50,744 nucleotides of DNA, from the NCBI GenBank assembly GCA_937870635.1, contig CALMZP010000169.1, positions 1 to 50,744 of the forward strand, in the 5' to 3' direction. Made by a program: the position numbers and the translations under genes. The notes under the pieces are model-generated. The model saw only the letters and a list, made by a program, of their open reading frames with translations, made no database searches and was not told the DNA's origin. Below, piece after piece: positions 1 to 50,744 of the stretch. The DNA is from an uncultured Acidobacteriota bacterium. GTDB taxonomy: Bacteria; Acidobacteriota; Thermoanaerobaculia; Gp7-AA8. Position 1 is the first letter of the stretch, and the number at the start of each line of letters is the position of its first letter.

Positions 1-717
<717 letters not shown>

Positions 718-744
718 CCTTGGCCGGGCGGTCCTTGAATGACA

Positions 745-772
745 GGGCGGCCTTGCGGCCGCCCGTTTTGTT
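745..772 (+). terminator. Rho-independent terminator
   Basis: A perfect 8-bp stem GGGCGGCC (745-752) and GGCCGCCC (757-764) with loop TTGC is followed by GTTTTGTT. It sits 28 bases after the stop at 717 and just before the 3' end of the convergent gene at 780, so it ends the plus-strand transcript. Confidence 0.8.
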
Positions 773-779
773 CTCACGG

Positions 780-2327
780 CTACTTCTTCAGCGATCTGGC
801 CAGGTCCGTGCTCCGTTTGATCGCCCGGTCGACGAACTCGAAGATCTGGGTTTCGGCGGCGCGCACTGCCTCCGTGATGTGTTTGGGAGCGAGGTCGTCG
901 TGACCCTTTTTCAGCATCGACTCAAGTTTCTTTTCATCGTCAGGGACCTCCTGCGCGATGAGATTGACGAGCGATCCGAAAATTGCCCGACGCATGTCCT
1001 GCACTGGCAGCAACGAGGTGTCCTGGCGATGATCACGTTCCTCGGCCGTGTATTGCTGCGCCTTCAGGAGGCTGCGCATCGCCAGCGAAGCGTCCGCCGT
1101 AATGAGAAGGTCTTCCACGATGTCCGCGAGTGCCCCGTGACCGAAGTAGCGCGACAACGCCTCCTCGGCGACCAGGCCGATGCGGATCAGAAGATCCCAT
1201 GGACAGGGATGCGGTTTCGGAAGCTGCAGCTCGATGACCTCCGGATCGAAACGGACGAGCGTCGCGATCAGCCATGGCCAGCAGTAGCGGCGGCCGACCG
1301 GCGCGAGCCACCGGACCGTGTTCAGATAGTACGTCTTGATCTTCTGGTACTCGGGGGTGGGCGCACCTCCGATGTAGAGACCTTCGCGAGGCACGCCTGT
1401 CGTGTCGGGCACTCCGCCGGCGCCGTTGAGGTTGATGTTCACGAAGTGATGCCAGGTGGCATCGCACACGACTCGCCCGACGCCGGCCGGGTTTCCGTCG
1501 TAAGCCGAGATCGCACCGAAACAACGCGGTTTGACCGGCGGCTTGTTGATGTGCGCCGTGATGAAGCGGCCTGCGGAGATCGAGACCGCGACCACTTGAG
1601 GCGCGATTCGAGGGCCTCCGCCGATCGGCGCCGGCCACTCCTCTACCCCGGCGAACGAACCGGCGACAGGTGCAGGCGCGACGCACTCGCTCTCGTGTGC
1701 GTGATCGGGAAGAAAATCGACGGCACCCGATGAGTGCCGCAACACCGGATGGACGCTCCAGGTCGAGGCGACGTTGTCCGGCCCGCCGTTCGAGAAGAAG
1801 ACCGGGTAGATCGCCTGTGGAAAGTGATCGGCCTGATCGTCGAATTGTTTGATCCCGTCGACTCCCGGGTTGACGACGGTGTCGTGCCGGCTCGGGTTGG
1901 TCATCGGAATCGTGGCCCAGTTCCGCATCCCTCGTACACGAGGCACACTGGTTCCCATCCCGGCACCGATGGTCTCGTGGTCGCCGGTGGCGAAGACGCC
2001 GCCGCCGTTCTGCATGAACTGGGCGATCGTGGTCTGCTCCGGTGCTCCGAGAGCGAGCGTGCTGAATCCGAAGAGCCAGATCTGATCGTAGTTTGCTGTC
2101 GCCACCGCCGGCGACGCGGTGGCGAAGTTGAATCCCGAGCCGCGATGTGCGGTCGTTACAGCATGGCCGGCTCCGGTGATGATTCCGACGAACTCCGAGA
2201 GCCCGAACATTCCCGCACCGAAATTGAGCGAGCCGTCGGCAACCATGAGGATTTTCTGCGGACAGGGAAAACGGAAGATGATCTCGAGATAAGGATTTCC
2301 TTTGAGCACCCCGGCGTCGGGCGGCAT
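780..2327 (-). CDS. Class I glutamine amidotransferase-fold (ThuA-like) hypothetical protein
   Basis: A 515-aa protein without an evident signal peptide. The N-terminal ~220 residues read like a ThuA/GATase-type alpha/beta fold: KILMVADGSLNFG, a buried strand YDQIWLFGF, then FMQNGGGVFATGDHE, where the nucleophile elbow would sit. No catalytic Cys is present there, so enzymatic activity is doubtful. A middle region has Trp/His-rich blocks such as VCDATWHHFVNINL. The last ~130 residues are helical, charged and of unknown function. The ATG at 2327 is preceded by a strong AGGAGG (2334-2339), which fixes the start. The gene stands alone, with a leader hairpin and an inverted-repeat promoter motif upstream. 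Family assignment is tentative. Confidence 0.7.
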   Translation of the reverse strand: MPPDAGVLKGNPYLEIIFRFPCPQKILMVADGSLNFGAGMFGLSEFVGIITGAGHAVTTAHRGSGFNFATASPAVATANYDQIWLFGFSTLALGAPEQTTIAQFMQNGGGVFATGDHETIGAGMGTSVPRVRGMRNWATIPMTNPSRHDTVVNPGVDGIKQFDDQADHFPQAIYPVFFSNGGPDNVASTWSVHPVLRHSSGAVDFLPDHAHESECVAPAPVAGSFAGVEEWPAPIGGGPRIAPQVVAVSISAGRFITAHINKPPVKPRCFGAISAYDGNPAGVGRVVCDATWHHFVNINLNGAGGVPDTTGVPREGLYIGGAPTPEYQKIKTYYLNTVRWLAPVGRRYCWPWLIATLVRFDPEVIELQLPKPHPCPWDLLIRIGLVAEEALSRYFGHGALADIVEDLLITADASLAMRSLLKAQQYTAEERDHRQDTSLLPVQDMRRAIFGSLVNLIAQEVPDDEKKLESMLKKGHDDLAPKHITEAVRAAETQIFEFVDRAIKRSTDLARSLKK

Positions 2328-2363
2328 CAGCTACCTCCTGTTCGAGTGAAAGCTGCAGAGATG

Positions 2364-2390
2364 TCACGCGCTGCTCGCGCAAGCGCGTGA
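2364..2390 (-). other. Leader hairpin before the 780-2327 gene
   Basis: TCACGCGCT (2364-2372) and AGCGCGTGA (2382-2390) form a perfect 9-bp inverted repeat with a 9-base loop. It lies in the presumed 5' untranslated region, about 25 bases before the Shine-Dalgarno. It could be an attenuator-like or protein-binding leader structure, or a dyad operator. There is no U-tract in the minus direction. Confidence 0.45.
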
Positions 2391-2410
2391 GCATGAATCC
2401 GAATGGAGGA

Positions 2411-2457
2411 AAAGTAATGTCGAGACGGAGCAAAGTCCTTACGGAAGTCTGAAAAAT
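2411..2457 (-). promoter_or_regulatory. GTAAGGACTT-N15-TTAC motif, copy 1
   Basis: Read on the minus strand this region contains an ATTTTT run, then GTAAGGACTT, 15 bases, and TTACTTT. The same arrangement with identical internal spacing occurs at 17915-17960. GTAAGG and the distal ATTAC form imperfect inverted half-sites, as expected for a dimeric regulator or a specialised promoter. It lies 84 bases upstream of the start of the 780-2327 gene. Confidence 0.4.
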
Positions 2458-2595
2458 GACTGAAAAATGGCTGAGGCATGGGGGCCGGTTGCCGGACGTA
2501 CGATGCATCGATCACCCGAGGAAGTCCGCGAAAAGCCACTCCAGACATGCTGTCGACTCCCTCCGCAGGGTCGTTCCGCATGCTAACCTCGGGCA

Positions 2596-3126
2596 ATGCG
2601 CTTCGATGAGGTGCTCGCTTCATTCGTCGGCTTTTTCGAGCGCGAGGGCGTGCGATATGCGGTCATCGGGGGACTGGCCATGCAGGCGTTCGGATATTCT
2701 CGCTTCACCCGCGACATCGATTTCGCAGCCGAGAAGGGAGCCCGCGCACGGATCGTGGCCTTCGCCGAGTCGCTCGGGTACGAAACTCTCCACGTCTCAG
2801 AGGGATACTCGAATCATCTGCACCATGATCCCGCAAAGGGCCGTGTCGACTTCATGTACGTCGATGAAGAGACGGCCGGCAAGTTGTTTCCGCAGACGTC
2901 GCTCAAGCCGGTGCTGGGAGATCTGCAGGTCCGGATTCCGCGGCCCGAGCATCTCGCCGCCATGAAAGCCATTTCGATGAAGAACTCGCCGCAGCGGGTG
3001 CTGATCGATTCGCCCGACGTCCAGTTTCTGCTGTCCCTGCCGGAGACCGACCGCACCGAAGTCCGGGAGTACTTTGCGCGGCACGGCTTGTTGGAGCTCT
3101 TTGATGCCATCGCCAGACAAGCGTGA
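2596..3126 (+). CDS. Minimal nucleotidyltransferase (AbiEii/DUF6036-like)
   Basis: A 176-aa cytoplasmic protein with the core of the polymerase-beta-like nucleotidyltransferase fold: YAVIGGLAMQAFGYSRFTRD and then IDF (about residues 21-43). This carries the GG helix-turn, the Arg/Thr positions and the two acidic metal-binding residues DID. A later acidic strand, KGRVDFMYVD, fits the third carboxylate. Proteins of this size and layout are often toxins or half of a two-gene toxin-antitoxin-like module that transfers nucleotides to RNA or protein. The following small gene starts inside this gene (23-bp overlap), consistent with a coupled partner. Whether it acts as a toxin is inference. Confidence 0.8.
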   Translation: MRFDEVLASFVGFFEREGVRYAVIGGLAMQAFGYSRFTRDIDFAAEKGARARIVAFAESLGYETLHVSEGYSNHLHHDPAKGRVDFMYVDEETAGKLFPQTSLKPVLGDLQVRIPRPEHLAAMKAISMKNSPQRVLIDSPDVQFLLSLPETDRTEVREYFARHGLLELFDAIARQA

Positions 3127-3301
3127 TCCGATCGACTTTTCCACGGTCCCGACGACCCCTGAGGACGTGGAAATGCTCCAGGCGGTTCGAAGACTCGATC
3201 GGCTCGGGCCGGCCGAGTATCTCGATTTCCTGCTCGCCTTCAGCGATCGTCATCCTCCCGGACGCGACATTCCGCCGAAGCACGAGCCCTTCATCTTGTG
3301 A
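3104..3301 (+). CDS. Small partner protein of the nucleotidyltransferase
   Basis: A 65-aa acidic protein starting at ATG 3104 inside the 3' end of the nucleotidyltransferase gene. GGAG at 3093-3096 is a well-placed ribosome site. No transmembrane segment or signal is seen. The sequence (PTTPEDVEMLQAVRRLDRLG, then EYLDFLLAF) predicts a short helical protein. The overlap implies coupled expression and suggests an antitoxin or regulatory subunit, but I recognise no family. It ends before a non-coding gap leading to the convergent dehydrogenase gene. Confidence 0.6.
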   Translation: MPSPDKRDPIDFSTVPTTPEDVEMLQAVRRLDRLGPAEYLDFLLAFSDRHPPGRDIPPKHEPFIL

Positions 3302-3387
3302 AGGCGGCTCCGAATGCCGTTCGGATCGAAAGCGAGGATCGTTTCCGTTGCAGCTCGCCGCCCGGACCCTGACCGGCGAGCGACGAT

Positions 3388-4308
3388 TCACATCGCCAGC
3401 AGCACTTTCAGCACGCCCGGCCGCCGCGCATGCTCGAAGGCCGCGACGGCGTCATGGAGGGGAAAGACGCTGTCAATGAGCGGCCGCGGATCGAGCGCTC
3501 CGGAAGCAAGAAGCGGGAGCGCCGGCGCGAACGGGCCGCAGCGCGATCCGATGAGTGTGATCTCGTCGACAACCAGCGACGAGGCGTTGATTCTGAGATC
3601 GCCCGCATAAGTGCTCTTCATGACCAGCGTTCCGCGGGGCCGGAGCGCGCGGCGGGCCACTTCGAACCCTTCCGGGCTGCCGCTGCATTCGATGGCGATG
3701 TCGAAGGCGCGCGCGGGCACATCGGCCGTGGCAACTCCGCGATGCCGGCCCGCAACGGTGAGGCTGCATCCCGTCAACGCCAGCGTGGCCGCGATCAGCT
3801 GGCCGAGCTTTCCGGCCCCTACGATCAGCACGCGGTCGTTGGGACCGATTTTCACCTGCTCCTGAATCTCCAGAGCTGCCGCGAGCGGCTCGGTGAACAC
3901 CGCGATCTCCGGCGGCATCTCGGCGGGCACGACGTGCAGGTTGTCGACCGGCAGCGTCAGGTATTCGGCGAATGCCCCGTTGCGATTGACGATCCCCAGC
4001 ACGCTGCGGCGCTCGCAGTGTGTGGAACGGCCATGGCGACAGGCCTCACAGGCGTGACAGACAGCATTGATCTCCCCGACGACGCGGCGTCCGGCGAGCT
4101 CCGGTCCTCCGCTCGCGACCACCCCCACGAACTCGTGACCGGGGATGCCGGTGAAGGGGTAGTACCCCCGCGTCAGCTCGATGTCGGTATTGCAGATTCC
4201 GGCGAGGAGAACACGGACGAGCGCCTCGCCCGCCGGCGCCACGGGTCTGGCGACCTCGCGAAGGGAGAGCGACTGCTCTTCGAGCCAGAGCGCCCGCATC
4301 AGCGTCAT
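3388..4308 (-). CDS. Zinc-dependent alcohol dehydrogenase (MDR family)
   Basis: A medium-chain dehydrogenase/reductase of about 306 aa from ATG 4308. The N-terminal GroES-like domain has the catalytic zinc site GICNTDIE and GHEFVG and the structural zinc loop CHACEACRHGRSTHC with four Cys. A TEPLAAALE helix precedes the Rossmann domain with GAGKLG (nucleotide binding). It should oxidise an alcohol or polyol, or reduce the corresponding carbonyl, with NAD(P) in the cytoplasm; the substrate cannot be told. The frame extends upstream to 4380, but the family begins at MRALWLEE, so 4308 (or 4299) is preferred although no strong ribosome site is seen. It is shorter than typical ~340-aa members, compact in the C-terminal part. 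Confidence 0.88.
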   Translation of the reverse strand: MTLMRALWLEEQSLSLREVARPVAPAGEALVRVLLAGICNTDIELTRGYYPFTGIPGHEFVGVVASGGPELAGRRVVGEINAVCHACEACRHGRSTHCERRSVLGIVNRNGAFAEYLTLPVDNLHVVPAEMPPEIAVFTEPLAAALEIQEQVKIGPNDRVLIVGAGKLGQLIAATLALTGCSLTVAGRHRGVATADVPARAFDIAIECSGSPEGFEVARRALRPRGTLVMKSTYAGDLRINASSLVVDEITLIGSRCGPFAPALPLLASGALDPRPLIDSVFPLHDAVAAFEHARRPGVLKVLLAM

Positions 4309-4434
4309 GGTGTCAGGTCTGGAAAAACAACTTTTCTTCCATTTGTAACCGCCCTCCGGAGGTCGCGAGGGTGTCGTCATTCTGGTGCTTGGATGGCGCG
4401 GGGTGCTAGTCCCGGGATCTAGTAGTTCAACACG

Positions 4435-5646
4435 TTATCTCACCTGATCCGACACGATGACCCCGTCGATGAGCACATGCGTCACGTGCGTCGTGTATTC
4501 GAAAGGATCGCCGTCGAAGAGCGCGAGATCAGCGTCTTTCCCCGCTTCGATGGATCCGACGCGATCGGCGATGCCGAGGATTCGCGCGGCATCGATGGTG
4601 ACCGTTGCCAGCGCTTCGGCCGGCGTCAGGCCGTTCGCCGCGGCCACGGCCGCCTCGAACAGCACAACCCTGGTCTTCGGCACATAGCCCTCGAAACCGC
4701 TCTGCAGCGCGACGGGAATGCCCGCCCTGCGCAGCGTGGCCGCGGTCTCGAAGCTGAGATTCTCCCGATCGCCGTACGACCGGGACATCGTCGGATGCAG
4801 GATCACCGGGATTCCCGCCGCCTTGATCTGGTCGACGACGAGGTACGCCTCCGATGCGCTGTCGAGAATGATGCGGATGTCGAACTCCTTCGCAACGCGC
4901 AGCGCGGCGAGGATGTCGCGGGCGCGATCGGCGGTGACGAGCAGCGGCAGTTCCCCGCGCACGACTCTGGCCAGCATCTCCAGACCGAGGTCGCGGGAGG
5001 GCTTGCCGTCGTCTTTCGCGGAGGCGGATTTGCGCGAATACTCCTGCGCCTTCACGAGCTCGCCGCGGAGCATGGCGATTTCCTTCGGGCGAGTCCCGGG
5101 CGCTTTGTTGTCCTCGCCGAGGCCCGCTTCGCCGAGTGCGACCGCGATCATCGCTTCGGGACGCAGCATCGCTTCTTCGACGGAGTTGCCGCGCGTCTTC
5201 ACGATCATCGTCTGGCCGGACATGAGAGCCGCCGGCGCATGCCCGGTGTGAATCGTCGTCACCCCGAACCCTCGGATCCACGAGACGAGCTCTTCGCGCG
5301 GATTGTAGGCGTCGATCGCCCGCAGCTCCGGCTGCATTGCTTCGGTTCTCTCGACCTGATCCTGATCGTGAGGCTGATTCAGATAGCCGGCGAGGCCGAC
5401 CACCGTGTGGGCATCGATGAGTCCCGGCGTCACGGTCCGCGCTTCGATGACACGGTATCCGGCGGGGACGGCCAGCGAGGCGCCGACGCCCTCGATTTTC
5501 CCATCGCGAACGAGGACGACGCCGTTGCGGATCGGAGGGCCGGTCATGGTATGGATCGTTCCGGCCTTGACGGCGATGGGTGCCGCGGGCTGTGCAGAGG
5601 CGGCGGCAGGCGTGAGCAGCAGCAGTACGAGGATTGAATGCTTCAC
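4435..5646 (-). CDS. Secreted amidohydrolase-like protein lacking metal ligands (probable pseudoenzyme)
   Basis: A 403-aa protein with a signal peptide (MKHSILVLLLLTPAAASAQ), starting at GTG 5646. It has the amidohydrolase composite layout: an N-terminal beta-sandwich (GKIEGVGASLAVPAG), the TPGLIDAH strand, a TIM barrel and a C-terminal AGKDADLALFDGDPF strand. Compared with its upstream neighbour every metal position has changed: HxH is DAHTVV, the HHHTHRHDD block is LLVTADRARD, LQHVSEG is LDSASEA, and the late FHTDDG is LQSGFEG. It is therefore unlikely to be a binuclear or mononuclear metal hydrolase of the usual type. GTGA overlap with the neighbour indicates translational coupling and perhaps a heteromeric complex in the periplasm. 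Confidence 0.85.
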   Translation of the reverse strand: MKHSILVLLLLTPAAASAQPAAPIAVKAGTIHTMTGPPIRNGVVLVRDGKIEGVGASLAVPAGYRVIEARTVTPGLIDAHTVVGLAGYLNQPHDQDQVERTEAMQPELRAIDAYNPREELVSWIRGFGVTTIHTGHAPAALMSGQTMIVKTRGNSVEEAMLRPEAMIAVALGEAGLGEDNKAPGTRPKEIAMLRGELVKAQEYSRKSASAKDDGKPSRDLGLEMLARVVRGELPLLVTADRARDILAALRVAKEFDIRIILDSASEAYLVVDQIKAAGIPVILHPTMSRSYGDRENLSFETAATLRRAGIPVALQSGFEGYVPKTRVVLFEAAVAAANGLTPAEALATVTIDAARILGIADRVGSIEAGKDADLALFDGDPFEYTTHVTHVLIDGVIVSDQVR

Positions 5647-6938
5647 CGCGCGTCTCCTTCACCGATGCAGTCGAGATGGAGGACCTGGTCGCGGCTGGCT
5701 CCGTAGCCTCCCACGGCGTAGAGCCGGTCCTTCGGGTCGTCACGATCGAAGACTTTCCGGCCTTCGACCCACGTTTCCAGAACGTGGGTGTAAACGCTCA
5801 GGGGATCGCCGGAGAGGATGATGAAATCGGCATCCTTGCCGGGAGCAAGGGTGCCGACGCGGTGGTCGAGCTCGAGCATCCTGGCATTAGAGATGGTCAT
5901 CGCCTCCAGCGCCTTCGCGCGCGACATGCCCGCGCGAACGGCGAGTGCCGCGGAGCGCAGAAACAATCTCGAATCGGTGATGCCGTCGTCGGTGTGAAAT
6001 CCGACGAGGACGCCCGCGTCGTCGAGCACTTTGCCGGTCGTGTACGAGAGGTGCCGCGTCTCGAGTTTCCCGCCCGGGCTGTCGATCATGATGATCGATG
6101 CGGGCGCGCCGGCGGCAGCGATCTCGCGGGCCACGCGCCATCCTTCGCTGACGTGCTGGAGAACGACGCGGAACCCGAATTCCTTCGCCAGGCGGAGCAC
6201 GGTGAGGATGTCGTCGTGCCGATGCGTGTGGTGATGGACGACGCGCTTCCCCTCCAGCACCTCGGCGAGCGCTTCCATGGCCAGGTCGCGGTCGGGCCGC
6301 TTCGATGGATCGCCGCGCCGCATTTTCTCGCGGTATTCCTGCGCTTTGACGAACTGTTCGCGGATGAGGGCGGCCGCCTTCGCGCGCGTGCCGGGGAAGG
6401 GAGCGGCTCTCCGCGGATTCGTGCCGTTGGCCATCTTCAGTCCTCCGGCCACTCGCCCGTCGGGGAGTCGGATCATGAGGTCGTCGATGCTGTTGCCATC
6501 GCGAAGCTTGAGGTAGATCGTCTGCCCGCTGAGCAGATGGCCCGATCCGGGCATGATGTTGACGGTCGTGATGCCGCCCGCCTGCGCTTTCTGAATGCCG
6601 GCGTCGCGTACGTTCACCGCATCCATCACGCGCACTTCCGGCTGAATCGGATTGCTGCTGTCCGCGCCGGCAGCCTCGCCGATGTGGCTGTGGGAATCGA
6701 CGAGCCCGGGCATGATGGTCCTGCCCGTGAGATCGACGCGCTCCGCACCGGCGGGGATGGTGACGGATCCCGTCGCCCCGACGGCGACGATCGTTCCCTC
6801 TCGGACGATGAGCGTTCCGCTCTCGATCTCGGGGCCGGAGACCGGAATGACCTTCGCCCCTGTGAAGGCAATGGTCTGCGCGGTCACCGTGGAACAGAGA
6901 AGCAGCGCGCCGATTGGCGGCAGAAGCAATCTTCGCAA
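5643..6938 (-). CDS. Secreted amidohydrolase (imidazolonepropionase-like)
   Basis: A 431-aa protein with a signal peptide (MRRLLLPPIGALLLCSTVTA) and complete metal motifs: MPGLVDSHSHIG near residue 80, HHHTHRHDD, LQHVSEG and FHTDDG, with the terminal APGKDADFIILSGDP strand. It belongs to the amidohydrolase superfamily of exported cyclic-amide or dipeptide hydrolases; the substrate is unknown. The start is TTG 6938, preceded by an AGGGAG-type ribosome site, and it is chosen because it gives an intact signal peptide. Its stop overlaps the start of the ligand-less paralogue by four bases (GTGA), so the two form one operon. The shared layout indicates tandem duplication followed by loss of the active site in one copy. 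Confidence 0.9.
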   Translation of the reverse strand: MRRLLLPPIGALLLCSTVTAQTIAFTGAKVIPVSGPEIESGTLIVREGTIVAVGATGSVTIPAGAERVDLTGRTIMPGLVDSHSHIGEAAGADSSNPIQPEVRVMDAVNVRDAGIQKAQAGGITTVNIMPGSGHLLSGQTIYLKLRDGNSIDDLMIRLPDGRVAGGLKMANGTNPRRAAPFPGTRAKAAALIREQFVKAQEYREKMRRGDPSKRPDRDLAMEALAEVLEGKRVVHHHTHRHDDILTVLRLAKEFGFRVVLQHVSEGWRVAREIAAAGAPASIIMIDSPGGKLETRHLSYTTGKVLDDAGVLVGFHTDDGITDSRLFLRSAALAVRAGMSRAKALEAMTISNARMLELDHRVGTLAPGKDADFIILSGDPLSVYTHVLETWVEGRKVFDRDDPKDRLYAVGGYGASRDQVLHLDCIGEGDAR

Positions 6939-7022
6939 TGTGGACTCCCTCGCAGTTCGTTTCGGGCGCTCAGTCTAGCGGATTCGAGGGGGCGCGCCAG
7001 ATTCTCATCCCTGGCGAGATGA

Positions 7023-7694
7023 ATGAGGACCGCCGCACCCTTCTGGTTGCCCGGCACCCTGGCTATGATCGCGGTGTTGACCGTTCCGCTTCGTCCCGCG
7101 CTCGTATTCGTTCTGATCCTCGGCGCCTTTCCCGGTTCCGCCGCTCCGGAGAAAGTCGGGCGGGCGATGGTGACCTTCTACTACACCCTCGACGAATCGA
7201 CTCCGCGCTATGCGGGAGAACCTTCGGTAGACCTTCGCGGGCCGAGCGGCAAGGTGATCGCCCGCACGACGCGGCGCTTCCGGAACGCCCTCGTGGTGCA
7301 GGGCACAGGGGTTCTCCGGGACGGACGGACGGTCTTCTACTACGGAAAGGTGGGCGGAGAGCACCGGTTTCGTCTGACGTCGAAGTCGAAGTATGGGATC
7401 GGCAGCACGGGATGCGAGCTCGTTCCGTTTCGCACGATCGCTGTGGATCCGAACTTCGTACCGCACCGGTCGAAAGTGTACATACCGGAGATGAAGGGCG
7501 CCCGGCTTCCGGACGGGACGATCCACGACGGCATGTTCGTAGCCACCGACCGCGGGCACTTCAAGGGTGCACGAGTCGATCTCTTCGTAGGGATCGGCTA
7601 TGCAGGATCGAAGGTTTTCAGCCGGCACGGTTATGGCTCCCGCTCGAGGGTCACGATCTACGTCGACGGCAAGACGCGGAAGTGCCGGCCGTGA
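7023..7694 (+). CDS. 3D-domain (MltA-like double-psi barrel) exported protein
   Basis: A 223-aa protein with a hydrophobic N-terminal segment serving as signal or anchor (PALVFVLILGAFPGSAA). The C-terminal half contains the 3D domain named for its three aspartates: FRTIAVDPNFVP, then a VYIPEMKG turn, MFVATDRG and VDLFVG. In MltA-type and resuscitation-promoting-factor proteins this barrel acts on peptidoglycan, so a cell-wall role in the periplasm is likely. Upstream residues (YYTLDESTPRYAG, RDGRTVFYYG) resemble the beta-rich lead-in of stand-alone 3D proteins. An alternative start at ATG 7065 would shorten the N-terminus without losing the signal. It is a single gene, divergent from the amidohydrolase pair. 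Confidence 0.82.
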   Translation: MRTAAPFWLPGTLAMIAVLTVPLRPALVFVLILGAFPGSAAPEKVGRAMVTFYYTLDESTPRYAGEPSVDLRGPSGKVIARTTRRFRNALVVQGTGVLRDGRTVFYYGKVGGEHRFRLTSKSKYGIGSTGCELVPFRTIAVDPNFVPHRSKVYIPEMKGARLPDGTIHDGMFVATDRGHFKGARVDLFVGIGYAGSKVFSRHGYGSRSRVTIYVDGKTRKCRP

Positions 7695-7702
7695 TCACGG
7701 CA

Positions 7703-7739
7703 GTCACCCGTCACTCGTCACTCGTCACCCCCGTCACCT
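7703..7739 (+). repeat. Tandem GTCACYC heptamer repeat
   Basis: Four head-to-tail heptamers (GTCACCC, GTCACTC, GTCACTC, GTCACCC) occupy 7703-7730 and a fifth, GTCACCT, follows after two bases. It lies directly after the stop of the 3D-domain gene in the short intergenic space. It is a simple tandem repeat with no spacers and no flanking mobile gene. Confidence 0.7.
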
Positions 7740-7825
7740 GACTCGACTTGTGTTACCGTTTTCCCGCCCACACCTGACCGCCCGGTCTGACGTCACTCGC
7801 TTCTCTCGCATTCCCCGAAAACAAC

Positions 7826-8329
7826 ATGAAGAGTGGACTCGTGTGTGCGGTTCTTCTCATCCATGCATCGTGTCTGGCCGCGGCGATGTCCCGCGTCGTC
7901 GAGGTCCGCGACAGCCGGACGGTCGTCGTGCAATCCAACGGCATCGCGGTTGTGATCCAGCTTCGCGAGGTCGTCGTTCCGAATGGCGATGAACCGGCCG
8001 CGGTGGAGTACCTCCGGCGAACGCTCGACGGGCGATGGGTCTATGCCGAAAGGGGCGACGTCTATCGCTCGCCCGACGGCCTGTACGTGAACGACGCCAT
8101 GAGACGCCGGGCCTGGCTCGGCGCGACGTATATCGGAGAGCTCGCCTTCCCCGCTGCCCGCCGGTCGATGACGCATCTTCTCGGCAACTCGCCCCAGGCA
8201 GAGAAACCCCCTTCGAAACGTGCGAAGGCCAAATCGCGTCCACGGACCCGATCGCGCCCGCCGGTGAAGCGATTCAACGCCGCGAAGCCGAGGCCGTATA
8301 TCTCATCGAGTACAAACGGAGGACAATGA
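7826..8329 (+). CDS. Exported SNase-like (OB-fold) small protein
   Basis: A 167-aa protein with a signal peptide (MKSGLVCAVLLIHASCLAAA). Residues ~22-75 follow the staphylococcal-nuclease-like pattern: VVEVRDSRTVVVQSNG, IQLREVVVPNGDEPAAVEYL, GRWVYAERG, as in domains where a basic loop and a small barrel hold a substrate. The canonical catalytic Arg/Glu/Arg set is not clearly preserved, so nuclease activity is uncertain. The C-terminal ~50 residues are very basic and low-complexity (KRAKAKSRPRTRSRPPVKR), suggesting nucleic-acid or envelope binding. The stop overlaps the next start as ATGA, so it is coupled to the Spy-like gene. Confidence 0.7.
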   Translation: MKSGLVCAVLLIHASCLAAAMSRVVEVRDSRTVVVQSNGIAVVIQLREVVVPNGDEPAAVEYLRRTLDGRWVYAERGDVYRSPDGLYVNDAMRRRAWLGATYIGELAFPAARRSMTHLLGNSPQAEKPPSKRAKAKSRPRTRSRPPVKRFNAAKPRPYISSSTNGGQ

Positions 8330-8793
8330 TGACGACACGACGGAAAACGATTCTGGGGATTTCAGCGGCGCTTGCCCTCGGTCTCGCCGCTTCGCCCTTC
8401 CTGATGGCGCGAGGGCATGGACCGAAAACCTTCGGGGGCCACTTCGGGCACCACGCCGGGTTCGGAAAGATGTCGGAGCTCATGAAAGAGCTCGACTTGA
8501 CGGCCGAACAGAGAGAGGCGCTTCACCGGATTCATGAGACGACGTTCGGGAACAACAGGCAGGTCCGCGCGGCGCTGCATTCCGGATTCATGGATGCCGC
8601 TCAGGTTCTCGTCGCCGATCCTCGGAACGTCCAGGGAGCGCGCGCCGCGATCGCAGCGCAGCAGGCATCCATCGACCAGCTGAAGGAGAGTGCCCTCGGC
8701 GCGGTTTCGCAGGCCTTGGCCGTTCTGACGCCGGAGCAGCGCGCGAAACTCGCGGCGCACATCGAGGAGCATCGCGGCGACCTCACCCGGTAA
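8326..8793 (+). CDS. Spy/CpxP-family periplasmic protein
   Basis: A 155-aa exported protein with a signal peptide (TILGISAALALGLAASPFLM) and a His/Gly-rich mature start. Two LTxxQ motifs, LTAEQREALHRIH and LTPEQRAKLAAH, bracket a helical body. These are the hallmark of the Spy/CpxP/ZraP group of periplasmic chaperones and metal-linked stress sensors. ACGGAGGACA gives a strong ribosome site before ATG 8326, and the ATG overlaps the upstream stop. The His-rich segment (RGHGPKTFGGHFGHHAG) hints at metal binding. A terminator follows at 8815. Confidence 0.85.
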   Translation: MMTTRRKTILGISAALALGLAASPFLMARGHGPKTFGGHFGHHAGFGKMSELMKELDLTAEQREALHRIHETTFGNNRQVRAALHSGFMDAAQVLVADPRNVQGARAAIAAQQASIDQLKESALGAVSQALAVLTPEQRAKLAAHIEEHRGDLTR

Positions 8794-8814
8794 CATGGCG
8801 TGTGCCCTCGCAGA

Positions 8815-8847
8815 GGAGGGTCTCCTGGCGGGGACCCTCCTGATTTT
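8815..8847 (+). terminator. Intrinsic terminator after the Spy-like gene
   Basis: GGAGGGTCTCC (8815-8825) pairs with GGGGACCCTCC (8830-8840) across a TGGC loop, with one G-T pair, and is followed by TGATTTT. It lies 22 bases after the stop at 8793 and separates this operon from the fragment at 8953. Confidence 0.75.
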
Positions 8848-8952
8848 GGCGATGGGGGATCGAGAGCCATTGCGTTCGCGAGATCTGTCTGGCGATCCCC
8901 TCGAGAATCGGGCCATCGAGCGGGCCCGAAGCGGCGATGGTGACTCGAGGGA

Positions 8953-9126
8953 ATGCTGCGCTCGCTGAACGAAGTCCACGCGAACATGCAGCGGGAGTTC
9001 AGCGAGACGCACGCGGAGATCGAACAGGTTCTCACGCCTCAGCAGCGCGAGAAGTTCCGCAGGATGCACCGCCGGTGGCACCGGCCCAGAGGCGCTGACG
9101 GGGGAGCTTCGGCGCGATCGCGGTGA
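8953..9126 (+). pseudogene. Fragment of a second LTxxQ (Spy-like) protein
   Basis: A 57-codon open frame from ATG 8953 encodes MLRSLNEVHANMQREFSETH, then AEIEQVLTPQQREKFRRMH and a basic His/Arg tail. This matches the last helix and second LTxxQ motif of Spy/CpxP-type or heavy-metal-sensor proteins. There is no signal peptide or first half: an in-frame TGA at 8941 blocks extension upstream. GAGGGA lies immediately before the ATG, too close for an efficient ribosome site. It is most likely the 3' remnant of a duplicate of the neighbouring Spy-like gene, though a small expressed cytoplasmic helix cannot be excluded. Confidence 0.5.
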
Positions 9127-9229
9127 GTAGCCGGGCTTTGGATTCGAGAAGACAGACGGATAAACCGGCCTGACTTTTCGCCGAACATTCACGCTGCGAC
9201 TCGACCGTTCGACCCTTGACCTTGCGAAG

Positions 9230-9275
9230 TTGGACCTTGGGACCCGGCTTCAAGTTCCAGGGTCCCAGGGTCCAA
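9230..9275 (+). repeat. 16-bp near-perfect inverted repeat
   Basis: TTGGACCTTGGGACCC (9230-9245) and GGGTCCCAGGGTCCAA (9260-9275) pair at 15 of 16 positions across a 14-base loop. Related GGACCTT and GGGTCC units lie on both sides (9211-9288). It sits in the ~200-base space before the translocase-HEAT gene, where a promoter or leader would be. It may be a REP-like element or a regulatory hairpin. Confidence 0.6.
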
Positions 9276-9328
9276 GGTCCGGGGTCCAACGCCCGCCGGA
9301 CGCACCGCAGTACAATAACCATCTCCAA

Positions 9329-12214
9329 ATGGAATCGGATGTGACTGTTCAGCCGGCGGGCGACCGCATCGGCGGAGTTCTGCGCCGTTTGCTCAGCCGC
9401 TTCGGTGTGCATTTGCGGAAAGGGGAAGCCGGGCCGGCGATCCTTCTCTTTCTCACATTCTTCCTTCTCATCACTTTCCAATACACGACGAAGAGCGTCC
9501 GGCAGTCGACCTTCATCAACAGCCTCGGCGCGGAGAAGCTCCCGTACGTCTACCTCTTCATCGCCGTCTCCTCGTACCCGTTCCTGCGGCTGTTCGGCCG
9601 CTTCGCGGACGCGATGCGGCGCGACACACTGATCATCGCCACGTGTGTTTTCACTGCTTCGACGATGGCCGGCTTCTGGCTTCTGTTCGAATATCCGTGG
9701 CAATGGGTGCCCTTCGCCTTCTACGTCTGGATCTCGATCACCACCGTGATGATGGTGAGTCAGTTCTGGTCCTTCTCGAGCCACGTGTTCGATCCGCGTC
9801 AGGCCCGGCGGCTCTTTGCCTTCATCGGCGCGGGCGGCCTCCTCGGCGGCGTCATCGGAGGACAGGTCGCGAAGTTCGCGACACGCCTGGTTGGAACGAG
9901 CTATGCGCTGCTGGTCGCCGGCGGCATTCTGCTTCTGCTGGCGGTGCTTATCTGGATGGCGCGGCGTGTTCGGACGGTTGACGACCGTCGCGTTGCCGGC
10001 GCTGCCGGGCTGGCGCCGCTCGACGAAGCGCGCGGCGGCTTCGAGCTGCTGCGCCAGTCGCCGCACCTGAAGAGCATCGCGGCCATCATGCTGCTTACGG
10101 TCGTCGTCGCGCAGATCGTCGATCTGCAGTTCAACTGGGCGGTGCAGCAGTCGACGACGACGCTCGATCAGCGGACGGCCTTCTTCGGAAACTTCTACAG
10201 CATCATCGGGATCATGGCCTTCGTCTTCCAGCTGATCTTCACGGCGCGCATTCACGGCAGGCTGGGAGTCGGATTCGCGATGCGCGTTCTCCCGGTCGCG
10301 ATGGCCATCGGCACCCTGGCCATGCTCGTCGCCGCCGCGGGTGCGCCGGAGCTGATCCTCGCTGCCGCCCTCGTGCTGAAGACCGGCGAAAACGGGGTCC
10401 GCTACTCGCTCGACCAGGCTACGCGCGAGCTTCTCTTTCTGCCGATCCCTTCCCGCGCGCGCGTCAAGGCCAAGGCCTTCATCGACGTCTTCGTGCAGCG
10501 ATCGGCAAAGGGTGTCGCGGCTCTCCTGCTGCTTCCCGTTGCGTTCGGCGTGATGACGCCGCCTCAGGCCGGATGGATCTCCGTGGCGCTCATTGTGATG
10601 TGGCTGGCCGCGACGGTCGTGGCGCGGCGGCATTACGTCGCGTCGTTCCAGGCGGGTCTGAAGCAGAAGAACGTGACCGCGGGCGCAGTCGACCTGAGTG
10701 ACGCCACCGCTCTCCAACTGGTCGTCCAGGCGCTCGGAAGCACGGATGCCCATCAGGTCATTCACGCCCTCCATCTGCTTCAGAAGAACGATCGCGCCAA
10801 TCTCGTTCACCCGCTACTCCTGTACCACGACAGTGCGCCCGTTAGACGGGCGACTTTGCGTCTCCTCGCAACCGCGGGGCGTTCGGATGCGCTTCCGCTC
10901 ATCGCACGTTCTCTGTCCGATCCCGACACCAGCGTTCGGGCAGAGGCGGTGATGGCGGTAGCGGCTTTGCGGAAGACGGATGCCACGTCGCTCATGGCGC
11001 CGTATCTCGACTCGAACGAGCCGCGCCTCGTCTCGGCTGCCATTGTCGCCGTCTGCAAACATGGAGACGACTCGATCAAGCGCCGCGCCGACCGGGCGTT
11101 CGAACAGCTGCTGGCTGATGACGACCCCGACGCGCGGGCCGAGGCGGCGAGGGCCGCGGGTGCGGTGGCGATGCCGGGAGAGGCGCACGCGCTCACCTCG
11201 CTGCTCGGCGACCGGGACGCGGACGTGGTGCGGGCAGCGATCGGCGCGGTTCGCAGACGCGTGGTCGCCAACGGTCCGTCGCCGATTTACGCGGCTTCGC
11301 TCATCTCTCTTCTCGATGACCGCCGTCTCAAGCACGATGCCCGGCAGGCGCTGATCGCTTTCGGCGAGCCGGTCATCCCGGCGCTGCTTCATTTCATGAA
11401 CAGTCCGGACGAGCGGATCTGGGTTCGCCGCGCGATTCCCAAGACGATCGCCATGATCGGGGGCCCGACCGCTGCCGCGGCGCTGGCGACATCTCTGCGC
11501 GCAGCCGCCGACGCATTTCTGCGGCGGAAGATCATTGAGGGACTGGGGGCGATATCCGAAAGCGGCGGCCGGTCTCAGGATGAGCGCGAGATTGCCGCGG
11601 CCATCGCCTCCGAGAGCGAACGCTATTTCCGGGCGCTTGCATCGCTGACGGCGCTGGGATCGATGAAGCACGCTGAGATGTGCGGGCCGATCGTGTCGTG
11701 GGATGAGGAACAGTACGCACCGACTCTCCTCGACCGTCTTCTCAGCGAGCGCATGTCCGACGCCGTCGGCAATCTCTTCGGGCTTCTGGCCCTCACCGGC
11801 GATCGCCGGAATCTGCGCGATGCGCATCGGAGCTTGACTAGTGGAAACCCGGGTGTCGTCGGAAACGCCGTCGAGTATCTCGACAACACCCTCGCCCCCG
11901 CGCTGAAACGGTTCGTGCTCCCGGTCGTCGAAGATCATCCGCTCGACGAACGCCTGCACGCCGCTAACAGACTGTTTTCCATCGCCGTCGGCTCCCGCTT
12001 CGACGTCCTCGGGGCACTCGTGGAAGAGTCGTTGACGCAGGATGGCACCGGATCGGGGTGGGGGGCGGCGGCGATGTACGAGGTCTATGCATCGCGGACG
12101 GCACGGCTTTACCACGCCGTTCAAAGAGTCAGAGGCAGCGAGCTCGCCGATCCGTTGTCGCGTGAGACAGCGGACTGGATCGCCGGGCGGATCGATCTCG
12201 TCAGCGCGACCTGA
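9329..12214 (+). CDS. ATP/ADP-translocase-like (Npt1/Npt2-type) transporter fused to HEAT repeats
   Basis: A 961-aa membrane protein from ATG 9329. Residues ~35-440 form about a dozen membrane spans of the nucleotide-transporter (NTT/MFS) type: FLTFFLLITFQYTTKSVRQS, AVSSYPFLRLFGRFAD, then ARRLFAFIGAGGLLGGVIGG and late spans before ARRHYVAS. Residues ~455-940 are tandem HEAT-like repeats (for example HQVIHALHLLQKN, PVRRATLRLLATAG, SVRAEAVMAVAALR, DARAEAARAAGAV). NTT proteins exchange ATP/ADP or import nucleotides in obligate intracellular bacteria; free-living bacteria carry HEAT-fused relatives of unknown role. The gene is followed after 14 bases by a cNMP-binding protein and heads a co-directional cluster, suggesting nucleotide-responsive transport or signalling at the inner membrane. 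The true substrate is not known. Confidence 0.85.
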   Translation: MESDVTVQPAGDRIGGVLRRLLSRFGVHLRKGEAGPAILLFLTFFLLITFQYTTKSVRQSTFINSLGAEKLPYVYLFIAVSSYPFLRLFGRFADAMRRDTLIIATCVFTASTMAGFWLLFEYPWQWVPFAFYVWISITTVMMVSQFWSFSSHVFDPRQARRLFAFIGAGGLLGGVIGGQVAKFATRLVGTSYALLVAGGILLLLAVLIWMARRVRTVDDRRVAGAAGLAPLDEARGGFELLRQSPHLKSIAAIMLLTVVVAQIVDLQFNWAVQQSTTTLDQRTAFFGNFYSIIGIMAFVFQLIFTARIHGRLGVGFAMRVLPVAMAIGTLAMLVAAAGAPELILAAALVLKTGENGVRYSLDQATRELLFLPIPSRARVKAKAFIDVFVQRSAKGVAALLLLPVAFGVMTPPQAGWISVALIVMWLAATVVARRHYVASFQAGLKQKNVTAGAVDLSDATALQLVVQALGSTDAHQVIHALHLLQKNDRANLVHPLLLYHDSAPVRRATLRLLATAGRSDALPLIARSLSDPDTSVRAEAVMAVAALRKTDATSLMAPYLDSNEPRLVSAAIVAVCKHGDDSIKRRADRAFEQLLADDDPDARAEAARAAGAVAMPGEAHALTSLLGDRDADVVRAAIGAVRRRVVANGPSPIYAASLISLLDDRRLKHDARQALIAFGEPVIPALLHFMNSPDERIWVRRAIPKTIAMIGGPTAAAALATSLRAAADAFLRRKIIEGLGAISESGGRSQDEREIAAAIASESERYFRALASLTALGSMKHAEMCGPIVSWDEEQYAPTLLDRLLSERMSDAVGNLFGLLALTGDRRNLRDAHRSLTSGNPGVVGNAVEYLDNTLAPALKRFVLPVVEDHPLDERLHAANRLFSIAVGSRFDVLGALVEESLTQDGTGSGWGAAAMYEVYASRTARLYHAVQRVRGSELADPLSRETADWIAGRIDLVSAT

Positions 12215-12228
12215 GGCAGGAAGAGGAC

Positions 12229-12657
12229 ATGGCTGAACTGGCGAGAATCGAAACGGTCGTCCTGCTGCAGAGCGTCGATTTCTTCAGCGCCTGCACCGCG
12301 GAGGAAGTACTGCGGATCGCGTCGATCGCACACGAACGCCGCGTTCCGGCCGGTGAAGAGCTCTTTCGCGAGCGCGATCCCGCCGACACGCTTTACTGCG
12401 TCGTGCGGGGAGAGATCGAGGTCCGCGGCCGCGACGGGCGGACCGAGGTGGCTGGACCGCTGCAGACCGCGGGATTGTTCGATCTGCTGAGCGGCCGGCT
12501 GCACGGAGTCCGCGCGGTCGCGCGAACCGAGGCGCTGCTGCTTGCAATCGGAGCAGACGACTTTTTCGATCTGCTCTCGAACAACATCGAGCTGGTGAAG
12601 TCGTTGTTCCGGCATCTGATTCTCCGCATCGATCAGGATGGGAAAGGGAACGGTTGA
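12229..12657 (+). CDS. Single-domain cyclic nucleotide-binding protein
   Basis: A 142-aa protein that is almost wholly one cNMP-binding domain (residues ~12-135): LLQSVDFFSACTAEEVLRIA, RRVPAGEELFRERDPADTLY, CVVRGEIEVRGR and the phosphate-cassette position GLFDLLSGRLHGVRAVA. The cassette lacks the classical E and R of cAMP-binding sites, so ligand affinity is uncertain. There is no DNA-binding helix, unlike CRP. AGGAAGAGG precedes ATG 12229. Being 14 bases after the HEAT-fused transporter, and overlapping the next gene by one base (TGATG), it probably acts as a sensing subunit of that complex. Confidence 0.85.
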   Translation: MAELARIETVVLLQSVDFFSACTAEEVLRIASIAHERRVPAGEELFRERDPADTLYCVVRGEIEVRGRDGRTEVAGPLQTAGLFDLLSGRLHGVRAVARTEALLLAIGADDFFDLLSNNIELVKSLFRHLILRIDQDGKGNG

Positions 12658-14777
12658 TGCTGTCGCGTGCGCACGCTTTTCTGCTGTCGCTCGTTCTGTT
12701 TGCGGCCCCGCTGCATGCCGCCGCGCAGCGCGTGGTCGCCGTCGGTGACATCCACGGTGAGTACGAAGGACTGGTCTCGATTCTGAAGAAGGCGGGGATC
12801 ATCGACGACAGGCTGCGGTGGGCCGGCAAACGAACCATCCTCGTCCAGACCGGTGACTATCTCGATCGCGGCCCTGACGTCCGGAAGGTGATGGACCTTC
12901 TGATGTCGCTCGAGAGAGCGGCGGGGCGATCGCGCGGCAAAGCCATCGTGCTTCTCGGAAATCACGAGCTGATGAATCTGACGTCGGCGCTGCAGGACGC
13001 GAACCCGGCGGCGTACGCGGCTTTCGCCGATCGAGGTTCGGAGCGACGCCGGAAGGGAGCTTACAAGGCCTATCTGGAACTGCACACGCGCCTGTCCGAC
13101 CGTTATCAGCGGCCACCGTGGCGCCTCCTCGACGAGAGCGCCTGGATGGAGCAGCACCCTGCCGGATACGTCGAGTATCAGCAGGCCCTCACCCGCAACG
13201 GGAAATACGGCCGGTGGCTGCGCAGCAAGACGGTGGTTGCCAAAGTGGAGGGCACGGTGTTCGTCCACGGCGGCATCAGTCCGAAAGCCGATCTCACGAC
13301 CATGGACGAGATCAACAAGCGCGTCCGCATCGAGATCGAAGGGTTCGACCGCATCCGCGAGTACCTCGTCGCGCAGAAACTGATCCTCCCGTTCTTCACA
13401 TTCAGCGAGATCTCGAGCGTCGTCGATCTCGAGCTTCTTCTCCGCAGGGAAGAGGCGTCGGAGGAGATGCGCAAGGTGCTGAATGCGTTCAAGACGGTGC
13501 AGTACTGGACCATCTACGATCCGGAGGGACCGGTGTGGTTCCGCGGTTTCGGGAACTGGACCGAGGAAGAGGGAGCACAACACATCGGCGACCTGCTCGA
13601 GAAGTTCCAGGCGCGACGGTTCGTCGTCGGGCACACGATTCCCGAGGACGCGAGCCGCATCCGATCGAGATTCGACGGCCGGGTCTTTCTCATCGACACG
13701 GGGATGCTGCGCAATTACGCGAAGGATGGGCGTCCGGCAGCGCTGGAGATCATCGGCGATACGCCCGTGGCGATCTACGAGAGCGGGCGTGTGGTGCTCA
13801 GCGGCAATGCTCCGCAATCGAGCCGTCGTGCGGCACCATCGTCATCCGCATTCGTCCGCGCGTCGTTCTCACTCGATGACCAGTCTCCCGCTTCGGCGCC
13901 GTTTGTCTGGCTCGGGCCGGACGACACGACGCTGCCGTTCCGAACGTCGGAGGAAGTCGCGGAGTTTCTTCGCACGGCGAAGCCCGTCAAAGTCGATCGC
14001 CAGAAGCTTCAGGGAGTGACGAAGCCGCAGAAACTGCTGGTGCAGAACGGCACCGTGCGCGCTCGCGCCGTGTTTCGCTCGTTTCATCGCGAGGAGGAGA
14101 ACGCGCACTGGGAGTCGGGCGTGTTCACGATCTTCCTCCGCGATACGTGGAAGTCGGAGATTGCGGCCTACCAGCTGGCGCTCCTGCTCGGGCTCGACAC
14201 CGTCCCGCCGACGGTTCCCTGGGAGTTGAAACGGAGGCGGGGGTCACTGCAGCTCTGGATCGAGAATGCGAAATGGGGATTTCACCCTTCCGGCACGCAG
14301 GTTCCCAGCGATCCCGATCTCTGGGCGCGCGAAGAGGAAAAGATGCGCGTTTTCGACGCGCTCATCGGAAACACGGACCGGCACGAGGCGAACGTCCTTC
14401 TGGACTCGCGGGGGAAGGTATGGTGGATCGATCACAGCCGTAGCTTCGGCCGCGAGAAAGAATTGTTGAAGCCCGAGGCGATCCGTCGGTGCGAGCGGAA
14501 GTTGTGGGAAGGGTTGAACCGCATCAGTCCTGAAGCGATCGCCGCGCGGCTCACTCACTGGATGAGTGTGAAAGAGATCGATGCGCTCCTCGAGCGGCGA
14601 CTGCGCCTGATCGCCCTCATCGACGAGAGAATCAGGACTGAGGGCGAGAAGGCGGTTCTGTTCACCATCGGCGTGGACGAAGGGCCGTTGCGTAGCGTTC
14701 CGCGATCCGCCCGCAACCCGTTCGCGTCGCTGGAGACCCTGACCTCCGGGATTCCGATGGCACCGCACACGCGCTGA
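12657..14777 (+). CDS. Metallophosphatase fused to a PI3K/HipA-like kinase domain
   Basis: A 706-aa protein beginning with a signal-like segment (MLSRAHAFLLSLVLFAAPLH). Residues ~28-360 are a PPP-type metallophosphatase: GDIHGE, GDYLDRG, GNHE, then FVHGG and VVGHT supply the metal ligands. After a linker, residues ~430-690 resemble the atypical kinase fold of PI3/4K, actin-fragmin kinase and HipA: FDALIGNTDRHEANVLL matches the D-x-H-x-x-N catalytic loop and WWIDHSRSFG the metal-binding DxG region. Opposing phosphatase and kinase activities in one chain recall AceK, but neither is proven here. If secreted, the kinase would lack ATP unless the neighbouring translocase-like protein supplies nucleotide. 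Start ATG 12657 overlaps the previous stop; TTG 12654 is an alternative. Confidence 0.8.
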   Translation: MLSRAHAFLLSLVLFAAPLHAAAQRVVAVGDIHGEYEGLVSILKKAGIIDDRLRWAGKRTILVQTGDYLDRGPDVRKVMDLLMSLERAAGRSRGKAIVLLGNHELMNLTSALQDANPAAYAAFADRGSERRRKGAYKAYLELHTRLSDRYQRPPWRLLDESAWMEQHPAGYVEYQQALTRNGKYGRWLRSKTVVAKVEGTVFVHGGISPKADLTTMDEINKRVRIEIEGFDRIREYLVAQKLILPFFTFSEISSVVDLELLLRREEASEEMRKVLNAFKTVQYWTIYDPEGPVWFRGFGNWTEEEGAQHIGDLLEKFQARRFVVGHTIPEDASRIRSRFDGRVFLIDTGMLRNYAKDGRPAALEIIGDTPVAIYESGRVVLSGNAPQSSRRAAPSSSAFVRASFSLDDQSPASAPFVWLGPDDTTLPFRTSEEVAEFLRTAKPVKVDRQKLQGVTKPQKLLVQNGTVRARAVFRSFHREEENAHWESGVFTIFLRDTWKSEIAAYQLALLLGLDTVPPTVPWELKRRRGSLQLWIENAKWGFHPSGTQVPSDPDLWAREEEKMRVFDALIGNTDRHEANVLLDSRGKVWWIDHSRSFGREKELLKPEAIRRCERKLWEGLNRISPEAIAARLTHWMSVKEIDALLERRLRLIALIDERIRTEGEKAVLFTIGVDEGPLRSVPRSARNPFASLETLTSGIPMAPHTR

Positions 14778-14795
14778 TCGGCGAGGTTTCTTCTG

Positions 14796-16898
14796 TTGCG
14801 GAAGAGCGAGTTCATCCAGCAGCTTCGAACACTCGCCGGCACTCGGGTGTCCGGCCTGGATGATTCGTGCAAGAGCGAGATCATGCAGAGCCTTGCCGCG
14901 GAGCTGGTCTCGCGAAGCGGCGGGCTGCCCGAGATCGAATGGGTGCCGTTCGTCACCGGCCGCCGTCCTGTCGACGAGGCCTCCTTCCCCGGCCTCGGAT
15001 CGAGCGACAAGGTTGCGCTGATCCTCGACTCGATCCCGTCAGGAGAAAACAAGGCGTTTCTGCTCTATCGCCTGAGCGACATTCCGGCGGAGGATGCGGC
15101 ACGGTACGCGGTGCGGCTGTCACTGTCGCCAGCCGGCCCGTGGGGTGACGTGAGCTCGGAGCCGATGCCGGAGTGGAACGAAAGGGCGATCCAGCCGCTC
15201 GGGTTCGGCCGGACAGCAGATGAACAGCCGGTTCTGACTCCAGTCGATCTCTCCGCTTCGCGTGACGGCTGCCTGGTCGTTGCCCTCGATCCGCGGGATC
15301 TTGCCTTCGATGGAGCCTTCACGTTCGAGCACTTCTTCATGCAGCAGGTTCGTGCCGAGATCGTTCTCTTCAAAGATGACGTGGCGGTGTCCGCTTCACA
15401 GATGATGATCGACGTCTCTGACGCGCGGCGGATAGGATCACTTTACCGGCGTGTGATCGATCGCGTCGTTGCCATCGACACAGCGAAACAGGCGCGCGCG
15501 CACGGGCTCGATCGCCTCGATGTGTCCTGCCATCCGTGGTACCCCGTGCTGCTCATCGGCTTGGAGAAGACCGCGCTCTACATGCGCGCCCTCGCGGAGG
15601 ACATCGTCCGCAAGCAGCGGCATCTCACCGACCCCGGCTGGCTACTCAAGGTCGGGATCTACCTCGAGTTGCTGACGTGCCTGGGGATCTTCGACGCGGT
15701 GCGCGAAGACGTGGACGATGCGCTCGCGCCGGAAGAGCGGGCCGCTTATGAATCCGCGGCGGATTTCGCTCCGATCCGCGAAGCGGTGAACGCGTCGGCA
15801 TGGAAAGACGTGTGGGCACATCGCCAGATCGCGATGCCTCCGCGCGGCTCGCGACCCGGACCCAAGATTGCGGCGAAGAACCTTCTCGCCAAGAAGGCGG
15901 CCACGCTCGCATTTCTCGAGGCTCACCATCACGACCTCCGGCATGCCATCCGACTGGCCGGAGCGAACGATCACAATGCGCAGGAGACCTGGCACCGCGT
16001 TTTCCGCGACGCGGAGCGCGCGGTGCTCCGCAAGACGCCTGCAGCGTTCGCTGAACTCGAGGCTTTCCCGGCGAAAGCTCAGGAGTTCATCCTGTGGCAC
16101 CGGAAAGGTGTGTTCAGCGGTTTGTCTCTTCCCACCGTGTCCTCATGGTTCGGTGATCAGGACGGTCTCTACGCGAATGCATGCAATCAATACCGCGCGT
16201 CGATGAACGAAGTGGCCGAATGGGCCAAGCAGGAAGGCCTGATGGACCACACGGGAAGCGAATGTATTCCGGAAGCGGTGAGCCTGCTCAAGACGATGAT
16301 GGAGGGGAGAGAGGAAGCGCTCATGCAGCTGCAGCGGCGCGACGGTTACGCGGGCACCGATGATCTGCCAGCCGGTCCCGTGTGCCTGCGAGCGGCAGCG
16401 CCCGGTACGATCGTCGCCCTCCTCCGCTCCATTCCGATCTTCGGCGCGCTGACCGATGACGAGATCCGCCAGCTGGCCTCGACGATCCGGCCGATCGAGC
16501 TGGGGCCCGTCGAGCGCATCATCGTGCAGGGGCGAAAAGGGACGTCGCTCTTCATCGTCGCCGAGGGGAATCTCGAGGTGATGGTGCGCCAGAAAGATGG
16601 CGTCGACCTTCGCGTAGCGATGCTCGAGCAGGGCTCGGTGTTCGGTGAGATGTCCCTTCTGACGGGGCAGCGGCGGAGCGCCACCGTTCGTTCGATCGAG
16701 ACCGCGGTCGTCTACGAAGTCGGGCAGCAGCAGCTCGCCCCGATCCTCCGCTCGCGGCCCGCCGCGGTTCAGGAGCTCGCGGCAATCATGGCCCCGCGCC
16801 TTCACGCGACGGCGGCCGCGAGTCACGGATACGAATCACGCAAAGCTGTCGTCTCGCTGAGCCGCCGGATCCGTTCATTTCTGTTGTCGCCCATCTGA
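14796..16898 (+). CDS. Large unknown protein with C-terminal cNMP-binding domain
   Basis: A 700-aa cytoplasmic protein. Residues ~1-530 are unrecognised: an N-terminal mixed region (residues ~1-210) and a long helical middle with LRHAIRLAGANDHNAQETWH. Residues ~540-660 form a second cyclic nucleotide-binding domain (LLRSIPIFGALTDDEIRQLA, SLFIVAEGNLEVMVRQ) with a better-preserved cassette, GSVFGEMSLLTGQRRSATVR, containing the E and R that bind the cyclic phosphate. Thus this member of the cluster probably does bind cAMP or cGMP. The start is TTG 14796, 18 bases after the phosphatase-kinase stop, chosen for continuity of predicted helices. It ends with a basic helix. Confidence 0.75.
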   Translation: MRKSEFIQQLRTLAGTRVSGLDDSCKSEIMQSLAAELVSRSGGLPEIEWVPFVTGRRPVDEASFPGLGSSDKVALILDSIPSGENKAFLLYRLSDIPAEDAARYAVRLSLSPAGPWGDVSSEPMPEWNERAIQPLGFGRTADEQPVLTPVDLSASRDGCLVVALDPRDLAFDGAFTFEHFFMQQVRAEIVLFKDDVAVSASQMMIDVSDARRIGSLYRRVIDRVVAIDTAKQARAHGLDRLDVSCHPWYPVLLIGLEKTALYMRALAEDIVRKQRHLTDPGWLLKVGIYLELLTCLGIFDAVREDVDDALAPEERAAYESAADFAPIREAVNASAWKDVWAHRQIAMPPRGSRPGPKIAAKNLLAKKAATLAFLEAHHHDLRHAIRLAGANDHNAQETWHRVFRDAERAVLRKTPAAFAELEAFPAKAQEFILWHRKGVFSGLSLPTVSSWFGDQDGLYANACNQYRASMNEVAEWAKQEGLMDHTGSECIPEAVSLLKTMMEGREEALMQLQRRDGYAGTDDLPAGPVCLRAAAPGTIVALLRSIPIFGALTDDEIRQLASTIRPIELGPVERIIVQGRKGTSLFIVAEGNLEVMVRQKDGVDLRVAMLEQGSVFGEMSLLTGQRRSATVRSIETAVVYEVGQQQLAPILRSRPAAVQELAAIMAPRLHATAAASHGYESRKAVVSLSRRIRSFLLSPI

Positions 16899-16916
16899 CG
16901 CGTTGGAGGAGAGCTC

Positions 16917-17345
16917 ATGAGAATCGCGATCGGGGTCTTCTGTTGTTTCGCGGCGGTCGCCGCGTTCGCCGATGAGAAAGGCGAACGAACCGAGAACCGG
17001 ACGGGCGAGTGGTGGAAAACGATCGAGACGGACGAGGAGAAGTACATCTACCTCACCGGCCTGCGCGACGGCGCTCTTCTGGGCATGCTCTATTCGCTGC
17101 CGAAGAGCGCCGAGAACAGCCCCTGCCGTCCGAAGCTGATGCAGACCTATCTCCAGCGCGATACGGTGCTGGCGTCCGTCACGACCGCAGCGCTGGCCAG
17201 GATGCTGGATGAGTTCTATCAGGATCGCGCGAACGCCAGGGTCATGGTGCCCGCCGCAGTGTTCTACATTTCGCGCCGGCTGGCCGGCGACCCGCGCAAG
17301 GTTCTGCAGGACCTCCTGGAAAGCTTAAGAAAGAACGAAGGATGA
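16917..17345 (+). CDS. Small exported protein of the translocase/cNMP cluster
   Basis: A 142-aa protein with a signal peptide (MRIAIGVFCCFAAVAAFA). The mature part has the pattern GEWWKTIETDEEKYIYLTGL, then RDGALLGMLYSLP, and a helical end (KVLQDLLESLRKNEG), resembling small periplasmic proteins of the Rap1a-like type by size only. GGAGGAGAG precedes ATG 16917, which lies 18 bases after the cNMP-domain gene, so it belongs to the same transcript. A four-base ATGA overlap leads into the truncated gene at 17342. I do not recognise a family. Confidence 0.7.
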   Translation: MRIAIGVFCCFAAVAAFADEKGERTENRTGEWWKTIETDEEKYIYLTGLRDGALLGMLYSLPKSAENSPCRPKLMQTYLQRDTVLASVTTAALARMLDEFYQDRANARVMVPAAVFYISRRLAGDPRKVLQDLLESLRKNEG

Positions 17346-17850
17346 AACACCTGGCGGTCGCCATTCTGCTGCTCGCGTTCAATTCGGCGCCTGTGTAGCG
17401 GCGGTCATAGCGGAAGCCGAGGCGGGTCACGACGGCGATGGAAGGATCGTTGCCGGGATCGATCACCGCCACGACGCGCGGCCGCTGCAAGGTGTGGAGC
17501 ACGTGATTCATCGCCGCGCGGCCCGCTTCGGTCGCGTAGCCGCGCCCCCAGACGTCGCGACCGAGCCACCATCCGATCTCCAGATCGCCGCTTCCGCCGA
17601 GCGGCTGCACGCCGGCCACGCCGACGATGCGTCCGCTGCTCTTCTCGACCATGGCCCCCATGCACATGTCGCGGGTTTCGAGCTGACGCTGCTGCCGCGC
17701 CAGAAACTCATCGATCTCGGTTTCTGTATAGGGCTCGCCGCGATGCACGTAGCGCATGACCTCAGTGTCCTGAGTGAAGGCGGCAAATGAGGGCCGGTCG
17801 GCGGGCTGCCACGGCCGGATCGTCAGCCGCTCGGTATCGAGGTGGAACAT
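17242..17850 (-). CDS. GNAT N-acetyltransferase with an aberrant C-terminus
   Basis: A 202-aa protein whose first ~150 residues are a RimJ/RimL-type GNAT domain: LDTERLTIRPWQPADRPSFA, ARQQRQLETRDMCMGAMVEK, DLEIGWWLGRDVWGRGYATE, NDPSIAVVTRLGFRYDRRYT. These proteins transfer acetyl from CoA to an amine, often a protein N-terminus or a small molecule. The acetyl-CoA loop is present. After RYTGAEL the usual last beta strand is absent, and the frame runs antisense through a truncated signal peptide and 104 bases of the preceding gene, giving a Cys/Arg/Pro-rich tail. The enzyme probably lost its last ~15 residues in a deletion; whether it folds is uncertain. Confidence 0.75.
   Translation of the reverse strand: MFHLDTERLTIRPWQPADRPSFAAFTQDTEVMRYVHRGEPYTETEIDEFLARQQRQLETRDMCMGAMVEKSSGRIVGVAGVQPLGGSGDLEIGWWLGRDVWGRGYATEAGRAAMNHVLHTLQRPRVVAVIDPGNDPSIAVVTRLGFRYDRRYTGAELNASSRMATARCFILRSFLSFPGGPAEPCAGRRPAGAKCRTLRRAP
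17342..17398 (+). pseudogene. Truncated exported-protein gene (signal peptide only)
   Basis: ATG 17342 overlaps the preceding stop (ATGA) and opens MKHLAVAILLLAFNSAPV, a typical signal peptide, then meets TAG at 17396-17398. The next gene of the operon therefore survives only as its signal sequence. The break coincides with the abnormal C-terminus of the oppositely oriented acetyltransferase, so a deletion joined two genes tail to tail near 17380-17398. Confidence 0.6.
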
Positions 17851-17914
17851 TGCGCCGGTCAGTTTAAGGCAGTGCCGATGGGGGGGCGGCCGCCGCTCTG
17901 ACTCCCTTCATGCA

Positions 17915-17960
17915 ATTTTCCGGTTTTTGTAAGGACTTCGCCGGTCGGGATCCTTACATT
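17915..17960 (+). promoter_or_regulatory. GTAAGGACTT-N15-TTAC motif, copy 2
   Basis: An ATTTTC run is followed by TGTAAGGACTT (17928-17938), 15 bases and TTACATT. TGTAAGGA (17928-17935) and TCCTTACA (17951-17958) form a perfect 8-bp inverted repeat. The half-site sequence and the spacing match the copy at 2411-2457. It lies 64 bases before the divergent acetyltransferase and 170 bases before the winged-helix/FHA gene, so it could control either. The remainder of the 279-base gap (17961-18129) shows no other feature. Confidence 0.45.
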
Positions 17961-18129
17961 GCGTCCATCGGTTCCCTCCTGCTCCAGGCAAGCGGATGTC
18001 AGGCCATCCGCGGCGAGCCCCGGTAAGGTTCAAGGAGCGAGTTGCGAGGCCGGCTGGCGGTCGAGACCGCCGGCCGGCCGCCGCACGGAATGAGGTATCG
18101 TCCCGTCTCAAAATCCGGGTGGACGTGAG

Positions 18130-18789
18130 ATGACCGACGGAACTGAAGCCTCTTATACCTTCGATCAGTTCGAACTTGACTGCGCATCGGGCGAGGTACG
18201 CCGGGAGGGGAGCCTTCTCGCTCTCCGCCCCAAGGTGTATGCCCTCCTTGTCTATCTCGTCAGCCATCGGGGGCGCCTGATCCCGAAGGACGAGCTCATT
18301 CGTGCGATCTGGGGGGAAGTCTCTGTCAGCGACGGCAGCCTCAATCGCGCCATCGCCGAGCTGCGCAGCGCGCTCGGCGACGAGTCGGCGGATCCGCACC
18401 TGATCGAGACCGTACCGCGGCGCGGTTACAAGTTCATCGGGAAGGTCGCTGAGAGCAAGCGCTCCGTGGAGCGTACGTCGGGCTTCATTCTCATCACGGC
18501 TGAGCGAACGATTCCGCTGCCGCTCGGCGAGACGATCATCGGCCGGACCCCGGAATGCAGGGTCCAGATCATCGGGCCGTCCGTGTCGCGGCGTCACGCC
18601 CGGATCGTCGTATCGGAGCAGGGCGCGGCGATCGAGGATCTGCAGAGTCTGAACGGCACCTACGTGGAGGACCAGAAGATCGATCAGTCCACGCCGCTCA
18701 AGCATGGAGATCAGATCCGGATCGGGAAAGAGCGCGTCCGGTTTCTCTCCGACGCCACGTTTCGAGCGCGAACCGAGCCGGCATTCTGA
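18130..18789 (+). CDS. Winged-helix (CadC/OmpR-type) regulator fused to FHA domain
   Basis: A 219-aa cytoplasmic protein. Residues ~8-105 are a Trans_reg_C winged helix: FDQFELDCASGEVRREGSLL, LRPKVYALLVYLVSHRGRLI, then NRAIAELRSALGD and VPRRGYKFIG, which is the DNA-contact wing. Residues ~120-215 are an FHA domain with IIGRTPECRVQIIGPSVSRR HAR, LNGTYV and LKHGDQIRIG, including the Gly-Arg, Ser, His and Asn positions that bind phosphothreonine. The fusion suggests a transcription factor that reads Ser/Thr phosphorylation in place of a receiver domain. No cognate kinase of the Hanks type lies in the window. The gene is monocistronic and convergent with doxX. Confidence 0.88.
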   Translation: MTDGTEASYTFDQFELDCASGEVRREGSLLALRPKVYALLVYLVSHRGRLIPKDELIRAIWGEVSVSDGSLNRAIAELRSALGDESADPHLIETVPRRGYKFIGKVAESKRSVERTSGFILITAERTIPLPLGETIIGRTPECRVQIIGPSVSRRHARIVVSEQGAAIEDLQSLNGTYVEDQKIDQSTPLKHGDQIRIGKERVRFLSDATFRARTEPAF

Positions 18790-18818
18790 AACCCACAGCC
18801 TCTGAGGCGCGCAGACGC

Positions 18819-18862
18819 CGAAGGACCTCAACAGATGTGACTCTCTTTCTTGAGGTCCTTCG
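18819..18862. terminator. 13-bp inverted repeat between convergent genes
   Basis: CGAAGGACCTCAA (18819-18831) and TTGAGGTCCTTCG (18850-18862) are perfectly complementary with an 18-base loop. The element lies between the stops of the winged-helix/FHA gene (18789) and the DoxX gene (18879) and probably serves as a bidirectional terminator, although a T-run is lacking on either side. Confidence 0.5.
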
Positions 18863-18878
18863 CCGCGCTTCGCCGTCG

Positions 18879-19304
18879 CTACGCCTTGATCGCCCGGCGC
18901 CTGCGCGCCACAATCTCATCGATGCTCCATGCGCCCGGTCCCGCCACCGCGAGATAAAGGAAGAACCAGCTGTACATGATGGCGGGGATGCCCATGTTCA
19001 CCGTCGGCCAGAACGAGCCCGGCGCATGGAACTGGAAATACGCGACGGCCATCTCACCGGAGAGGATGAACGCGGTCGGACGCGTGAAGAGGCCGATCAC
19101 GACGAGGATGCCGCCGATGATCTCCATCCAGGCGCCGATCCAGATCTGCGAGAAGACTTCGATCGGTGGTACCGGCATGGGGCTGGGCGGATAGCCGAAG
19201 ATCTTCGTCGTTCCGGCGGTGAGGAAAATGAGTCCGGCGAGGATCCGGAACACTGCCAGGACACGGTCAGGCCAGGGCTGTCTCATGGGCTCGAAAATCG
19301 ACAT
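18879..19304 (-). CDS. DoxX family membrane protein
   Basis: A 141-aa integral membrane protein with four predicted spans (VFRILAGLIFLTAGTTKIFG, IGAWMEIIGGILVVIGLF, FILSGEMAVAYF, IMYSWFFLYLAVAG). The GTTKIFG turn and the acidic/Gly residues in helix 2 fit the DoxX/DUF417 group, linked to thiosulfate or quinone oxidation and redox stress in several bacteria. Function here is not established. It is followed, on the same strand, by nothing co-oriented within the gap, and the OPT transporter gene lies 40 bases upstream in its direction of transcription, so the two may share a transcript. Confidence 0.85.
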   Translation of the reverse strand: MSIFEPMRQPWPDRVLAVFRILAGLIFLTAGTTKIFGYPPSPMPVPPIEVFSQIWIGAWMEIIGGILVVIGLFTRPTAFILSGEMAVAYFQFHAPGSFWPTVNMGIPAIMYSWFFLYLAVAGPGAWSIDEIVARRRRAIKA

Positions 19305-19344
19305 CGTGCTCTCCTCGTATTTCGTTTCAGATCGTCGCGTTCCG

Positions 19345-21279
19345 TCACTTTGCGCTTGTTGATGCGTGCACCTCGGCGCTTCCTTCCACCGGCGCCGAGC
19401 GGCCTGCCCGATAGAGAAGCGCGCAGACCGCGATGACGACCGCGATGCCGCCGATCACCGACGCCCAGCCGTGAAGGATCGGCTCGTCCGGAGTCGCGAA
19501 CCGGAAGCCCGCTACGAAGAGAGCGATCGCGACTCCTGCCAGACCTTCGCCAGCGATCATTCCAGAAGCCGCGAGGACGCCGGGATCGCTGTCGAGCGAT
19601 TTGCCCTTGCGCCGCGCATCGACCAGCCGGCGTACGATCCCGCCGACGAAGATCGGGGTGAGGCTGCCGAGCGGCAGATAAATGCCCACCGCGAAGGCGA
19701 GACCGGGCAGGCCCGCGATCAACGCCGTGATCGACAGTGCAGCGCCGGTTCCGACCAGCCCCCACGGAAGCTCACCTGAGAGCACTCCCTCGATCACGGT
19801 CTTCATCAGCGTGGCCTGTGGAGCGGGAAGATCGGGAGATCCGAAAGTGAACGCGCTGCCAAGAAGAAGGACCGTTCCGGCGATGGCCCAGCAGGCAAAC
19901 GCCGCACCTATGAACTGTCCGACCTGCTGACGCGCGGGTGTCGCACCCACGAGAAATCCGGTCTTCAGATCCTGCGAGATGTCGCCGGCCTTCGACGCGG
20001 CGATGCATACCACCGTGCCCACGGTGAGAATCGCGGCGCGCGCCGACGGATCGCGCCATCCCATGAGCACGAACACGACGGAAACGCCCAGCAGGGTGAC
20101 GAGCGTCATCGCTGAAGTCGGATTGGAAGAGACGCCGATGAGCCCGACGATCCTGGACGAGACGACGACGAACGCGACGCCGAAGATCGCCACGCCAAGC
20201 GCGGCGATGATGCGCGGTACCAGAGTCATGTTCCCGGCAAAAAGATCCGGGACGACGATCAGTGTGATCACGACAGCGAGCGGGACGAGGACCGGGACCC
20301 ACGGCGGGACATCGCGATCGGTGCGCTCGAGACCTTCACCTCTCGCCTTGGCTGCTTCGCCGCCACGCAGACCGGCGACGACCGCGCTGAATGACGTCCA
20401 CATTGTCGGCAGCGCCCGCGCGACCGCGACCAGTCCCGCTGCCGCAACGGCGCCCGCGCCGATGTAACGGACATAGCGCGACCAGATCTGCCCGGCACTC
20501 ATCGACGCGATCGTCGTTTTCATCTCGGGGAACATCGGCTCGGTAAGACCGGCGCCGAACTGTGCGATGAGCGGTGTGAGCACCAGGGCCGAGATCAGAC
20601 TGCCCGACACCATGATCGCCGACTGCTTGTATCCGAGGATGTAACCGACGGCGAGGAGAGCCGGTGCGATCTCGAGTGCCAGTTCCGCCTTGGGCAGCAC
20701 CGGAAGAAGTGTCGAGAGGTCGGCCTCCATCAAATAGAGAGCGCCGAGGCTGAGCTTGACGACAGCGCCAACGGCGAGGCCGATGAAGATCCATCGCCCA
20801 CCCGATGCCGTCGTCGCGGTCGTCGCCCGCAGCACCTCCGCACACGCCGTCCCCTCGGGATACGGCAACTCATCGGCCGAGCGGACGATCAGCAGGCGTC
20901 GCAGCGGGACCATGGCCGCAATACCGAGGAGCCCACCGAGGAGTGCGAGAACGGCCACCTGCCAGAAGGGCGGGGTCATGCCCCAGAGAAAAAGCGCTGG
21001 AATCGTGAAAATCGTTCCGGCGGCCAGCGAGGAGCTGGCCGAGCCGATCGTCTGCGACAGGTTTGCCTCGAGGATGACTCCGCTCTGACGGCTGCGCATG
21101 ATACGGAAGAGCGCAACGGTGAGCACGGCGATCGGAATCGAGGTCGAGACCGTCAATCCGACGCGGAGACCGAGGTAGGCGTTGGCGGCTCCGAATATGA
21201 CGCCGAAGACGATTCCGGCGATGACCGCTCTGGCGGTGAACTCGATGACCGACTCGGACTCTCTTGCGGTGACACTCAT
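19345..21279 (-). CDS. OPT family oligopeptide/metal-chelate transporter
   Basis: A 644-aa polytopic protein from ATG 21279 with about 14-16 hydrophobic spans. Diagnostic OPT segments include FGAANAYLGLRVGLTVSTSI, RQSGVILEANLSQTIGSASS, YPEGTACAEVLRA and the C-terminal LGSLTPIFVGGIVRRLVD. OPT carriers take up small peptides or metal-siderophore complexes by proton symport across the inner membrane. The frame extends to 21351, but MSVTARESESV fits the family N-terminus better. It shares direction with the DoxX gene 40 bases downstream. Length and span number are normal for the bacterial branch. Confidence 0.9.
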   Translation of the reverse strand: MSVTARESESVIEFTARAVIAGIVFGVIFGAANAYLGLRVGLTVSTSIPIAVLTVALFRIMRSRQSGVILEANLSQTIGSASSSLAAGTIFTIPALFLWGMTPPFWQVAVLALLGGLLGIAAMVPLRRLLIVRSADELPYPEGTACAEVLRATTATTASGGRWIFIGLAVGAVVKLSLGALYLMEADLSTLLPVLPKAELALEIAPALLAVGYILGYKQSAIMVSGSLISALVLTPLIAQFGAGLTEPMFPEMKTTIASMSAGQIWSRYVRYIGAGAVAAAGLVAVARALPTMWTSFSAVVAGLRGGEAAKARGEGLERTDRDVPPWVPVLVPLAVVITLIVVPDLFAGNMTLVPRIIAALGVAIFGVAFVVVSSRIVGLIGVSSNPTSAMTLVTLLGVSVVFVLMGWRDPSARAAILTVGTVVCIAASKAGDISQDLKTGFLVGATPARQQVGQFIGAAFACWAIAGTVLLLGSAFTFGSPDLPAPQATLMKTVIEGVLSGELPWGLVGTGAALSITALIAGLPGLAFAVGIYLPLGSLTPIFVGGIVRRLVDARRKGKSLDSDPGVLAASGMIAGEGLAGVAIALFVAGFRFATPDEPILHGWASVIGGIAVVIAVCALLYRAGRSAPVEGSAEVHASTSAK

Positions 21280-21400
21280 GCGCTCAACATAGCCGACCTC
21301 ACCCGTGCAGAACAAACCGGGTTTCTCCGTTTGCCGGTCGTATGTCGCCATTCACCGATCGCCCGATGCGCGGCCCGGCGCCTCGCCGTACCTTGCGTCC

Positions 21401-21571
21401 ATGCCACCGCGGTTCATAGACGGCGAAGACATTTCAGGCGGGATGCTGCTGGCCCGAGCCATTCTGGCGACGGTCGCCGTCTTCCTTCTGGTCGCTACCG
21501 CCACGGAAGCGCCGGTCGTCGATCCGGCAGCCCTCCTCGCTGAACTGGTGCGGATGTTCATGTCCTTCTGA
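21401..21571 (+). CDS. Small single-span membrane protein
   Basis: A 56-aa open frame from ATG 21401 encodes a short polar head (MPPRFIDGEDISGG) and one membrane helix (MLLARAILATVAVFLLVATA), ending MFMSF. It lies in the ~525-base region between the OPT gene and the MtrB-like gene and has no strong ribosome site. Predicted from the hydrophobic segment only; it may be spurious. Confidence 0.3.
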   Translation: MPPRFIDGEDISGGMLLARAILATVAVFLLVATATEAPVVDPAALLAELVRMFMSF

Positions 21572-21635
21572 CGTGATACCGTAAGCGCTCCACCTCAGTG
21601 AAAAGGCGTGCGTCTTTCCTCTCGCCCTCTATCTG

Positions 21636-21845
21636 GTGATCGCCGCGATCGTCGGCGGAGTCGTGTATCGACGCTTCCCGGAATCAGGTCCCGCGCTGAT
21701 GGCAGGCTTCAGCGGCGGATTCATCGTCTGGCTCGGCGTCGCATATCTCCTTATCGGACTCTTCCGGCCGCCCGCGCGTCATTCAACGCCGTCGTGCGCT
21801 GAGGCCTACCGGAATTTCGTTCGGACATACAGGCCGATCTGGTGA
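21636..21845 (+). CDS. Small two-span membrane protein, start uncertain
   Basis: A 69-aa frame from GTG 21636 with two hydrophobic helices (MIAAIVGGVVY and GGFIVWLGVAYLLIGLF) joined by a short loop. Open reading continues upstream in the same frame without an ATG, so the start is unclear. The last 40 bases overlap the 3' end of the MtrB-like gene on the other strand. The hydrophobic pattern is convincing but no family is recognised. Confidence 0.3.
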   Translation: MIAAIVGGVVYRRFPESGPALMAGFSGGFIVWLGVAYLLIGLFRPPARHSTPSCAEAYRNFVRTYRPIW

Positions 21846-23980
21846 GCGTGATAGCCCTCGCCGTGCGTGTCGAGGAAGAGCACTCGACGCGCATCGGTGT
21901 CGTCGTCGAGGGACTCCAGGGGATACGGCGAAAGCGCGCTCCACGCGAAATCTTCGATCGTGAACATCTCGTATGTGTGCTGGAGCCCGACCCGCAGCCG
22001 GTCGCTGAACGCGTATTCGACTCCTGACGCGAGGTCTTTCAATCCGTTGCGGACGGACGGCCAGTCCTGGTTCAGCCCGCCGTTGGAATCGGTGTCGACT
22101 CGCTGGCGGGCGAAGGACCCTGTTACCCGAAAGGCCACGCTGAGCCTGCCGTCACGAAAGAGCTCTTCAAGAGAAAAACCGACGTCGGTGACCTCGTCGC
22201 GCGTCGAGCGATGCCACTGCGCGCCATGAGTCAGGGCGGTCCAGCGCTGAGAATGATGGATGCTCGACCGGATGACGTCGCCGGTCACCGTAGCGGAGTC
22301 GCCGATGAACCATCGCAATCGAAGTGCGGCCTCGCTCAGATCGAAGTTGCGAAGCACAGACGAATCATCGAAGTCGTTTCGCTGTTCGGCTACCGACGCG
22401 CCGATGCTGAAGGATCCCGCGGGACTCCAGTCCCCCTGTGCGCGAATCGCGGCGCGCCTGCGTCCCGCAAGATCGAATGGCACGATAGCGGCGCTCGAGC
22501 CGGGCTCTCGGACTGAATATTCAGCGTGGATCGAGGCAAAGTCTCCACCGCCGAAACGCACCATGGCCCGGCCGGCGACCGACTGCTGCCGGGTCGCACC
22601 ACCGCGGCGTCCTCCGCGCTCCCGATCGGTGTGGCGGTATTCGCCGCGCAGAGAGAAGGGTTTTGCCGGGCGCCAGTCGAGGTCGACGATCGCCTGCCGG
22701 TTGCGGAGAGAAAGAGGCGGCCGCGCAATTGGTTGCCCGTCGAGCTCGGTGCGCCACACGGCGTCCCCATATCCGGCGTAGCCCGGAAACGAGAGATCGG
22801 GCGTCTCATCCGCGGTGTCGAGATCACGGTAGTCCACGCGCAGCGTTGCCCGCGGTGTGACTTCCCAGGCGAGAGAGTGGTCGAGGGAGATCGACCTCAG
22901 CCGGCCCTCGAGTGTGCCGCGCGGCAGCGCCTCCTTGTTGACCGGGCCAAGGCCGGGCGAAAAGCCGGCAGGCGAAGGGATCGCGTGGTTGACCGTGTAC
23001 GACGTGAACTTTTCCTTCTGCACGATTCGTGTCCATCCGAGAGTGCTCGCGAGGCGGATGTGATCGGTGACGCTGAAGTAGCCCGACAGGATTGCCGCCT
23101 GCGAAGTGCTCGACGGCCAGTCGGCGCTGATGATGCGCGAGGAGCGAAGGGGGTGCTCGGCGTTGTCGGTCAAGCGGAACGGGTTGTCGTAAAGGATGTC
23201 GGAGATGCTGTTCCGGAAGCGCGAATACAAGACCTCGAAGTCGAAACCATGACGGGGCCGGTGAAACGACGTCCCGAAGGTGAGGTCGCTCGTGCGGATC
23301 TCGATGGCCGCCGGCACTTCGAAGCCGATGAGCGCGAATGCGGCACCGGGCCCGGCCAGCGGCTCAAATGCGCCGATCGAAACCGGGCGTTGTCCATTTC
23401 GCGCCTCTTCCCGTGCTCCGGCATGGACCGACCAGTCTGGCGTCAGCTGAAGATCGAACCGCGCCCGCACGCGGTCCCGCTGTACGGCCAGCCGTCTGCG
23501 GCCTGCCTCGGACGCGAGCTGCGCCGCGAGTCTGGGGACATCAGCATCCGGCGCTGCCTCCAGGTCTTTCTGAAGGCCATCGTGCACGAGGAGACGACCC
23601 TGCCCGTAGTAATTGTGGGCAGTGGCCGCATGAGTGGTGTGAAGGTAGGGCCACTGATCGAAACGGGCGTCAAAGCGCCATCGGCCGCGAGACCCGATCT
23701 CGACGGTGACCGCGCGGTCTTTCTCGGCGGCGCCGGCCGCGTCGAATCGGAAGAAGTGCAGTCCTCGCGATGCGTCGATCCGCAGGAAGGGGATGACGAG
23801 TCCCTGCGGCACGTCGCGATATCGCTGGAACTCGATCGGCACGCCGACCGATACGCTGACGGCGCGACCCATCGCCATCAGGTCGACGGCCAGGTCTGGT
23901 TCCGATGCCTCGTCCATCGCCCTGATCGGTCCAGCCAGTAACGCTGCGGCGACCATCCACTGTGCGAGTCGTCGTCTCAT
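21806..23980 (-). CDS. MtrB/PioB-like outer-membrane beta-barrel
   Basis: A 724-aa exported protein, signal peptide LAQWMVAAALLAGPIRAMD, followed by amphipathic alternating strands typical of a large porin (VTVEIGSRGRWRFDARFDQW, RARFDLQLTPDWSVHAGARE, FDFEVLYSRF, LRLRWFIGDSATVTGDVIRS). The segment DQWPYLHTTHAATAHNYYGQ fits the MtrB/PioB family, which forms an outer-membrane sheath for a decaheme cytochrome in electron conduits. The N-terminal CxxC found in Shewanella MtrB is absent, as in PioB-like members. It starts at ATG 23980, overlapping the cytochrome gene stop (ATGA), so barrel and cytochrome are made together. No surface MtrC/OmcA partner is encoded nearby. Confidence 0.85.
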   Translation of the reverse strand: MRRRLAQWMVAAALLAGPIRAMDEASEPDLAVDLMAMGRAVSVSVGVPIEFQRYRDVPQGLVIPFLRIDASRGLHFFRFDAAGAAEKDRAVTVEIGSRGRWRFDARFDQWPYLHTTHAATAHNYYGQGRLLVHDGLQKDLEAAPDADVPRLAAQLASEAGRRRLAVQRDRVRARFDLQLTPDWSVHAGAREEARNGQRPVSIGAFEPLAGPGAAFALIGFEVPAAIEIRTSDLTFGTSFHRPRHGFDFEVLYSRFRNSISDILYDNPFRLTDNAEHPLRSSRIISADWPSSTSQAAILSGYFSVTDHIRLASTLGWTRIVQKEKFTSYTVNHAIPSPAGFSPGLGPVNKEALPRGTLEGRLRSISLDHSLAWEVTPRATLRVDYRDLDTADETPDLSFPGYAGYGDAVWRTELDGQPIARPPLSLRNRQAIVDLDWRPAKPFSLRGEYRHTDRERGGRRGGATRQQSVAGRAMVRFGGGDFASIHAEYSVREPGSSAAIVPFDLAGRRRAAIRAQGDWSPAGSFSIGASVAEQRNDFDDSSVLRNFDLSEAALRLRWFIGDSATVTGDVIRSSIHHSQRWTALTHGAQWHRSTRDEVTDVGFSLEELFRDGRLSVAFRVTGSFARQRVDTDSNGGLNQDWPSVRNGLKDLASGVEYAFSDRLRVGLQHTYEMFTIEDFAWSALSPYPLESLDDDTDARRVLFLDTHGEGYHAHQIGLYVRTKFR

Positions 23981-24867
23981 CGCTGGAGGGTCACTCCCGA
24001 CGGATGATTCGACCCGTGCACCATCTGATGGCAGTTGACGCATCCCCGCCCGGCCAGCCAGGCAGAGGATGACGAAGGAGCGAGCGTCGTGTGCGCATCG
24101 CCGGCATGACAGCTCTGGCAGAGCATCGGGACGCGCATCGTCAGGAGATGGGTGTTGTTCGAGCCGTGCGCGGCGTGACAGCTCAGGCAGTTGTCGCGAA
24201 CAGGGCCATGCTCCCAGAGAAACGGGCCGCGTTTCTCATCGTGACAGGTAAGGCAGAGCGTGTTGACACGCGGCGCGCGAAGCAGGTTGTCCCTGCCGGA
24301 CGCATGAACGTCATGGCACTCGCTGCACTGCATCCGCGCGCCTCGGCGATCATCGGGCAGGATATGCGTGGAACGCTGCAGCTGGGCGCGTCGTATGGCC
24401 GCGTGACATCCGTAGCACGTCTCTGATTCAGAAGCTTCGCGAAGCAGTGCACGGGTGGGCAGGGTCGTGGAGCGGGCGATCGTTTCCTTCGGATGAATGC
24501 GATGGCAGCCCACGCAGGTGAGACCGGCGCGCGCGTGATGATCGCCCCTCCACCTCGCGGTCGGGACGAGCGCGCCGTGGCAGCCGAGACACGGCGCGTC
24601 CGCTCGCGCGCTGTCAGTGGTGGTCGGGGTGAAGATGTTTTCCCGGTTGGGCGACGAGAGATGGGCGGCCGTTCCTCCGTGACATGAGGAGCACGAGCCT
24701 CCGCCGGAGTGAGCGTGAGCTGTCTGCTCATGCGACGCTATGACGGCCGCGTGGCATGGCGAACAGGTGTCGTCCGCGGAAATGGAGGGAACGGCGAAAA
24801 TCAGAAGGAGAAGAGCGCGGATGACGGCCGGTACGCCGGTCCGATCCGTCTCATCCCGACGCATCAT
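23977..24867 (-). CDS. DmsE-type decaheme c-type cytochrome
   Basis: A 296-aa exported protein (signal segment VIRALLLLIFAVPSISA) with exactly ten CxxCH heme motifs: CSPCH, CSSCH, CLGCH, CVGCH, CYGCH, CSECH, CLTCH, CLSCH, CQSCH and CVNCH. Further His residues (THILPDD, HGSNNTH, HGSNHPSG) are available as second axial ligands. The ending (HQMVHGSNHPSG) is typical of DmsE/MtrA decahemes. The protein should shuttle electrons across the periplasm into the barrel encoded downstream, for extracellular electron transfer or reduction of an external acceptor. Start is ATG 24867 or 24864. The direction and four-base overlap with the barrel gene define a two-gene operon. Confidence 0.93.
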   Translation of the reverse strand: MMRRDETDRTGVPAVIRALLLLIFAVPSISADDTCSPCHAAVIASHEQTAHAHSGGGSCSSCHGGTAAHLSSPNRENIFTPTTTDSARADAPCLGCHGALVPTARWRGDHHARAGLTCVGCHRIHPKETIARSTTLPTRALLREASESETCYGCHAAIRRAQLQRSTHILPDDRRGARMQCSECHDVHASGRDNLLRAPRVNTLCLTCHDEKRGPFLWEHGPVRDNCLSCHAAHGSNNTHLLTMRVPMLCQSCHAGDAHTTLAPSSSSAWLAGRGCVNCHQMVHGSNHPSGVTLQR

Positions 24868-24929
24868 CGGTCATCATTGTCTCACTGGATGAGGACGGTT
24901 CGACAGCCCGAACCTCCATCGAGTGGTCT

Positions 24930-26102
24930 TCAGATCAGACGGAGAGGCCGCACCTCATACCGGGGAAAGACCTGCCTGATGTCCGCGACACCGAGGTGGG
25001 CAGTGAGAAGCGGGGCGAAGACGTCTCGGAAGTCGGTCGTCACGGCGAGGTCGCGGCCTTCGTAGAGTGACGAGAGACCGGGCCAGCGGCCATGCACTTT
25101 GCCTCCTTTGATTGCGCCGCCGAGAGTCATCATCACGGTTCCGTGGCCGTGATCCGTTCCGCGGTTCCCGTTCTCACGAACCGTGCGCCCGAACTCCGAC
25201 GTCGTCACGAGCACGACATCGCTCATCCGTGAACCGAGGTCTCTGGCAAACGCGGCGATGGCGGCGGCGAACTGGCGCAGGCTGTTCGCCAGCTGACCAT
25301 TGCTTCCGCCCTGGCCGGCATGAGTGTCCCAGCCCTCGACATCCGCGAACGCGACTTCGAGGCCCACGTCCGATCGAATGAGCTGTGCGATCTGTTTCAG
25401 CGAATTGCCAAGCGGCGTGCGAGGGTATTCGGCGCCGTTCGCCGGCGCGAGGCGTGCCGAGGCTGCAGCGGAGAGGATCTTCGACGCTTCGAATGCTTCT
25501 GATGCCGAGCTCGCGTACATCTGTTCGAAGCTGCCGGCATGCTGGCGGACGTTGAACCTGGAGATGTCCGTCATCGCGATCGCGTCGGCGGAACCGGCGA
25601 GGATGCGGGGCAGTGATGAAGTCATCGATACGGCGCTGAGTGGCGAGCCGTTCGCCTTTTTACCTAGAGCTCGGGCCAGAAAACCGTCGCGAGTCGACTT
25701 CACTCCCGGCGTGCCGCTCTCCATGAAGTCCTGCGCGTCGAAGTGCGACCGCGTAGAGTCGGGGCTGCCGGCCGCATGAATGAACGCGGCCGACTTGTCT
25801 TTGAAGTACGGGACCAGGGGAGCAAGGGCCGGATGGACACCGAAGAATCCATCGAGGTCGAGCGCGCCGCCTTCCTGGCCGGGACGGGAAATCGCGATCG
25901 ACGGCCGCGCGGTGTAGTACGCGCTCTCGGCGTAGGGCACGACCATGTTCAGTCCGTCGACGGCGCCGCGCTGAAAGATGGTGACGAGGGTCTTCCGTCC
26001 TTTCGTCGTGCTGGCCATGGCCATGCGGGCGAAAACGCCCGGGGTCAGGGCCGTGCCCGCCAGCACGAGTCCAGCGGATCTGAGAAAGATTCTTCTGTTC
26101 AT
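24930..26102 (-). CDS. DUF1501 protein with twin-arginine signal
   Basis: A 390-aa exported protein beginning MNRRIFLRSAGLVLAG, a twin-arginine signal, so it is exported folded. The body matches the sulfatase-like DUF1501 family: TLVTIFQRGAVDGLNMVVPY, IHAAGSPDSTRSHFDAQDFM, VEGWDTHAGQGG, TTSEFGRTVRENGNRGTDHG, including acidic and His positions that bind metal in alkaline-phosphatase-fold relatives. The role of DUF1501 is not known; it is nearly always paired with DUF1800, as here (stop/start overlap). It lies 62 bases from the decaheme cytochrome gene downstream on the same strand. Confidence 0.9.
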   Translation of the reverse strand: MNRRIFLRSAGLVLAGTALTPGVFARMAMASTTKGRKTLVTIFQRGAVDGLNMVVPYAESAYYTARPSIAISRPGQEGGALDLDGFFGVHPALAPLVPYFKDKSAAFIHAAGSPDSTRSHFDAQDFMESGTPGVKSTRDGFLARALGKKANGSPLSAVSMTSSLPRILAGSADAIAMTDISRFNVRQHAGSFEQMYASSASEAFEASKILSAAASARLAPANGAEYPRTPLGNSLKQIAQLIRSDVGLEVAFADVEGWDTHAGQGGSNGQLANSLRQFAAAIAAFARDLGSRMSDVVLVTTSEFGRTVRENGNRGTDHGHGTVMMTLGGAIKGGKVHGRWPGLSSLYEGRDLAVTTDFRDVFAPLLTAHLGVADIRQVFPRYEVRPLRLI

Positions 26103-27547
26103 TGTCTCTGGAACTCCGGCGATCCGATGACGAGACCGGCGATCGCCGCGGGATCGTCTGTTTTCCGATCGGCGATCACCTTCAGCGTGTCTTCACTGAG
26201 GGCCACGCCTGCCAGCCTGAGAGGATCGGCGACCTCAGGCACCCGGATTCCTGGAATCGTGTTGCCGGTGAGAGCGATCGCGAAGTTGATGCGTTCGACG
26301 AGCGCGCCGCTGTTGACCCAGGAAGCGGCATCGTCGCCGTATCCCGTCGGGGCCTGCGCGAAGTAGAGCGGTTGCCCCATCTTCTTCAGCTGCTGCGCGA
26401 GCGGAATCGGATTCTCGATCTGCCCGCCGACGGCGCGGACCGCCGAGATCGTGTATTCGAAGGGCGATTTCACTTTCACCCGGTAGTACCTCGGGTCATT
26501 GAACTCCGGGCTGGTGACGAGGGCCTTCACCGTTTCGCGAAGATTGCCGCGCGTCGCCGTGAAGCGTTCCGCAACGCGGTTCACGAGAGCGGGCGGGGGA
26601 TCGTCGCTGACGAGACGCTCGGCAAGCTTCCGGGCGATGTGTTTGGCCGTGGAAGGATGCGCAGCGAGGGCACGGATCATGCGCTCGCCTTCCTTGATGC
26701 CGCCGCCGGCCGGAAGTCGGATGCCGAGGACGGTCTTGGCGTCGCGATCGTGAAGGGCGGGGCGGAACACGAAGTTGCCCCTCTTCCGGTCGATGGACCA
26801 GCCGGTCAGGACTCGGGCGAGCTCGCTGACGTCTTTCTGTGTATAACCGCCGTCGACGCCGAGGGAGTGCAGCTCCATGATCTCTCTCGCGTAGTTCTCG
26901 TTGATGCCGCCGCGCCTCGAGCGAGCATTGTCGAGATAGAAGAGCATCGCCGGTGACCTGGCCGAGGCCAGGAGCAACTCCTCGAAGCTTCCCCAGATGT
27001 GCGGGCGGATCGTGTCGCGCTCGTAGGACGTGAGAAGGAAGCGGTCGATCGACTTTCCGGCGAACACGTTGAAGTGGTTCATCCAGAAGTCGACCATGAT
27101 CTCGTTCAGCTGTCGTTCGGATGCGGCGGCGCGAAGGATCCGCTGCGCGGAGAGATCGCCCACGACGCGCTGGGCTTCACGGCGCAACTCGCGCATCGAT
27201 CCGTCCTGGACGTCGTCCCCATCCCTCTGCGCCCGCCGGCGCGCGGTGACGAGAGGTTGGTAGACCTCTTTCATGATCCGGGAAGTGCTCCATGAGAGTG
27301 TTCTGTAACGTGCGAGCGTCTGCTCGATGGCAGTGTCGGAGATCTTTTCCGGCTGGAGCTGCCCGGCGATCCAGCGGTCCACGCCCATGCGCGCGACGCG
27401 ATCAATCTCGCCCGGCCGCGCGCCGAATGCGAGGCGGTTCAGTACGTGCGCGGCCCGCTCGCGTTCGCGCCCGGCAACAGCTGAATTGCCACTGGTGGCA
27501 GGGAGTACAAGAAAACCACAGAGCGTGACGGCGAGAAACTGTCGCAT
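26099..27547 (-). CDS. DUF1800 protein
   Basis: A 482-aa exported protein from ATG 27547 with a signal peptide (MRQFLAVTLCGFLVLPATSG). It has the family landmarks AAHVLNRLAFGARPGEIDRV, MVDFWMNHFNVFAGK, GGINENYAREIMELHSLGVD, YTQKDVSELARVLTGWSI and the C-terminal FAQAPTGYGDDAASWVNSG. DUF1800 proteins are large helical exported proteins that pair with DUF1501, function unknown. The frame is open to 27619, but the signal peptide decides the start. Its stop overlaps the DUF1501 start by four bases (ATGA). Confidence 0.9.
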   Translation of the reverse strand: MRQFLAVTLCGFLVLPATSGNSAVAGRERERAAHVLNRLAFGARPGEIDRVARMGVDRWIAGQLQPEKISDTAIEQTLARYRTLSWSTSRIMKEVYQPLVTARRRAQRDGDDVQDGSMRELRREAQRVVGDLSAQRILRAAASERQLNEIMVDFWMNHFNVFAGKSIDRFLLTSYERDTIRPHIWGSFEELLLASARSPAMLFYLDNARSRRGGINENYAREIMELHSLGVDGGYTQKDVSELARVLTGWSIDRKRGNFVFRPALHDRDAKTVLGIRLPAGGGIKEGERMIRALAAHPSTAKHIARKLAERLVSDDPPPALVNRVAERFTATRGNLRETVKALVTSPEFNDPRYYRVKVKSPFEYTISAVRAVGGQIENPIPLAQQLKKMGQPLYFAQAPTGYGDDAASWVNSGALVERINFAIALTGNTIPGIRVPEVADPLRLAGVALSEDTLKVIADRKTDDPAAIAGLVIGSPEFQRQ

Positions 27548-27596
27548 CAGCCGTTGGACGGGCCGGCGCGGCTGAGCGTTTACGACAAGGGCATCA

Positions 27597-27631
27597 GAGT
27601 GCGGCAGCCTTGCTGCCAAACTGCCGCACTC
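27597..27631. repeat. Intergenic hairpin with GAGTGCGGCAG arms
   Basis: GAGTGCGGCAG (27597-27607) and CTGCCGCACTC (27621-27631) form a perfect 11-bp stem with a 13-base loop that itself contains a smaller GCAGC/GCTGC pairing. It lies just downstream of the di-heme cytochrome stop (27639). The same arm sequence forms the hairpin at 37881-37917, so this is one member of a small repeat family used at gene ends. Confidence 0.7.
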
Positions 27632-27638
27632 CCCTGAC

Positions 27639-29021
27639 TCACAGCGTGTACAGAAATGCCAGCAGATCCTTCTTCTCCTCTTCGGTGAGCCGGGTGCCGA
27701 GGACGAGGTTGAAGAATTCGATGGTGTCGTCGAGGGTCATCAGGCGGCCGTCATGCAGGTACGGCGGGGAGTCCTTGACGCCGCGGAGCGGGAACGTCTT
27801 GATCGGACCATCACCGACCATCGTGTGGCCGCGGACGGTCTTCGGGTTGAAAAAGCGCTCCGTCTGAAGGTTGTGCATGAAGTTGTCGCTGTAGATGGGA
27901 CCACTGTGGCAGGTGCTGCACTGCGCCTTGCCGAAGAAGAGAGCCTGCCCCCGCATTTCGGCCGGCGTGGCCCTGGCGGGATCGAGCTTGCTGTCCACGC
28001 CCAGCTTGGGAGCGGGAGGAAAGTCGAGCAGTTCCTGGAACTCGGCCATCGCGTGAACCTGGTCCGATCGATTGAGAGTGTTGACGCCCTTCTTCGCAGC
28101 GAGCGCGATGTCGCCGTCGAAATAGGCGGCGCGCTGCTCGAACTCGGTGAAGTCTTCGACGGTGCGGAGGGCGCGTTGTGAACCGAAGAGCCGCTGCATG
28201 TTCACCCCGCGAAGCGAAGGCGTCTCGATCCGGTGTCGGAATTCCTGAGGACGGATGTCGCCGACGAGGTGGTGGGCGCCATTCGTGTGGCCGTTGGCAT
28301 GGCAGTCGAAGCACGTCACGCCCAGGCTCGGCCGCACCGAACGGCGATCCTCGGTTCCGTTGAACTGCTGCTGAGGGAAAGGGGTGACGAGGAGCCGGAG
28401 TCCGTCGAGCTGCTTCGGATTGAGGATCGGCGAGAAGATCTCCCAGAAGTTCTCGCTGGTGATCAGCTGGCCACGCGAAACATCGCCCAGATCGGTGCGC
28501 GTGGTGAGGAAGATCGGCGCGGGAAACTCGGGGAGGAGGTGGTCGGGGATGTCGTTCTCGAGGTCAAAACGATTCAGATCGCGAGCGGTCTGGCGCTTCA
28601 CCTCGTCGATGTGGAACTGGGGGAAGAGCATTCCGCCTTCCATGTGATCGGGGGCGGGGAGTGGGAGAAACCCTTCCGGCCAGAGGTTCCTTCGCTTGAT
28701 CTCGTCGGGCGTCATCTGGGCGAGCTGCTGCCAGGTGACACCGGCGGGAAGTTTGACCCGCACGCCCTGCTGGACAGGTTTGCCTCGAAACATTTTGACC
28801 GGTGAAGGACGGTTGCCGAGGTCGTAGCGCTGGGCGAGGTAGTTACGCGCATCGCGCATGATGGCCGCTTTCTTCGCGGTCTTTTCCTGAAGGACCTTCT
28901 GGAACGCGGCGGCCGGGTCGGCGGGATCGTTGCGCTTCTGCTCGGGCTCCTGTCCGGCGACGAAAGCCGACGTGGCCGCAACGAGAAGAAAGCAGAGGAT
29001 GAGGAGGGTGAGTCGTTTCAT
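27639..29021 (-). CDS. Exported di-heme cytochrome c (peroxidase-like)
   Basis: A 460-aa protein with a signal peptide (LTLLILCFLLVAATSAFVAG) and two heme c motifs, CFDCH (residue ~235) and CSTCH (residue ~375). The layout, including the late GHTMVGDGPIKTFPLRGVKD and SPPYLHDGRLMTLDDTIEFF, is that of bacterial di-heme cytochrome c peroxidase/MauG relatives, which reduce hydrogen peroxide or modify proteins in the periplasm. Position directly after a PerR-like regulator gene supports a peroxide role. A 109-base gap with a palindrome separates the two, so the gene probably has its own promoter. ATG 29021 has a GGAGAC-type ribosome site. Confidence 0.82.
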   Translation of the reverse strand: MKRLTLLILCFLLVAATSAFVAGQEPEQKRNDPADPAAAFQKVLQEKTAKKAAIMRDARNYLAQRYDLGNRPSPVKMFRGKPVQQGVRVKLPAGVTWQQLAQMTPDEIKRRNLWPEGFLPLPAPDHMEGGMLFPQFHIDEVKRQTARDLNRFDLENDIPDHLLPEFPAPIFLTTRTDLGDVSRGQLITSENFWEIFSPILNPKQLDGLRLLVTPFPQQQFNGTEDRRSVRPSLGVTCFDCHANGHTNGAHHLVGDIRPQEFRHRIETPSLRGVNMQRLFGSQRALRTVEDFTEFEQRAAYFDGDIALAAKKGVNTLNRSDQVHAMAEFQELLDFPPAPKLGVDSKLDPARATPAEMRGQALFFGKAQCSTCHSGPIYSDNFMHNLQTERFFNPKTVRGHTMVGDGPIKTFPLRGVKDSPPYLHDGRLMTLDDTIEFFNLVLGTRLTEEEKKDLLAFLYTL

Positions 29022-29098
29022 GGATCGTCTCCTTTTCCGCGGGTGGCGAGCAACGCGGGCAGGGAGTGGGAGGAGGGTCGCGGCTACTGGTTATCATC

Positions 29099-29113
29099 GG
29101 AGAAATATTCTCC
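29099..29113. promoter_or_regulatory. Palindrome upstream of the di-heme cytochrome gene (possible PerR operator)
   Basis: GGAGAA-ATA-TTCTCC is a 6-3-6 palindrome, the size and A/T-centred form of a Fur/PerR-family operator. It lies 78-92 bases upstream of ATG 29021 in an A/T-richer island that continues into TTTTTTTGTTC on the minus strand. The PerR-like gene ends at 29131. Binding is an inference from form and location. Confidence 0.4.
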
Positions 29114-29130
29114 ATCAGTGAACAAAAAAA

Positions 29131-29574
29131 TCAGCGGCGTGCGCAGCGGGCGCAGAGACCAAGGACTTTGACGGTGATGGATTCGGCGACGAAACCGCGG
29201 TGGGGCCGCGAGGGCCTCACCGCGTTCAGCTGCTCGTCGTAGAAGTCGATCACGTTCCGGCACTTTGTGCAGATCAGATGATGGTGACGGTTCATGTTCG
29301 CATCGTAGCGCCGGCTGTCGCTGTCGATCTCCACGGCCTGGATGAGTCCCAGCTTCTCCAGTGCGTCGAGCGACTTGTAGATCGTGGCGAGCGAGAGGGA
29401 CGGCATTTGTCGCTTCACGGTCTTGAAGAGCATCTCCGGCGTTGGGTGTTCCTCGCTTTTGAGGAGTGCCTTGTACACGGCGATCCGCTGCGGAGTAACG
29501 CTCAGGCCGGCATCGCGGCAGCGGATGATCATTTCATCCACGCGCTTGCGGATCGCGCCGCCCGTGCGTTCCAT
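29131..29574 (-). CDS. Fur-family repressor, PerR-like
   Basis: A 147-aa regulator with the Fur winged helix (GLSVTPQRIAVYKALLKSEE, MPSLSLATIYKSLDALEKLG) and dimer/metal domain. Zinc Cys pairs are C102/C105 and C141/C144. Regulatory-site residues align with Bacillus PerR: H97 and H99 (in RHHHLIC) and, eight residues after C102, D110 (VIDF) where iron-sensing Fur proteins have Glu. The Asp is the residue that favours peroxide sensing by iron-catalysed His oxidation. It likely represses the downstream di-heme cytochrome gene. Start ATG 29574 lacks a clear Shine-Dalgarno. Confidence 0.88.
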   Translation of the reverse strand: MERTGGAIRKRVDEMIIRCRDAGLSVTPQRIAVYKALLKSEEHPTPEMLFKTVKRQMPSLSLATIYKSLDALEKLGLIQAVEIDSDSRRYDANMNRHHHLICTKCRNVIDFYDEQLNAVRPSRPHRGFVAESITVKVLGLCARCARR

Positions 29575-29640
29575 TTCGGATGCAACGTACTCCGTAGAGA
29601 ATGGTTCGTCAATGGCCGGGCCACCGCCCGCGGCAAGGAA

Positions 29641-30186
29641 TCACTCCCCGGCGATTCGCTCGGCCAGCGCACCCAGCGCGGCGCTCATGGCCCGCACCAC
29701 CTCGGCGTTTTCGAGCGATGACATCGGCACCTCGATGCGTTCGTGAGACGCGGGTCCGGCGGTGCCCCACTTCCAGCGGGCATCCAGCACGAACCGGTTC
29801 TCCGGTCCCGCGGAGAGGTCCTCGAACGTCAGGTACAGCGGCCGCACCGCGCCCGACGGCTTCGCCTGGCCGGGGAGGATGACCATCCCCTCGGGCAGTC
29901 TGCGCGCGAGGTTGAACGCGATCGTATGGATGACCATGTCCTCGAGCGGACCGCTCCATTGATGCGTCTCGCGGATCTCGAGGGTGTGATCGGCCGCGCG
30001 TACAGCGATCTCGCGGCGATCGAGTCCCGGCGGCAGTTCGATGCCTTCGACCGCGATCGGCACCGTCGCGGCCGTGCGTGTTCCTTCGAATGGAGTCGTC
30101 TCGAGCGAATAGAACGTGCTCTTCGTTCGCGAGAAGAATCCGCAACCACTGAGCGCCAGTGCCGTCAGAAGGACTGCCACTCTCAT
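29641..30186 (-). CDS. pqiC: PqiC/YmbA-type ABC-associated lipoprotein
   Basis: A 181-aa lipoprotein with lipobox LALSGCG. The mature part fits the PqiC (DUF330/ABC-type transport auxiliary) fold: FYSLETTPF, VPIAVEGIELPPGLDRREIA and a central HQWSGPLEDMVIHTIAFNLA, the conserved Trp-x-x-Pro-Leu segment. PqiC is the outer-membrane end of the PqiABC lipid-transport bridge. It starts at ATG 30186 within the pqiB stop (ATGA), the last gene of the set. Confidence 0.88.
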   Translation of the reverse strand: MRVAVLLTALALSGCGFFSRTKSTFYSLETTPFEGTRTAATVPIAVEGIELPPGLDRREIAVRAADHTLEIRETHQWSGPLEDMVIHTIAFNLARRLPEGMVILPGQAKPSGAVRPLYLTFEDLSAGPENRFVLDARWKWGTAGPASHERIEVPMSSLENAEVVRAMSAALGALAERIAGE

Positions 30187-31859
30187 TTCTTCGCCCTTCC
30201 TTTCACCAGCGAATCGGGATTCTCGGTGAGGTACGAGGCCAGCGCGCGCACTGCTTCCGCCGCGCGCGTCAGTTCCTTGATCAGCTCTGCGACGTCGTAG
30301 TTCTGCCGCTGTGAATTTCCGACGAGCTGCTCGACGCGCTGCGCCGCACCTTCGGCGGCGGTGGCGGCATTGCGCAGGCTCTGGACGAGCGGATCGATGT
30401 TCTGGCCGGCGGTCACGGCGACCTTCTCGATCTCGGCGAGCGAGGTGTTCAGGCGGCGCAGGCTCTGGTCGAGGATCGGGTCGTTGAGCAGCGCATCGGC
30501 CCGAGCGGACGCGCGCTGGAGGCTTCCTGCGATCTCGCGCAGCGGAAGCCCCTGGATCGTACGGGCGACATCGTTGATCGATGCGAGCGCGCCCTCGATC
30601 CCGCTGCCGGCCGTCGACGCCGGGATGATCGGCGGATCCGAAGCAAGATTGAGGCGTCCGGTCCCGGGAGCGGCAACGGTCTCGAGCGAAACCGCGCTCG
30701 CCCCGGGCAGCACGAGGCTCGTGGCCAGCGTCGCGCGCATTCCCTTCTGGACGAGACGCTGCAGCGCATCGTTCATGGCGCGACGAAGATCTTCCCTGGT
30801 CGTCGTTGGCGTCACCGGGAACTCGAGGAGCCGTGGATCGATCTCGAGTGTCACCGGGGTCTCGAGCGTTGCGTTCGAGGCGATGTAACGCAGCCGAACG
30901 TCGCGCACGCGGCCGACCTGCACGCCTTTCATCTGCACCGGCGTGCCTGGCGCGAGTCCGCGGACCGGGCCGGCGAAATACGTGAGGTACGTGAGATGAG
31001 GGCCGTCCGCCGCGGCGATCGCCGCCGCTTCCGAGTCATGGAGCTCGAAGTGCGTTCCATCGGCGACCTCGGCTCCGGCAAGAATGTCCGGCGTATAGAA
31101 CGAGACCGGCGAATTGAGGAGCGACGAGAGCGACGCTCCTCCCATCGACAGTCCGCCTCCCGCGAGCGAGATGTTGAGGCCCCCGGCGCGCCAGAACCGT
31201 GTGCTCTGCCGAACGTAGTTCGTGAATTGCTGCACGACAAACGCATGGATTCTGGTCACGCCGCGCCGCGCGTCATAGTCGGCGCCGAGGATGCGGCCGA
31301 CGCGACGTCCCTGGAAGTCGATGGGGGAGCCGGCGACGAGAGATCCCAGGCCCTCTGCCTCGAGAATGTACGTTTTGCCTTCGTCGGGCGCCGGAAGGAT
31401 CGGCGAGTATTCCTGCCCTGTGAACTCGCGCGTCTCTTCTCCCTCGCCCGGCGCGATTCCCACATAGGTGCCCGAGAGGAGATTGCCGATCCCGCCGCCC
31501 TCGATGCCAGGCTCGACGATCCAGAACTTCGTCCCCTTTTTCAGAGCATGGTTCATGGAGGCGTCCATGGAAATGCGGACGACCACCTCCTTGAGGTTCT
31601 CGTCGATGGTGATTTTCTGGACCGTCCCGACTTTCGCGCCGCGGAAGCGCACCGGACTGTATCGATCGAGCCCGCGCGCCTCGACGAACCGCACCGTGAT
31701 GTCGCCGCCGCCGAAGAATCCGTAACGGACGATGAGGTAACCGACGAAGAAGATGGCGATCGCCGGGATGATCCACACCCACGGCCCCCAGTGGGAGGCG
31801 CGGACCGTTCCTTCGGGGTTCTCATGCCGCCGGTCTTCGATGTCGTCGTACTCGCTCAT
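30183..31859 (-). CDS. pqiB: PqiB-type MCE-domain lipid transport protein
   Basis: A 558-aa protein with one N-terminal membrane span (WVWIIPAIAIFFVGYLIVRY) and three MCE domains in series: VRFVEARGLDRYSPVRFRGA, LEAEGLGSLVAGSPIDFQGR, YFAGPVRGLAPGTPVQMKGV, followed by a long helical C-terminus (residues ~390-555). This is the PqiB architecture, where hexamers stack into a tube conducting phospholipids between the membranes. Start ATG 31859 overlaps the pqiA stop (ATGA); the open frame upstream of it is not coding. The C-terminal helices correspond to the needle of PqiB. Confidence 0.92.
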   Translation of the reverse strand: MSEYDDIEDRRHENPEGTVRASHWGPWVWIIPAIAIFFVGYLIVRYGFFGGGDITVRFVEARGLDRYSPVRFRGAKVGTVQKITIDENLKEVVVRISMDASMNHALKKGTKFWIVEPGIEGGGIGNLLSGTYVGIAPGEGEETREFTGQEYSPILPAPDEGKTYILEAEGLGSLVAGSPIDFQGRRVGRILGADYDARRGVTRIHAFVVQQFTNYVRQSTRFWRAGGLNISLAGGGLSMGGASLSSLLNSPVSFYTPDILAGAEVADGTHFELHDSEAAAIAAADGPHLTYLTYFAGPVRGLAPGTPVQMKGVQVGRVRDVRLRYIASNATLETPVTLEIDPRLLEFPVTPTTTREDLRRAMNDALQRLVQKGMRATLATSLVLPGASAVSLETVAAPGTGRLNLASDPPIIPASTAGSGIEGALASINDVARTIQGLPLREIAGSLQRASARADALLNDPILDQSLRRLNTSLAEIEKVAVTAGQNIDPLVQSLRNAATAAEGAAQRVEQLVGNSQRQNYDVAELIKELTRAAEAVRALASYLTENPDSLVKGRAKK

Positions 31860-33070
31860 CGAGCCACCCCCGCGGTCTTCCACATGTGACGCGGCTCGAA
31901 GAGCCTGATCGCCAGCATGATCAGCGCGATGAGCAGGAAGAGTGGTGTCGCCCCCGGCCCGGCGACGATGTCGTCCACCCCGCGGAAATCGACGATCGGT
32001 GCCGCGAGGGCAGCGATGAAGGGAATGATCATCGGCCAGCGTACGAGGCGGTGCATCAGCCGGTAGAGCCGTGTTCGCAGAACCAGACCCTTTTGCGCCG
32101 GAAAACGAACACGCGCCAGGAGCCACATCAGGCAGGCCAGCTCGAAGATTGGGATGGCGATCCCTGCGACCAGGACGACGATCCCGAATTGCCAGTACCC
32201 GTGGTCGGCGAGAAGCTGGATGGTGCCGACCACGGTATGCTCGAGCACGGCCGTCAGCTGATCGTTGACCATGACGGAAAACGAGTACGCGGGCAGCAGC
32301 AGCGGGATCGCCGCTGCCACCGCGGTCACGGCGGGGACGAAGCGGACCGCGATGGCACGGTCGAGCCGCGATCCACATCGCGGACAGTGGTCGCCGGGGC
32401 GCCGCGACGTCACCGTGAGCTCACAGACGTCGCAGGAGACGACGTGCTGCTCGTCCATGGGCGGCTTGTCGGGGAGAATCGCGTCCCAGATCGCTCTGCG
32501 ATCCAGCGTCCGATCGATGACGAGTGCCAGAGCCGCCACGGCCAGGTAACACCAGGCCCCGACGCGAACTTCGACATCGGCGGGGACCGACGCGCGGAAG
32601 TAGGCGACGAATCCGGCGATCACGACCACGTCGGTCATGCTCCAGATCCGCAGCTCTTCGCTCCACCTGAAGATGCGCCCGCGCTGCCAGACGCGAAAGC
32701 CCCACAGGAGCGAGCCCAGAACGACCATGAGGAAGAGCGCCCGGAACGCAGGGAAAAGAAATGCAAAGAACAGGAAGCCAAACGCGAACGGGAACCAGAC
32801 CTCGCTGTAGATGACGGGCACGCTGGAGACGAGGCGGCTTTCCTCGAAGAGGAGGTTCTGGATCGTCGAGTCCATCAGCGGCATGAATACCGCCGGCGGC
32901 AGGAGAATGAACATCGCTGCGGCCAGCGCAAACGTGGCCCGCAGCGGCGCGCGGGGCCGCCGGTCGAGCACACGGTCGCATCGGTAGCACTCGACCGTGC
33001 CGGGGCCCGGGAGCTCGGGCACAGTCTGTGTGCTTCCGCAATCCGCGCAGGTGATCGATCGACCAGCCAA
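31856..33070 (-). CDS. pqiA: PqiA-type integral membrane protein
   Basis: A 404-aa protein with about eight spans in two related halves, each preceded by a zinc-ribbon-like cysteine motif: CADCGSTQTVPELPGPGTVE then CYRCD, and CDVCELTVTSRRPGDHCPRC. This is the duplicated PqiA structure, the inner-membrane partner of the PqiB tube. The best start is TTG 33070 just before the first Cys motif; no ATG lies nearby and the frame continues upstream to 33352 over a divergent gene. The initiation codon is therefore uncertain. Translational overlaps link the three pqi genes. Confidence 0.88.
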   Translation of the reverse strand: MAGRSITCADCGSTQTVPELPGPGTVECYRCDRVLDRRPRAPLRATFALAAAMFILLPPAVFMPLMDSTIQNLLFEESRLVSSVPVIYSEVWFPFAFGFLFFAFLFPAFRALFLMVVLGSLLWGFRVWQRGRIFRWSEELRIWSMTDVVVIAGFVAYFRASVPADVEVRVGAWCYLAVAALALVIDRTLDRRAIWDAILPDKPPMDEQHVVSCDVCELTVTSRRPGDHCPRCGSRLDRAIAVRFVPAVTAVAAAIPLLLPAYSFSVMVNDQLTAVLEHTVVGTIQLLADHGYWQFGIVVLVAGIAIPIFELACLMWLLARVRFPAQKGLVLRTRLYRLMHRLVRWPMIIPFIAALAAPIVDFRGVDDIVAGPGATPLFLLIALIMLAIRLFEPRHMWKTAGVAR

Positions 33071-33143
33071 CGTGAGGCGAGCCCTGCAAGAGAAGTTCCC
33101 GAGAATGCGAACCTGGCTCGATTCGGATAGGATTCGGCGCCCG

Positions 33144-33527
33144 ATGGCCAAGGAAGAAACCCCCCGCTTCGATATCCTTTCCCACAGCGACAGCGGCCTG
33201 AGCTTTGTTCGTGAGAAGCGGGGCGGCGTGATGCGCGCGCTCACCGAGAGCGAGCTCGCCGATTTCAATGATCCGCCGCCGTGCCCCCAGTGTGCCGAGC
33301 AGTTCGGCTGCGAGCACGTCAACTGTGCCGGCGAGCCGGCCATCCCCGACACCGAGATCGAGTCCGCCGTTCCTCATGAATGGGTCGCGCTCGCGCGCGG
33401 GCAGGGCCTGAGCCGCCAGGACCTCGAGCGGCTTGGGTCGCTCGAGCTGCGCGAAGGCGCATATCACGCACCGGCAGGCTCGGACATGCGGACCCTCGAG
33501 CTGGTTTGTCTGTTGAATGAGGAGTGA
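33144..33527 (+). CDS. Small Cys-rich protein, divergent from pqiABC
   Basis: A 127-aa cytoplasmic protein from ATG 33144. After a short polar N-terminus there is a probable zinc site, CPQCAEQFGCEHVNC, with four Cys and a His, then HEWVALARGQGLSRQDLERL and a helical end. I recognise no family. It begins 73 bases from the pqiA start in the opposite direction, so the two share a promoter region, and the methyltransferase gene follows after 15 bases in the same direction. Confidence 0.6.
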   Translation: MAKEETPRFDILSHSDSGLSFVREKRGGVMRALTESELADFNDPPPCPQCAEQFGCEHVNCAGEPAIPDTEIESAVPHEWVALARGQGLSRQDLERLGSLELREGAYHAPAGSDMRTLELVCLLNEE

Positions 33528-33542
33528 CTATGTTACGTGGCG

Positions 33543-34307
33543 ATGGCCGATGATCAATACGCCAAGTTCGACTACGGGCGTCTCATCAACTGGGACGATC
33601 GCCTCAAGCGCGAGTGGCCCTTTTTCGAGGAGCTCCTCGGCTCCGCACCATCGAGGCGCATCCTCGATCTCGGGTCGGGCACCGGCGAGCACGCCCGCTT
33701 CCTCGGCGCTCACGGATTCCATGTCACGGGTATCGAGATGTCGCCGGCCATGCTCGAGAAGAGCCGCTCGACGCCTGCAGAGAACGTTCGCTTCATCGAA
33801 GGCGACATGCGCGCGCTGCCCGACCTCGTGGATCAGGGGTATGGCGGCGCCATCTGCGTTGGGAACGTCCTCCCTCATCTCACGGACGCCGACGACCTCC
33901 GCAAGCTCGCCTCGGGACTCCGGCGCGTTCTGACCAGAGGCGCGCCGTTCCTTCTGCAGATTCTCAATTACGACCGGATCGAGATCAGGAAAGAGGGCTC
34001 ACTCCCGATCTCTTTTCTTGCCGATCCGGAAGATCCGAAGGCGACGATCGTCTTTCTGCGGACCATGGAGCTGCAGGCGAACGGCCGGGCCATCTTCATG
34101 CCATCGACGCTGCGCCAGCGATCCGACCGCGAGCCGCCACTCGAGCTACTGGCGTCGCGTCGCGTCGAGATCCGCACGTGGCGCCGCCGCGAGATCGAGG
34201 ATGCGTTGCGCGCGAACGGTTTCGATTCGTTCGAGGTCTTCGGCTCCTACGCGAAAGCTCCATTCGATCCAGCGGAATCGCGCGATCTGATTTTAGTTGC
34301 GCGCTGA
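33543..34307 (+). CDS. SAM-dependent class I methyltransferase
   Basis: A 254-aa cytoplasmic enzyme. Motif I is RRILDLGSGTGEHARFLGAH, motif II has VTGIEMSPAMLEK (the acidic ribose contact), and motif III has ENVRFIEGDMRALP, followed by GYGGAICVGNVLPHLTD. This is a methyltransferase type 11/25 fold; the substrate is unknown. Start is ATG 33543 (GTG 33537 also possible). It lies 15 bases after the Cys-rich gene, so the two are probably co-transcribed. It ends at 34307, just before the decayed deacetylase on the other strand. Confidence 0.85.
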   Translation: MADDQYAKFDYGRLINWDDRLKREWPFFEELLGSAPSRRILDLGSGTGEHARFLGAHGFHVTGIEMSPAMLEKSRSTPAENVRFIEGDMRALPDLVDQGYGGAICVGNVLPHLTDADDLRKLASGLRRVLTRGAPFLLQILNYDRIEIRKEGSLPISFLADPEDPKATIVFLRTMELQANGRAIFMPSTLRQRSDREPPLELLASRRVEIRTWRRREIEDALRANGFDSFEVFGSYAKAPFDPAESRDLILVAR

Positions 34308-34310
34308 AGC

Positions 34311-34505
34311 TCACTTCTGAAGAAGCGCCGCGAGCTGCCGCCAGGTAACCAGCTTGATGTTGTTGTCGCGAAGCGCCTTGCGGAACCTGTCGGAGGTTTC
34401 GTGTGATAGAGCGTGCCCATGTGGGAGTCGAGATGAGTCGGAGGTTTGCTGCCGGGAGGGGAAATGCGAGAAGAGCGAGAACGGCGCGAAGGCCGATCGC
34501 GTCAT
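34311..34505 (-). pseudogene. Decayed ChbG/YdjC-type carbohydrate deacetylase
   Basis: On the minus strand ATG 34505 begins a signal-peptide-like segment that is best read one frame over as RAVLALLAFPLPAAN. In a third frame THLDSHMGTLY (about 34411-34438), the metal-binding motif of ChbG/YdjC deacetylases, is seen. Then ETSDRFRKALRDNNIKLVTW (about 34320-34400) reads as the family's C-terminal helix in the ATG frame. The ~150 residues that should separate these are gone. AAACCTCCGAC occurs on both sides of the THLDSHMG segment, so deletion between short direct repeats is plausible. I call it a pseudogene with an internal deletion and frameshifts. Confidence 0.5.
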
Positions 34506-34537
34506 GGGGGATTCTAGTGGAGCGGGGCTCAAAAGCA

Positions 34538-34636
34538 TGTCATCCCGAGCGTGAGCGAGGGACCTGGGGGCCGGGGGGCACCAGCCATGATCTTCGCGCC
34601 CCTTCACACGGATCCCTCGCTCACGCTCGGATGACA
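34538..34636. repeat. ~100-bp palindromic intergenic repeat, copy 1
   Basis: TGTCATCCCGAGCGTGAGCG begins the left arm and a complementary CGCTCACGCTCGGATGACA ends the right arm at 34636, with a centre containing GATCTTCGCGCCCC. The same element occurs at 37780-37880, so the two copies flank the TonB receptor gene. Non-autonomous palindromes of this kind are usually REP- or MITE-like. Confidence 0.85.
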
Positions 34637-34656
34637 GTGGGTTTCGCGAGTGGGGC

Positions 34657-34682
34657 GCGGGCTAGGTCGCCCGCGCTCCACT
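34657..34682. repeat. AGTGGAGCGCGGGCGACCT repeat, copy 1
   Basis: Reading the minus strand gives AGTGGAGCGCGGGCGACCTA followed by GCCCGC. It is identical at 25 of 26 positions to 47162-47187. It lies between copy 1 of the 100-bp repeat and the 3' end of the TonB receptor gene. The GCGGGCGACCT-type arm is self-complementary (GCGGGCTAGGTCGCCCGC). Confidence 0.75.
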
Positions 34683-34690
34683 GGGTCTTC

Positions 34691-37669
34691 CTAGAATCTC
34701 AGTCCCACCGATACGCGGAATGTGCGAGGCGTCTGGAAGTCGCCTTCGCTGTTCGGTTTGCCGAAGTTCGGCCCACGCCGCCAGTGGACGCCTTCGACCG
34801 GCTCCTCTGTGAACGGGTTGAACGGGAGAAGGTCGTCGTCGTCGGCGTTGGTCAGGATCTCTTCGTCGTACGCGATGACGCCCTGAGCATTGAAGATGTT
34901 GATCACCTCCGGCTGCACGAATAGCTGGATTCCTGCGGGGAGATTGAGACGGTAGTTCACGGCGAGGTCGGTACGGAAGATGTCATCGGTGGTGAGGTTC
35001 CCGCGGCCACCGAAGAAGTAACTGACCGTTGCGGGAGGATCGAGGTAGTCCGGTCCCGTTGTGACATACGGGCGGGCGTCGATTTCGCCATCGAGCGACG
35101 TCCGGTTGGCGGAATCGAAGTTCTGCAGCAGGCTGATGTTGAAATCACCGACAGGCGTCGGCAAATCGTAAGCCGCCCAGATCTTGGCGCGGTTGCGCTG
35201 GTCGCCGGTTAGGTACCCGGTCGGGTAGTTCCATTCCTCACGGCGGTACTCGGGATACTCACCGGCCACGCCGACCAGCGGTCCGCTACCGGAGTTCTCG
35301 CCGATCACGTTCCCGACGAGGCGCGACCACGTATAGGTGCCGCCGAGGTTCAGCCGTTCGAGGAGGCGGTAGCTGAACTGCGTCTGCACGCCCGTGTACT
35401 CTCGGTCATAGACGCCATTGTCGCTGCGGATGATGGACAGGTCGTAAACCGTCCCAAAGGCATCCTGGGTCTGTCCCGTGGTGGCGTCGCGGTAGGACGT
35501 GTAGAAGTTGTCCCAGTTGCGGAGGACGAGGTCGGCGCGGACGTAGCCGCGGCTGCCGATCGCGCTGGCGACGCCGACGCTCATCTCCTTGACCATCGGC
35601 GATTTCAGACCGTTGACGTCGAGCACGCTCTCGACGCCGGGAACAGACGGCGTGGTGCGAAACGGACGCATGTCGGTGCCGCCGTTCGCGAAGAACCACG
35701 CGAGCACTCTGCGGATCGCCTCGTCCGTCGGCACCAGCGCGCTGTTGGGGGCGTTCACGTCGTTGTTGATCGAGGGACCGCGATAGTTCCACTGAAAACT
35801 TGCGTTGCGGCCGGCGGGATCGGCGTCATTGGCCGCGCCTTCCGCGAGGCGGCCCACATACTGACCGTAGCTGGCATTGAGAACGAGGCGTCCGTTCGCC
35901 CTGACGTCGTACTGCGCGGCGAGGCGCGGGCTGATCGCTGAGTCATCGGCGATCTTGAATGTGCGCGCGCCGCTGAGCGCGTCATTCTTGTCATAGCGGA
36001 CGCCGAGGTTGAACGAGAGGTGGTGGTTGAGGGTCCAGCGGTCGTTGAGGAACACAGACCTGGTTGTGTAGTCAGATCCCTGGCTGAGGACGAAGATCGG
36101 CAGCCAGGAGATGCGCGTGAGGGTTCCGCTCGATCCGCCCGGCATGCGCGGGTAGATGGTGCTGCCGCGCACGATCGTGTTCGGAACGCTGATGCGAAAA
36201 TCGCTGCCGTTCTGGTAGTTGTTGACGAGGCGCACTTCGTTGAAGTCTTCGTATCCGGCTTTGATCTCGTGGCTTCCGAAAGATCCGGTGGAGAGGAAGT
36301 ACGTTCCCTTGATCGAGAATACTTCGATGTCGCGCTGCTCTCCGCCGGGCTTGACGCGGAATGTCGGCGACCAGTAGCGCGTGCCACGGGCGCGGTCGGT
36401 GATGAGCGTCCCCTTGATGTTGTCGAAATAGGGCGAGCCGCTCTTGAGGAAGGCGAAGTCCTTCTTCGAATACTGTCCTTCCAGGAAGATCTGTTCGGTC
36501 AGGACGCCGCTGTAGTTGACGGCGAGCATCGTGTTGGGCGTCTCGCGTTCGGCCACGAGGCTGTCCAGATCCATGATCCTCTGGCCGGTCTGGTTCGTCT
36601 CCGACTCGGCAATGTCGAGATACGAGGCGACGACCGTGTGCTTGGGGGTGATGGAGCCGGTCAGTTTGCCTTCGAGTCGCGTCTCCTCGTTGCTGTGCGG
36701 GTAAGTGATGGGTGTGATCTGCGTGCCGACGGAAAGAGGATTCCCGTTCGCATCCTGGTCGCCGGCCCTAGCCAGGCCGGGCACCGTCTGCCGGATGTCT
36801 TCGGTTTCGGCAAAGCGGCCGGCGCCGAAGAACCAGATCCGGTCACGCAGGATCGGGCCGCCGACAGTCGCCTCGTACACGGGATTGATCTTGTCTTCCT
36901 GAGCTTCGGTGAATTCCGTCTCGGCTGCCCAGCTTTCGTTGGAGAGACTGGTGCGGAAGCTTCCGGCGAACTCATTGCCGCCCGACTTCGTGATGGCGTT
37001 GACCACGCCGCCGGTGAAGTGACCGTACTCCGCGGAGATGCCGGCCGTCATGACCGTGGTCTCCTGGATTGCATCTTCGATGAAGAGATCATGAGCCTGG
37101 CCGCGCAGGTTCTCGTTCACGACCGCGCCGTTGACCAGATAGAGGCTGTCGAACGACATGGCGCCGGAGATGATCAGATTTCCTCCAGGACCATTCTGAT
37201 TGACGCCCGGCGCGAGAGTGGTCACGGCCTGCAGATTGCGCTGAACCGGCAGCTCATCGATCAGGTTCTGATTGAAGTTCGTGCTGACCTGCGTCGTTTC
37301 GACCACCGACGGCGCGTTGGCCGTGACCGTGATCGATTCGGCGATGGTCTCCGGCCGCAGGTTTACGTCGACCGTGTTGGTGCGCGCGGCCGTGAGCGTG
37401 ACCTTCTGCGTTACCGTGCGCATGCCCGACAGCTCGTAGCGAACGTTGTATTCGCCGGGCGGGAGGAACGGGACGATGTAGTCGCCCTGCGCCGTGGTGA
37501 CCGTCGTCCTGCTGCCCTGCAGGCTCGGTGACGTGAGAGTCACGGTGACTCCGGGTACGCCCACGCCATCGACCAGGACCTTTCCTGCGATGGTGGCAGT
37601 GGGGAGCGTTTGAGCGAACGCACCGAGAGAGAAAAGAAGCACCAGGGAGAGGATCAGGCACCGTTTCAT
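34691..37669 (-). CDS. TonB-dependent Oar-like outer-membrane receptor
   Basis: A 992-aa protein, signal peptide MKRCLILSLVLLFSLGAFA. Residues ~20-110 are a carboxypeptidase-regulatory-like beta-sandwich (GKVLVDGVGVPGVTVTLTSP, PGEYNVRYELSGM). A plug domain follows (TNFNQNLIDELPVQRN, IQETTVMTAGISAEYGHFTG), then a ~750-residue barrel ending TFRVSVGLRF, a proper beta-signal with terminal Phe. This domain order is typical of the Oar-type receptors abundant in Acidobacteriota, which import polysaccharide fragments or other ligands using the proton-motive force. No ExbB/TonB genes are nearby. TGGAGGTCTTGATG gives a strong ribosome site for ATG 37669. Confidence 0.92.
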   Translation of the reverse strand: MKRCLILSLVLLFSLGAFAQTLPTATIAGKVLVDGVGVPGVTVTLTSPSLQGSRTTVTTAQGDYIVPFLPPGEYNVRYELSGMRTVTQKVTLTAARTNTVDVNLRPETIAESITVTANAPSVVETTQVSTNFNQNLIDELPVQRNLQAVTTLAPGVNQNGPGGNLIISGAMSFDSLYLVNGAVVNENLRGQAHDLFIEDAIQETTVMTAGISAEYGHFTGGVVNAITKSGGNEFAGSFRTSLSNESWAAETEFTEAQEDKINPVYEATVGGPILRDRIWFFGAGRFAETEDIRQTVPGLARAGDQDANGNPLSVGTQITPITYPHSNEETRLEGKLTGSITPKHTVVASYLDIAESETNQTGQRIMDLDSLVAERETPNTMLAVNYSGVLTEQIFLEGQYSKKDFAFLKSGSPYFDNIKGTLITDRARGTRYWSPTFRVKPGGEQRDIEVFSIKGTYFLSTGSFGSHEIKAGYEDFNEVRLVNNYQNGSDFRISVPNTIVRGSTIYPRMPGGSSGTLTRISWLPIFVLSQGSDYTTRSVFLNDRWTLNHHLSFNLGVRYDKNDALSGARTFKIADDSAISPRLAAQYDVRANGRLVLNASYGQYVGRLAEGAANDADPAGRNASFQWNYRGPSINNDVNAPNSALVPTDEAIRRVLAWFFANGGTDMRPFRTTPSVPGVESVLDVNGLKSPMVKEMSVGVASAIGSRGYVRADLVLRNWDNFYTSYRDATTGQTQDAFGTVYDLSIIRSDNGVYDREYTGVQTQFSYRLLERLNLGGTYTWSRLVGNVIGENSGSGPLVGVAGEYPEYRREEWNYPTGYLTGDQRNRAKIWAAYDLPTPVGDFNISLLQNFDSANRTSLDGEIDARPYVTTGPDYLDPPATVSYFFGGRGNLTTDDIFRTDLAVNYRLNLPAGIQLFVQPEVINIFNAQGVIAYDEEILTNADDDDLLPFNPFTEEPVEGVHWRRGPNFGKPNSEGDFQTPRTFRVSVGLRF

Positions 37670-37779
37670 CAAGACCTCCAAATGCACATGCGGGTGAGAG
37701 GGTTGAAACGTACTCTGGTCAGAGGTTACGCGCAAGCAACTGTTGAGGGATGGATATGAGGAGGGGACATCAAAAAGCG

Positions 37780-37880
37780 TGTCATCCCGAGCGTGAGCGA
37801 GGGACCTGGGGGACGGGTGGCGCGCGGTTCGATCTTCGCGCCCCCTTCCACCCAGGTCCCTCGCTACGCTCGGGATGACA
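37780..37880. repeat. ~100-bp palindromic intergenic repeat, copy 2
   Basis: The left arm TGTCATCCCGAGCGTGAGCG and following GAGGGACCTGGGG match copy 1 at 34538, and the right arm ends CGCTCGGGATGACA. The centre shares GATCTTCGCGCCCC with copy 1. It lies upstream of the TonB receptor gene (start 37669) and just downstream of the S9 peptidase stop, beside a second hairpin. Confidence 0.85.
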
Positions 37881-37917
37881 GCGTGAGTGCGACAGCCGAT
37901 GGCTGCCGCACTCACGC
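37881..37917. repeat. Hairpin with GAGTGCGRCAGCC arms (terminator-like)
   Basis: GCGTGAGTGCGACAGCC (37881-37897) pairs with GGCTGCCGCACTCACGC (37901-37917) with one mismatch and a three-base loop. The arm shares the GAGTGCGGCAG sequence of the 27597-27631 hairpin. It stands 13 bases after the S9 peptidase stop (37930, minus strand) and abuts copy 2 of the 100-bp repeat, so it probably ends that transcript. Confidence 0.7.
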
Positions 37918-37929
37918 GAAAACAGAATG

Positions 37930-40734
37930 CTACTTCGCCCGCGAGGTCAGTTCGCTGACCGCGGTGCCGCCACCCATCATTGCCGGCAGCTTCGATTCTC
38001 CCCGCACGATGTAGCGTGGTGAATCCTTCGTGACCCAGTACGTCGTGCCGCCGCCCTCGTTGTCGAGTGGCTCGAGTACGACTTTGTACGTCTGGAAGGT
38101 GCCTGCCGGGACGGTCACTGAATCTTCCGAGACAGCGACCGACCAGAAGCGTACGCGCTGCTGCATGCCTGCCTCGACGGTACGGATGGTCGTGCGGAAG
38201 CCAGGCGACAGGGGCATCGCGGAGACCGCCAGCTCGAGCGCCGCTTCGTCGCCGAACACCGGCGCTTCGAGCGCGACGTTGATCGGCATCTTCTGCGCAC
38301 CCGCATTGATCTCGCCCGTCACGGCCTTGTCGCCGTACGCGATCTGAACCGTTGCGGGCCCCTGCTTCGCCAGACGGCTCACCGGGCGCAACGATGTGGC
38401 ATCGACCACGATGACGTCGGAGGCTTCACCCATCGGCGTCGTCGCCGTCGACGTGACTCGATACACGGCGTTGCCGCCGGAAGTCTCGCGCGCCACGACG
38501 CGCTTGCCGTCGATTTTCATCGTCCGGCCGCCGGACAGGTTGAGAGTCGTCGTGTAATTCAGCGTTCCCGATGCGACGACGCTCGCGTCGACGACGGGAA
38601 GCGGATTGGTCTTCGCCGCGTCGAGCGCGGTGGCGATCTTTGGCTTCTCCACCTTTGCCGGATCGACCGTGATCGCGGTCAGCTTTGCCGCGATGTCATC
38701 GGGCATCGACTCCTGATAGCGGCCGCCGAGGTGTTTGGCCAGGAACTTCTCGATGGCAGCGAACATGGCGATGCGGTTCTCACGCCCCGCGAAGCCGTGC
38801 CCTTCGTCCGGAGCGACGACGTATTCGACGGGACGGCCGAGCTCGCGCATGGCGACGACGATCTGGTCGGATTCCGCCTGCTTGACGCGCGGGTCATTCG
38901 CGCCCTGGATCACGAGCAGCGGATCTTCGATCCGCGACGCGTGGAAAAGCGGCGACTGCGCTTCGAGCAGAGTCTTGTCTTCCGCCACGTCGGGATTGCC
39001 CATGCGCAGAAGGAAGATCTTCTTGACCGGCCCCCAGTAGGCGGGAATCGAGTTCAGCAGAGTGAAGAGATTCGACGGTCCCACGATCGACACGCCGGCT
39101 GCATAGAGCTCCGGTGTGAAGGTCAATCCGGCCAGCGTCGCATATCCGCCGTACGAACCACCCATGATGCCGATCTTCTTCGGATCAGCGATACCGCTGT
39201 CGACGAGATACTTCACGCCGTCGGAGAGGTCATGCTGCATGAGGCCGGTGCCCCACTGTTTGTTGCCGGCGTTGAGGAACTTCTTCCCGTAGCCGGTCGA
39301 GGCGCGGAAATTCGGGCTGAGCACCACGTAACCGCGGTTGGCAAGGAACTGGTGCATCGGGTTGTAGCCCCAGAAATCGCGGGCCCACGGGCCGCCGTGC
39401 GGAACGATGATCGCAGGCAGGTTGCGCGGGTCCACACCCTTCGGAACCGTGAGAAACGCCGGGATCGATCCGCCGTCGCGCGACGGATACCGCACACCCT
39501 TCATCGGCGCGAGGTGCTGGGACGGAAGCTCGGGGCGGGACCGATAGAGCAACGTCGGCGTCCCCGACGCCACGTCGTAGAGATAAACCGAGCCCGGATC
39601 GACGTCGCTCGCGACGCTGACGATCAGCTTGCTGTCGTCATTCGTCTGCGACATGAATCCGATCTCGCCGTCCGGAAGATCTGCGCGAAGATCGTCGAGG
39701 AGGCGCTTGAACTCGGCATCACGGGGGTAGATGCGTTCCCGATCTCCCGTATAGACCGTGGCCACCAGCTCCTCGGTCTTATCCGAGACCAGGATATTGG
39801 TCAGGTCGACCTCTTTTTCCGGGTCAGACTCAACCGGGGTGATCTTTCCGGTGTTCGGGTCGAGCAGCGAGAGCCGCGCGAGGTCGACCTCGGGTCCGAT
39901 GTTCTCGATCACGTAGGCCAGCTTGCCGTTCGTCTGGAAGCGGCCCGGCTGGCAGGTCTCCTCGAACGAGCAGCGCAGGATGACCTTGCCGAGTCTGTTG
40001 TTCGTGACCTGGAGGATCTCGGTGCCGCCGTCGGGCGACTGGCGCGAGGCCAGACGGATCGTGCCCTTCAGGTCGGGGAGGTAGCCGGCGATGTTCTGAT
40101 CGTTGCGGAAGACGAGCTTCCGCTCGCCCGTCTTGAGGTTGAGGCGGTAAACATCGTGCAGCGCGGGGTCGCGTTCGTTCAGTCCGACGAGGATTTCGTT
40201 CGGCGTCGCTTCCGGGACTGCATAGATGAAGGCACGCACGTTGTCGCCCGGAGTCAGATCGCGAGCGGGAGGTACTCCCGTCGCGGGATCGTTCGGCGCG
40301 GCGGGATCGACGGCGTAGACGTGGAAATTCTCGTTGCCGCCCTTGTCCTGGATATAGAGGATGTAGCGGCCATCCTCGCTCCAGAAGTAGCCGCGAACGG
40401 GACGCTTCGTGTCCGCGGTGATGGGGCGCGCCGCCTCGAACGGTTCCTCGGTCCGTTTGACCCAGATGTTCATCACGTTGTTGTGCGGCTTGCGGAACGA
40501 GATGAACTTTCCGTCCGGCGAGATCTGCGCGCCGGCGATCTTCGGATCGTCGAAGAACAGATTGCGGTCGAGAAGCGGCGGGAGCTGCGCGTGCCACGCC
40601 GGCGGGGCCGGCGGGGATGGGGGCGGCGGGGCTGCCACGGTCACCGGTTCGGGAGCTGCGACCGGCGCGGGCGGTGGAACCGTGCATGCACCGAGGAGAA
40701 GCAGGGTCGATGCGAAAGCTGTGAATCTTTTCAT
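37930..40734 (-). CDS. S9 prolyl-oligopeptidase-family lipoprotein peptidase with C-terminal DUF3108-like domain
   Basis: A 934-aa lipoprotein (lipobox LLLGACT), with a Pro/Ala-rich linker after the lipidated Cys. Residues ~55-420 form a beta-propeller (QISPDGKFISFRKPHNN and similar blades), and residues ~430-690 the alpha/beta hydrolase with GGSYGGY (nucleophile Ser ~523), NDPRV (Asp ~614) and DEGHGF (His ~643). The remaining ~240 residues are a separate beta-rich DUF3108-like domain (SVTVPAGTFQTYKVVLEPLD). The enzyme should cleave peptides in the periplasm. AGGAGGCCCG precedes ATG 40734, fixing the start. The extra C-terminal domain is an unusual addition to this family. Confidence 0.92.
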   Translation of the reverse strand: MKRFTAFASTLLLLGACTVPPPAPVAAPEPVTVAAPPPPSPPAPPAWHAQLPPLLDRNLFFDDPKIAGAQISPDGKFISFRKPHNNVMNIWVKRTEEPFEAARPITADTKRPVRGYFWSEDGRYILYIQDKGGNENFHVYAVDPAAPNDPATGVPPARDLTPGDNVRAFIYAVPEATPNEILVGLNERDPALHDVYRLNLKTGERKLVFRNDQNIAGYLPDLKGTIRLASRQSPDGGTEILQVTNNRLGKVILRCSFEETCQPGRFQTNGKLAYVIENIGPEVDLARLSLLDPNTGKITPVESDPEKEVDLTNILVSDKTEELVATVYTGDRERIYPRDAEFKRLLDDLRADLPDGEIGFMSQTNDDSKLIVSVASDVDPGSVYLYDVASGTPTLLYRSRPELPSQHLAPMKGVRYPSRDGGSIPAFLTVPKGVDPRNLPAIIVPHGGPWARDFWGYNPMHQFLANRGYVVLSPNFRASTGYGKKFLNAGNKQWGTGLMQHDLSDGVKYLVDSGIADPKKIGIMGGSYGGYATLAGLTFTPELYAAGVSIVGPSNLFTLLNSIPAYWGPVKKIFLLRMGNPDVAEDKTLLEAQSPLFHASRIEDPLLVIQGANDPRVKQAESDQIVVAMRELGRPVEYVVAPDEGHGFAGRENRIAMFAAIEKFLAKHLGGRYQESMPDDIAAKLTAITVDPAKVEKPKIATALDAAKTNPLPVVDASVVASGTLNYTTTLNLSGGRTMKIDGKRVVARETSGGNAVYRVTSTATTPMGEASDVIVVDATSLRPVSRLAKQGPATVQIAYGDKAVTGEINAGAQKMPINVALEAPVFGDEAALELAVSAMPLSPGFRTTIRTVEAGMQQRVRFWSVAVSEDSVTVPAGTFQTYKVVLEPLDNEGGGTTYWVTKDSPRYIVRGESKLPAMMGGGTAVSELTSRAK

Positions 40735-40780
40735 CGGGCCTCCTGGTTGGATTTTTCTAACGGATTTGTGGTGAACGCGA

Positions 40781-40786
40781 ACTATA
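40781..40786 (-). promoter_or_regulatory. Possible -10 element (TATAGT) of the S9 peptidase gene
   Basis: The minus strand reads GCGATATAGTTCGCG, 47 bases before ATG 40734. The tricorn-homologue gene has a like element (CATATAGTTCCGCG) at a similar distance. No good -35 hexamer is seen, so this may be an extended -10 or a shared regulator site. Confidence 0.3.
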
Positions 40787-40813
40787 TCGCGCCCGTGAAT
40801 ATGATTGCCGGCG

Positions 40814-41446
40814 ATGAAAAAGCTGGCCGCGCTCTCCCTGCTCCTGCTCGCCGCCTGTGCCACGACCACCACTCCGCCGGCGGACCATGACTACCGGGTC
40901 ATCGCCTATGTCCGCGGCCGGACGGATATCGCCCGGATCGGTGCGCAAAAACTGACACATATCAACTATGCGTTCGGCAAAGTGAGCCCGGAAGGAGAAG
41001 TGGTCATCGAGGAGGATGCGCCGGCGCACTTCTCACAGCTCAATGCGCAGTGTCGATTTCATCGAGCAGCACCTTCGCGCCGGGATTCCGGCGAAGAAGA
41101 TCGTTCTCGGCGTCGCCTTCTATGGCCGTTCCTGGAAGGTGTGGGAGAAGCAGCCAACGGTCTTTCGCAGCCATTCGAGGCGTATGACGTCGACGTGCCG
41201 TACTCGCGCCTCGTATCCGAATATTTCACGTCGCCTGCCTTCGAGCGCTTCTGGGATGCGGCTGCGCGTGCCCCTTATCTGTGGGACAGGACGGGACGCC
41301 GGTTCGTGACGTATGACGATCCGCAGTCGCTCCGCGAGAAGGCGCGCTTCGTCAAGTCGCGCGGCCTCGGCGGCGTCATGTACTGGGAGCACAGTCACGA
41401 TCCGGAGGAGCGTCTGCTGGACGTGCTGTCTTCTGAATTGCGATGA
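40814..41446 (+). pseudogene. Decayed GH18 chitinase-like lipoprotein gene
   Basis: The start is a good lipoprotein signal (MKKLAALSLLLLAACATT) followed by the first GH18 strand (YRVIAYVRGRTDIARI, LTHINYAFG). After HFSQLNA (~41046) the expected middle, including the catalytic DxxDxDxE, is missing, and the sequence resumes in another frame with SVDFIEQHLRAGIPAKKIVL and GVAFYGRSW. Near 41140 it returns to the first frame with GVGEAANGLSQPFEAYD and VMYWEHSHDPEE, the GH18 end. An internal deletion of roughly 200 codons plus two compensating frameshifts leaves no active site. The 210-residue frame is open throughout but encodes a nonsense middle. Confidence 0.75.
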
Positions 41447-41480
41447 GCTTTCACCACGGAGACGGAGAACGACGCTCACC

Positions 41481-41546
41481 GCAGAGGCGCAGAGGACGCA
41501 GAGGGACGCAGAGAAGGTGGCAGAAGGCCTCTGCGTCCCCTCTGCG
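41481..41546. repeat. CGCAGAGGACGCAGAGG inverted repeat
   Basis: CGCAGAGGACGCAGAGG (41488-41504) and related GGACGCAGAG units face CCTCTGCGTCCCCTCTGCG (41528-41546). The element fills the space between the decayed chitinase and the M24 peptidase stop (41570, minus strand) and probably folds as a long hairpin. Confidence 0.7.
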
Positions 41547-41569
41547 ATCTTCAGGTGTGTCGTTAGAAG

Positions 41570-42877
41570 CTATTTCACGACGTGCCACTCGGTCTGGCGT
41601 CCGGCCAGGTAGTGGACCTTCTTCCCGTCGAAGATCGCCGATTGCTCGAGCTTGATCTGCACGAGCTGGTCGTTCCACTCCGGAACCGGCACCTTCACGT
41701 TGCCCTCGATCGCGTAGCCGGTGTTCGGGTAGAGTTTCCAGTCGCCCTGCACCGGCGTCGGTCCCTGGTTGTCCCACATCCCGATCGTGGGACCTGCGGC
41801 GTGACCGTGGAAGCCGAGAGGATGCGTGTACGTAGTCGAGGCGATCGCCTCTTTCTGTGACGTCGCGCGCGTCGCTGCGAGGATCTCGTTTCCTGTTCTC
41901 CCCGTGACGAAGTTCGACGTGAGGATGTCCTGCCAGCGGTTGCCTGCAGCGAGAGCTTTGCGAAGTCCCGCCGGGACCTCGGTCTCTCCGATCTTCAGCA
42001 CGTATCCCATCTCCTGCGTGTCGGTGTTGAGGCGGAGATAGGTGATCCCCACATCCGTGTGCAGAACGTCGCCGCGCTGAATGATGCCGGGGTCGCCGCA
42101 GAAGTCCGTCGCGGCTTCGCACTTCACGCCGGGCCGCTGAATGTTCACGTAGGGCATGAACCAGATGGGGAGGCCGAGGCCGGCGTAACGCTGGCGGATG
42201 AACCAGGCGACGTCGTCGGTCGTCGTCACTCCCGGCGTGATCACCTTCGACGAGAACGCCTCGGCCAGCACGCCGCGCGCGAGCGCGACGATCTGTGGAT
42301 ACGCCTCGAGCTCGAGAGCGGTGCGCGTTTCCATCCAGCGCACGACGAGATTCTCGGCGCTGACGACGCGCTGGCGGAGCGCCGGGTCGAGCACTTCCAT
42401 CAGGCGCTCGTGAAGGCCATGTGTGAGCCCATCGGCGAATGCCCAGTGGCGGCTGACGTTGATGCCGATCTTCTTCGGGTTGCGCTCGCGAAGGATCGCG
42501 CCTAGGCGCTTCCATTGCTCGTCGATCTCGCCACCTTCCCAGGCGGCGTCGTAGTAGCCCCGGAGCGGATAGCGGCTGACGGTGAGGCGCTCGATGCCTT
42601 TTTCCCCGCCGCGGTCGAAGAAGACGAGGATCGTCGTGCGCCGGGCCGCGAAGACCGGCTCCGGGACCAGCGTGAGATAGACCGGATCCTCGGCGTATTC
42701 GCGGTTGGCGACGATCCACATGTCGATGCCGTTCTCGCGCATGAGCGCGGGCAGAAGGTTCTCGAGCCGGTCCTTGAGCATCCGGTTGACGGCGTCGGCG
42801 CGGCTGCGCTCGGGGAGGATGGCAGGAACGTCAGCAAAGAGCGGAAAGGCCAGGAGCAGCACGAGTACGTAGCGCAT
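41570..42877 (-). CDS. Exported M24-family Xaa-Pro-type peptidase
   Basis: A 435-aa protein with signal peptide MRYVLVLLLAFPLFA. The N-terminal ~190 residues are the creatinase-like domain and the rest the pita-bread fold with all five metal ligands: HTDVG (Asp), LNTDTQ (Asp), GFHGHAAGP (His), YAIEGNV (Glu) and IKLEQSAIF (Glu). It should remove residues before proline from peptides outside the cytoplasm. A GATAAT -10-like box and a 22-bp palindrome precede it at 42886-42917; the lipoprotein gene upstream ends inside the palindrome. No Shine-Dalgarno is obvious and the leader would be very short. Confidence 0.9.
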   Translation of the reverse strand: MRYVLVLLLAFPLFADVPAILPERSRADAVNRMLKDRLENLLPALMRENGIDMWIVANREYAEDPVYLTLVPEPVFAARRTTILVFFDRGGEKGIERLTVSRYPLRGYYDAAWEGGEIDEQWKRLGAILRERNPKKIGINVSRHWAFADGLTHGLHERLMEVLDPALRQRVVSAENLVVRWMETRTALELEAYPQIVALARGVLAEAFSSKVITPGVTTTDDVAWFIRQRYAGLGLPIWFMPYVNIQRPGVKCEAATDFCGDPGIIQRGDVLHTDVGITYLRLNTDTQEMGYVLKIGETEVPAGLRKALAAGNRWQDILTSNFVTGRTGNEILAATRATSQKEAIASTTYTHPLGFHGHAAGPTIGMWDNQGPTPVQGDWKLYPNTGYAIEGNVKVPVPEWNDQLVQIKLEQSAIFDGKKVHYLAGRQTEWHVVK

Positions 42878-42885
42878 GGGGGGAG

Positions 42886-42917
42886 ATTATCTCTTCGTTA
42901 ACCGTTAACGGTTAACG
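42886..42917 (-). promoter_or_regulatory. Putative promoter with 22-bp perfect palindromic operator
   Basis: Read on the minus strand, 42917 to 42896 is a perfect 22-bp palindrome made of three overlapping GTTAAC cores (CGTTAACC, GTTAAC, GGTTAACG). Immediately after it is GATAAT (42891-42886), a 5/6 match to the -10 consensus, nine bases before the M24 start. The palindrome covers the -35 region, so a dimeric regulator bound there would block or replace sigma contact. The stop of the upstream lipoprotein gene lies inside it. Confidence 0.5.
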
Positions 42918-43430
42918 CTCTTCCGGTTCCACCACGCAGCCGGCGCCTCTCTCCCTCGCCTCGGTCGCGTAGGACTCGAACTCGGGTGCGACGAGCCGGG
43001 TCACGGGGGAGTAGGTTCCGCTCGTCTCCTCGCCCGCCTTTCCGGTCACCGATTTTCCTGAGATCTGGAAGGTCAGCGTTTCATCGCACAGGGGATCGCG
43101 CGGGCCCGCGAAGGGCGCAGGGCGCCTGATCTTCAGGCGTTTCGCGGTGACCGTATCCCCTTCGCGCGTCCACGACCCGACCATCGTCAATCTAGGTGAA
43201 TCCGATGCGACGTAAACCGTCTGATCGGCACGCTCGAGAACGCGGCAGTGCAGCTCGACGAATTCGCCGCTGCTCCGGAACGAGAGGATCGTGGCCATTG
43301 CCACGCGGACGCCGGGAGATCGTTCTTCCCATCGGTCCACGCGCCAGAGGAGAGTGTCCTTTGACAGCTCGGGCTCTGCGCCGCATGCCAGCACGAGGAG
43401 CGCCGTGAGGACGACCATTTTCGCCTTCAT
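42912..43430 (-). CDS. Hypothetical lipoprotein
   Basis: A 172-aa protein from ATG 43430 with a lipobox (MVVLTALLVLACGAEPE). The mature part has two later Cys in LHCRVL and PLCDET plus one in GCVVEP, and beta-rich stretches (TILSFRSSGEFVELHCRVLE, DETLTFQISGKSVTGKAGEE). I recognise no family. It is divergent from the LiaF/LytS operon across about 100 bases of regulatory DNA. Its TAA stop is embedded in the 22-bp palindrome ahead of the M24 gene. Confidence 0.65.
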   Translation of the reverse strand: MKAKMVVLTALLVLACGAEPELSKDTLLWRVDRWEERSPGVRVAMATILSFRSSGEFVELHCRVLERADQTVYVASDSPRLTMVGSWTREGDTVTAKRLKIRRPAPFAGPRDPLCDETLTFQISGKSVTGKAGEETSGTYSPVTRLVAPEFESYATEARERGAGCVVEPEER

Positions 43431-43440
43431 CGGCACAGGG

Positions 43441-43477
43441 TAACCTCCATTCACCGGCCTGGTACCTCCATTCACCG
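43441..43477. repeat. Direct repeat in the divergent promoter region of the LiaF/LytS operon
   Basis: ACCTCCATTCACCG occurs at 43443-43456 and again at 43464-43477, a 21-base offset that is two helical turns. The pair lies between the divergent lipoprotein gene (start 43430) and the first LiaF-like gene (start 43533). LytTR regulators bind tandem direct repeats with about this spacing, so it may be the operon's own regulator site. Confidence 0.5.
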
Positions 43478-43532
43478 TCTCGGCGGCGACGGCGGGCAGG
43501 GGACGCCGTACCTTTCCCCTGAGGTCAGAGAC

Positions 43533-44243
43533 ATGGAAAGCCGGGCAATCGATTCGCAGCCGCCGGTACAGGGCGGCATCCGACTCCTGATCGGAGTCTT
43601 CATCACGGCGGTGGGCATCCTGCTCTCGCTCGACAACCTCGACGTCCTCGACGCCGACCAGTATCTGGCCTGGTGGCCGCTGCTTCTCATCGCGATCGGC
43701 GTGGTCAAGCTCGTGAACGATGGGAACCGCATCCTGGCCGTGGCCCTCATCGTCGCCGGCAGCTGGATCACAGCGTACAACCTCGGGTACGTTCGCTTCA
43801 CGATCTTCGATCTGTGGCCGCTGATCCTGATCGGCGTCGGCCTCGGTTTCGTGGCGCGCGCAGTCGGCTGGAAGCCCGAAGTGAACATCGGGAGCGGCTC
43901 GTCATCGACGACGTGGGGCATATTGAGCGTCCGCAAGATCCGCGAGACCTCGCGCGACTTTTCGGGGCGCCGCTACGTGGCCTTCATGGGCGGATGCGAA
44001 ATCGATCTGACCGATGCTGACATCGCCACCGGCCCGGCCACGATCGAAACGATCGCCGTGTGGGGTGGCATCGAGATCCTGGTTCCTTATGAATGGGAGA
44101 TTGTCGGCGAAGTCGTGCCGGTCATGGGCGGATTCGAGGTGAAGGTCCGGCCCGCCGCTTCGAAGGGCAAACAGCTGATCGTGCGTGGTGCAGCGATCAT
44201 GGGAGGGGTCGACATCAAAGCGGCGCCAGGGAGAGTGTCATGA
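43533..44243 (+). CDS. LiaI/LiaF-like membrane protein (first of three)
   Basis: A 236-aa protein with about four short spans in the N-terminal 110 residues (IRLLIGVFITAVGILLSLDN, YLAWWPLLLIAIGVVKLV, ILAVALIVAGSWI, LWPLILIGVGLGF), the LiaI/DUF5668 pattern. The C-terminal ~110 residues form a LiaF-type repeated beta solenoid: FMGGCEIDLTDADI, AVWGGIEILVPYEWEI, VMGGFEVKVRPAA, IMGGVDIKA. In Firmicutes LiaF restrains a histidine kinase sensing cell-envelope damage. Here three such proteins head an operon with a LytS kinase. Stop overlaps the next start (ATGA). Confidence 0.85.
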   Translation: MESRAIDSQPPVQGGIRLLIGVFITAVGILLSLDNLDVLDADQYLAWWPLLLIAIGVVKLVNDGNRILAVALIVAGSWITAYNLGYVRFTIFDLWPLILIGVGLGFVARAVGWKPEVNIGSGSSSTTWGILSVRKIRETSRDFSGRRYVAFMGGCEIDLTDADIATGPATIETIAVWGGIEILVPYEWEIVGEVVPVMGGFEVKVRPAASKGKQLIVRGAAIMGGVDIKAAPGRVS

Positions 44244-44608
44244 ACGAGCTCGCGAAGAAGCGGATCGACACCGGCGCGCTGACGACCGGAATCGTGCTGA
44301 TCACGTTGGGGGCGCTCTTTCTCCTTTCCAAACTCGACATCGCGGACTTCGATCAGGTGGTGCGGCGGCACTGGCCGCTGATCATCATCGTCGTCGCCGT
44401 GACGAAACTCTTTTCACGAGAGACCGTCTGGTCGGGACTGTGGTTCCTCGTGGTGGGAAGCTGGCTTCAAATCGCGCATCTCCGGCTGTTCGGGCTCACT
44501 TACGGCTCGTCCTGGCCGCTGCTGCTGATCGCGCTCGGCGCGGGGATCGTCCTGCGGGCATTCATCGACACGATGTCGCGCCGGCGGGAGGAGAACCATG
44601 AGGTCTGA
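44240..44608 (+). CDS. LiaI-like membrane protein without LiaF domain
   Basis: A 122-aa protein from ATG 44240, essentially the membrane half of its neighbours: LTTGIVLITLGALFLLSKLD, HWPLIIIVVAVTKLF, GLWFLVVGSWLQIAHL and WPLLLIALGAGIVLRAFI. It lacks the MGG solenoid. The repeated W-P-L-L-I motifs show common ancestry with the flanking genes. ATGA overlap with the first gene and an 11-base overlap with the third show coupled translation. It may be a membrane anchor or assembly subunit for the other two. Confidence 0.8.
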   Translation: MNELAKKRIDTGALTTGIVLITLGALFLLSKLDIADFDQVVRRHWPLIIIVVAVTKLFSRETVWSGLWFLVVGSWLQIAHLRLFGLTYGSSWPLLLIALGAGIVLRAFIDTMSRRREENHEV

Positions 44609-45296
44609 CCGGCGCCGCGAATCGCCATGGGCGCGGCTGGTCATCGGTTTGTCCGTGTTGGGTGCGGGCGTGATTTTCTGGCTCGACCAGATCGATCGCA
44701 TCGACGCTCACGACTATCTGAGGTGGTGGCCGGTCGCGGCCATCAGTGTCGGAGTGGGACATCTGCTCGACCGGCGCTATGCGGCTGCTGCGATCTGGGC
44801 GGCGGTCGGAACGTTCTTTCTTTTTCCGGTCATCGGGTACGAGGCACCGGACGTGTGGATCATCATCGCCGTGTGGCCGCTCCTCATCAGCGCGGCCGGT
44901 GTGACGCTCATCGTTCAGGCGTTGAGGCCGCGGCCATGGAGCCCGACGGCCGGATCCGGATTTCGAGCGGTCGCGGTCATGGCGGGAAACGTCCGGCATA
45001 TCGTCATGCCGACGCCCGGCGGCGAAGCCGTTGCGGTCATGGGGGGCTGCGAGATCGACATCTCGCGCAGCGCGCTGCTGGGAAACGAGATGGTGATCGA
45101 CGTGCTCACGGTGTGGGGCGGTATCGACATCCGCATTCCCCGCGGCTGGCAGCTCGTGAATCAGGTTCTTCCCATCCTCGGCGGCCTCGATGACAAGACC
45201 GACGATGCAGCCGCTGACGCGCCGCGCGTGATCGTGCGCGGCAGCGCCATCATGGCTGGCGTGGAAGTGCGCAACACCCGGGAGGCGAATGGCTGA
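44598..45296 (+). CDS. LiaI/LiaF-like membrane protein (third of three)
   Basis: A 232-aa paralogue of the 43533 gene: four short spans (LVIGLSVLGAGVIFWLDQID, YLRWWPVAAISVGVGHLL, AAIWAAVGTFFLFPVIGY, VWPLLISAAGVTLIVQAL) then the solenoid VMAGNVRHIVMP, VMGGCEIDISRSALL, VWGGIDIRIPRGWQLV, ILGGLDDK, IMAGVEV. The similarity to the first gene is strong over the MGG repeats, less over the spans. Start ATG 44598 lies 11 bases inside the preceding gene; the stop overlaps the kinase start by eight bases. Confidence 0.85.
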   Translation: MRSDRRRESPWARLVIGLSVLGAGVIFWLDQIDRIDAHDYLRWWPVAAISVGVGHLLDRRYAAAAIWAAVGTFFLFPVIGYEAPDVWIIIAVWPLLISAAGVTLIVQALRPRPWSPTAGSGFRAVAVMAGNVRHIVMPTPGGEAVAVMGGCEIDISRSALLGNEMVIDVLTVWGGIDIRIPRGWQLVNQVLPILGGLDDKTDDAAADAPRVIVRGSAIMAGVEVRNTREANG

Positions 45297-46332
45297 GGAG
45301 TCAACGATCGCCACGCGGGGAGGCATCGCCCTCTACGGCATTGCCGCGGTCGGCAGCGCTGCGCTGGTGGCGTCGGTGTTCCTGTTGTGGCGCGGCGGAA
45401 ACACCACCGGCCTCGCGTTCGCGGCAGCGTTGCCGCCGGCGATCGTGTTCGGCTTCATCGGACTGGCCGCGCGCTATCCGTGCCGGACCATGCCGCTGCG
45501 CCGCAGCGGCACGACGCGGATCGCGGCGACGCACATCGCGTCGGCCATCGCGGCGGGGGGGTTCTGGATTCTCATCTGGCAATCGTGGCTTCGCGCGCTG
45601 AAGCGGACCGCTTCACTTACGCTCACACCCGACTACACGCTGCTGCTCGGGCTGGGCATCCTTCTTTATCTAATGGCCGTGGCGATGCACTATCTCGTCC
45701 TCGAAGTGGAGGCGGCGCGTGAGGCTGAGGATGCAGCGTTGCGCTATCAGGTGCTGGCGCGCGAGGCGGAGCTGAAAGCCTTCAAAGCGCAGATCGACCC
45801 TCACTTCCTCTTCAACAGCCTGAATGCGGTCGCCTCGCTGTGCGGATCGAGGCCGCGGGACGCGCGGCAGATGTCGCAGCTCCTGGCCGATTTCTTCCGG
45901 CAGACGCTGCGTCTGGGCGGACTCGATCGGGTGACGCTTTCACAGGAGATCGACCTGGTCGCCCGCTATCTCGCCATCGAAAAGATCCGCTTCGGCGACC
46001 GTCTGATCTTCGACATTGGGGTGGACGAAGGGGCAGGCTCTCTCATCGTGCCGCCGCTCATCCTCCAACCGCTCGTGGAAAACGCCGTTCGTCATGGGAT
46101 CGCGTCGATGCTCGAGGGCGGCACCGTGCGGGTTCGTGCGATGAGCGATGACCGCACGGTGAAGATCGTCGTGGAGAATCCCGCCGATGCCGACCGCTCC
46201 GGCGGCACGGGCGAAGGGATCGGGCTGGCAAACGTGCGTGGACGCCTGAGCGCGTTTTTCGGCGGTCGCGGGACTTTGCGGGCAGAAGAATCGGAAGGAT
46301 GGTATCGAGTGCACATCGAGGTGCCGCGGTGA
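45289..46332 (+). CDS. LytS-type membrane sensor histidine kinase
   Basis: A 347-aa kinase. About four spans fill residues 10-150 (IALYGIAAVGSAALVASVFL, GLAFAAALPPAIVFGFIGLA, IASAIAAGGFWILIWQSW, LLLGLGILLYLMAVAMHYLV). A coiled segment leads to the His_kinase (PF06580-type) box KAQIDPHFLFNSLNAVASLC, whose His (~170) is the likely phosphate acceptor. The ATPase has ILQPLVENAVRHGI (N-box) and GIGLANVRGRLSAF (G-box). No extracellular ligand domain is present, so the LiaF-like proteins probably sense for it. The start overlaps the previous gene by eight bases. Confidence 0.92.
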   Translation: MAEESTIATRGGIALYGIAAVGSAALVASVFLLWRGGNTTGLAFAAALPPAIVFGFIGLAARYPCRTMPLRRSGTTRIAATHIASAIAAGGFWILIWQSWLRALKRTASLTLTPDYTLLLGLGILLYLMAVAMHYLVLEVEAAREAEDAALRYQVLAREAELKAFKAQIDPHFLFNSLNAVASLCGSRPRDARQMSQLLADFFRQTLRLGGLDRVTLSQEIDLVARYLAIEKIRFGDRLIFDIGVDEGAGSLIVPPLILQPLVENAVRHGIASMLEGGTVRVRAMSDDRTVKIVVENPADADRSGGTGEGIGLANVRGRLSAFFGGRGTLRAEESEGWYRVHIEVPR

Positions 46333-47060
46333 TCCGTACCGTGATCGTGGACGACGAGCCGCTGGCGCGCGAAGTCGTGCGCGAGTTTCTGCGGGCAGAT
46401 GAAGAATTCGAAGTCATCGCCGTGTGTGCGAACGGGTTCGAAGCGGTCAAAGCAGTGTCGGAGCACGATCCCGACGTCCTCTTCCTCGACATTCAGATGC
46501 CGAAGCTCGACGGATTCGAGGTGCTCTCGCTTCTCGACCGTTCGCCGCTCGTCGTCTTCGTCACGGCCCATGACGAGTACGCGCTCCGCGCGTTCGAAGT
46601 GCATGCGCTCGACTATCTGCTCAAGCCGTTTTCGGAAGAGCGATTCCAGAAGGTTCTGTCGCGCGTGAAGGCGCAACTTCCGGTGCGCGATCGGCCGGCC
46701 GTGCAGGGCATCGCCGCGGCCCTGCGACAGAAACCGCTGCAGCGAATCGCGGTGCGCGGCGAAGACGGGTCGATCCAGGTGATCCCCGCCTCACGCATCG
46801 ACTACGTCGAAGCCGATGACGATGCCATCTCGATTGCTACCGCCGGGACGAAGGTCCGGAAACAGCAGACGATCACCGATCTCGCTTCCGAGCTCGATGA
46901 AGGGCGCTTCGTGCGGATCCACCGGTCGTATCTGCTCAACATCGAGCGCATCGAGAAGATCGAGCTCTACGCGAAGGACAGCCGCGTCGCCCTGCTCCGC
47001 GACGGCACGCGGCTGCCAGTGAGCCGCGCCGGCTACGCGCGATTGCGCGAATTGCTGTAG
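46329..47060 (+). CDS. LytTR-type response regulator
   Basis: A 243-aa regulator. The receiver (residues 1-118) has acidic pocket D8/D9, phosphorylation site D54 in VLFLDIQMPKLDG, T in VVFVTAHDEYALRAFEVHAL and K in LLKPFSEERF. The LytTR DNA-binding domain is residues ~138-243: VIPASRIDYVEADDDAISIA, FVRIHRSYLLNIERIEKIEL, LLRDGTRLPVSRAGYARLRE. It should bind tandem repeats and probably its own operon promoter. GTG 46329 overlaps the kinase stop (GTGA); an upstream frame in 46299 is not needed. Confidence 0.93.
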   Translation: MIRTVIVDDEPLAREVVREFLRADEEFEVIAVCANGFEAVKAVSEHDPDVLFLDIQMPKLDGFEVLSLLDRSPLVVFVTAHDEYALRAFEVHALDYLLKPFSEERFQKVLSRVKAQLPVRDRPAVQGIAAALRQKPLQRIAVRGEDGSIQVIPASRIDYVEADDDAISIATAGTKVRKQQTITDLASELDEGRFVRIHRSYLLNIERIEKIELYAKDSRVALLRDGTRLPVSRAGYARLRELL

Positions 47061-47112
47061 TTCGGAGTGCGTCCGAGCTGCAGGGCGCGAGGAGGAGGCG
47101 ATGCGGCCGCGG

Positions 47113-47187
47113 GCGGGCGAGGTCGCCCGCCCTCCACCGTTCCCCGATTCTTGCGAAGATCAGTGGAGCGCGGGCGACCTCGCCCGC
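47113..47187. repeat. Inverted repeat with AGTGGAGCGCGGGCGACCT, copy 2
   Basis: GCGGGCGAGGTCGCCCGCCC, then TCCAC (47113-47137) faces AGTGGAGCGCGGGCGACCTC, then GCCCGC (47162-47187). The right arm is 25/26 identical to the repeat at 34657-34682. The element lies between convergent genes (stop 47060 and stop 47203) and may work as a bidirectional terminator; CTTTT follows at 47196. Confidence 0.75.
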
Positions 47188-47202
47188 GGATAACGCTTTT
47201 CC

Positions 47203-50200
47203 TCAGGGCTGTGAGGTTCGGGCGCGGATCGGGAACGGCGGCCGCGTCAGCCTCTTCGGCGGATTCGCCTCCAGCTGCTGCAACGCGATCTCGATCGCCT
47301 TTTCGAGTTGCGGATCGCGCCCGGCAATGACGTCCGCCGGTGTCTGTTCCACTTCCACATCCGGCGGCACTCCGACGTTCTCGACGATGAACCCATCCTC
47401 GGTCCAGATCGCAAGGTTCGGCGCGGTGACCTGACCGCCGTCCATCAGTACGGGAAAACCGAGGATGCCGACGAGACCGCCCCAGGTGCGTTTGCCGACG
47501 AGCGGACCCATCTCGAGCTTGTTGAACATCCACGGGAGAAGGTCGCCGCCGCTGCCGGCAGTTTCGTCGATCAGCATCACCTTCGGCCCGTGGATGGCGC
47601 CGAGCGGCGTCTTCAGATCCTGGCCGTAGCGGAAGGCCCACATGCTGATGAACGGGCGGCGAAGAATATCGATGTAGTAGTCGGCGACCTGCCCTCCGCC
47701 GTTGTGACGCTCGTCGACGATGATCGCATCGCGGTCCGCCTGCGGATAGAAGTAGCGTTTGAAATACTCGTGGCCGGCCGTGCTGGTGTTCGGCACGTAG
47801 ACGTACGCGACGCGGCCCTTCGTCGCTTCGGTGACCTTGCGCAGGTTTCCTTCGACCCAGTCGCGATTGCGAAGCTGCGCTTCGTTCTCGATCGGCACGA
47901 CCTTCACGACGCGTGAACCCTTGCCGTCGGGCGAGGGGCCAACCGTGATCTCGGTGATCCGTCCGGCCGTTCGCTCGAACCGGCTGTAGAGGTTTTCGGG
48001 ATAGCGGAGCTCCCTGCCTTCGACCTGGAGGAGATATTCGCCTGCTTTGACGTCGACGCCGGGCTCGGTCAACGGAGCGCGCAGCTCAGGGTTCCAGTTC
48101 AGACCGCCGTACACCTTCCTGAATCGATAGCGGCCGTTTTCGACGCTGTAATCGGCGCCGAGGAGGCCGCCGCGGCGGGCGTCGCTGTTGGCGAGGCTGT
48201 CGCCGCCCCCGAGGCGGTGATGGCCGACGGCGAGCTCGCTCATCATCCATCTCATCACGCGATTGAGGTCCTGGCGCACGACGACGTCGGGGAGGAAAGC
48301 GGAGTACTTCGCGCGCATCGCGTTCCAGTCCGCGCCGTGCATCTTTGGATCGTAGAAATAGTCGCGATTGATCCGCCACGCTTCGTCGAAGATCTGCTTC
48401 CACTCCGCGCGCGGCTCGATCTTGACCTCGATGCGATCGGTAGCCAGCTTGTGCTTCGACGTGTCGACCTTGTCCCCGAGCGCGGAGATGGTCCAGGTCT
48501 CTTTCATGAGAAGAAGGACCTTCTTCGCGTCGCGCGAGATCTCGTAGCCGTTGACCTTCTCGACGAGCGACTCTTCCTTCCGGTCTTCGAGCTTGAACCG
48601 GTAGAGCGTGCCGGGATCCTCGCTGAAGCGATTCGTTCCCGTTGGCGATTTCAGGTAATAGATCTCGCCGCTCTTTCCCGCGGCCAGCATCGAATAGCCG
48701 CCGGCGTCGACCGGAAGGGCGACGATGCGCTGGGTGAGGCCGTCGAAGTCGACGCGCACGTCGACCTTCTTTTTCGGTTCTTCCTTCTTGTCATCGGCCT
48801 TCTTTTCCGCGGTCGCCGTGGCGGTTTCCGTGGCCGGCTTCTCTTCGTCGCTCTCGCGCGCCAGCGGTGATTCGACGCCCTTCTGGAGCACGGCCAGATA
48901 GATGTTGCTGGTCTGGAGCATGTCGGCGTTCGACATCGAGAACCAGTCCTGCACTGGGCCGGCATCGGTGGAGGCGAGGAAGTAAAGGTACTTGCCGTTC
49001 GGGTCGAAGACGGGCGAGACGGCGTCGCTGAGGCCGTCGGTGAGCGGCTGCGAGTTCCCGGTGGCGACCGAGTAGAGGTGGATCTGCCCCATGTACGTCG
49101 TCGTGCGGCGTACGTATGCGAGCCACTTCGAATCGGGGGACCAGCTGTGGTGCGGCTCGTCGAACACGCCCGGGGAGTACATCGGCTGCGTGGAGATTTT
49201 CTTGACGCTGCCGCTGGCGACATCGGTAACGAACAGCGAGCGCGAGTTGTCGGTGAACGCAATCTTCGTGTTGTCGGGCGACCACCGCGGGTGCGCGTAG
49301 AAGCCGGCGCCGTTCAGCGCGATCCTCTTCGCCGCGCCCTTGCCGTCCTGCTGTGCGATGAACAACTGGTACTCGCCGGATTCGTCGGAGAACCAGGCGA
49401 TCGATTTTCCGTCGGGAGACCACGCCGGAAAGCGATCGTGGGCGGCGGCGCTGTTGCTCAGGTTGCGGTCATCGCCCTTTTCGGCGGGAACGGAGATGAT
49501 CTCGCCGCGGAACTCGAGCGCGGCCCGCGCGCCCGTCGGCGAGATCGTTCCGTTGCGGATGTACTTGGCGCCTTTCACGAAGCGCGGGCGGATTTCCAGC
49601 AGGTCGGCTGCCACGCCGATCTTCAGCCTGCGCTCGGTGCCGGTCGAGGGCTCGAAGAGGTGCAGATAGCCGGCCCGCTCGAAGATGATCCGGCCCGCTC
49701 CCGCCGACGCGGCCACGATCGGAAAATCGGAATGACGCGTGAGCTGCGCGACGGTCTTCGATTGCGGATCGTAGGAGAAAAGATTGAACTCGCCGTTGCG
49801 GTCGGAAAGGAAATAGACGCGGCCGCCGAGGGTCATCGCATCGGTGTCGTTCGCCCGATCAGCCGGCTGCGGGATCTGCTCGACGGCGTTCGTGCCGTTG
49901 TCAAAGAGAAGAAGTCGCGCCGCCGTACCGCCCCGGTAGTTCTTCCACTGACCGAACGCATCGGAAAGAGGCTGGTAGACGACGCGTGTGCCGTCCGCGA
50001 AGTACACCGCTTCGGAGGCGTTCGGGATCGGGAGCTTCGATGCCGCCCCTCCGGTGACCGGCACGGTGAAGAGCTGCCGGTAGCGCATCGTGTACACCTC
50101 GCGCGGCGAGGTGAAGAGGACCGACTTGCCATCCGGAGTGAAGTCCTGCGGCAGGTCTTCGCCGGGATGCCACGTCAACCGCTGCGGAACTCCTCCTTCG

Positions 50201-50493
50201 GTCGGCACGACGAAGATGTCGGTGTTGCCGTCGTATTCGCCGGCGAAGGCGATCCATTTGCCGTCGGGCGAGAACCGCGGCCGGCTTTCGACTCCGGGAT
50301 GCGATGTGAGGCGCCGCACGCCGCTGCCGTCGAGGTTCGCGACCCACAGATCGTTCGCATAGGCGAAAGCGATCCGGTCTGCGCTGACGGCAGGGTCGGA
50401 GACCAGACGTGTGTCATGGATATCGACGGCGTGAAGGGATGGGGACAGCAGTGTGGCCACGACCATTGCCGCGAGAACGCGCGCGAAAGGCAT
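47203..50493 (-). CDS. Exported tricorn-protease homologue
   Basis: A 1096-aa protein with a signal peptide (MPFARVLAAMVVATLLSPSLHA). Two beta-propeller regions (blades such as RPRFSPDGKWIAFAGEYDGN and FPAWSPDGKSIAWFSDESGE) fill residues ~25-570. A Lys/Glu/Ala-rich linker (residues ~560-590) precedes a further beta region, a PDZ-like segment (~790-860) and the C-terminal S41-type catalytic domain with VDERHNGGG and DETAGSGGD, the nucleophile Ser being ~979. This matches bacterial tricorn. It probably degrades peptides in the periplasm, complementing the S9 and M24 enzymes. The terminal His/Glu of the tricorn tetrad were not traced. Confidence 0.92.
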   Translation of the reverse strand: MPFARVLAAMVVATLLSPSLHAVDIHDTRLVSDPAVSADRIAFAYANDLWVANLDGSGVRRLTSHPGVESRPRFSPDGKWIAFAGEYDGNTDIFVVPTEGGVPQRLTWHPGEDLPQDFTPDGKSVLFTSPREVYTMRYRQLFTVPVTGGAASKLPIPNASEAVYFADGTRVVYQPLSDAFGQWKNYRGGTAARLLLFDNGTNAVEQIPQPADRANDTDAMTLGGRVYFLSDRNGEFNLFSYDPQSKTVAQLTRHSDFPIVAASAGAGRIIFERAGYLHLFEPSTGTERRLKIGVAADLLEIRPRFVKGAKYIRNGTISPTGARAALEFRGEIISVPAEKGDDRNLSNSAAAHDRFPAWSPDGKSIAWFSDESGEYQLFIAQQDGKGAAKRIALNGAGFYAHPRWSPDNTKIAFTDNSRSLFVTDVASGSVKKISTQPMYSPGVFDEPHHSWSPDSKWLAYVRRTTTYMGQIHLYSVATGNSQPLTDGLSDAVSPVFDPNGKYLYFLASTDAGPVQDWFSMSNADMLQTSNIYLAVLQKGVESPLARESDEEKPATETATATAEKKADDKKEEPKKKVDVRVDFDGLTQRIVALPVDAGGYSMLAAGKSGEIYYLKSPTGTNRFSEDPGTLYRFKLEDRKEESLVEKVNGYEISRDAKKVLLLMKETWTISALGDKVDTSKHKLATDRIEVKIEPRAEWKQIFDEAWRINRDYFYDPKMHGADWNAMRAKYSAFLPDVVVRQDLNRVMRWMMSELAVGHHRLGGGDSLANSDARRGGLLGADYSVENGRYRFRKVYGGLNWNPELRAPLTEPGVDVKAGEYLLQVEGRELRYPENLYSRFERTAGRITEITVGPSPDGKGSRVVKVVPIENEAQLRNRDWVEGNLRKVTEATKGRVAYVYVPNTSTAGHEYFKRYFYPQADRDAIIVDERHNGGGQVADYYIDILRRPFISMWAFRYGQDLKTPLGAIHGPKVMLIDETAGSGGDLLPWMFNKLEMGPLVGKRTWGGLVGILGFPVLMDGGQVTAPNLAIWTEDGFIVENVGVPPDVEVEQTPADVIAGRDPQLEKAIEIALQQLEANPPKRLTRPPFPIRARTSQP

Positions 50494-50534
50494 TCGGAGT
50501 CTCCTTGGACGGGATTTGAGGAATGACGCGCGGA

Positions 50535-50540
50535 ACTATA
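50535..50540 (-). promoter_or_regulatory. Possible -10 element (TATAGT) of the tricorn gene
   Basis: The minus strand has CATATAGTTCCGCG, 42 bases upstream of ATG 50493. It resembles the element before the S9 peptidase gene at 40781-40786. No clear -35 element is seen. Confidence 0.3.
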
Positions 50541-50561
50541 TGGGATCTGGAGCGCGGGAGC

Positions 50562-50744
50562 CTACTCGTGCGAAACCAGGATCCGGTCGATCCGCCGTCC
50601 ATCGACGTCGATGATCTCGAACCGGTAATCGCCGATTGTGATGACCTCGCCGAGCCGCGGGATCTTTCCGGCGTGGGTGATCACATACCCGGCCAGAGTC
50701 TGGAACTCCTCTTCTTTCTGGCCCGGGAGGGCGAACATCGACGT
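50562..50744 (-). CDS. CorC/HlyC-type (hemolysin-family) transporter, C-terminal end (partial)
   Basis: The window ends inside a minus-strand gene whose last ~60 codons are seen. The sequence FQTLAGYVITHAGKIPRLGE then VITIGDYRFEIIDVDGRRID and RILVSHE is the CorC_HlyC C-terminal domain, with the terminal FEIIDVDGRRIDRI strand. These proteins are inner-membrane DUF21/CBS transporters linked to magnesium or cobalt efflux. The stop TAG is at 50562-50564. The gene is co-directional with tricorn, which begins 69 bases downstream. Confidence 0.85.
   Translation of the reverse strand, partial: TSMFALPGQKEEEFQTLAGYVITHAGKIPRLGEVITIGDYRFEIIDVDGRRIDRILVSHE

Follow-up and report, generated by a model that had tools for sequence, protein, structure and literature searches.

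A conserved operon in Acidobacteriota links an NTT-HEAT carrier and a CNBD-fold protein to a predicted exported phosphatase-kinase

Introduction

Proteins that join an NTT-type nucleotide translocase domain to a HEAT-repeat tail (NTT-HEAT proteins) are widespread, with one encoded in Chlamydia trachomatis, and both the cyanobacterial and the chlamydial ones were uncharacterised as of 2017 (PMC5381601). An arrangement in which a CNBD gene starts only a few bases after the NTT-HEAT gene, along with versions in which the two are fused, was described in the same year with function unknown (Major et al., PMC5381601). A text search of this description gave no mention of a kinase, and returned phosphatase only with regard to PP2A. 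Two other families resemble parts of the locus presented here: psychrophilic phosphatase I, which is a Shewanella-like phosphatase (PMC535813), and the Fam20 kinases, which have been described as an animal family (PMC7948968, PMC9758233).

Here, we analyzed a window of 50,744 nucleotides, i.e., one contig (CALMZP010000169.1) of the 171-contig, 4.5-Mb assembly GCA_937870635.1 of an uncultured Acidobacteriota bacterium. Two of its genes, A and B, reproduce the published architecture: A has the same domain order, TLC followed by HEAT_2, and B starts 14 nt past its end, the CNBD gene being either a few nucleotides downstream or fused in both systems. Unlike in the published description, however, a predicted exported phosphatase-kinase (C) also belongs to the operon. 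A first-pass annotation of the window had put forward the whole arrangement as a candidate undescribed module, which does not hold for the A–B part, already published as NTT-HEAT with a nearby CNBD gene. For the link between NTT-HEAT and phosphatase-kinase, on the other hand, we found no published description in the open-access literature, a scope outside which most subscription papers and preprints fall, and this is not proof that the link is new.

Results

Layout of the locus

The first-pass annotation had also described five co-directional and nearly gapless genes, and this layout was confirmed: the five ORFs span 9329–17345 on the + strand (Table 1), with intergenic gaps A/B, B/C, C/D, and D/E of 14, −4, 18, and 18 nt, respectively. 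GC3 was coding-like across all five ORFs (0.76–0.81). The ATG start of A at 9329 is nested in a longer ORF starting with TTG at 9230, and the TTG start of D is supported by its relatives, which start at the same residue. Within 8780–17500, no sigma-70-like promoter match was found, and terminator-like sites were as frequent as expected by chance.

Table 1 Genes of the locus, with coordinates in the window and the basis of each assignment.
Gene	Product	Coordinates	Strand	Basis
A	NTT/TLC-type nucleotide translocase (residues ~20–440) with C-terminal HEAT-repeat tail (~450–880)	9329..12214	+	PF03219, PF13646, PDB matches, homologues
B	Single-domain CNBD-fold protein without the canonical phosphate-binding Glu/Arg	12229..12657	+	PF00027 (53.4 bits); phosphate-binding-cassette alignment
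C	Predicted exported Shewanella-like PPP phosphatase (residues ~22–370) fused to Fam20/PI3K-like kinase (~425–680)	12654..14777	+	Metallophos, PI3_PI4_kinase, PDB matches, signal-like N-terminus
D	700-aa protein; C-terminal CNBD with canonical cassette; outside the conserved module	14796..16898	+	cNMP_binding, relatives
E	142-aa protein with signal-like N-terminus (by eye); outside the conserved module	16917..17345	+	No family match

Genes A, B, and C form a conserved operon

We evaluated the conservation of these genes in a draw of 297 genomes from the phylum, including the window's own. A had matches in 59 genomes and C in 70, with both detected in 48 (odds ratio 43, Fisher p 1.2e-27, related genomes not being independent observations). 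The surroundings of the A matches were then annotated with profiles built from the window's proteins, covering nearly all A-match genomes whether the genes were linked or not. In 25 of 57 genomes, representing 14 of 29 families, the NTT-HEAT gene had a PPP or kinase gene no more than 10 kb away, and both were present in 20 genomes. A CNBD was fused or adjacent to NTT-HEAT in 39 of the 57 genomes with context, and full-length homologues of A with 43–49% identity occupy the same operon position. Other recurrent neighbours belonged to broad families such as response regulators, with FHA-domain proteins occurring in three families.

A second set of loci was chosen by C alone, and consisted of the 34 best loci from a class-level search, taken whatever adjoined them; two of its genomes, as well as the window's own class, overlap with the phylum draw. 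Twenty-four of these loci had at least 3.5 kb of upstream sequence, and among these 24, 17 had a same-strand NTT-HEAT gene no further than 3 kb away, while A or B was found in 21. For full PPP-kinase fusions, NTT-HEAT was within 3 kb upstream in 14 out of 16 cases, and the other two lie on contigs that end 2.9 kb and 2 bp upstream. The A-B-C order with 4-nt overlaps recurs among these loci, and B was also found with PPP at some loci without an adjoining NTT (L170, L175, L176, L182). Across 11 complete operons, pairwise protein distances were correlated (A–B 0.90, A–C 0.86, B–C 0.73), a pattern to which shared species history contributes. The phylum draw and the C-chosen loci therefore establish A-B-C as a real operon conserved across many families. 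The first-pass annotation had proposed a module of five genes, which a low rate of co-occurrence in neighbourhood surveys would contradict: A-B-C survived this comparison, whereas D and E were not found beside the module in the other surroundings examined and are refuted as members.

Of the two phyla sampled, the one that holds the module is that of the window. In Chloroflexota, C-like matches were detected in 2 of 201 genomes and covered the phosphatase part only. Within the window's order, C had no match in the other genomes, and A matched weakly there, through its transporter part only.

C is a likely exported phosphatase-kinase

The domains of C were identified with Pfam as Metallophos (4.7e-13) and PI3_PI4_kinase (1e-6). 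Its PPP part has its best PDB matches in the Shewanella-like psychrophilic phosphatase I structures 2z72, 1v73, and 2zbm (7e-24 to 1.4e-23, next match 3.3e-5). All the metal-binding motifs (GDxHG, GDxxDRG, GNHE, and HGG) are kept in C, and these are nearly invariant across 23 aligned PPP proteins. C differs from the Shewanella-like phosphatases by its extra C-terminal kinase domain and its position in an NTT operon.

The fusion of a PPP phosphatase to a kinase had been recognized in the first-pass annotation, and this part of the claim stands, while the PI3K/HipA-like label given to the kinase is corrected here, its closest relatives in a profile search being the Fam20 secretory kinases. A profile built from 20 kinase domains had its best PDB match in FAM20A (4.7e-11), followed by FAM20C, a nematode Fam20, and FAM20B, and then by PI4K2. 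Counterparts of the motifs E..AAYxLxxLLGLxxVPPTV and IGNxDRH, and of the Asp in IDHxRxF, are clearly recognized in the Fam20A/B/C proteins, with the IGNTDRH and IDHSRSF of C aligned to FAM20A at the catalytic and metal-binding Asp positions of the DRH and IDH/LDN motifs. Among aligned relatives, Asp163 of the kinase is kept in 34 of 34 and Asp145 in 30 of 34, the Asp of the DRN motif missing from the other four. However, the kinase domain of C scores 22.9 bits against the Pfam Fam20C model (PF06702), below the gathering cut-off of 26.8, and such domains further differ from Fam20 in being bacterial and in frequently being joined to, or encoded next to, a PPP phosphatase. Its sequence thus resembles the Fam20 fold, and we do not file it as a Fam20 member.

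As judged by hydrophobicity rather than with a dedicated predictor, a signal-like N-terminus was present in 22 of 23 PPP and 21 of 22 kinase proteins (43 of 45 together), compared to 101 of 296 neighbouring ORFs, and in 31 of 32 proteins of the class set. In the PPP and kinase proteins, this hydrophobic N-terminal segment precedes the domain, and no other TM-like stretches were found. Because C and its relatives share these signal-like N-termini, export of C is likely, and C would in this respect resemble the Fam20A/B/C proteins, which are also targeted outside the cytosol. C looks able both to phosphorylate and to dephosphorylate. Carriage of C on plasmids or phages was rejected: no plasmid match was obtained for the kinase, and viral contigs gave a match to the phosphatase domain only.

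A is a divergent carrier and B lacks canonical pocket residues

The identification of A as an NTT-type translocase with a HEAT tail, already made in the first-pass annotation, is borne out by its matches to PF03219 (TLC, 48.6 bits, above the gathering cut-off of 21) and PF13646 (HEAT_2, 85 bits), and the closest PDB structures are the ADP,ATP carriers 9j3n and 9j3j. The sequence of its NTT domain is divergent, however, with a score against TIGR00769, the NCBIfam NTP/NDP exchange transporter, of 57.7 bits for a cut-off of 387.2. We take the Lys two residues before 'FIDV' and the Glu in 'AELWGS' to be important residues of ADP,ATP carriers: the former is retained in nearly all NTT-HEAT proteins, and the latter is absent from them. 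Because of this missing Glu and of a score well below the TIGR00769 cut-off, the cargo of A may not be ATP/ADP.

For B, the first-pass proposal of a one-domain cNMP sensor appears doubtful. B has a match to PF00027, as do the C-terminus of D and CRP-type CNBDs, and the cassette alignment places Leu and His of B where CRP has Glu72 and Arg82. Of 41 CNBDs that are fused to NTT-HEAT or lie next to it, 39 likewise lack the canonical Glu. Since B lacks both the canonical Glu and Arg, the data do not support a role of B in sensing cyclic nucleotides, and we rejected B as a classical sensor of this kind. In most relatives, B is flanked by A and C or, alternatively, forms a fusion with A.

Proposed role of the operon and alternative explanations

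We propose that the A-B-C operon serves reversible phosphorylation outside the cytoplasm, with A supplying or exchanging nucleotide and B gating A, although our confidence in this reading stays somewhat short of even. C would be exported via a Sec-type signal; its Fam20/PI3K-like domain would phosphorylate targets in the periplasm or at the surface, and these would be dephosphorylated by its PPP domain. A would be an inner-membrane NTT-type carrier with a cytoplasmic HEAT tail, either supplying nucleotide to the exported kinase or exchanging ATP and ADP, while B may dock on the HEAT tail and gate A, probably without classical cAMP binding. A translocase feeding an exported kinase, as suggested in the first-pass annotation, fits the signal-like N-termini predicted for C and its relatives. 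The periplasm is not, to our knowledge, a compartment that holds ATP at cytoplasmic levels, and since an exported kinase needs a nucleotide donor, supply of nucleotide by A to C would be the simplest account. The linkage suggests, without proving it, that the carrier supplies ATP for phosphorylation beyond the inner membrane. More specifically, the phylum might possess a dedicated extracytoplasmic phosphorylation system, with ATP exported by the inner-membrane carrier for use by an exported Fam20-like kinase, and with an opposing phosphatase that is paired with this kinase and often part of the same polypeptide; we advance this claim only tentatively and hold it to be less likely than not.

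This conserved link to predicted exported kinase and phosphatase genes would provide a first concrete, testable function for NTT-HEAT proteins, and would bear on how extracytoplasmic bacterial kinases obtain ATP. FAM20 secretory kinases work in a compartment that needs an ATP supply, and ATP export by A, if true, would be a bacterial counterpart to the secretory pathway of animals with its supply of ATP. Should Fam20-like kinases exported by bacteria also turn out to be ancient there, the description of the Fam20 family as an animal one would have to be broadened.

Several other explanations can be considered. The cargo of A could be something other than ATP, for instance another nucleotide, or a product that has gained or lost a phosphate, which C would process in the periplasm as part of scavenging or uptake rather than signalling. 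NTT-HEAT proteins are indeed divergent at residues typical of ATP/ADP carriers, and Fam20B is a sugar kinase (PMC7948968), so that the kinase fold need not mean protein substrates. Even so, an extracytoplasmic kinase would still require a nucleotide donor, and the recurrent neighbours included no conspicuous binding protein, porin, or catabolic enzyme, hence we regard this explanation as rather unlikely. A and C are closely linked and diverge in a correlated manner, which, along with HEAT and CNBD parts that look regulatory (PMC5381601), could instead reflect a phosphatase-kinase that regulates the transporter by sensing its extracytoplasmic side or modifying it there, in which case nucleotide transport would not be for the kinase. 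We consider this improbable, as up to four kinase genes are found in an array beside one NTT cluster (L113, L114), suggesting several substrates, and PPP-kinase pairs are also found without an NTT nearby.

A purely co-regulatory operon, in which transport and phosphorylation are functionally uncoupled, would agree with the genomes with A and without C (11 of 59) and those with a PPP/kinase match and without NTT-HEAT at E 1e-40 (22 of 70). The order and spacing of the genes are nevertheless retained over many families, and an NTT-HEAT gene lies directly upstream of nearly all PPP-kinase fusions, which makes an uncoupled operon very unlikely. Finally, the co-direction of all five genes and their gaps of at most 18 nt could be taken to indicate that A to E work as one functional unit, yet D is absent from the other sampled genomes of the phylum, occurs on its own in other phyla, and, like E, does not adjoin A-B-C in the other contexts examined, leaving such a unit hardly credible.

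D and E are probable local additions

In none of the other surroundings examined did D or E accompany A-B-C, and the two look like local additions with separate histories. E has no Pfam or NCBIfam match, and matched 5 of the 297 phylum genomes, including its own. D was absent from the other 296, and was rejected as a module member on this basis and because it stands alone in other phyla. Its full-length relatives, at 44–47% identity, come from four Chloroflexi MAGs and one Eremiobacterota MAG, where the neighbours are unrelated and vary from one MAG to the next, and where the loci contain none of A, C, and E. Across 400 Chloroflexota genomes, the sole full-length match was in the source genome of one of these known relatives (G309). 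Plasmid or phage carriage of D was rejected as well, since plasmid matches cover the CNBD only, as in mechanosensitive channels, and viral contigs gave a single match of 34 residues.

The N-terminal ~530 residues of D correspond to no known family, and its only Pfam match is cNMP_binding at 571–652. AlphaFold models (six sequences) were poor, with a pLDDT of 64.8 for the whole protein and 50.9 for residues 1–525, and structure searches returned the CNBD (fold match Z ~15) plus weak generic beta-sandwich matches, none of which reached E 0.001. In contrast to B, the CNBD of D carries the canonical phosphate-binding Glu and Arg in the cassette FGEMSLLTGQRRSATV, in agreement with the well-formed cNMP site noted in the first-pass annotation. 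Because this canonical cassette is kept, and because the genome encodes a PF00211 nucleotide cyclase domain, D may well bind a cyclic nucleotide.

A possible B-C partnership and the relatives of D

At four loci (L170, L175, L176 and L182), gene B, which encodes the CNBD protein, either shares an overlap with the PPP gene or directly adjoins it, and no NTT gene lies next to the pair; B and C may therefore form a partnership of their own.

The 700-aa protein D (window 14796-16898) and its relatives at loci L009-L013 constitute a rare protein family. Across the window's genome and the Chloroflexi and Eremiobacterota MAGs, members share ~46% identity, along with long invariant motifs (e.g., GRRPxxExxxPGLGSSD, AQETWxRVFRDAERA, and NQYRxSMNEVAEWAK) and a canonical C-terminal CNBD.

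Additional genes in the window's genome and at related loci

The window's genome encodes a second NTT-type gene lacking the HEAT tail (G000:C109:57187-58386), with no PPP or kinase gene in its vicinity. Among the NTT-kinase clusters, L113 and L114 (about 3000-16800) combine four Fam20-like kinase genes, all signal-bearing, with a single gene for a PPP phosphatase and a further three of NTT type. In genomes of three families, genes for FHA-domain-like proteins repeatedly adjoin the NTT-kinase clusters (L112-L117).

Other ORFs in the window
Feature	Position	Strand	Remark
Putative amidohydrolases	4435-6938	-	Two neighbouring ORFs with putative signal peptides; sequence judged by eye
GNAT acetyltransferase	17242-17850	-	3' end overlaps E by ~100 nt
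Trans_reg_C winged-helix fused to FHA domain	18130-18789	+	Close to the downstream end of the five-gene cluster
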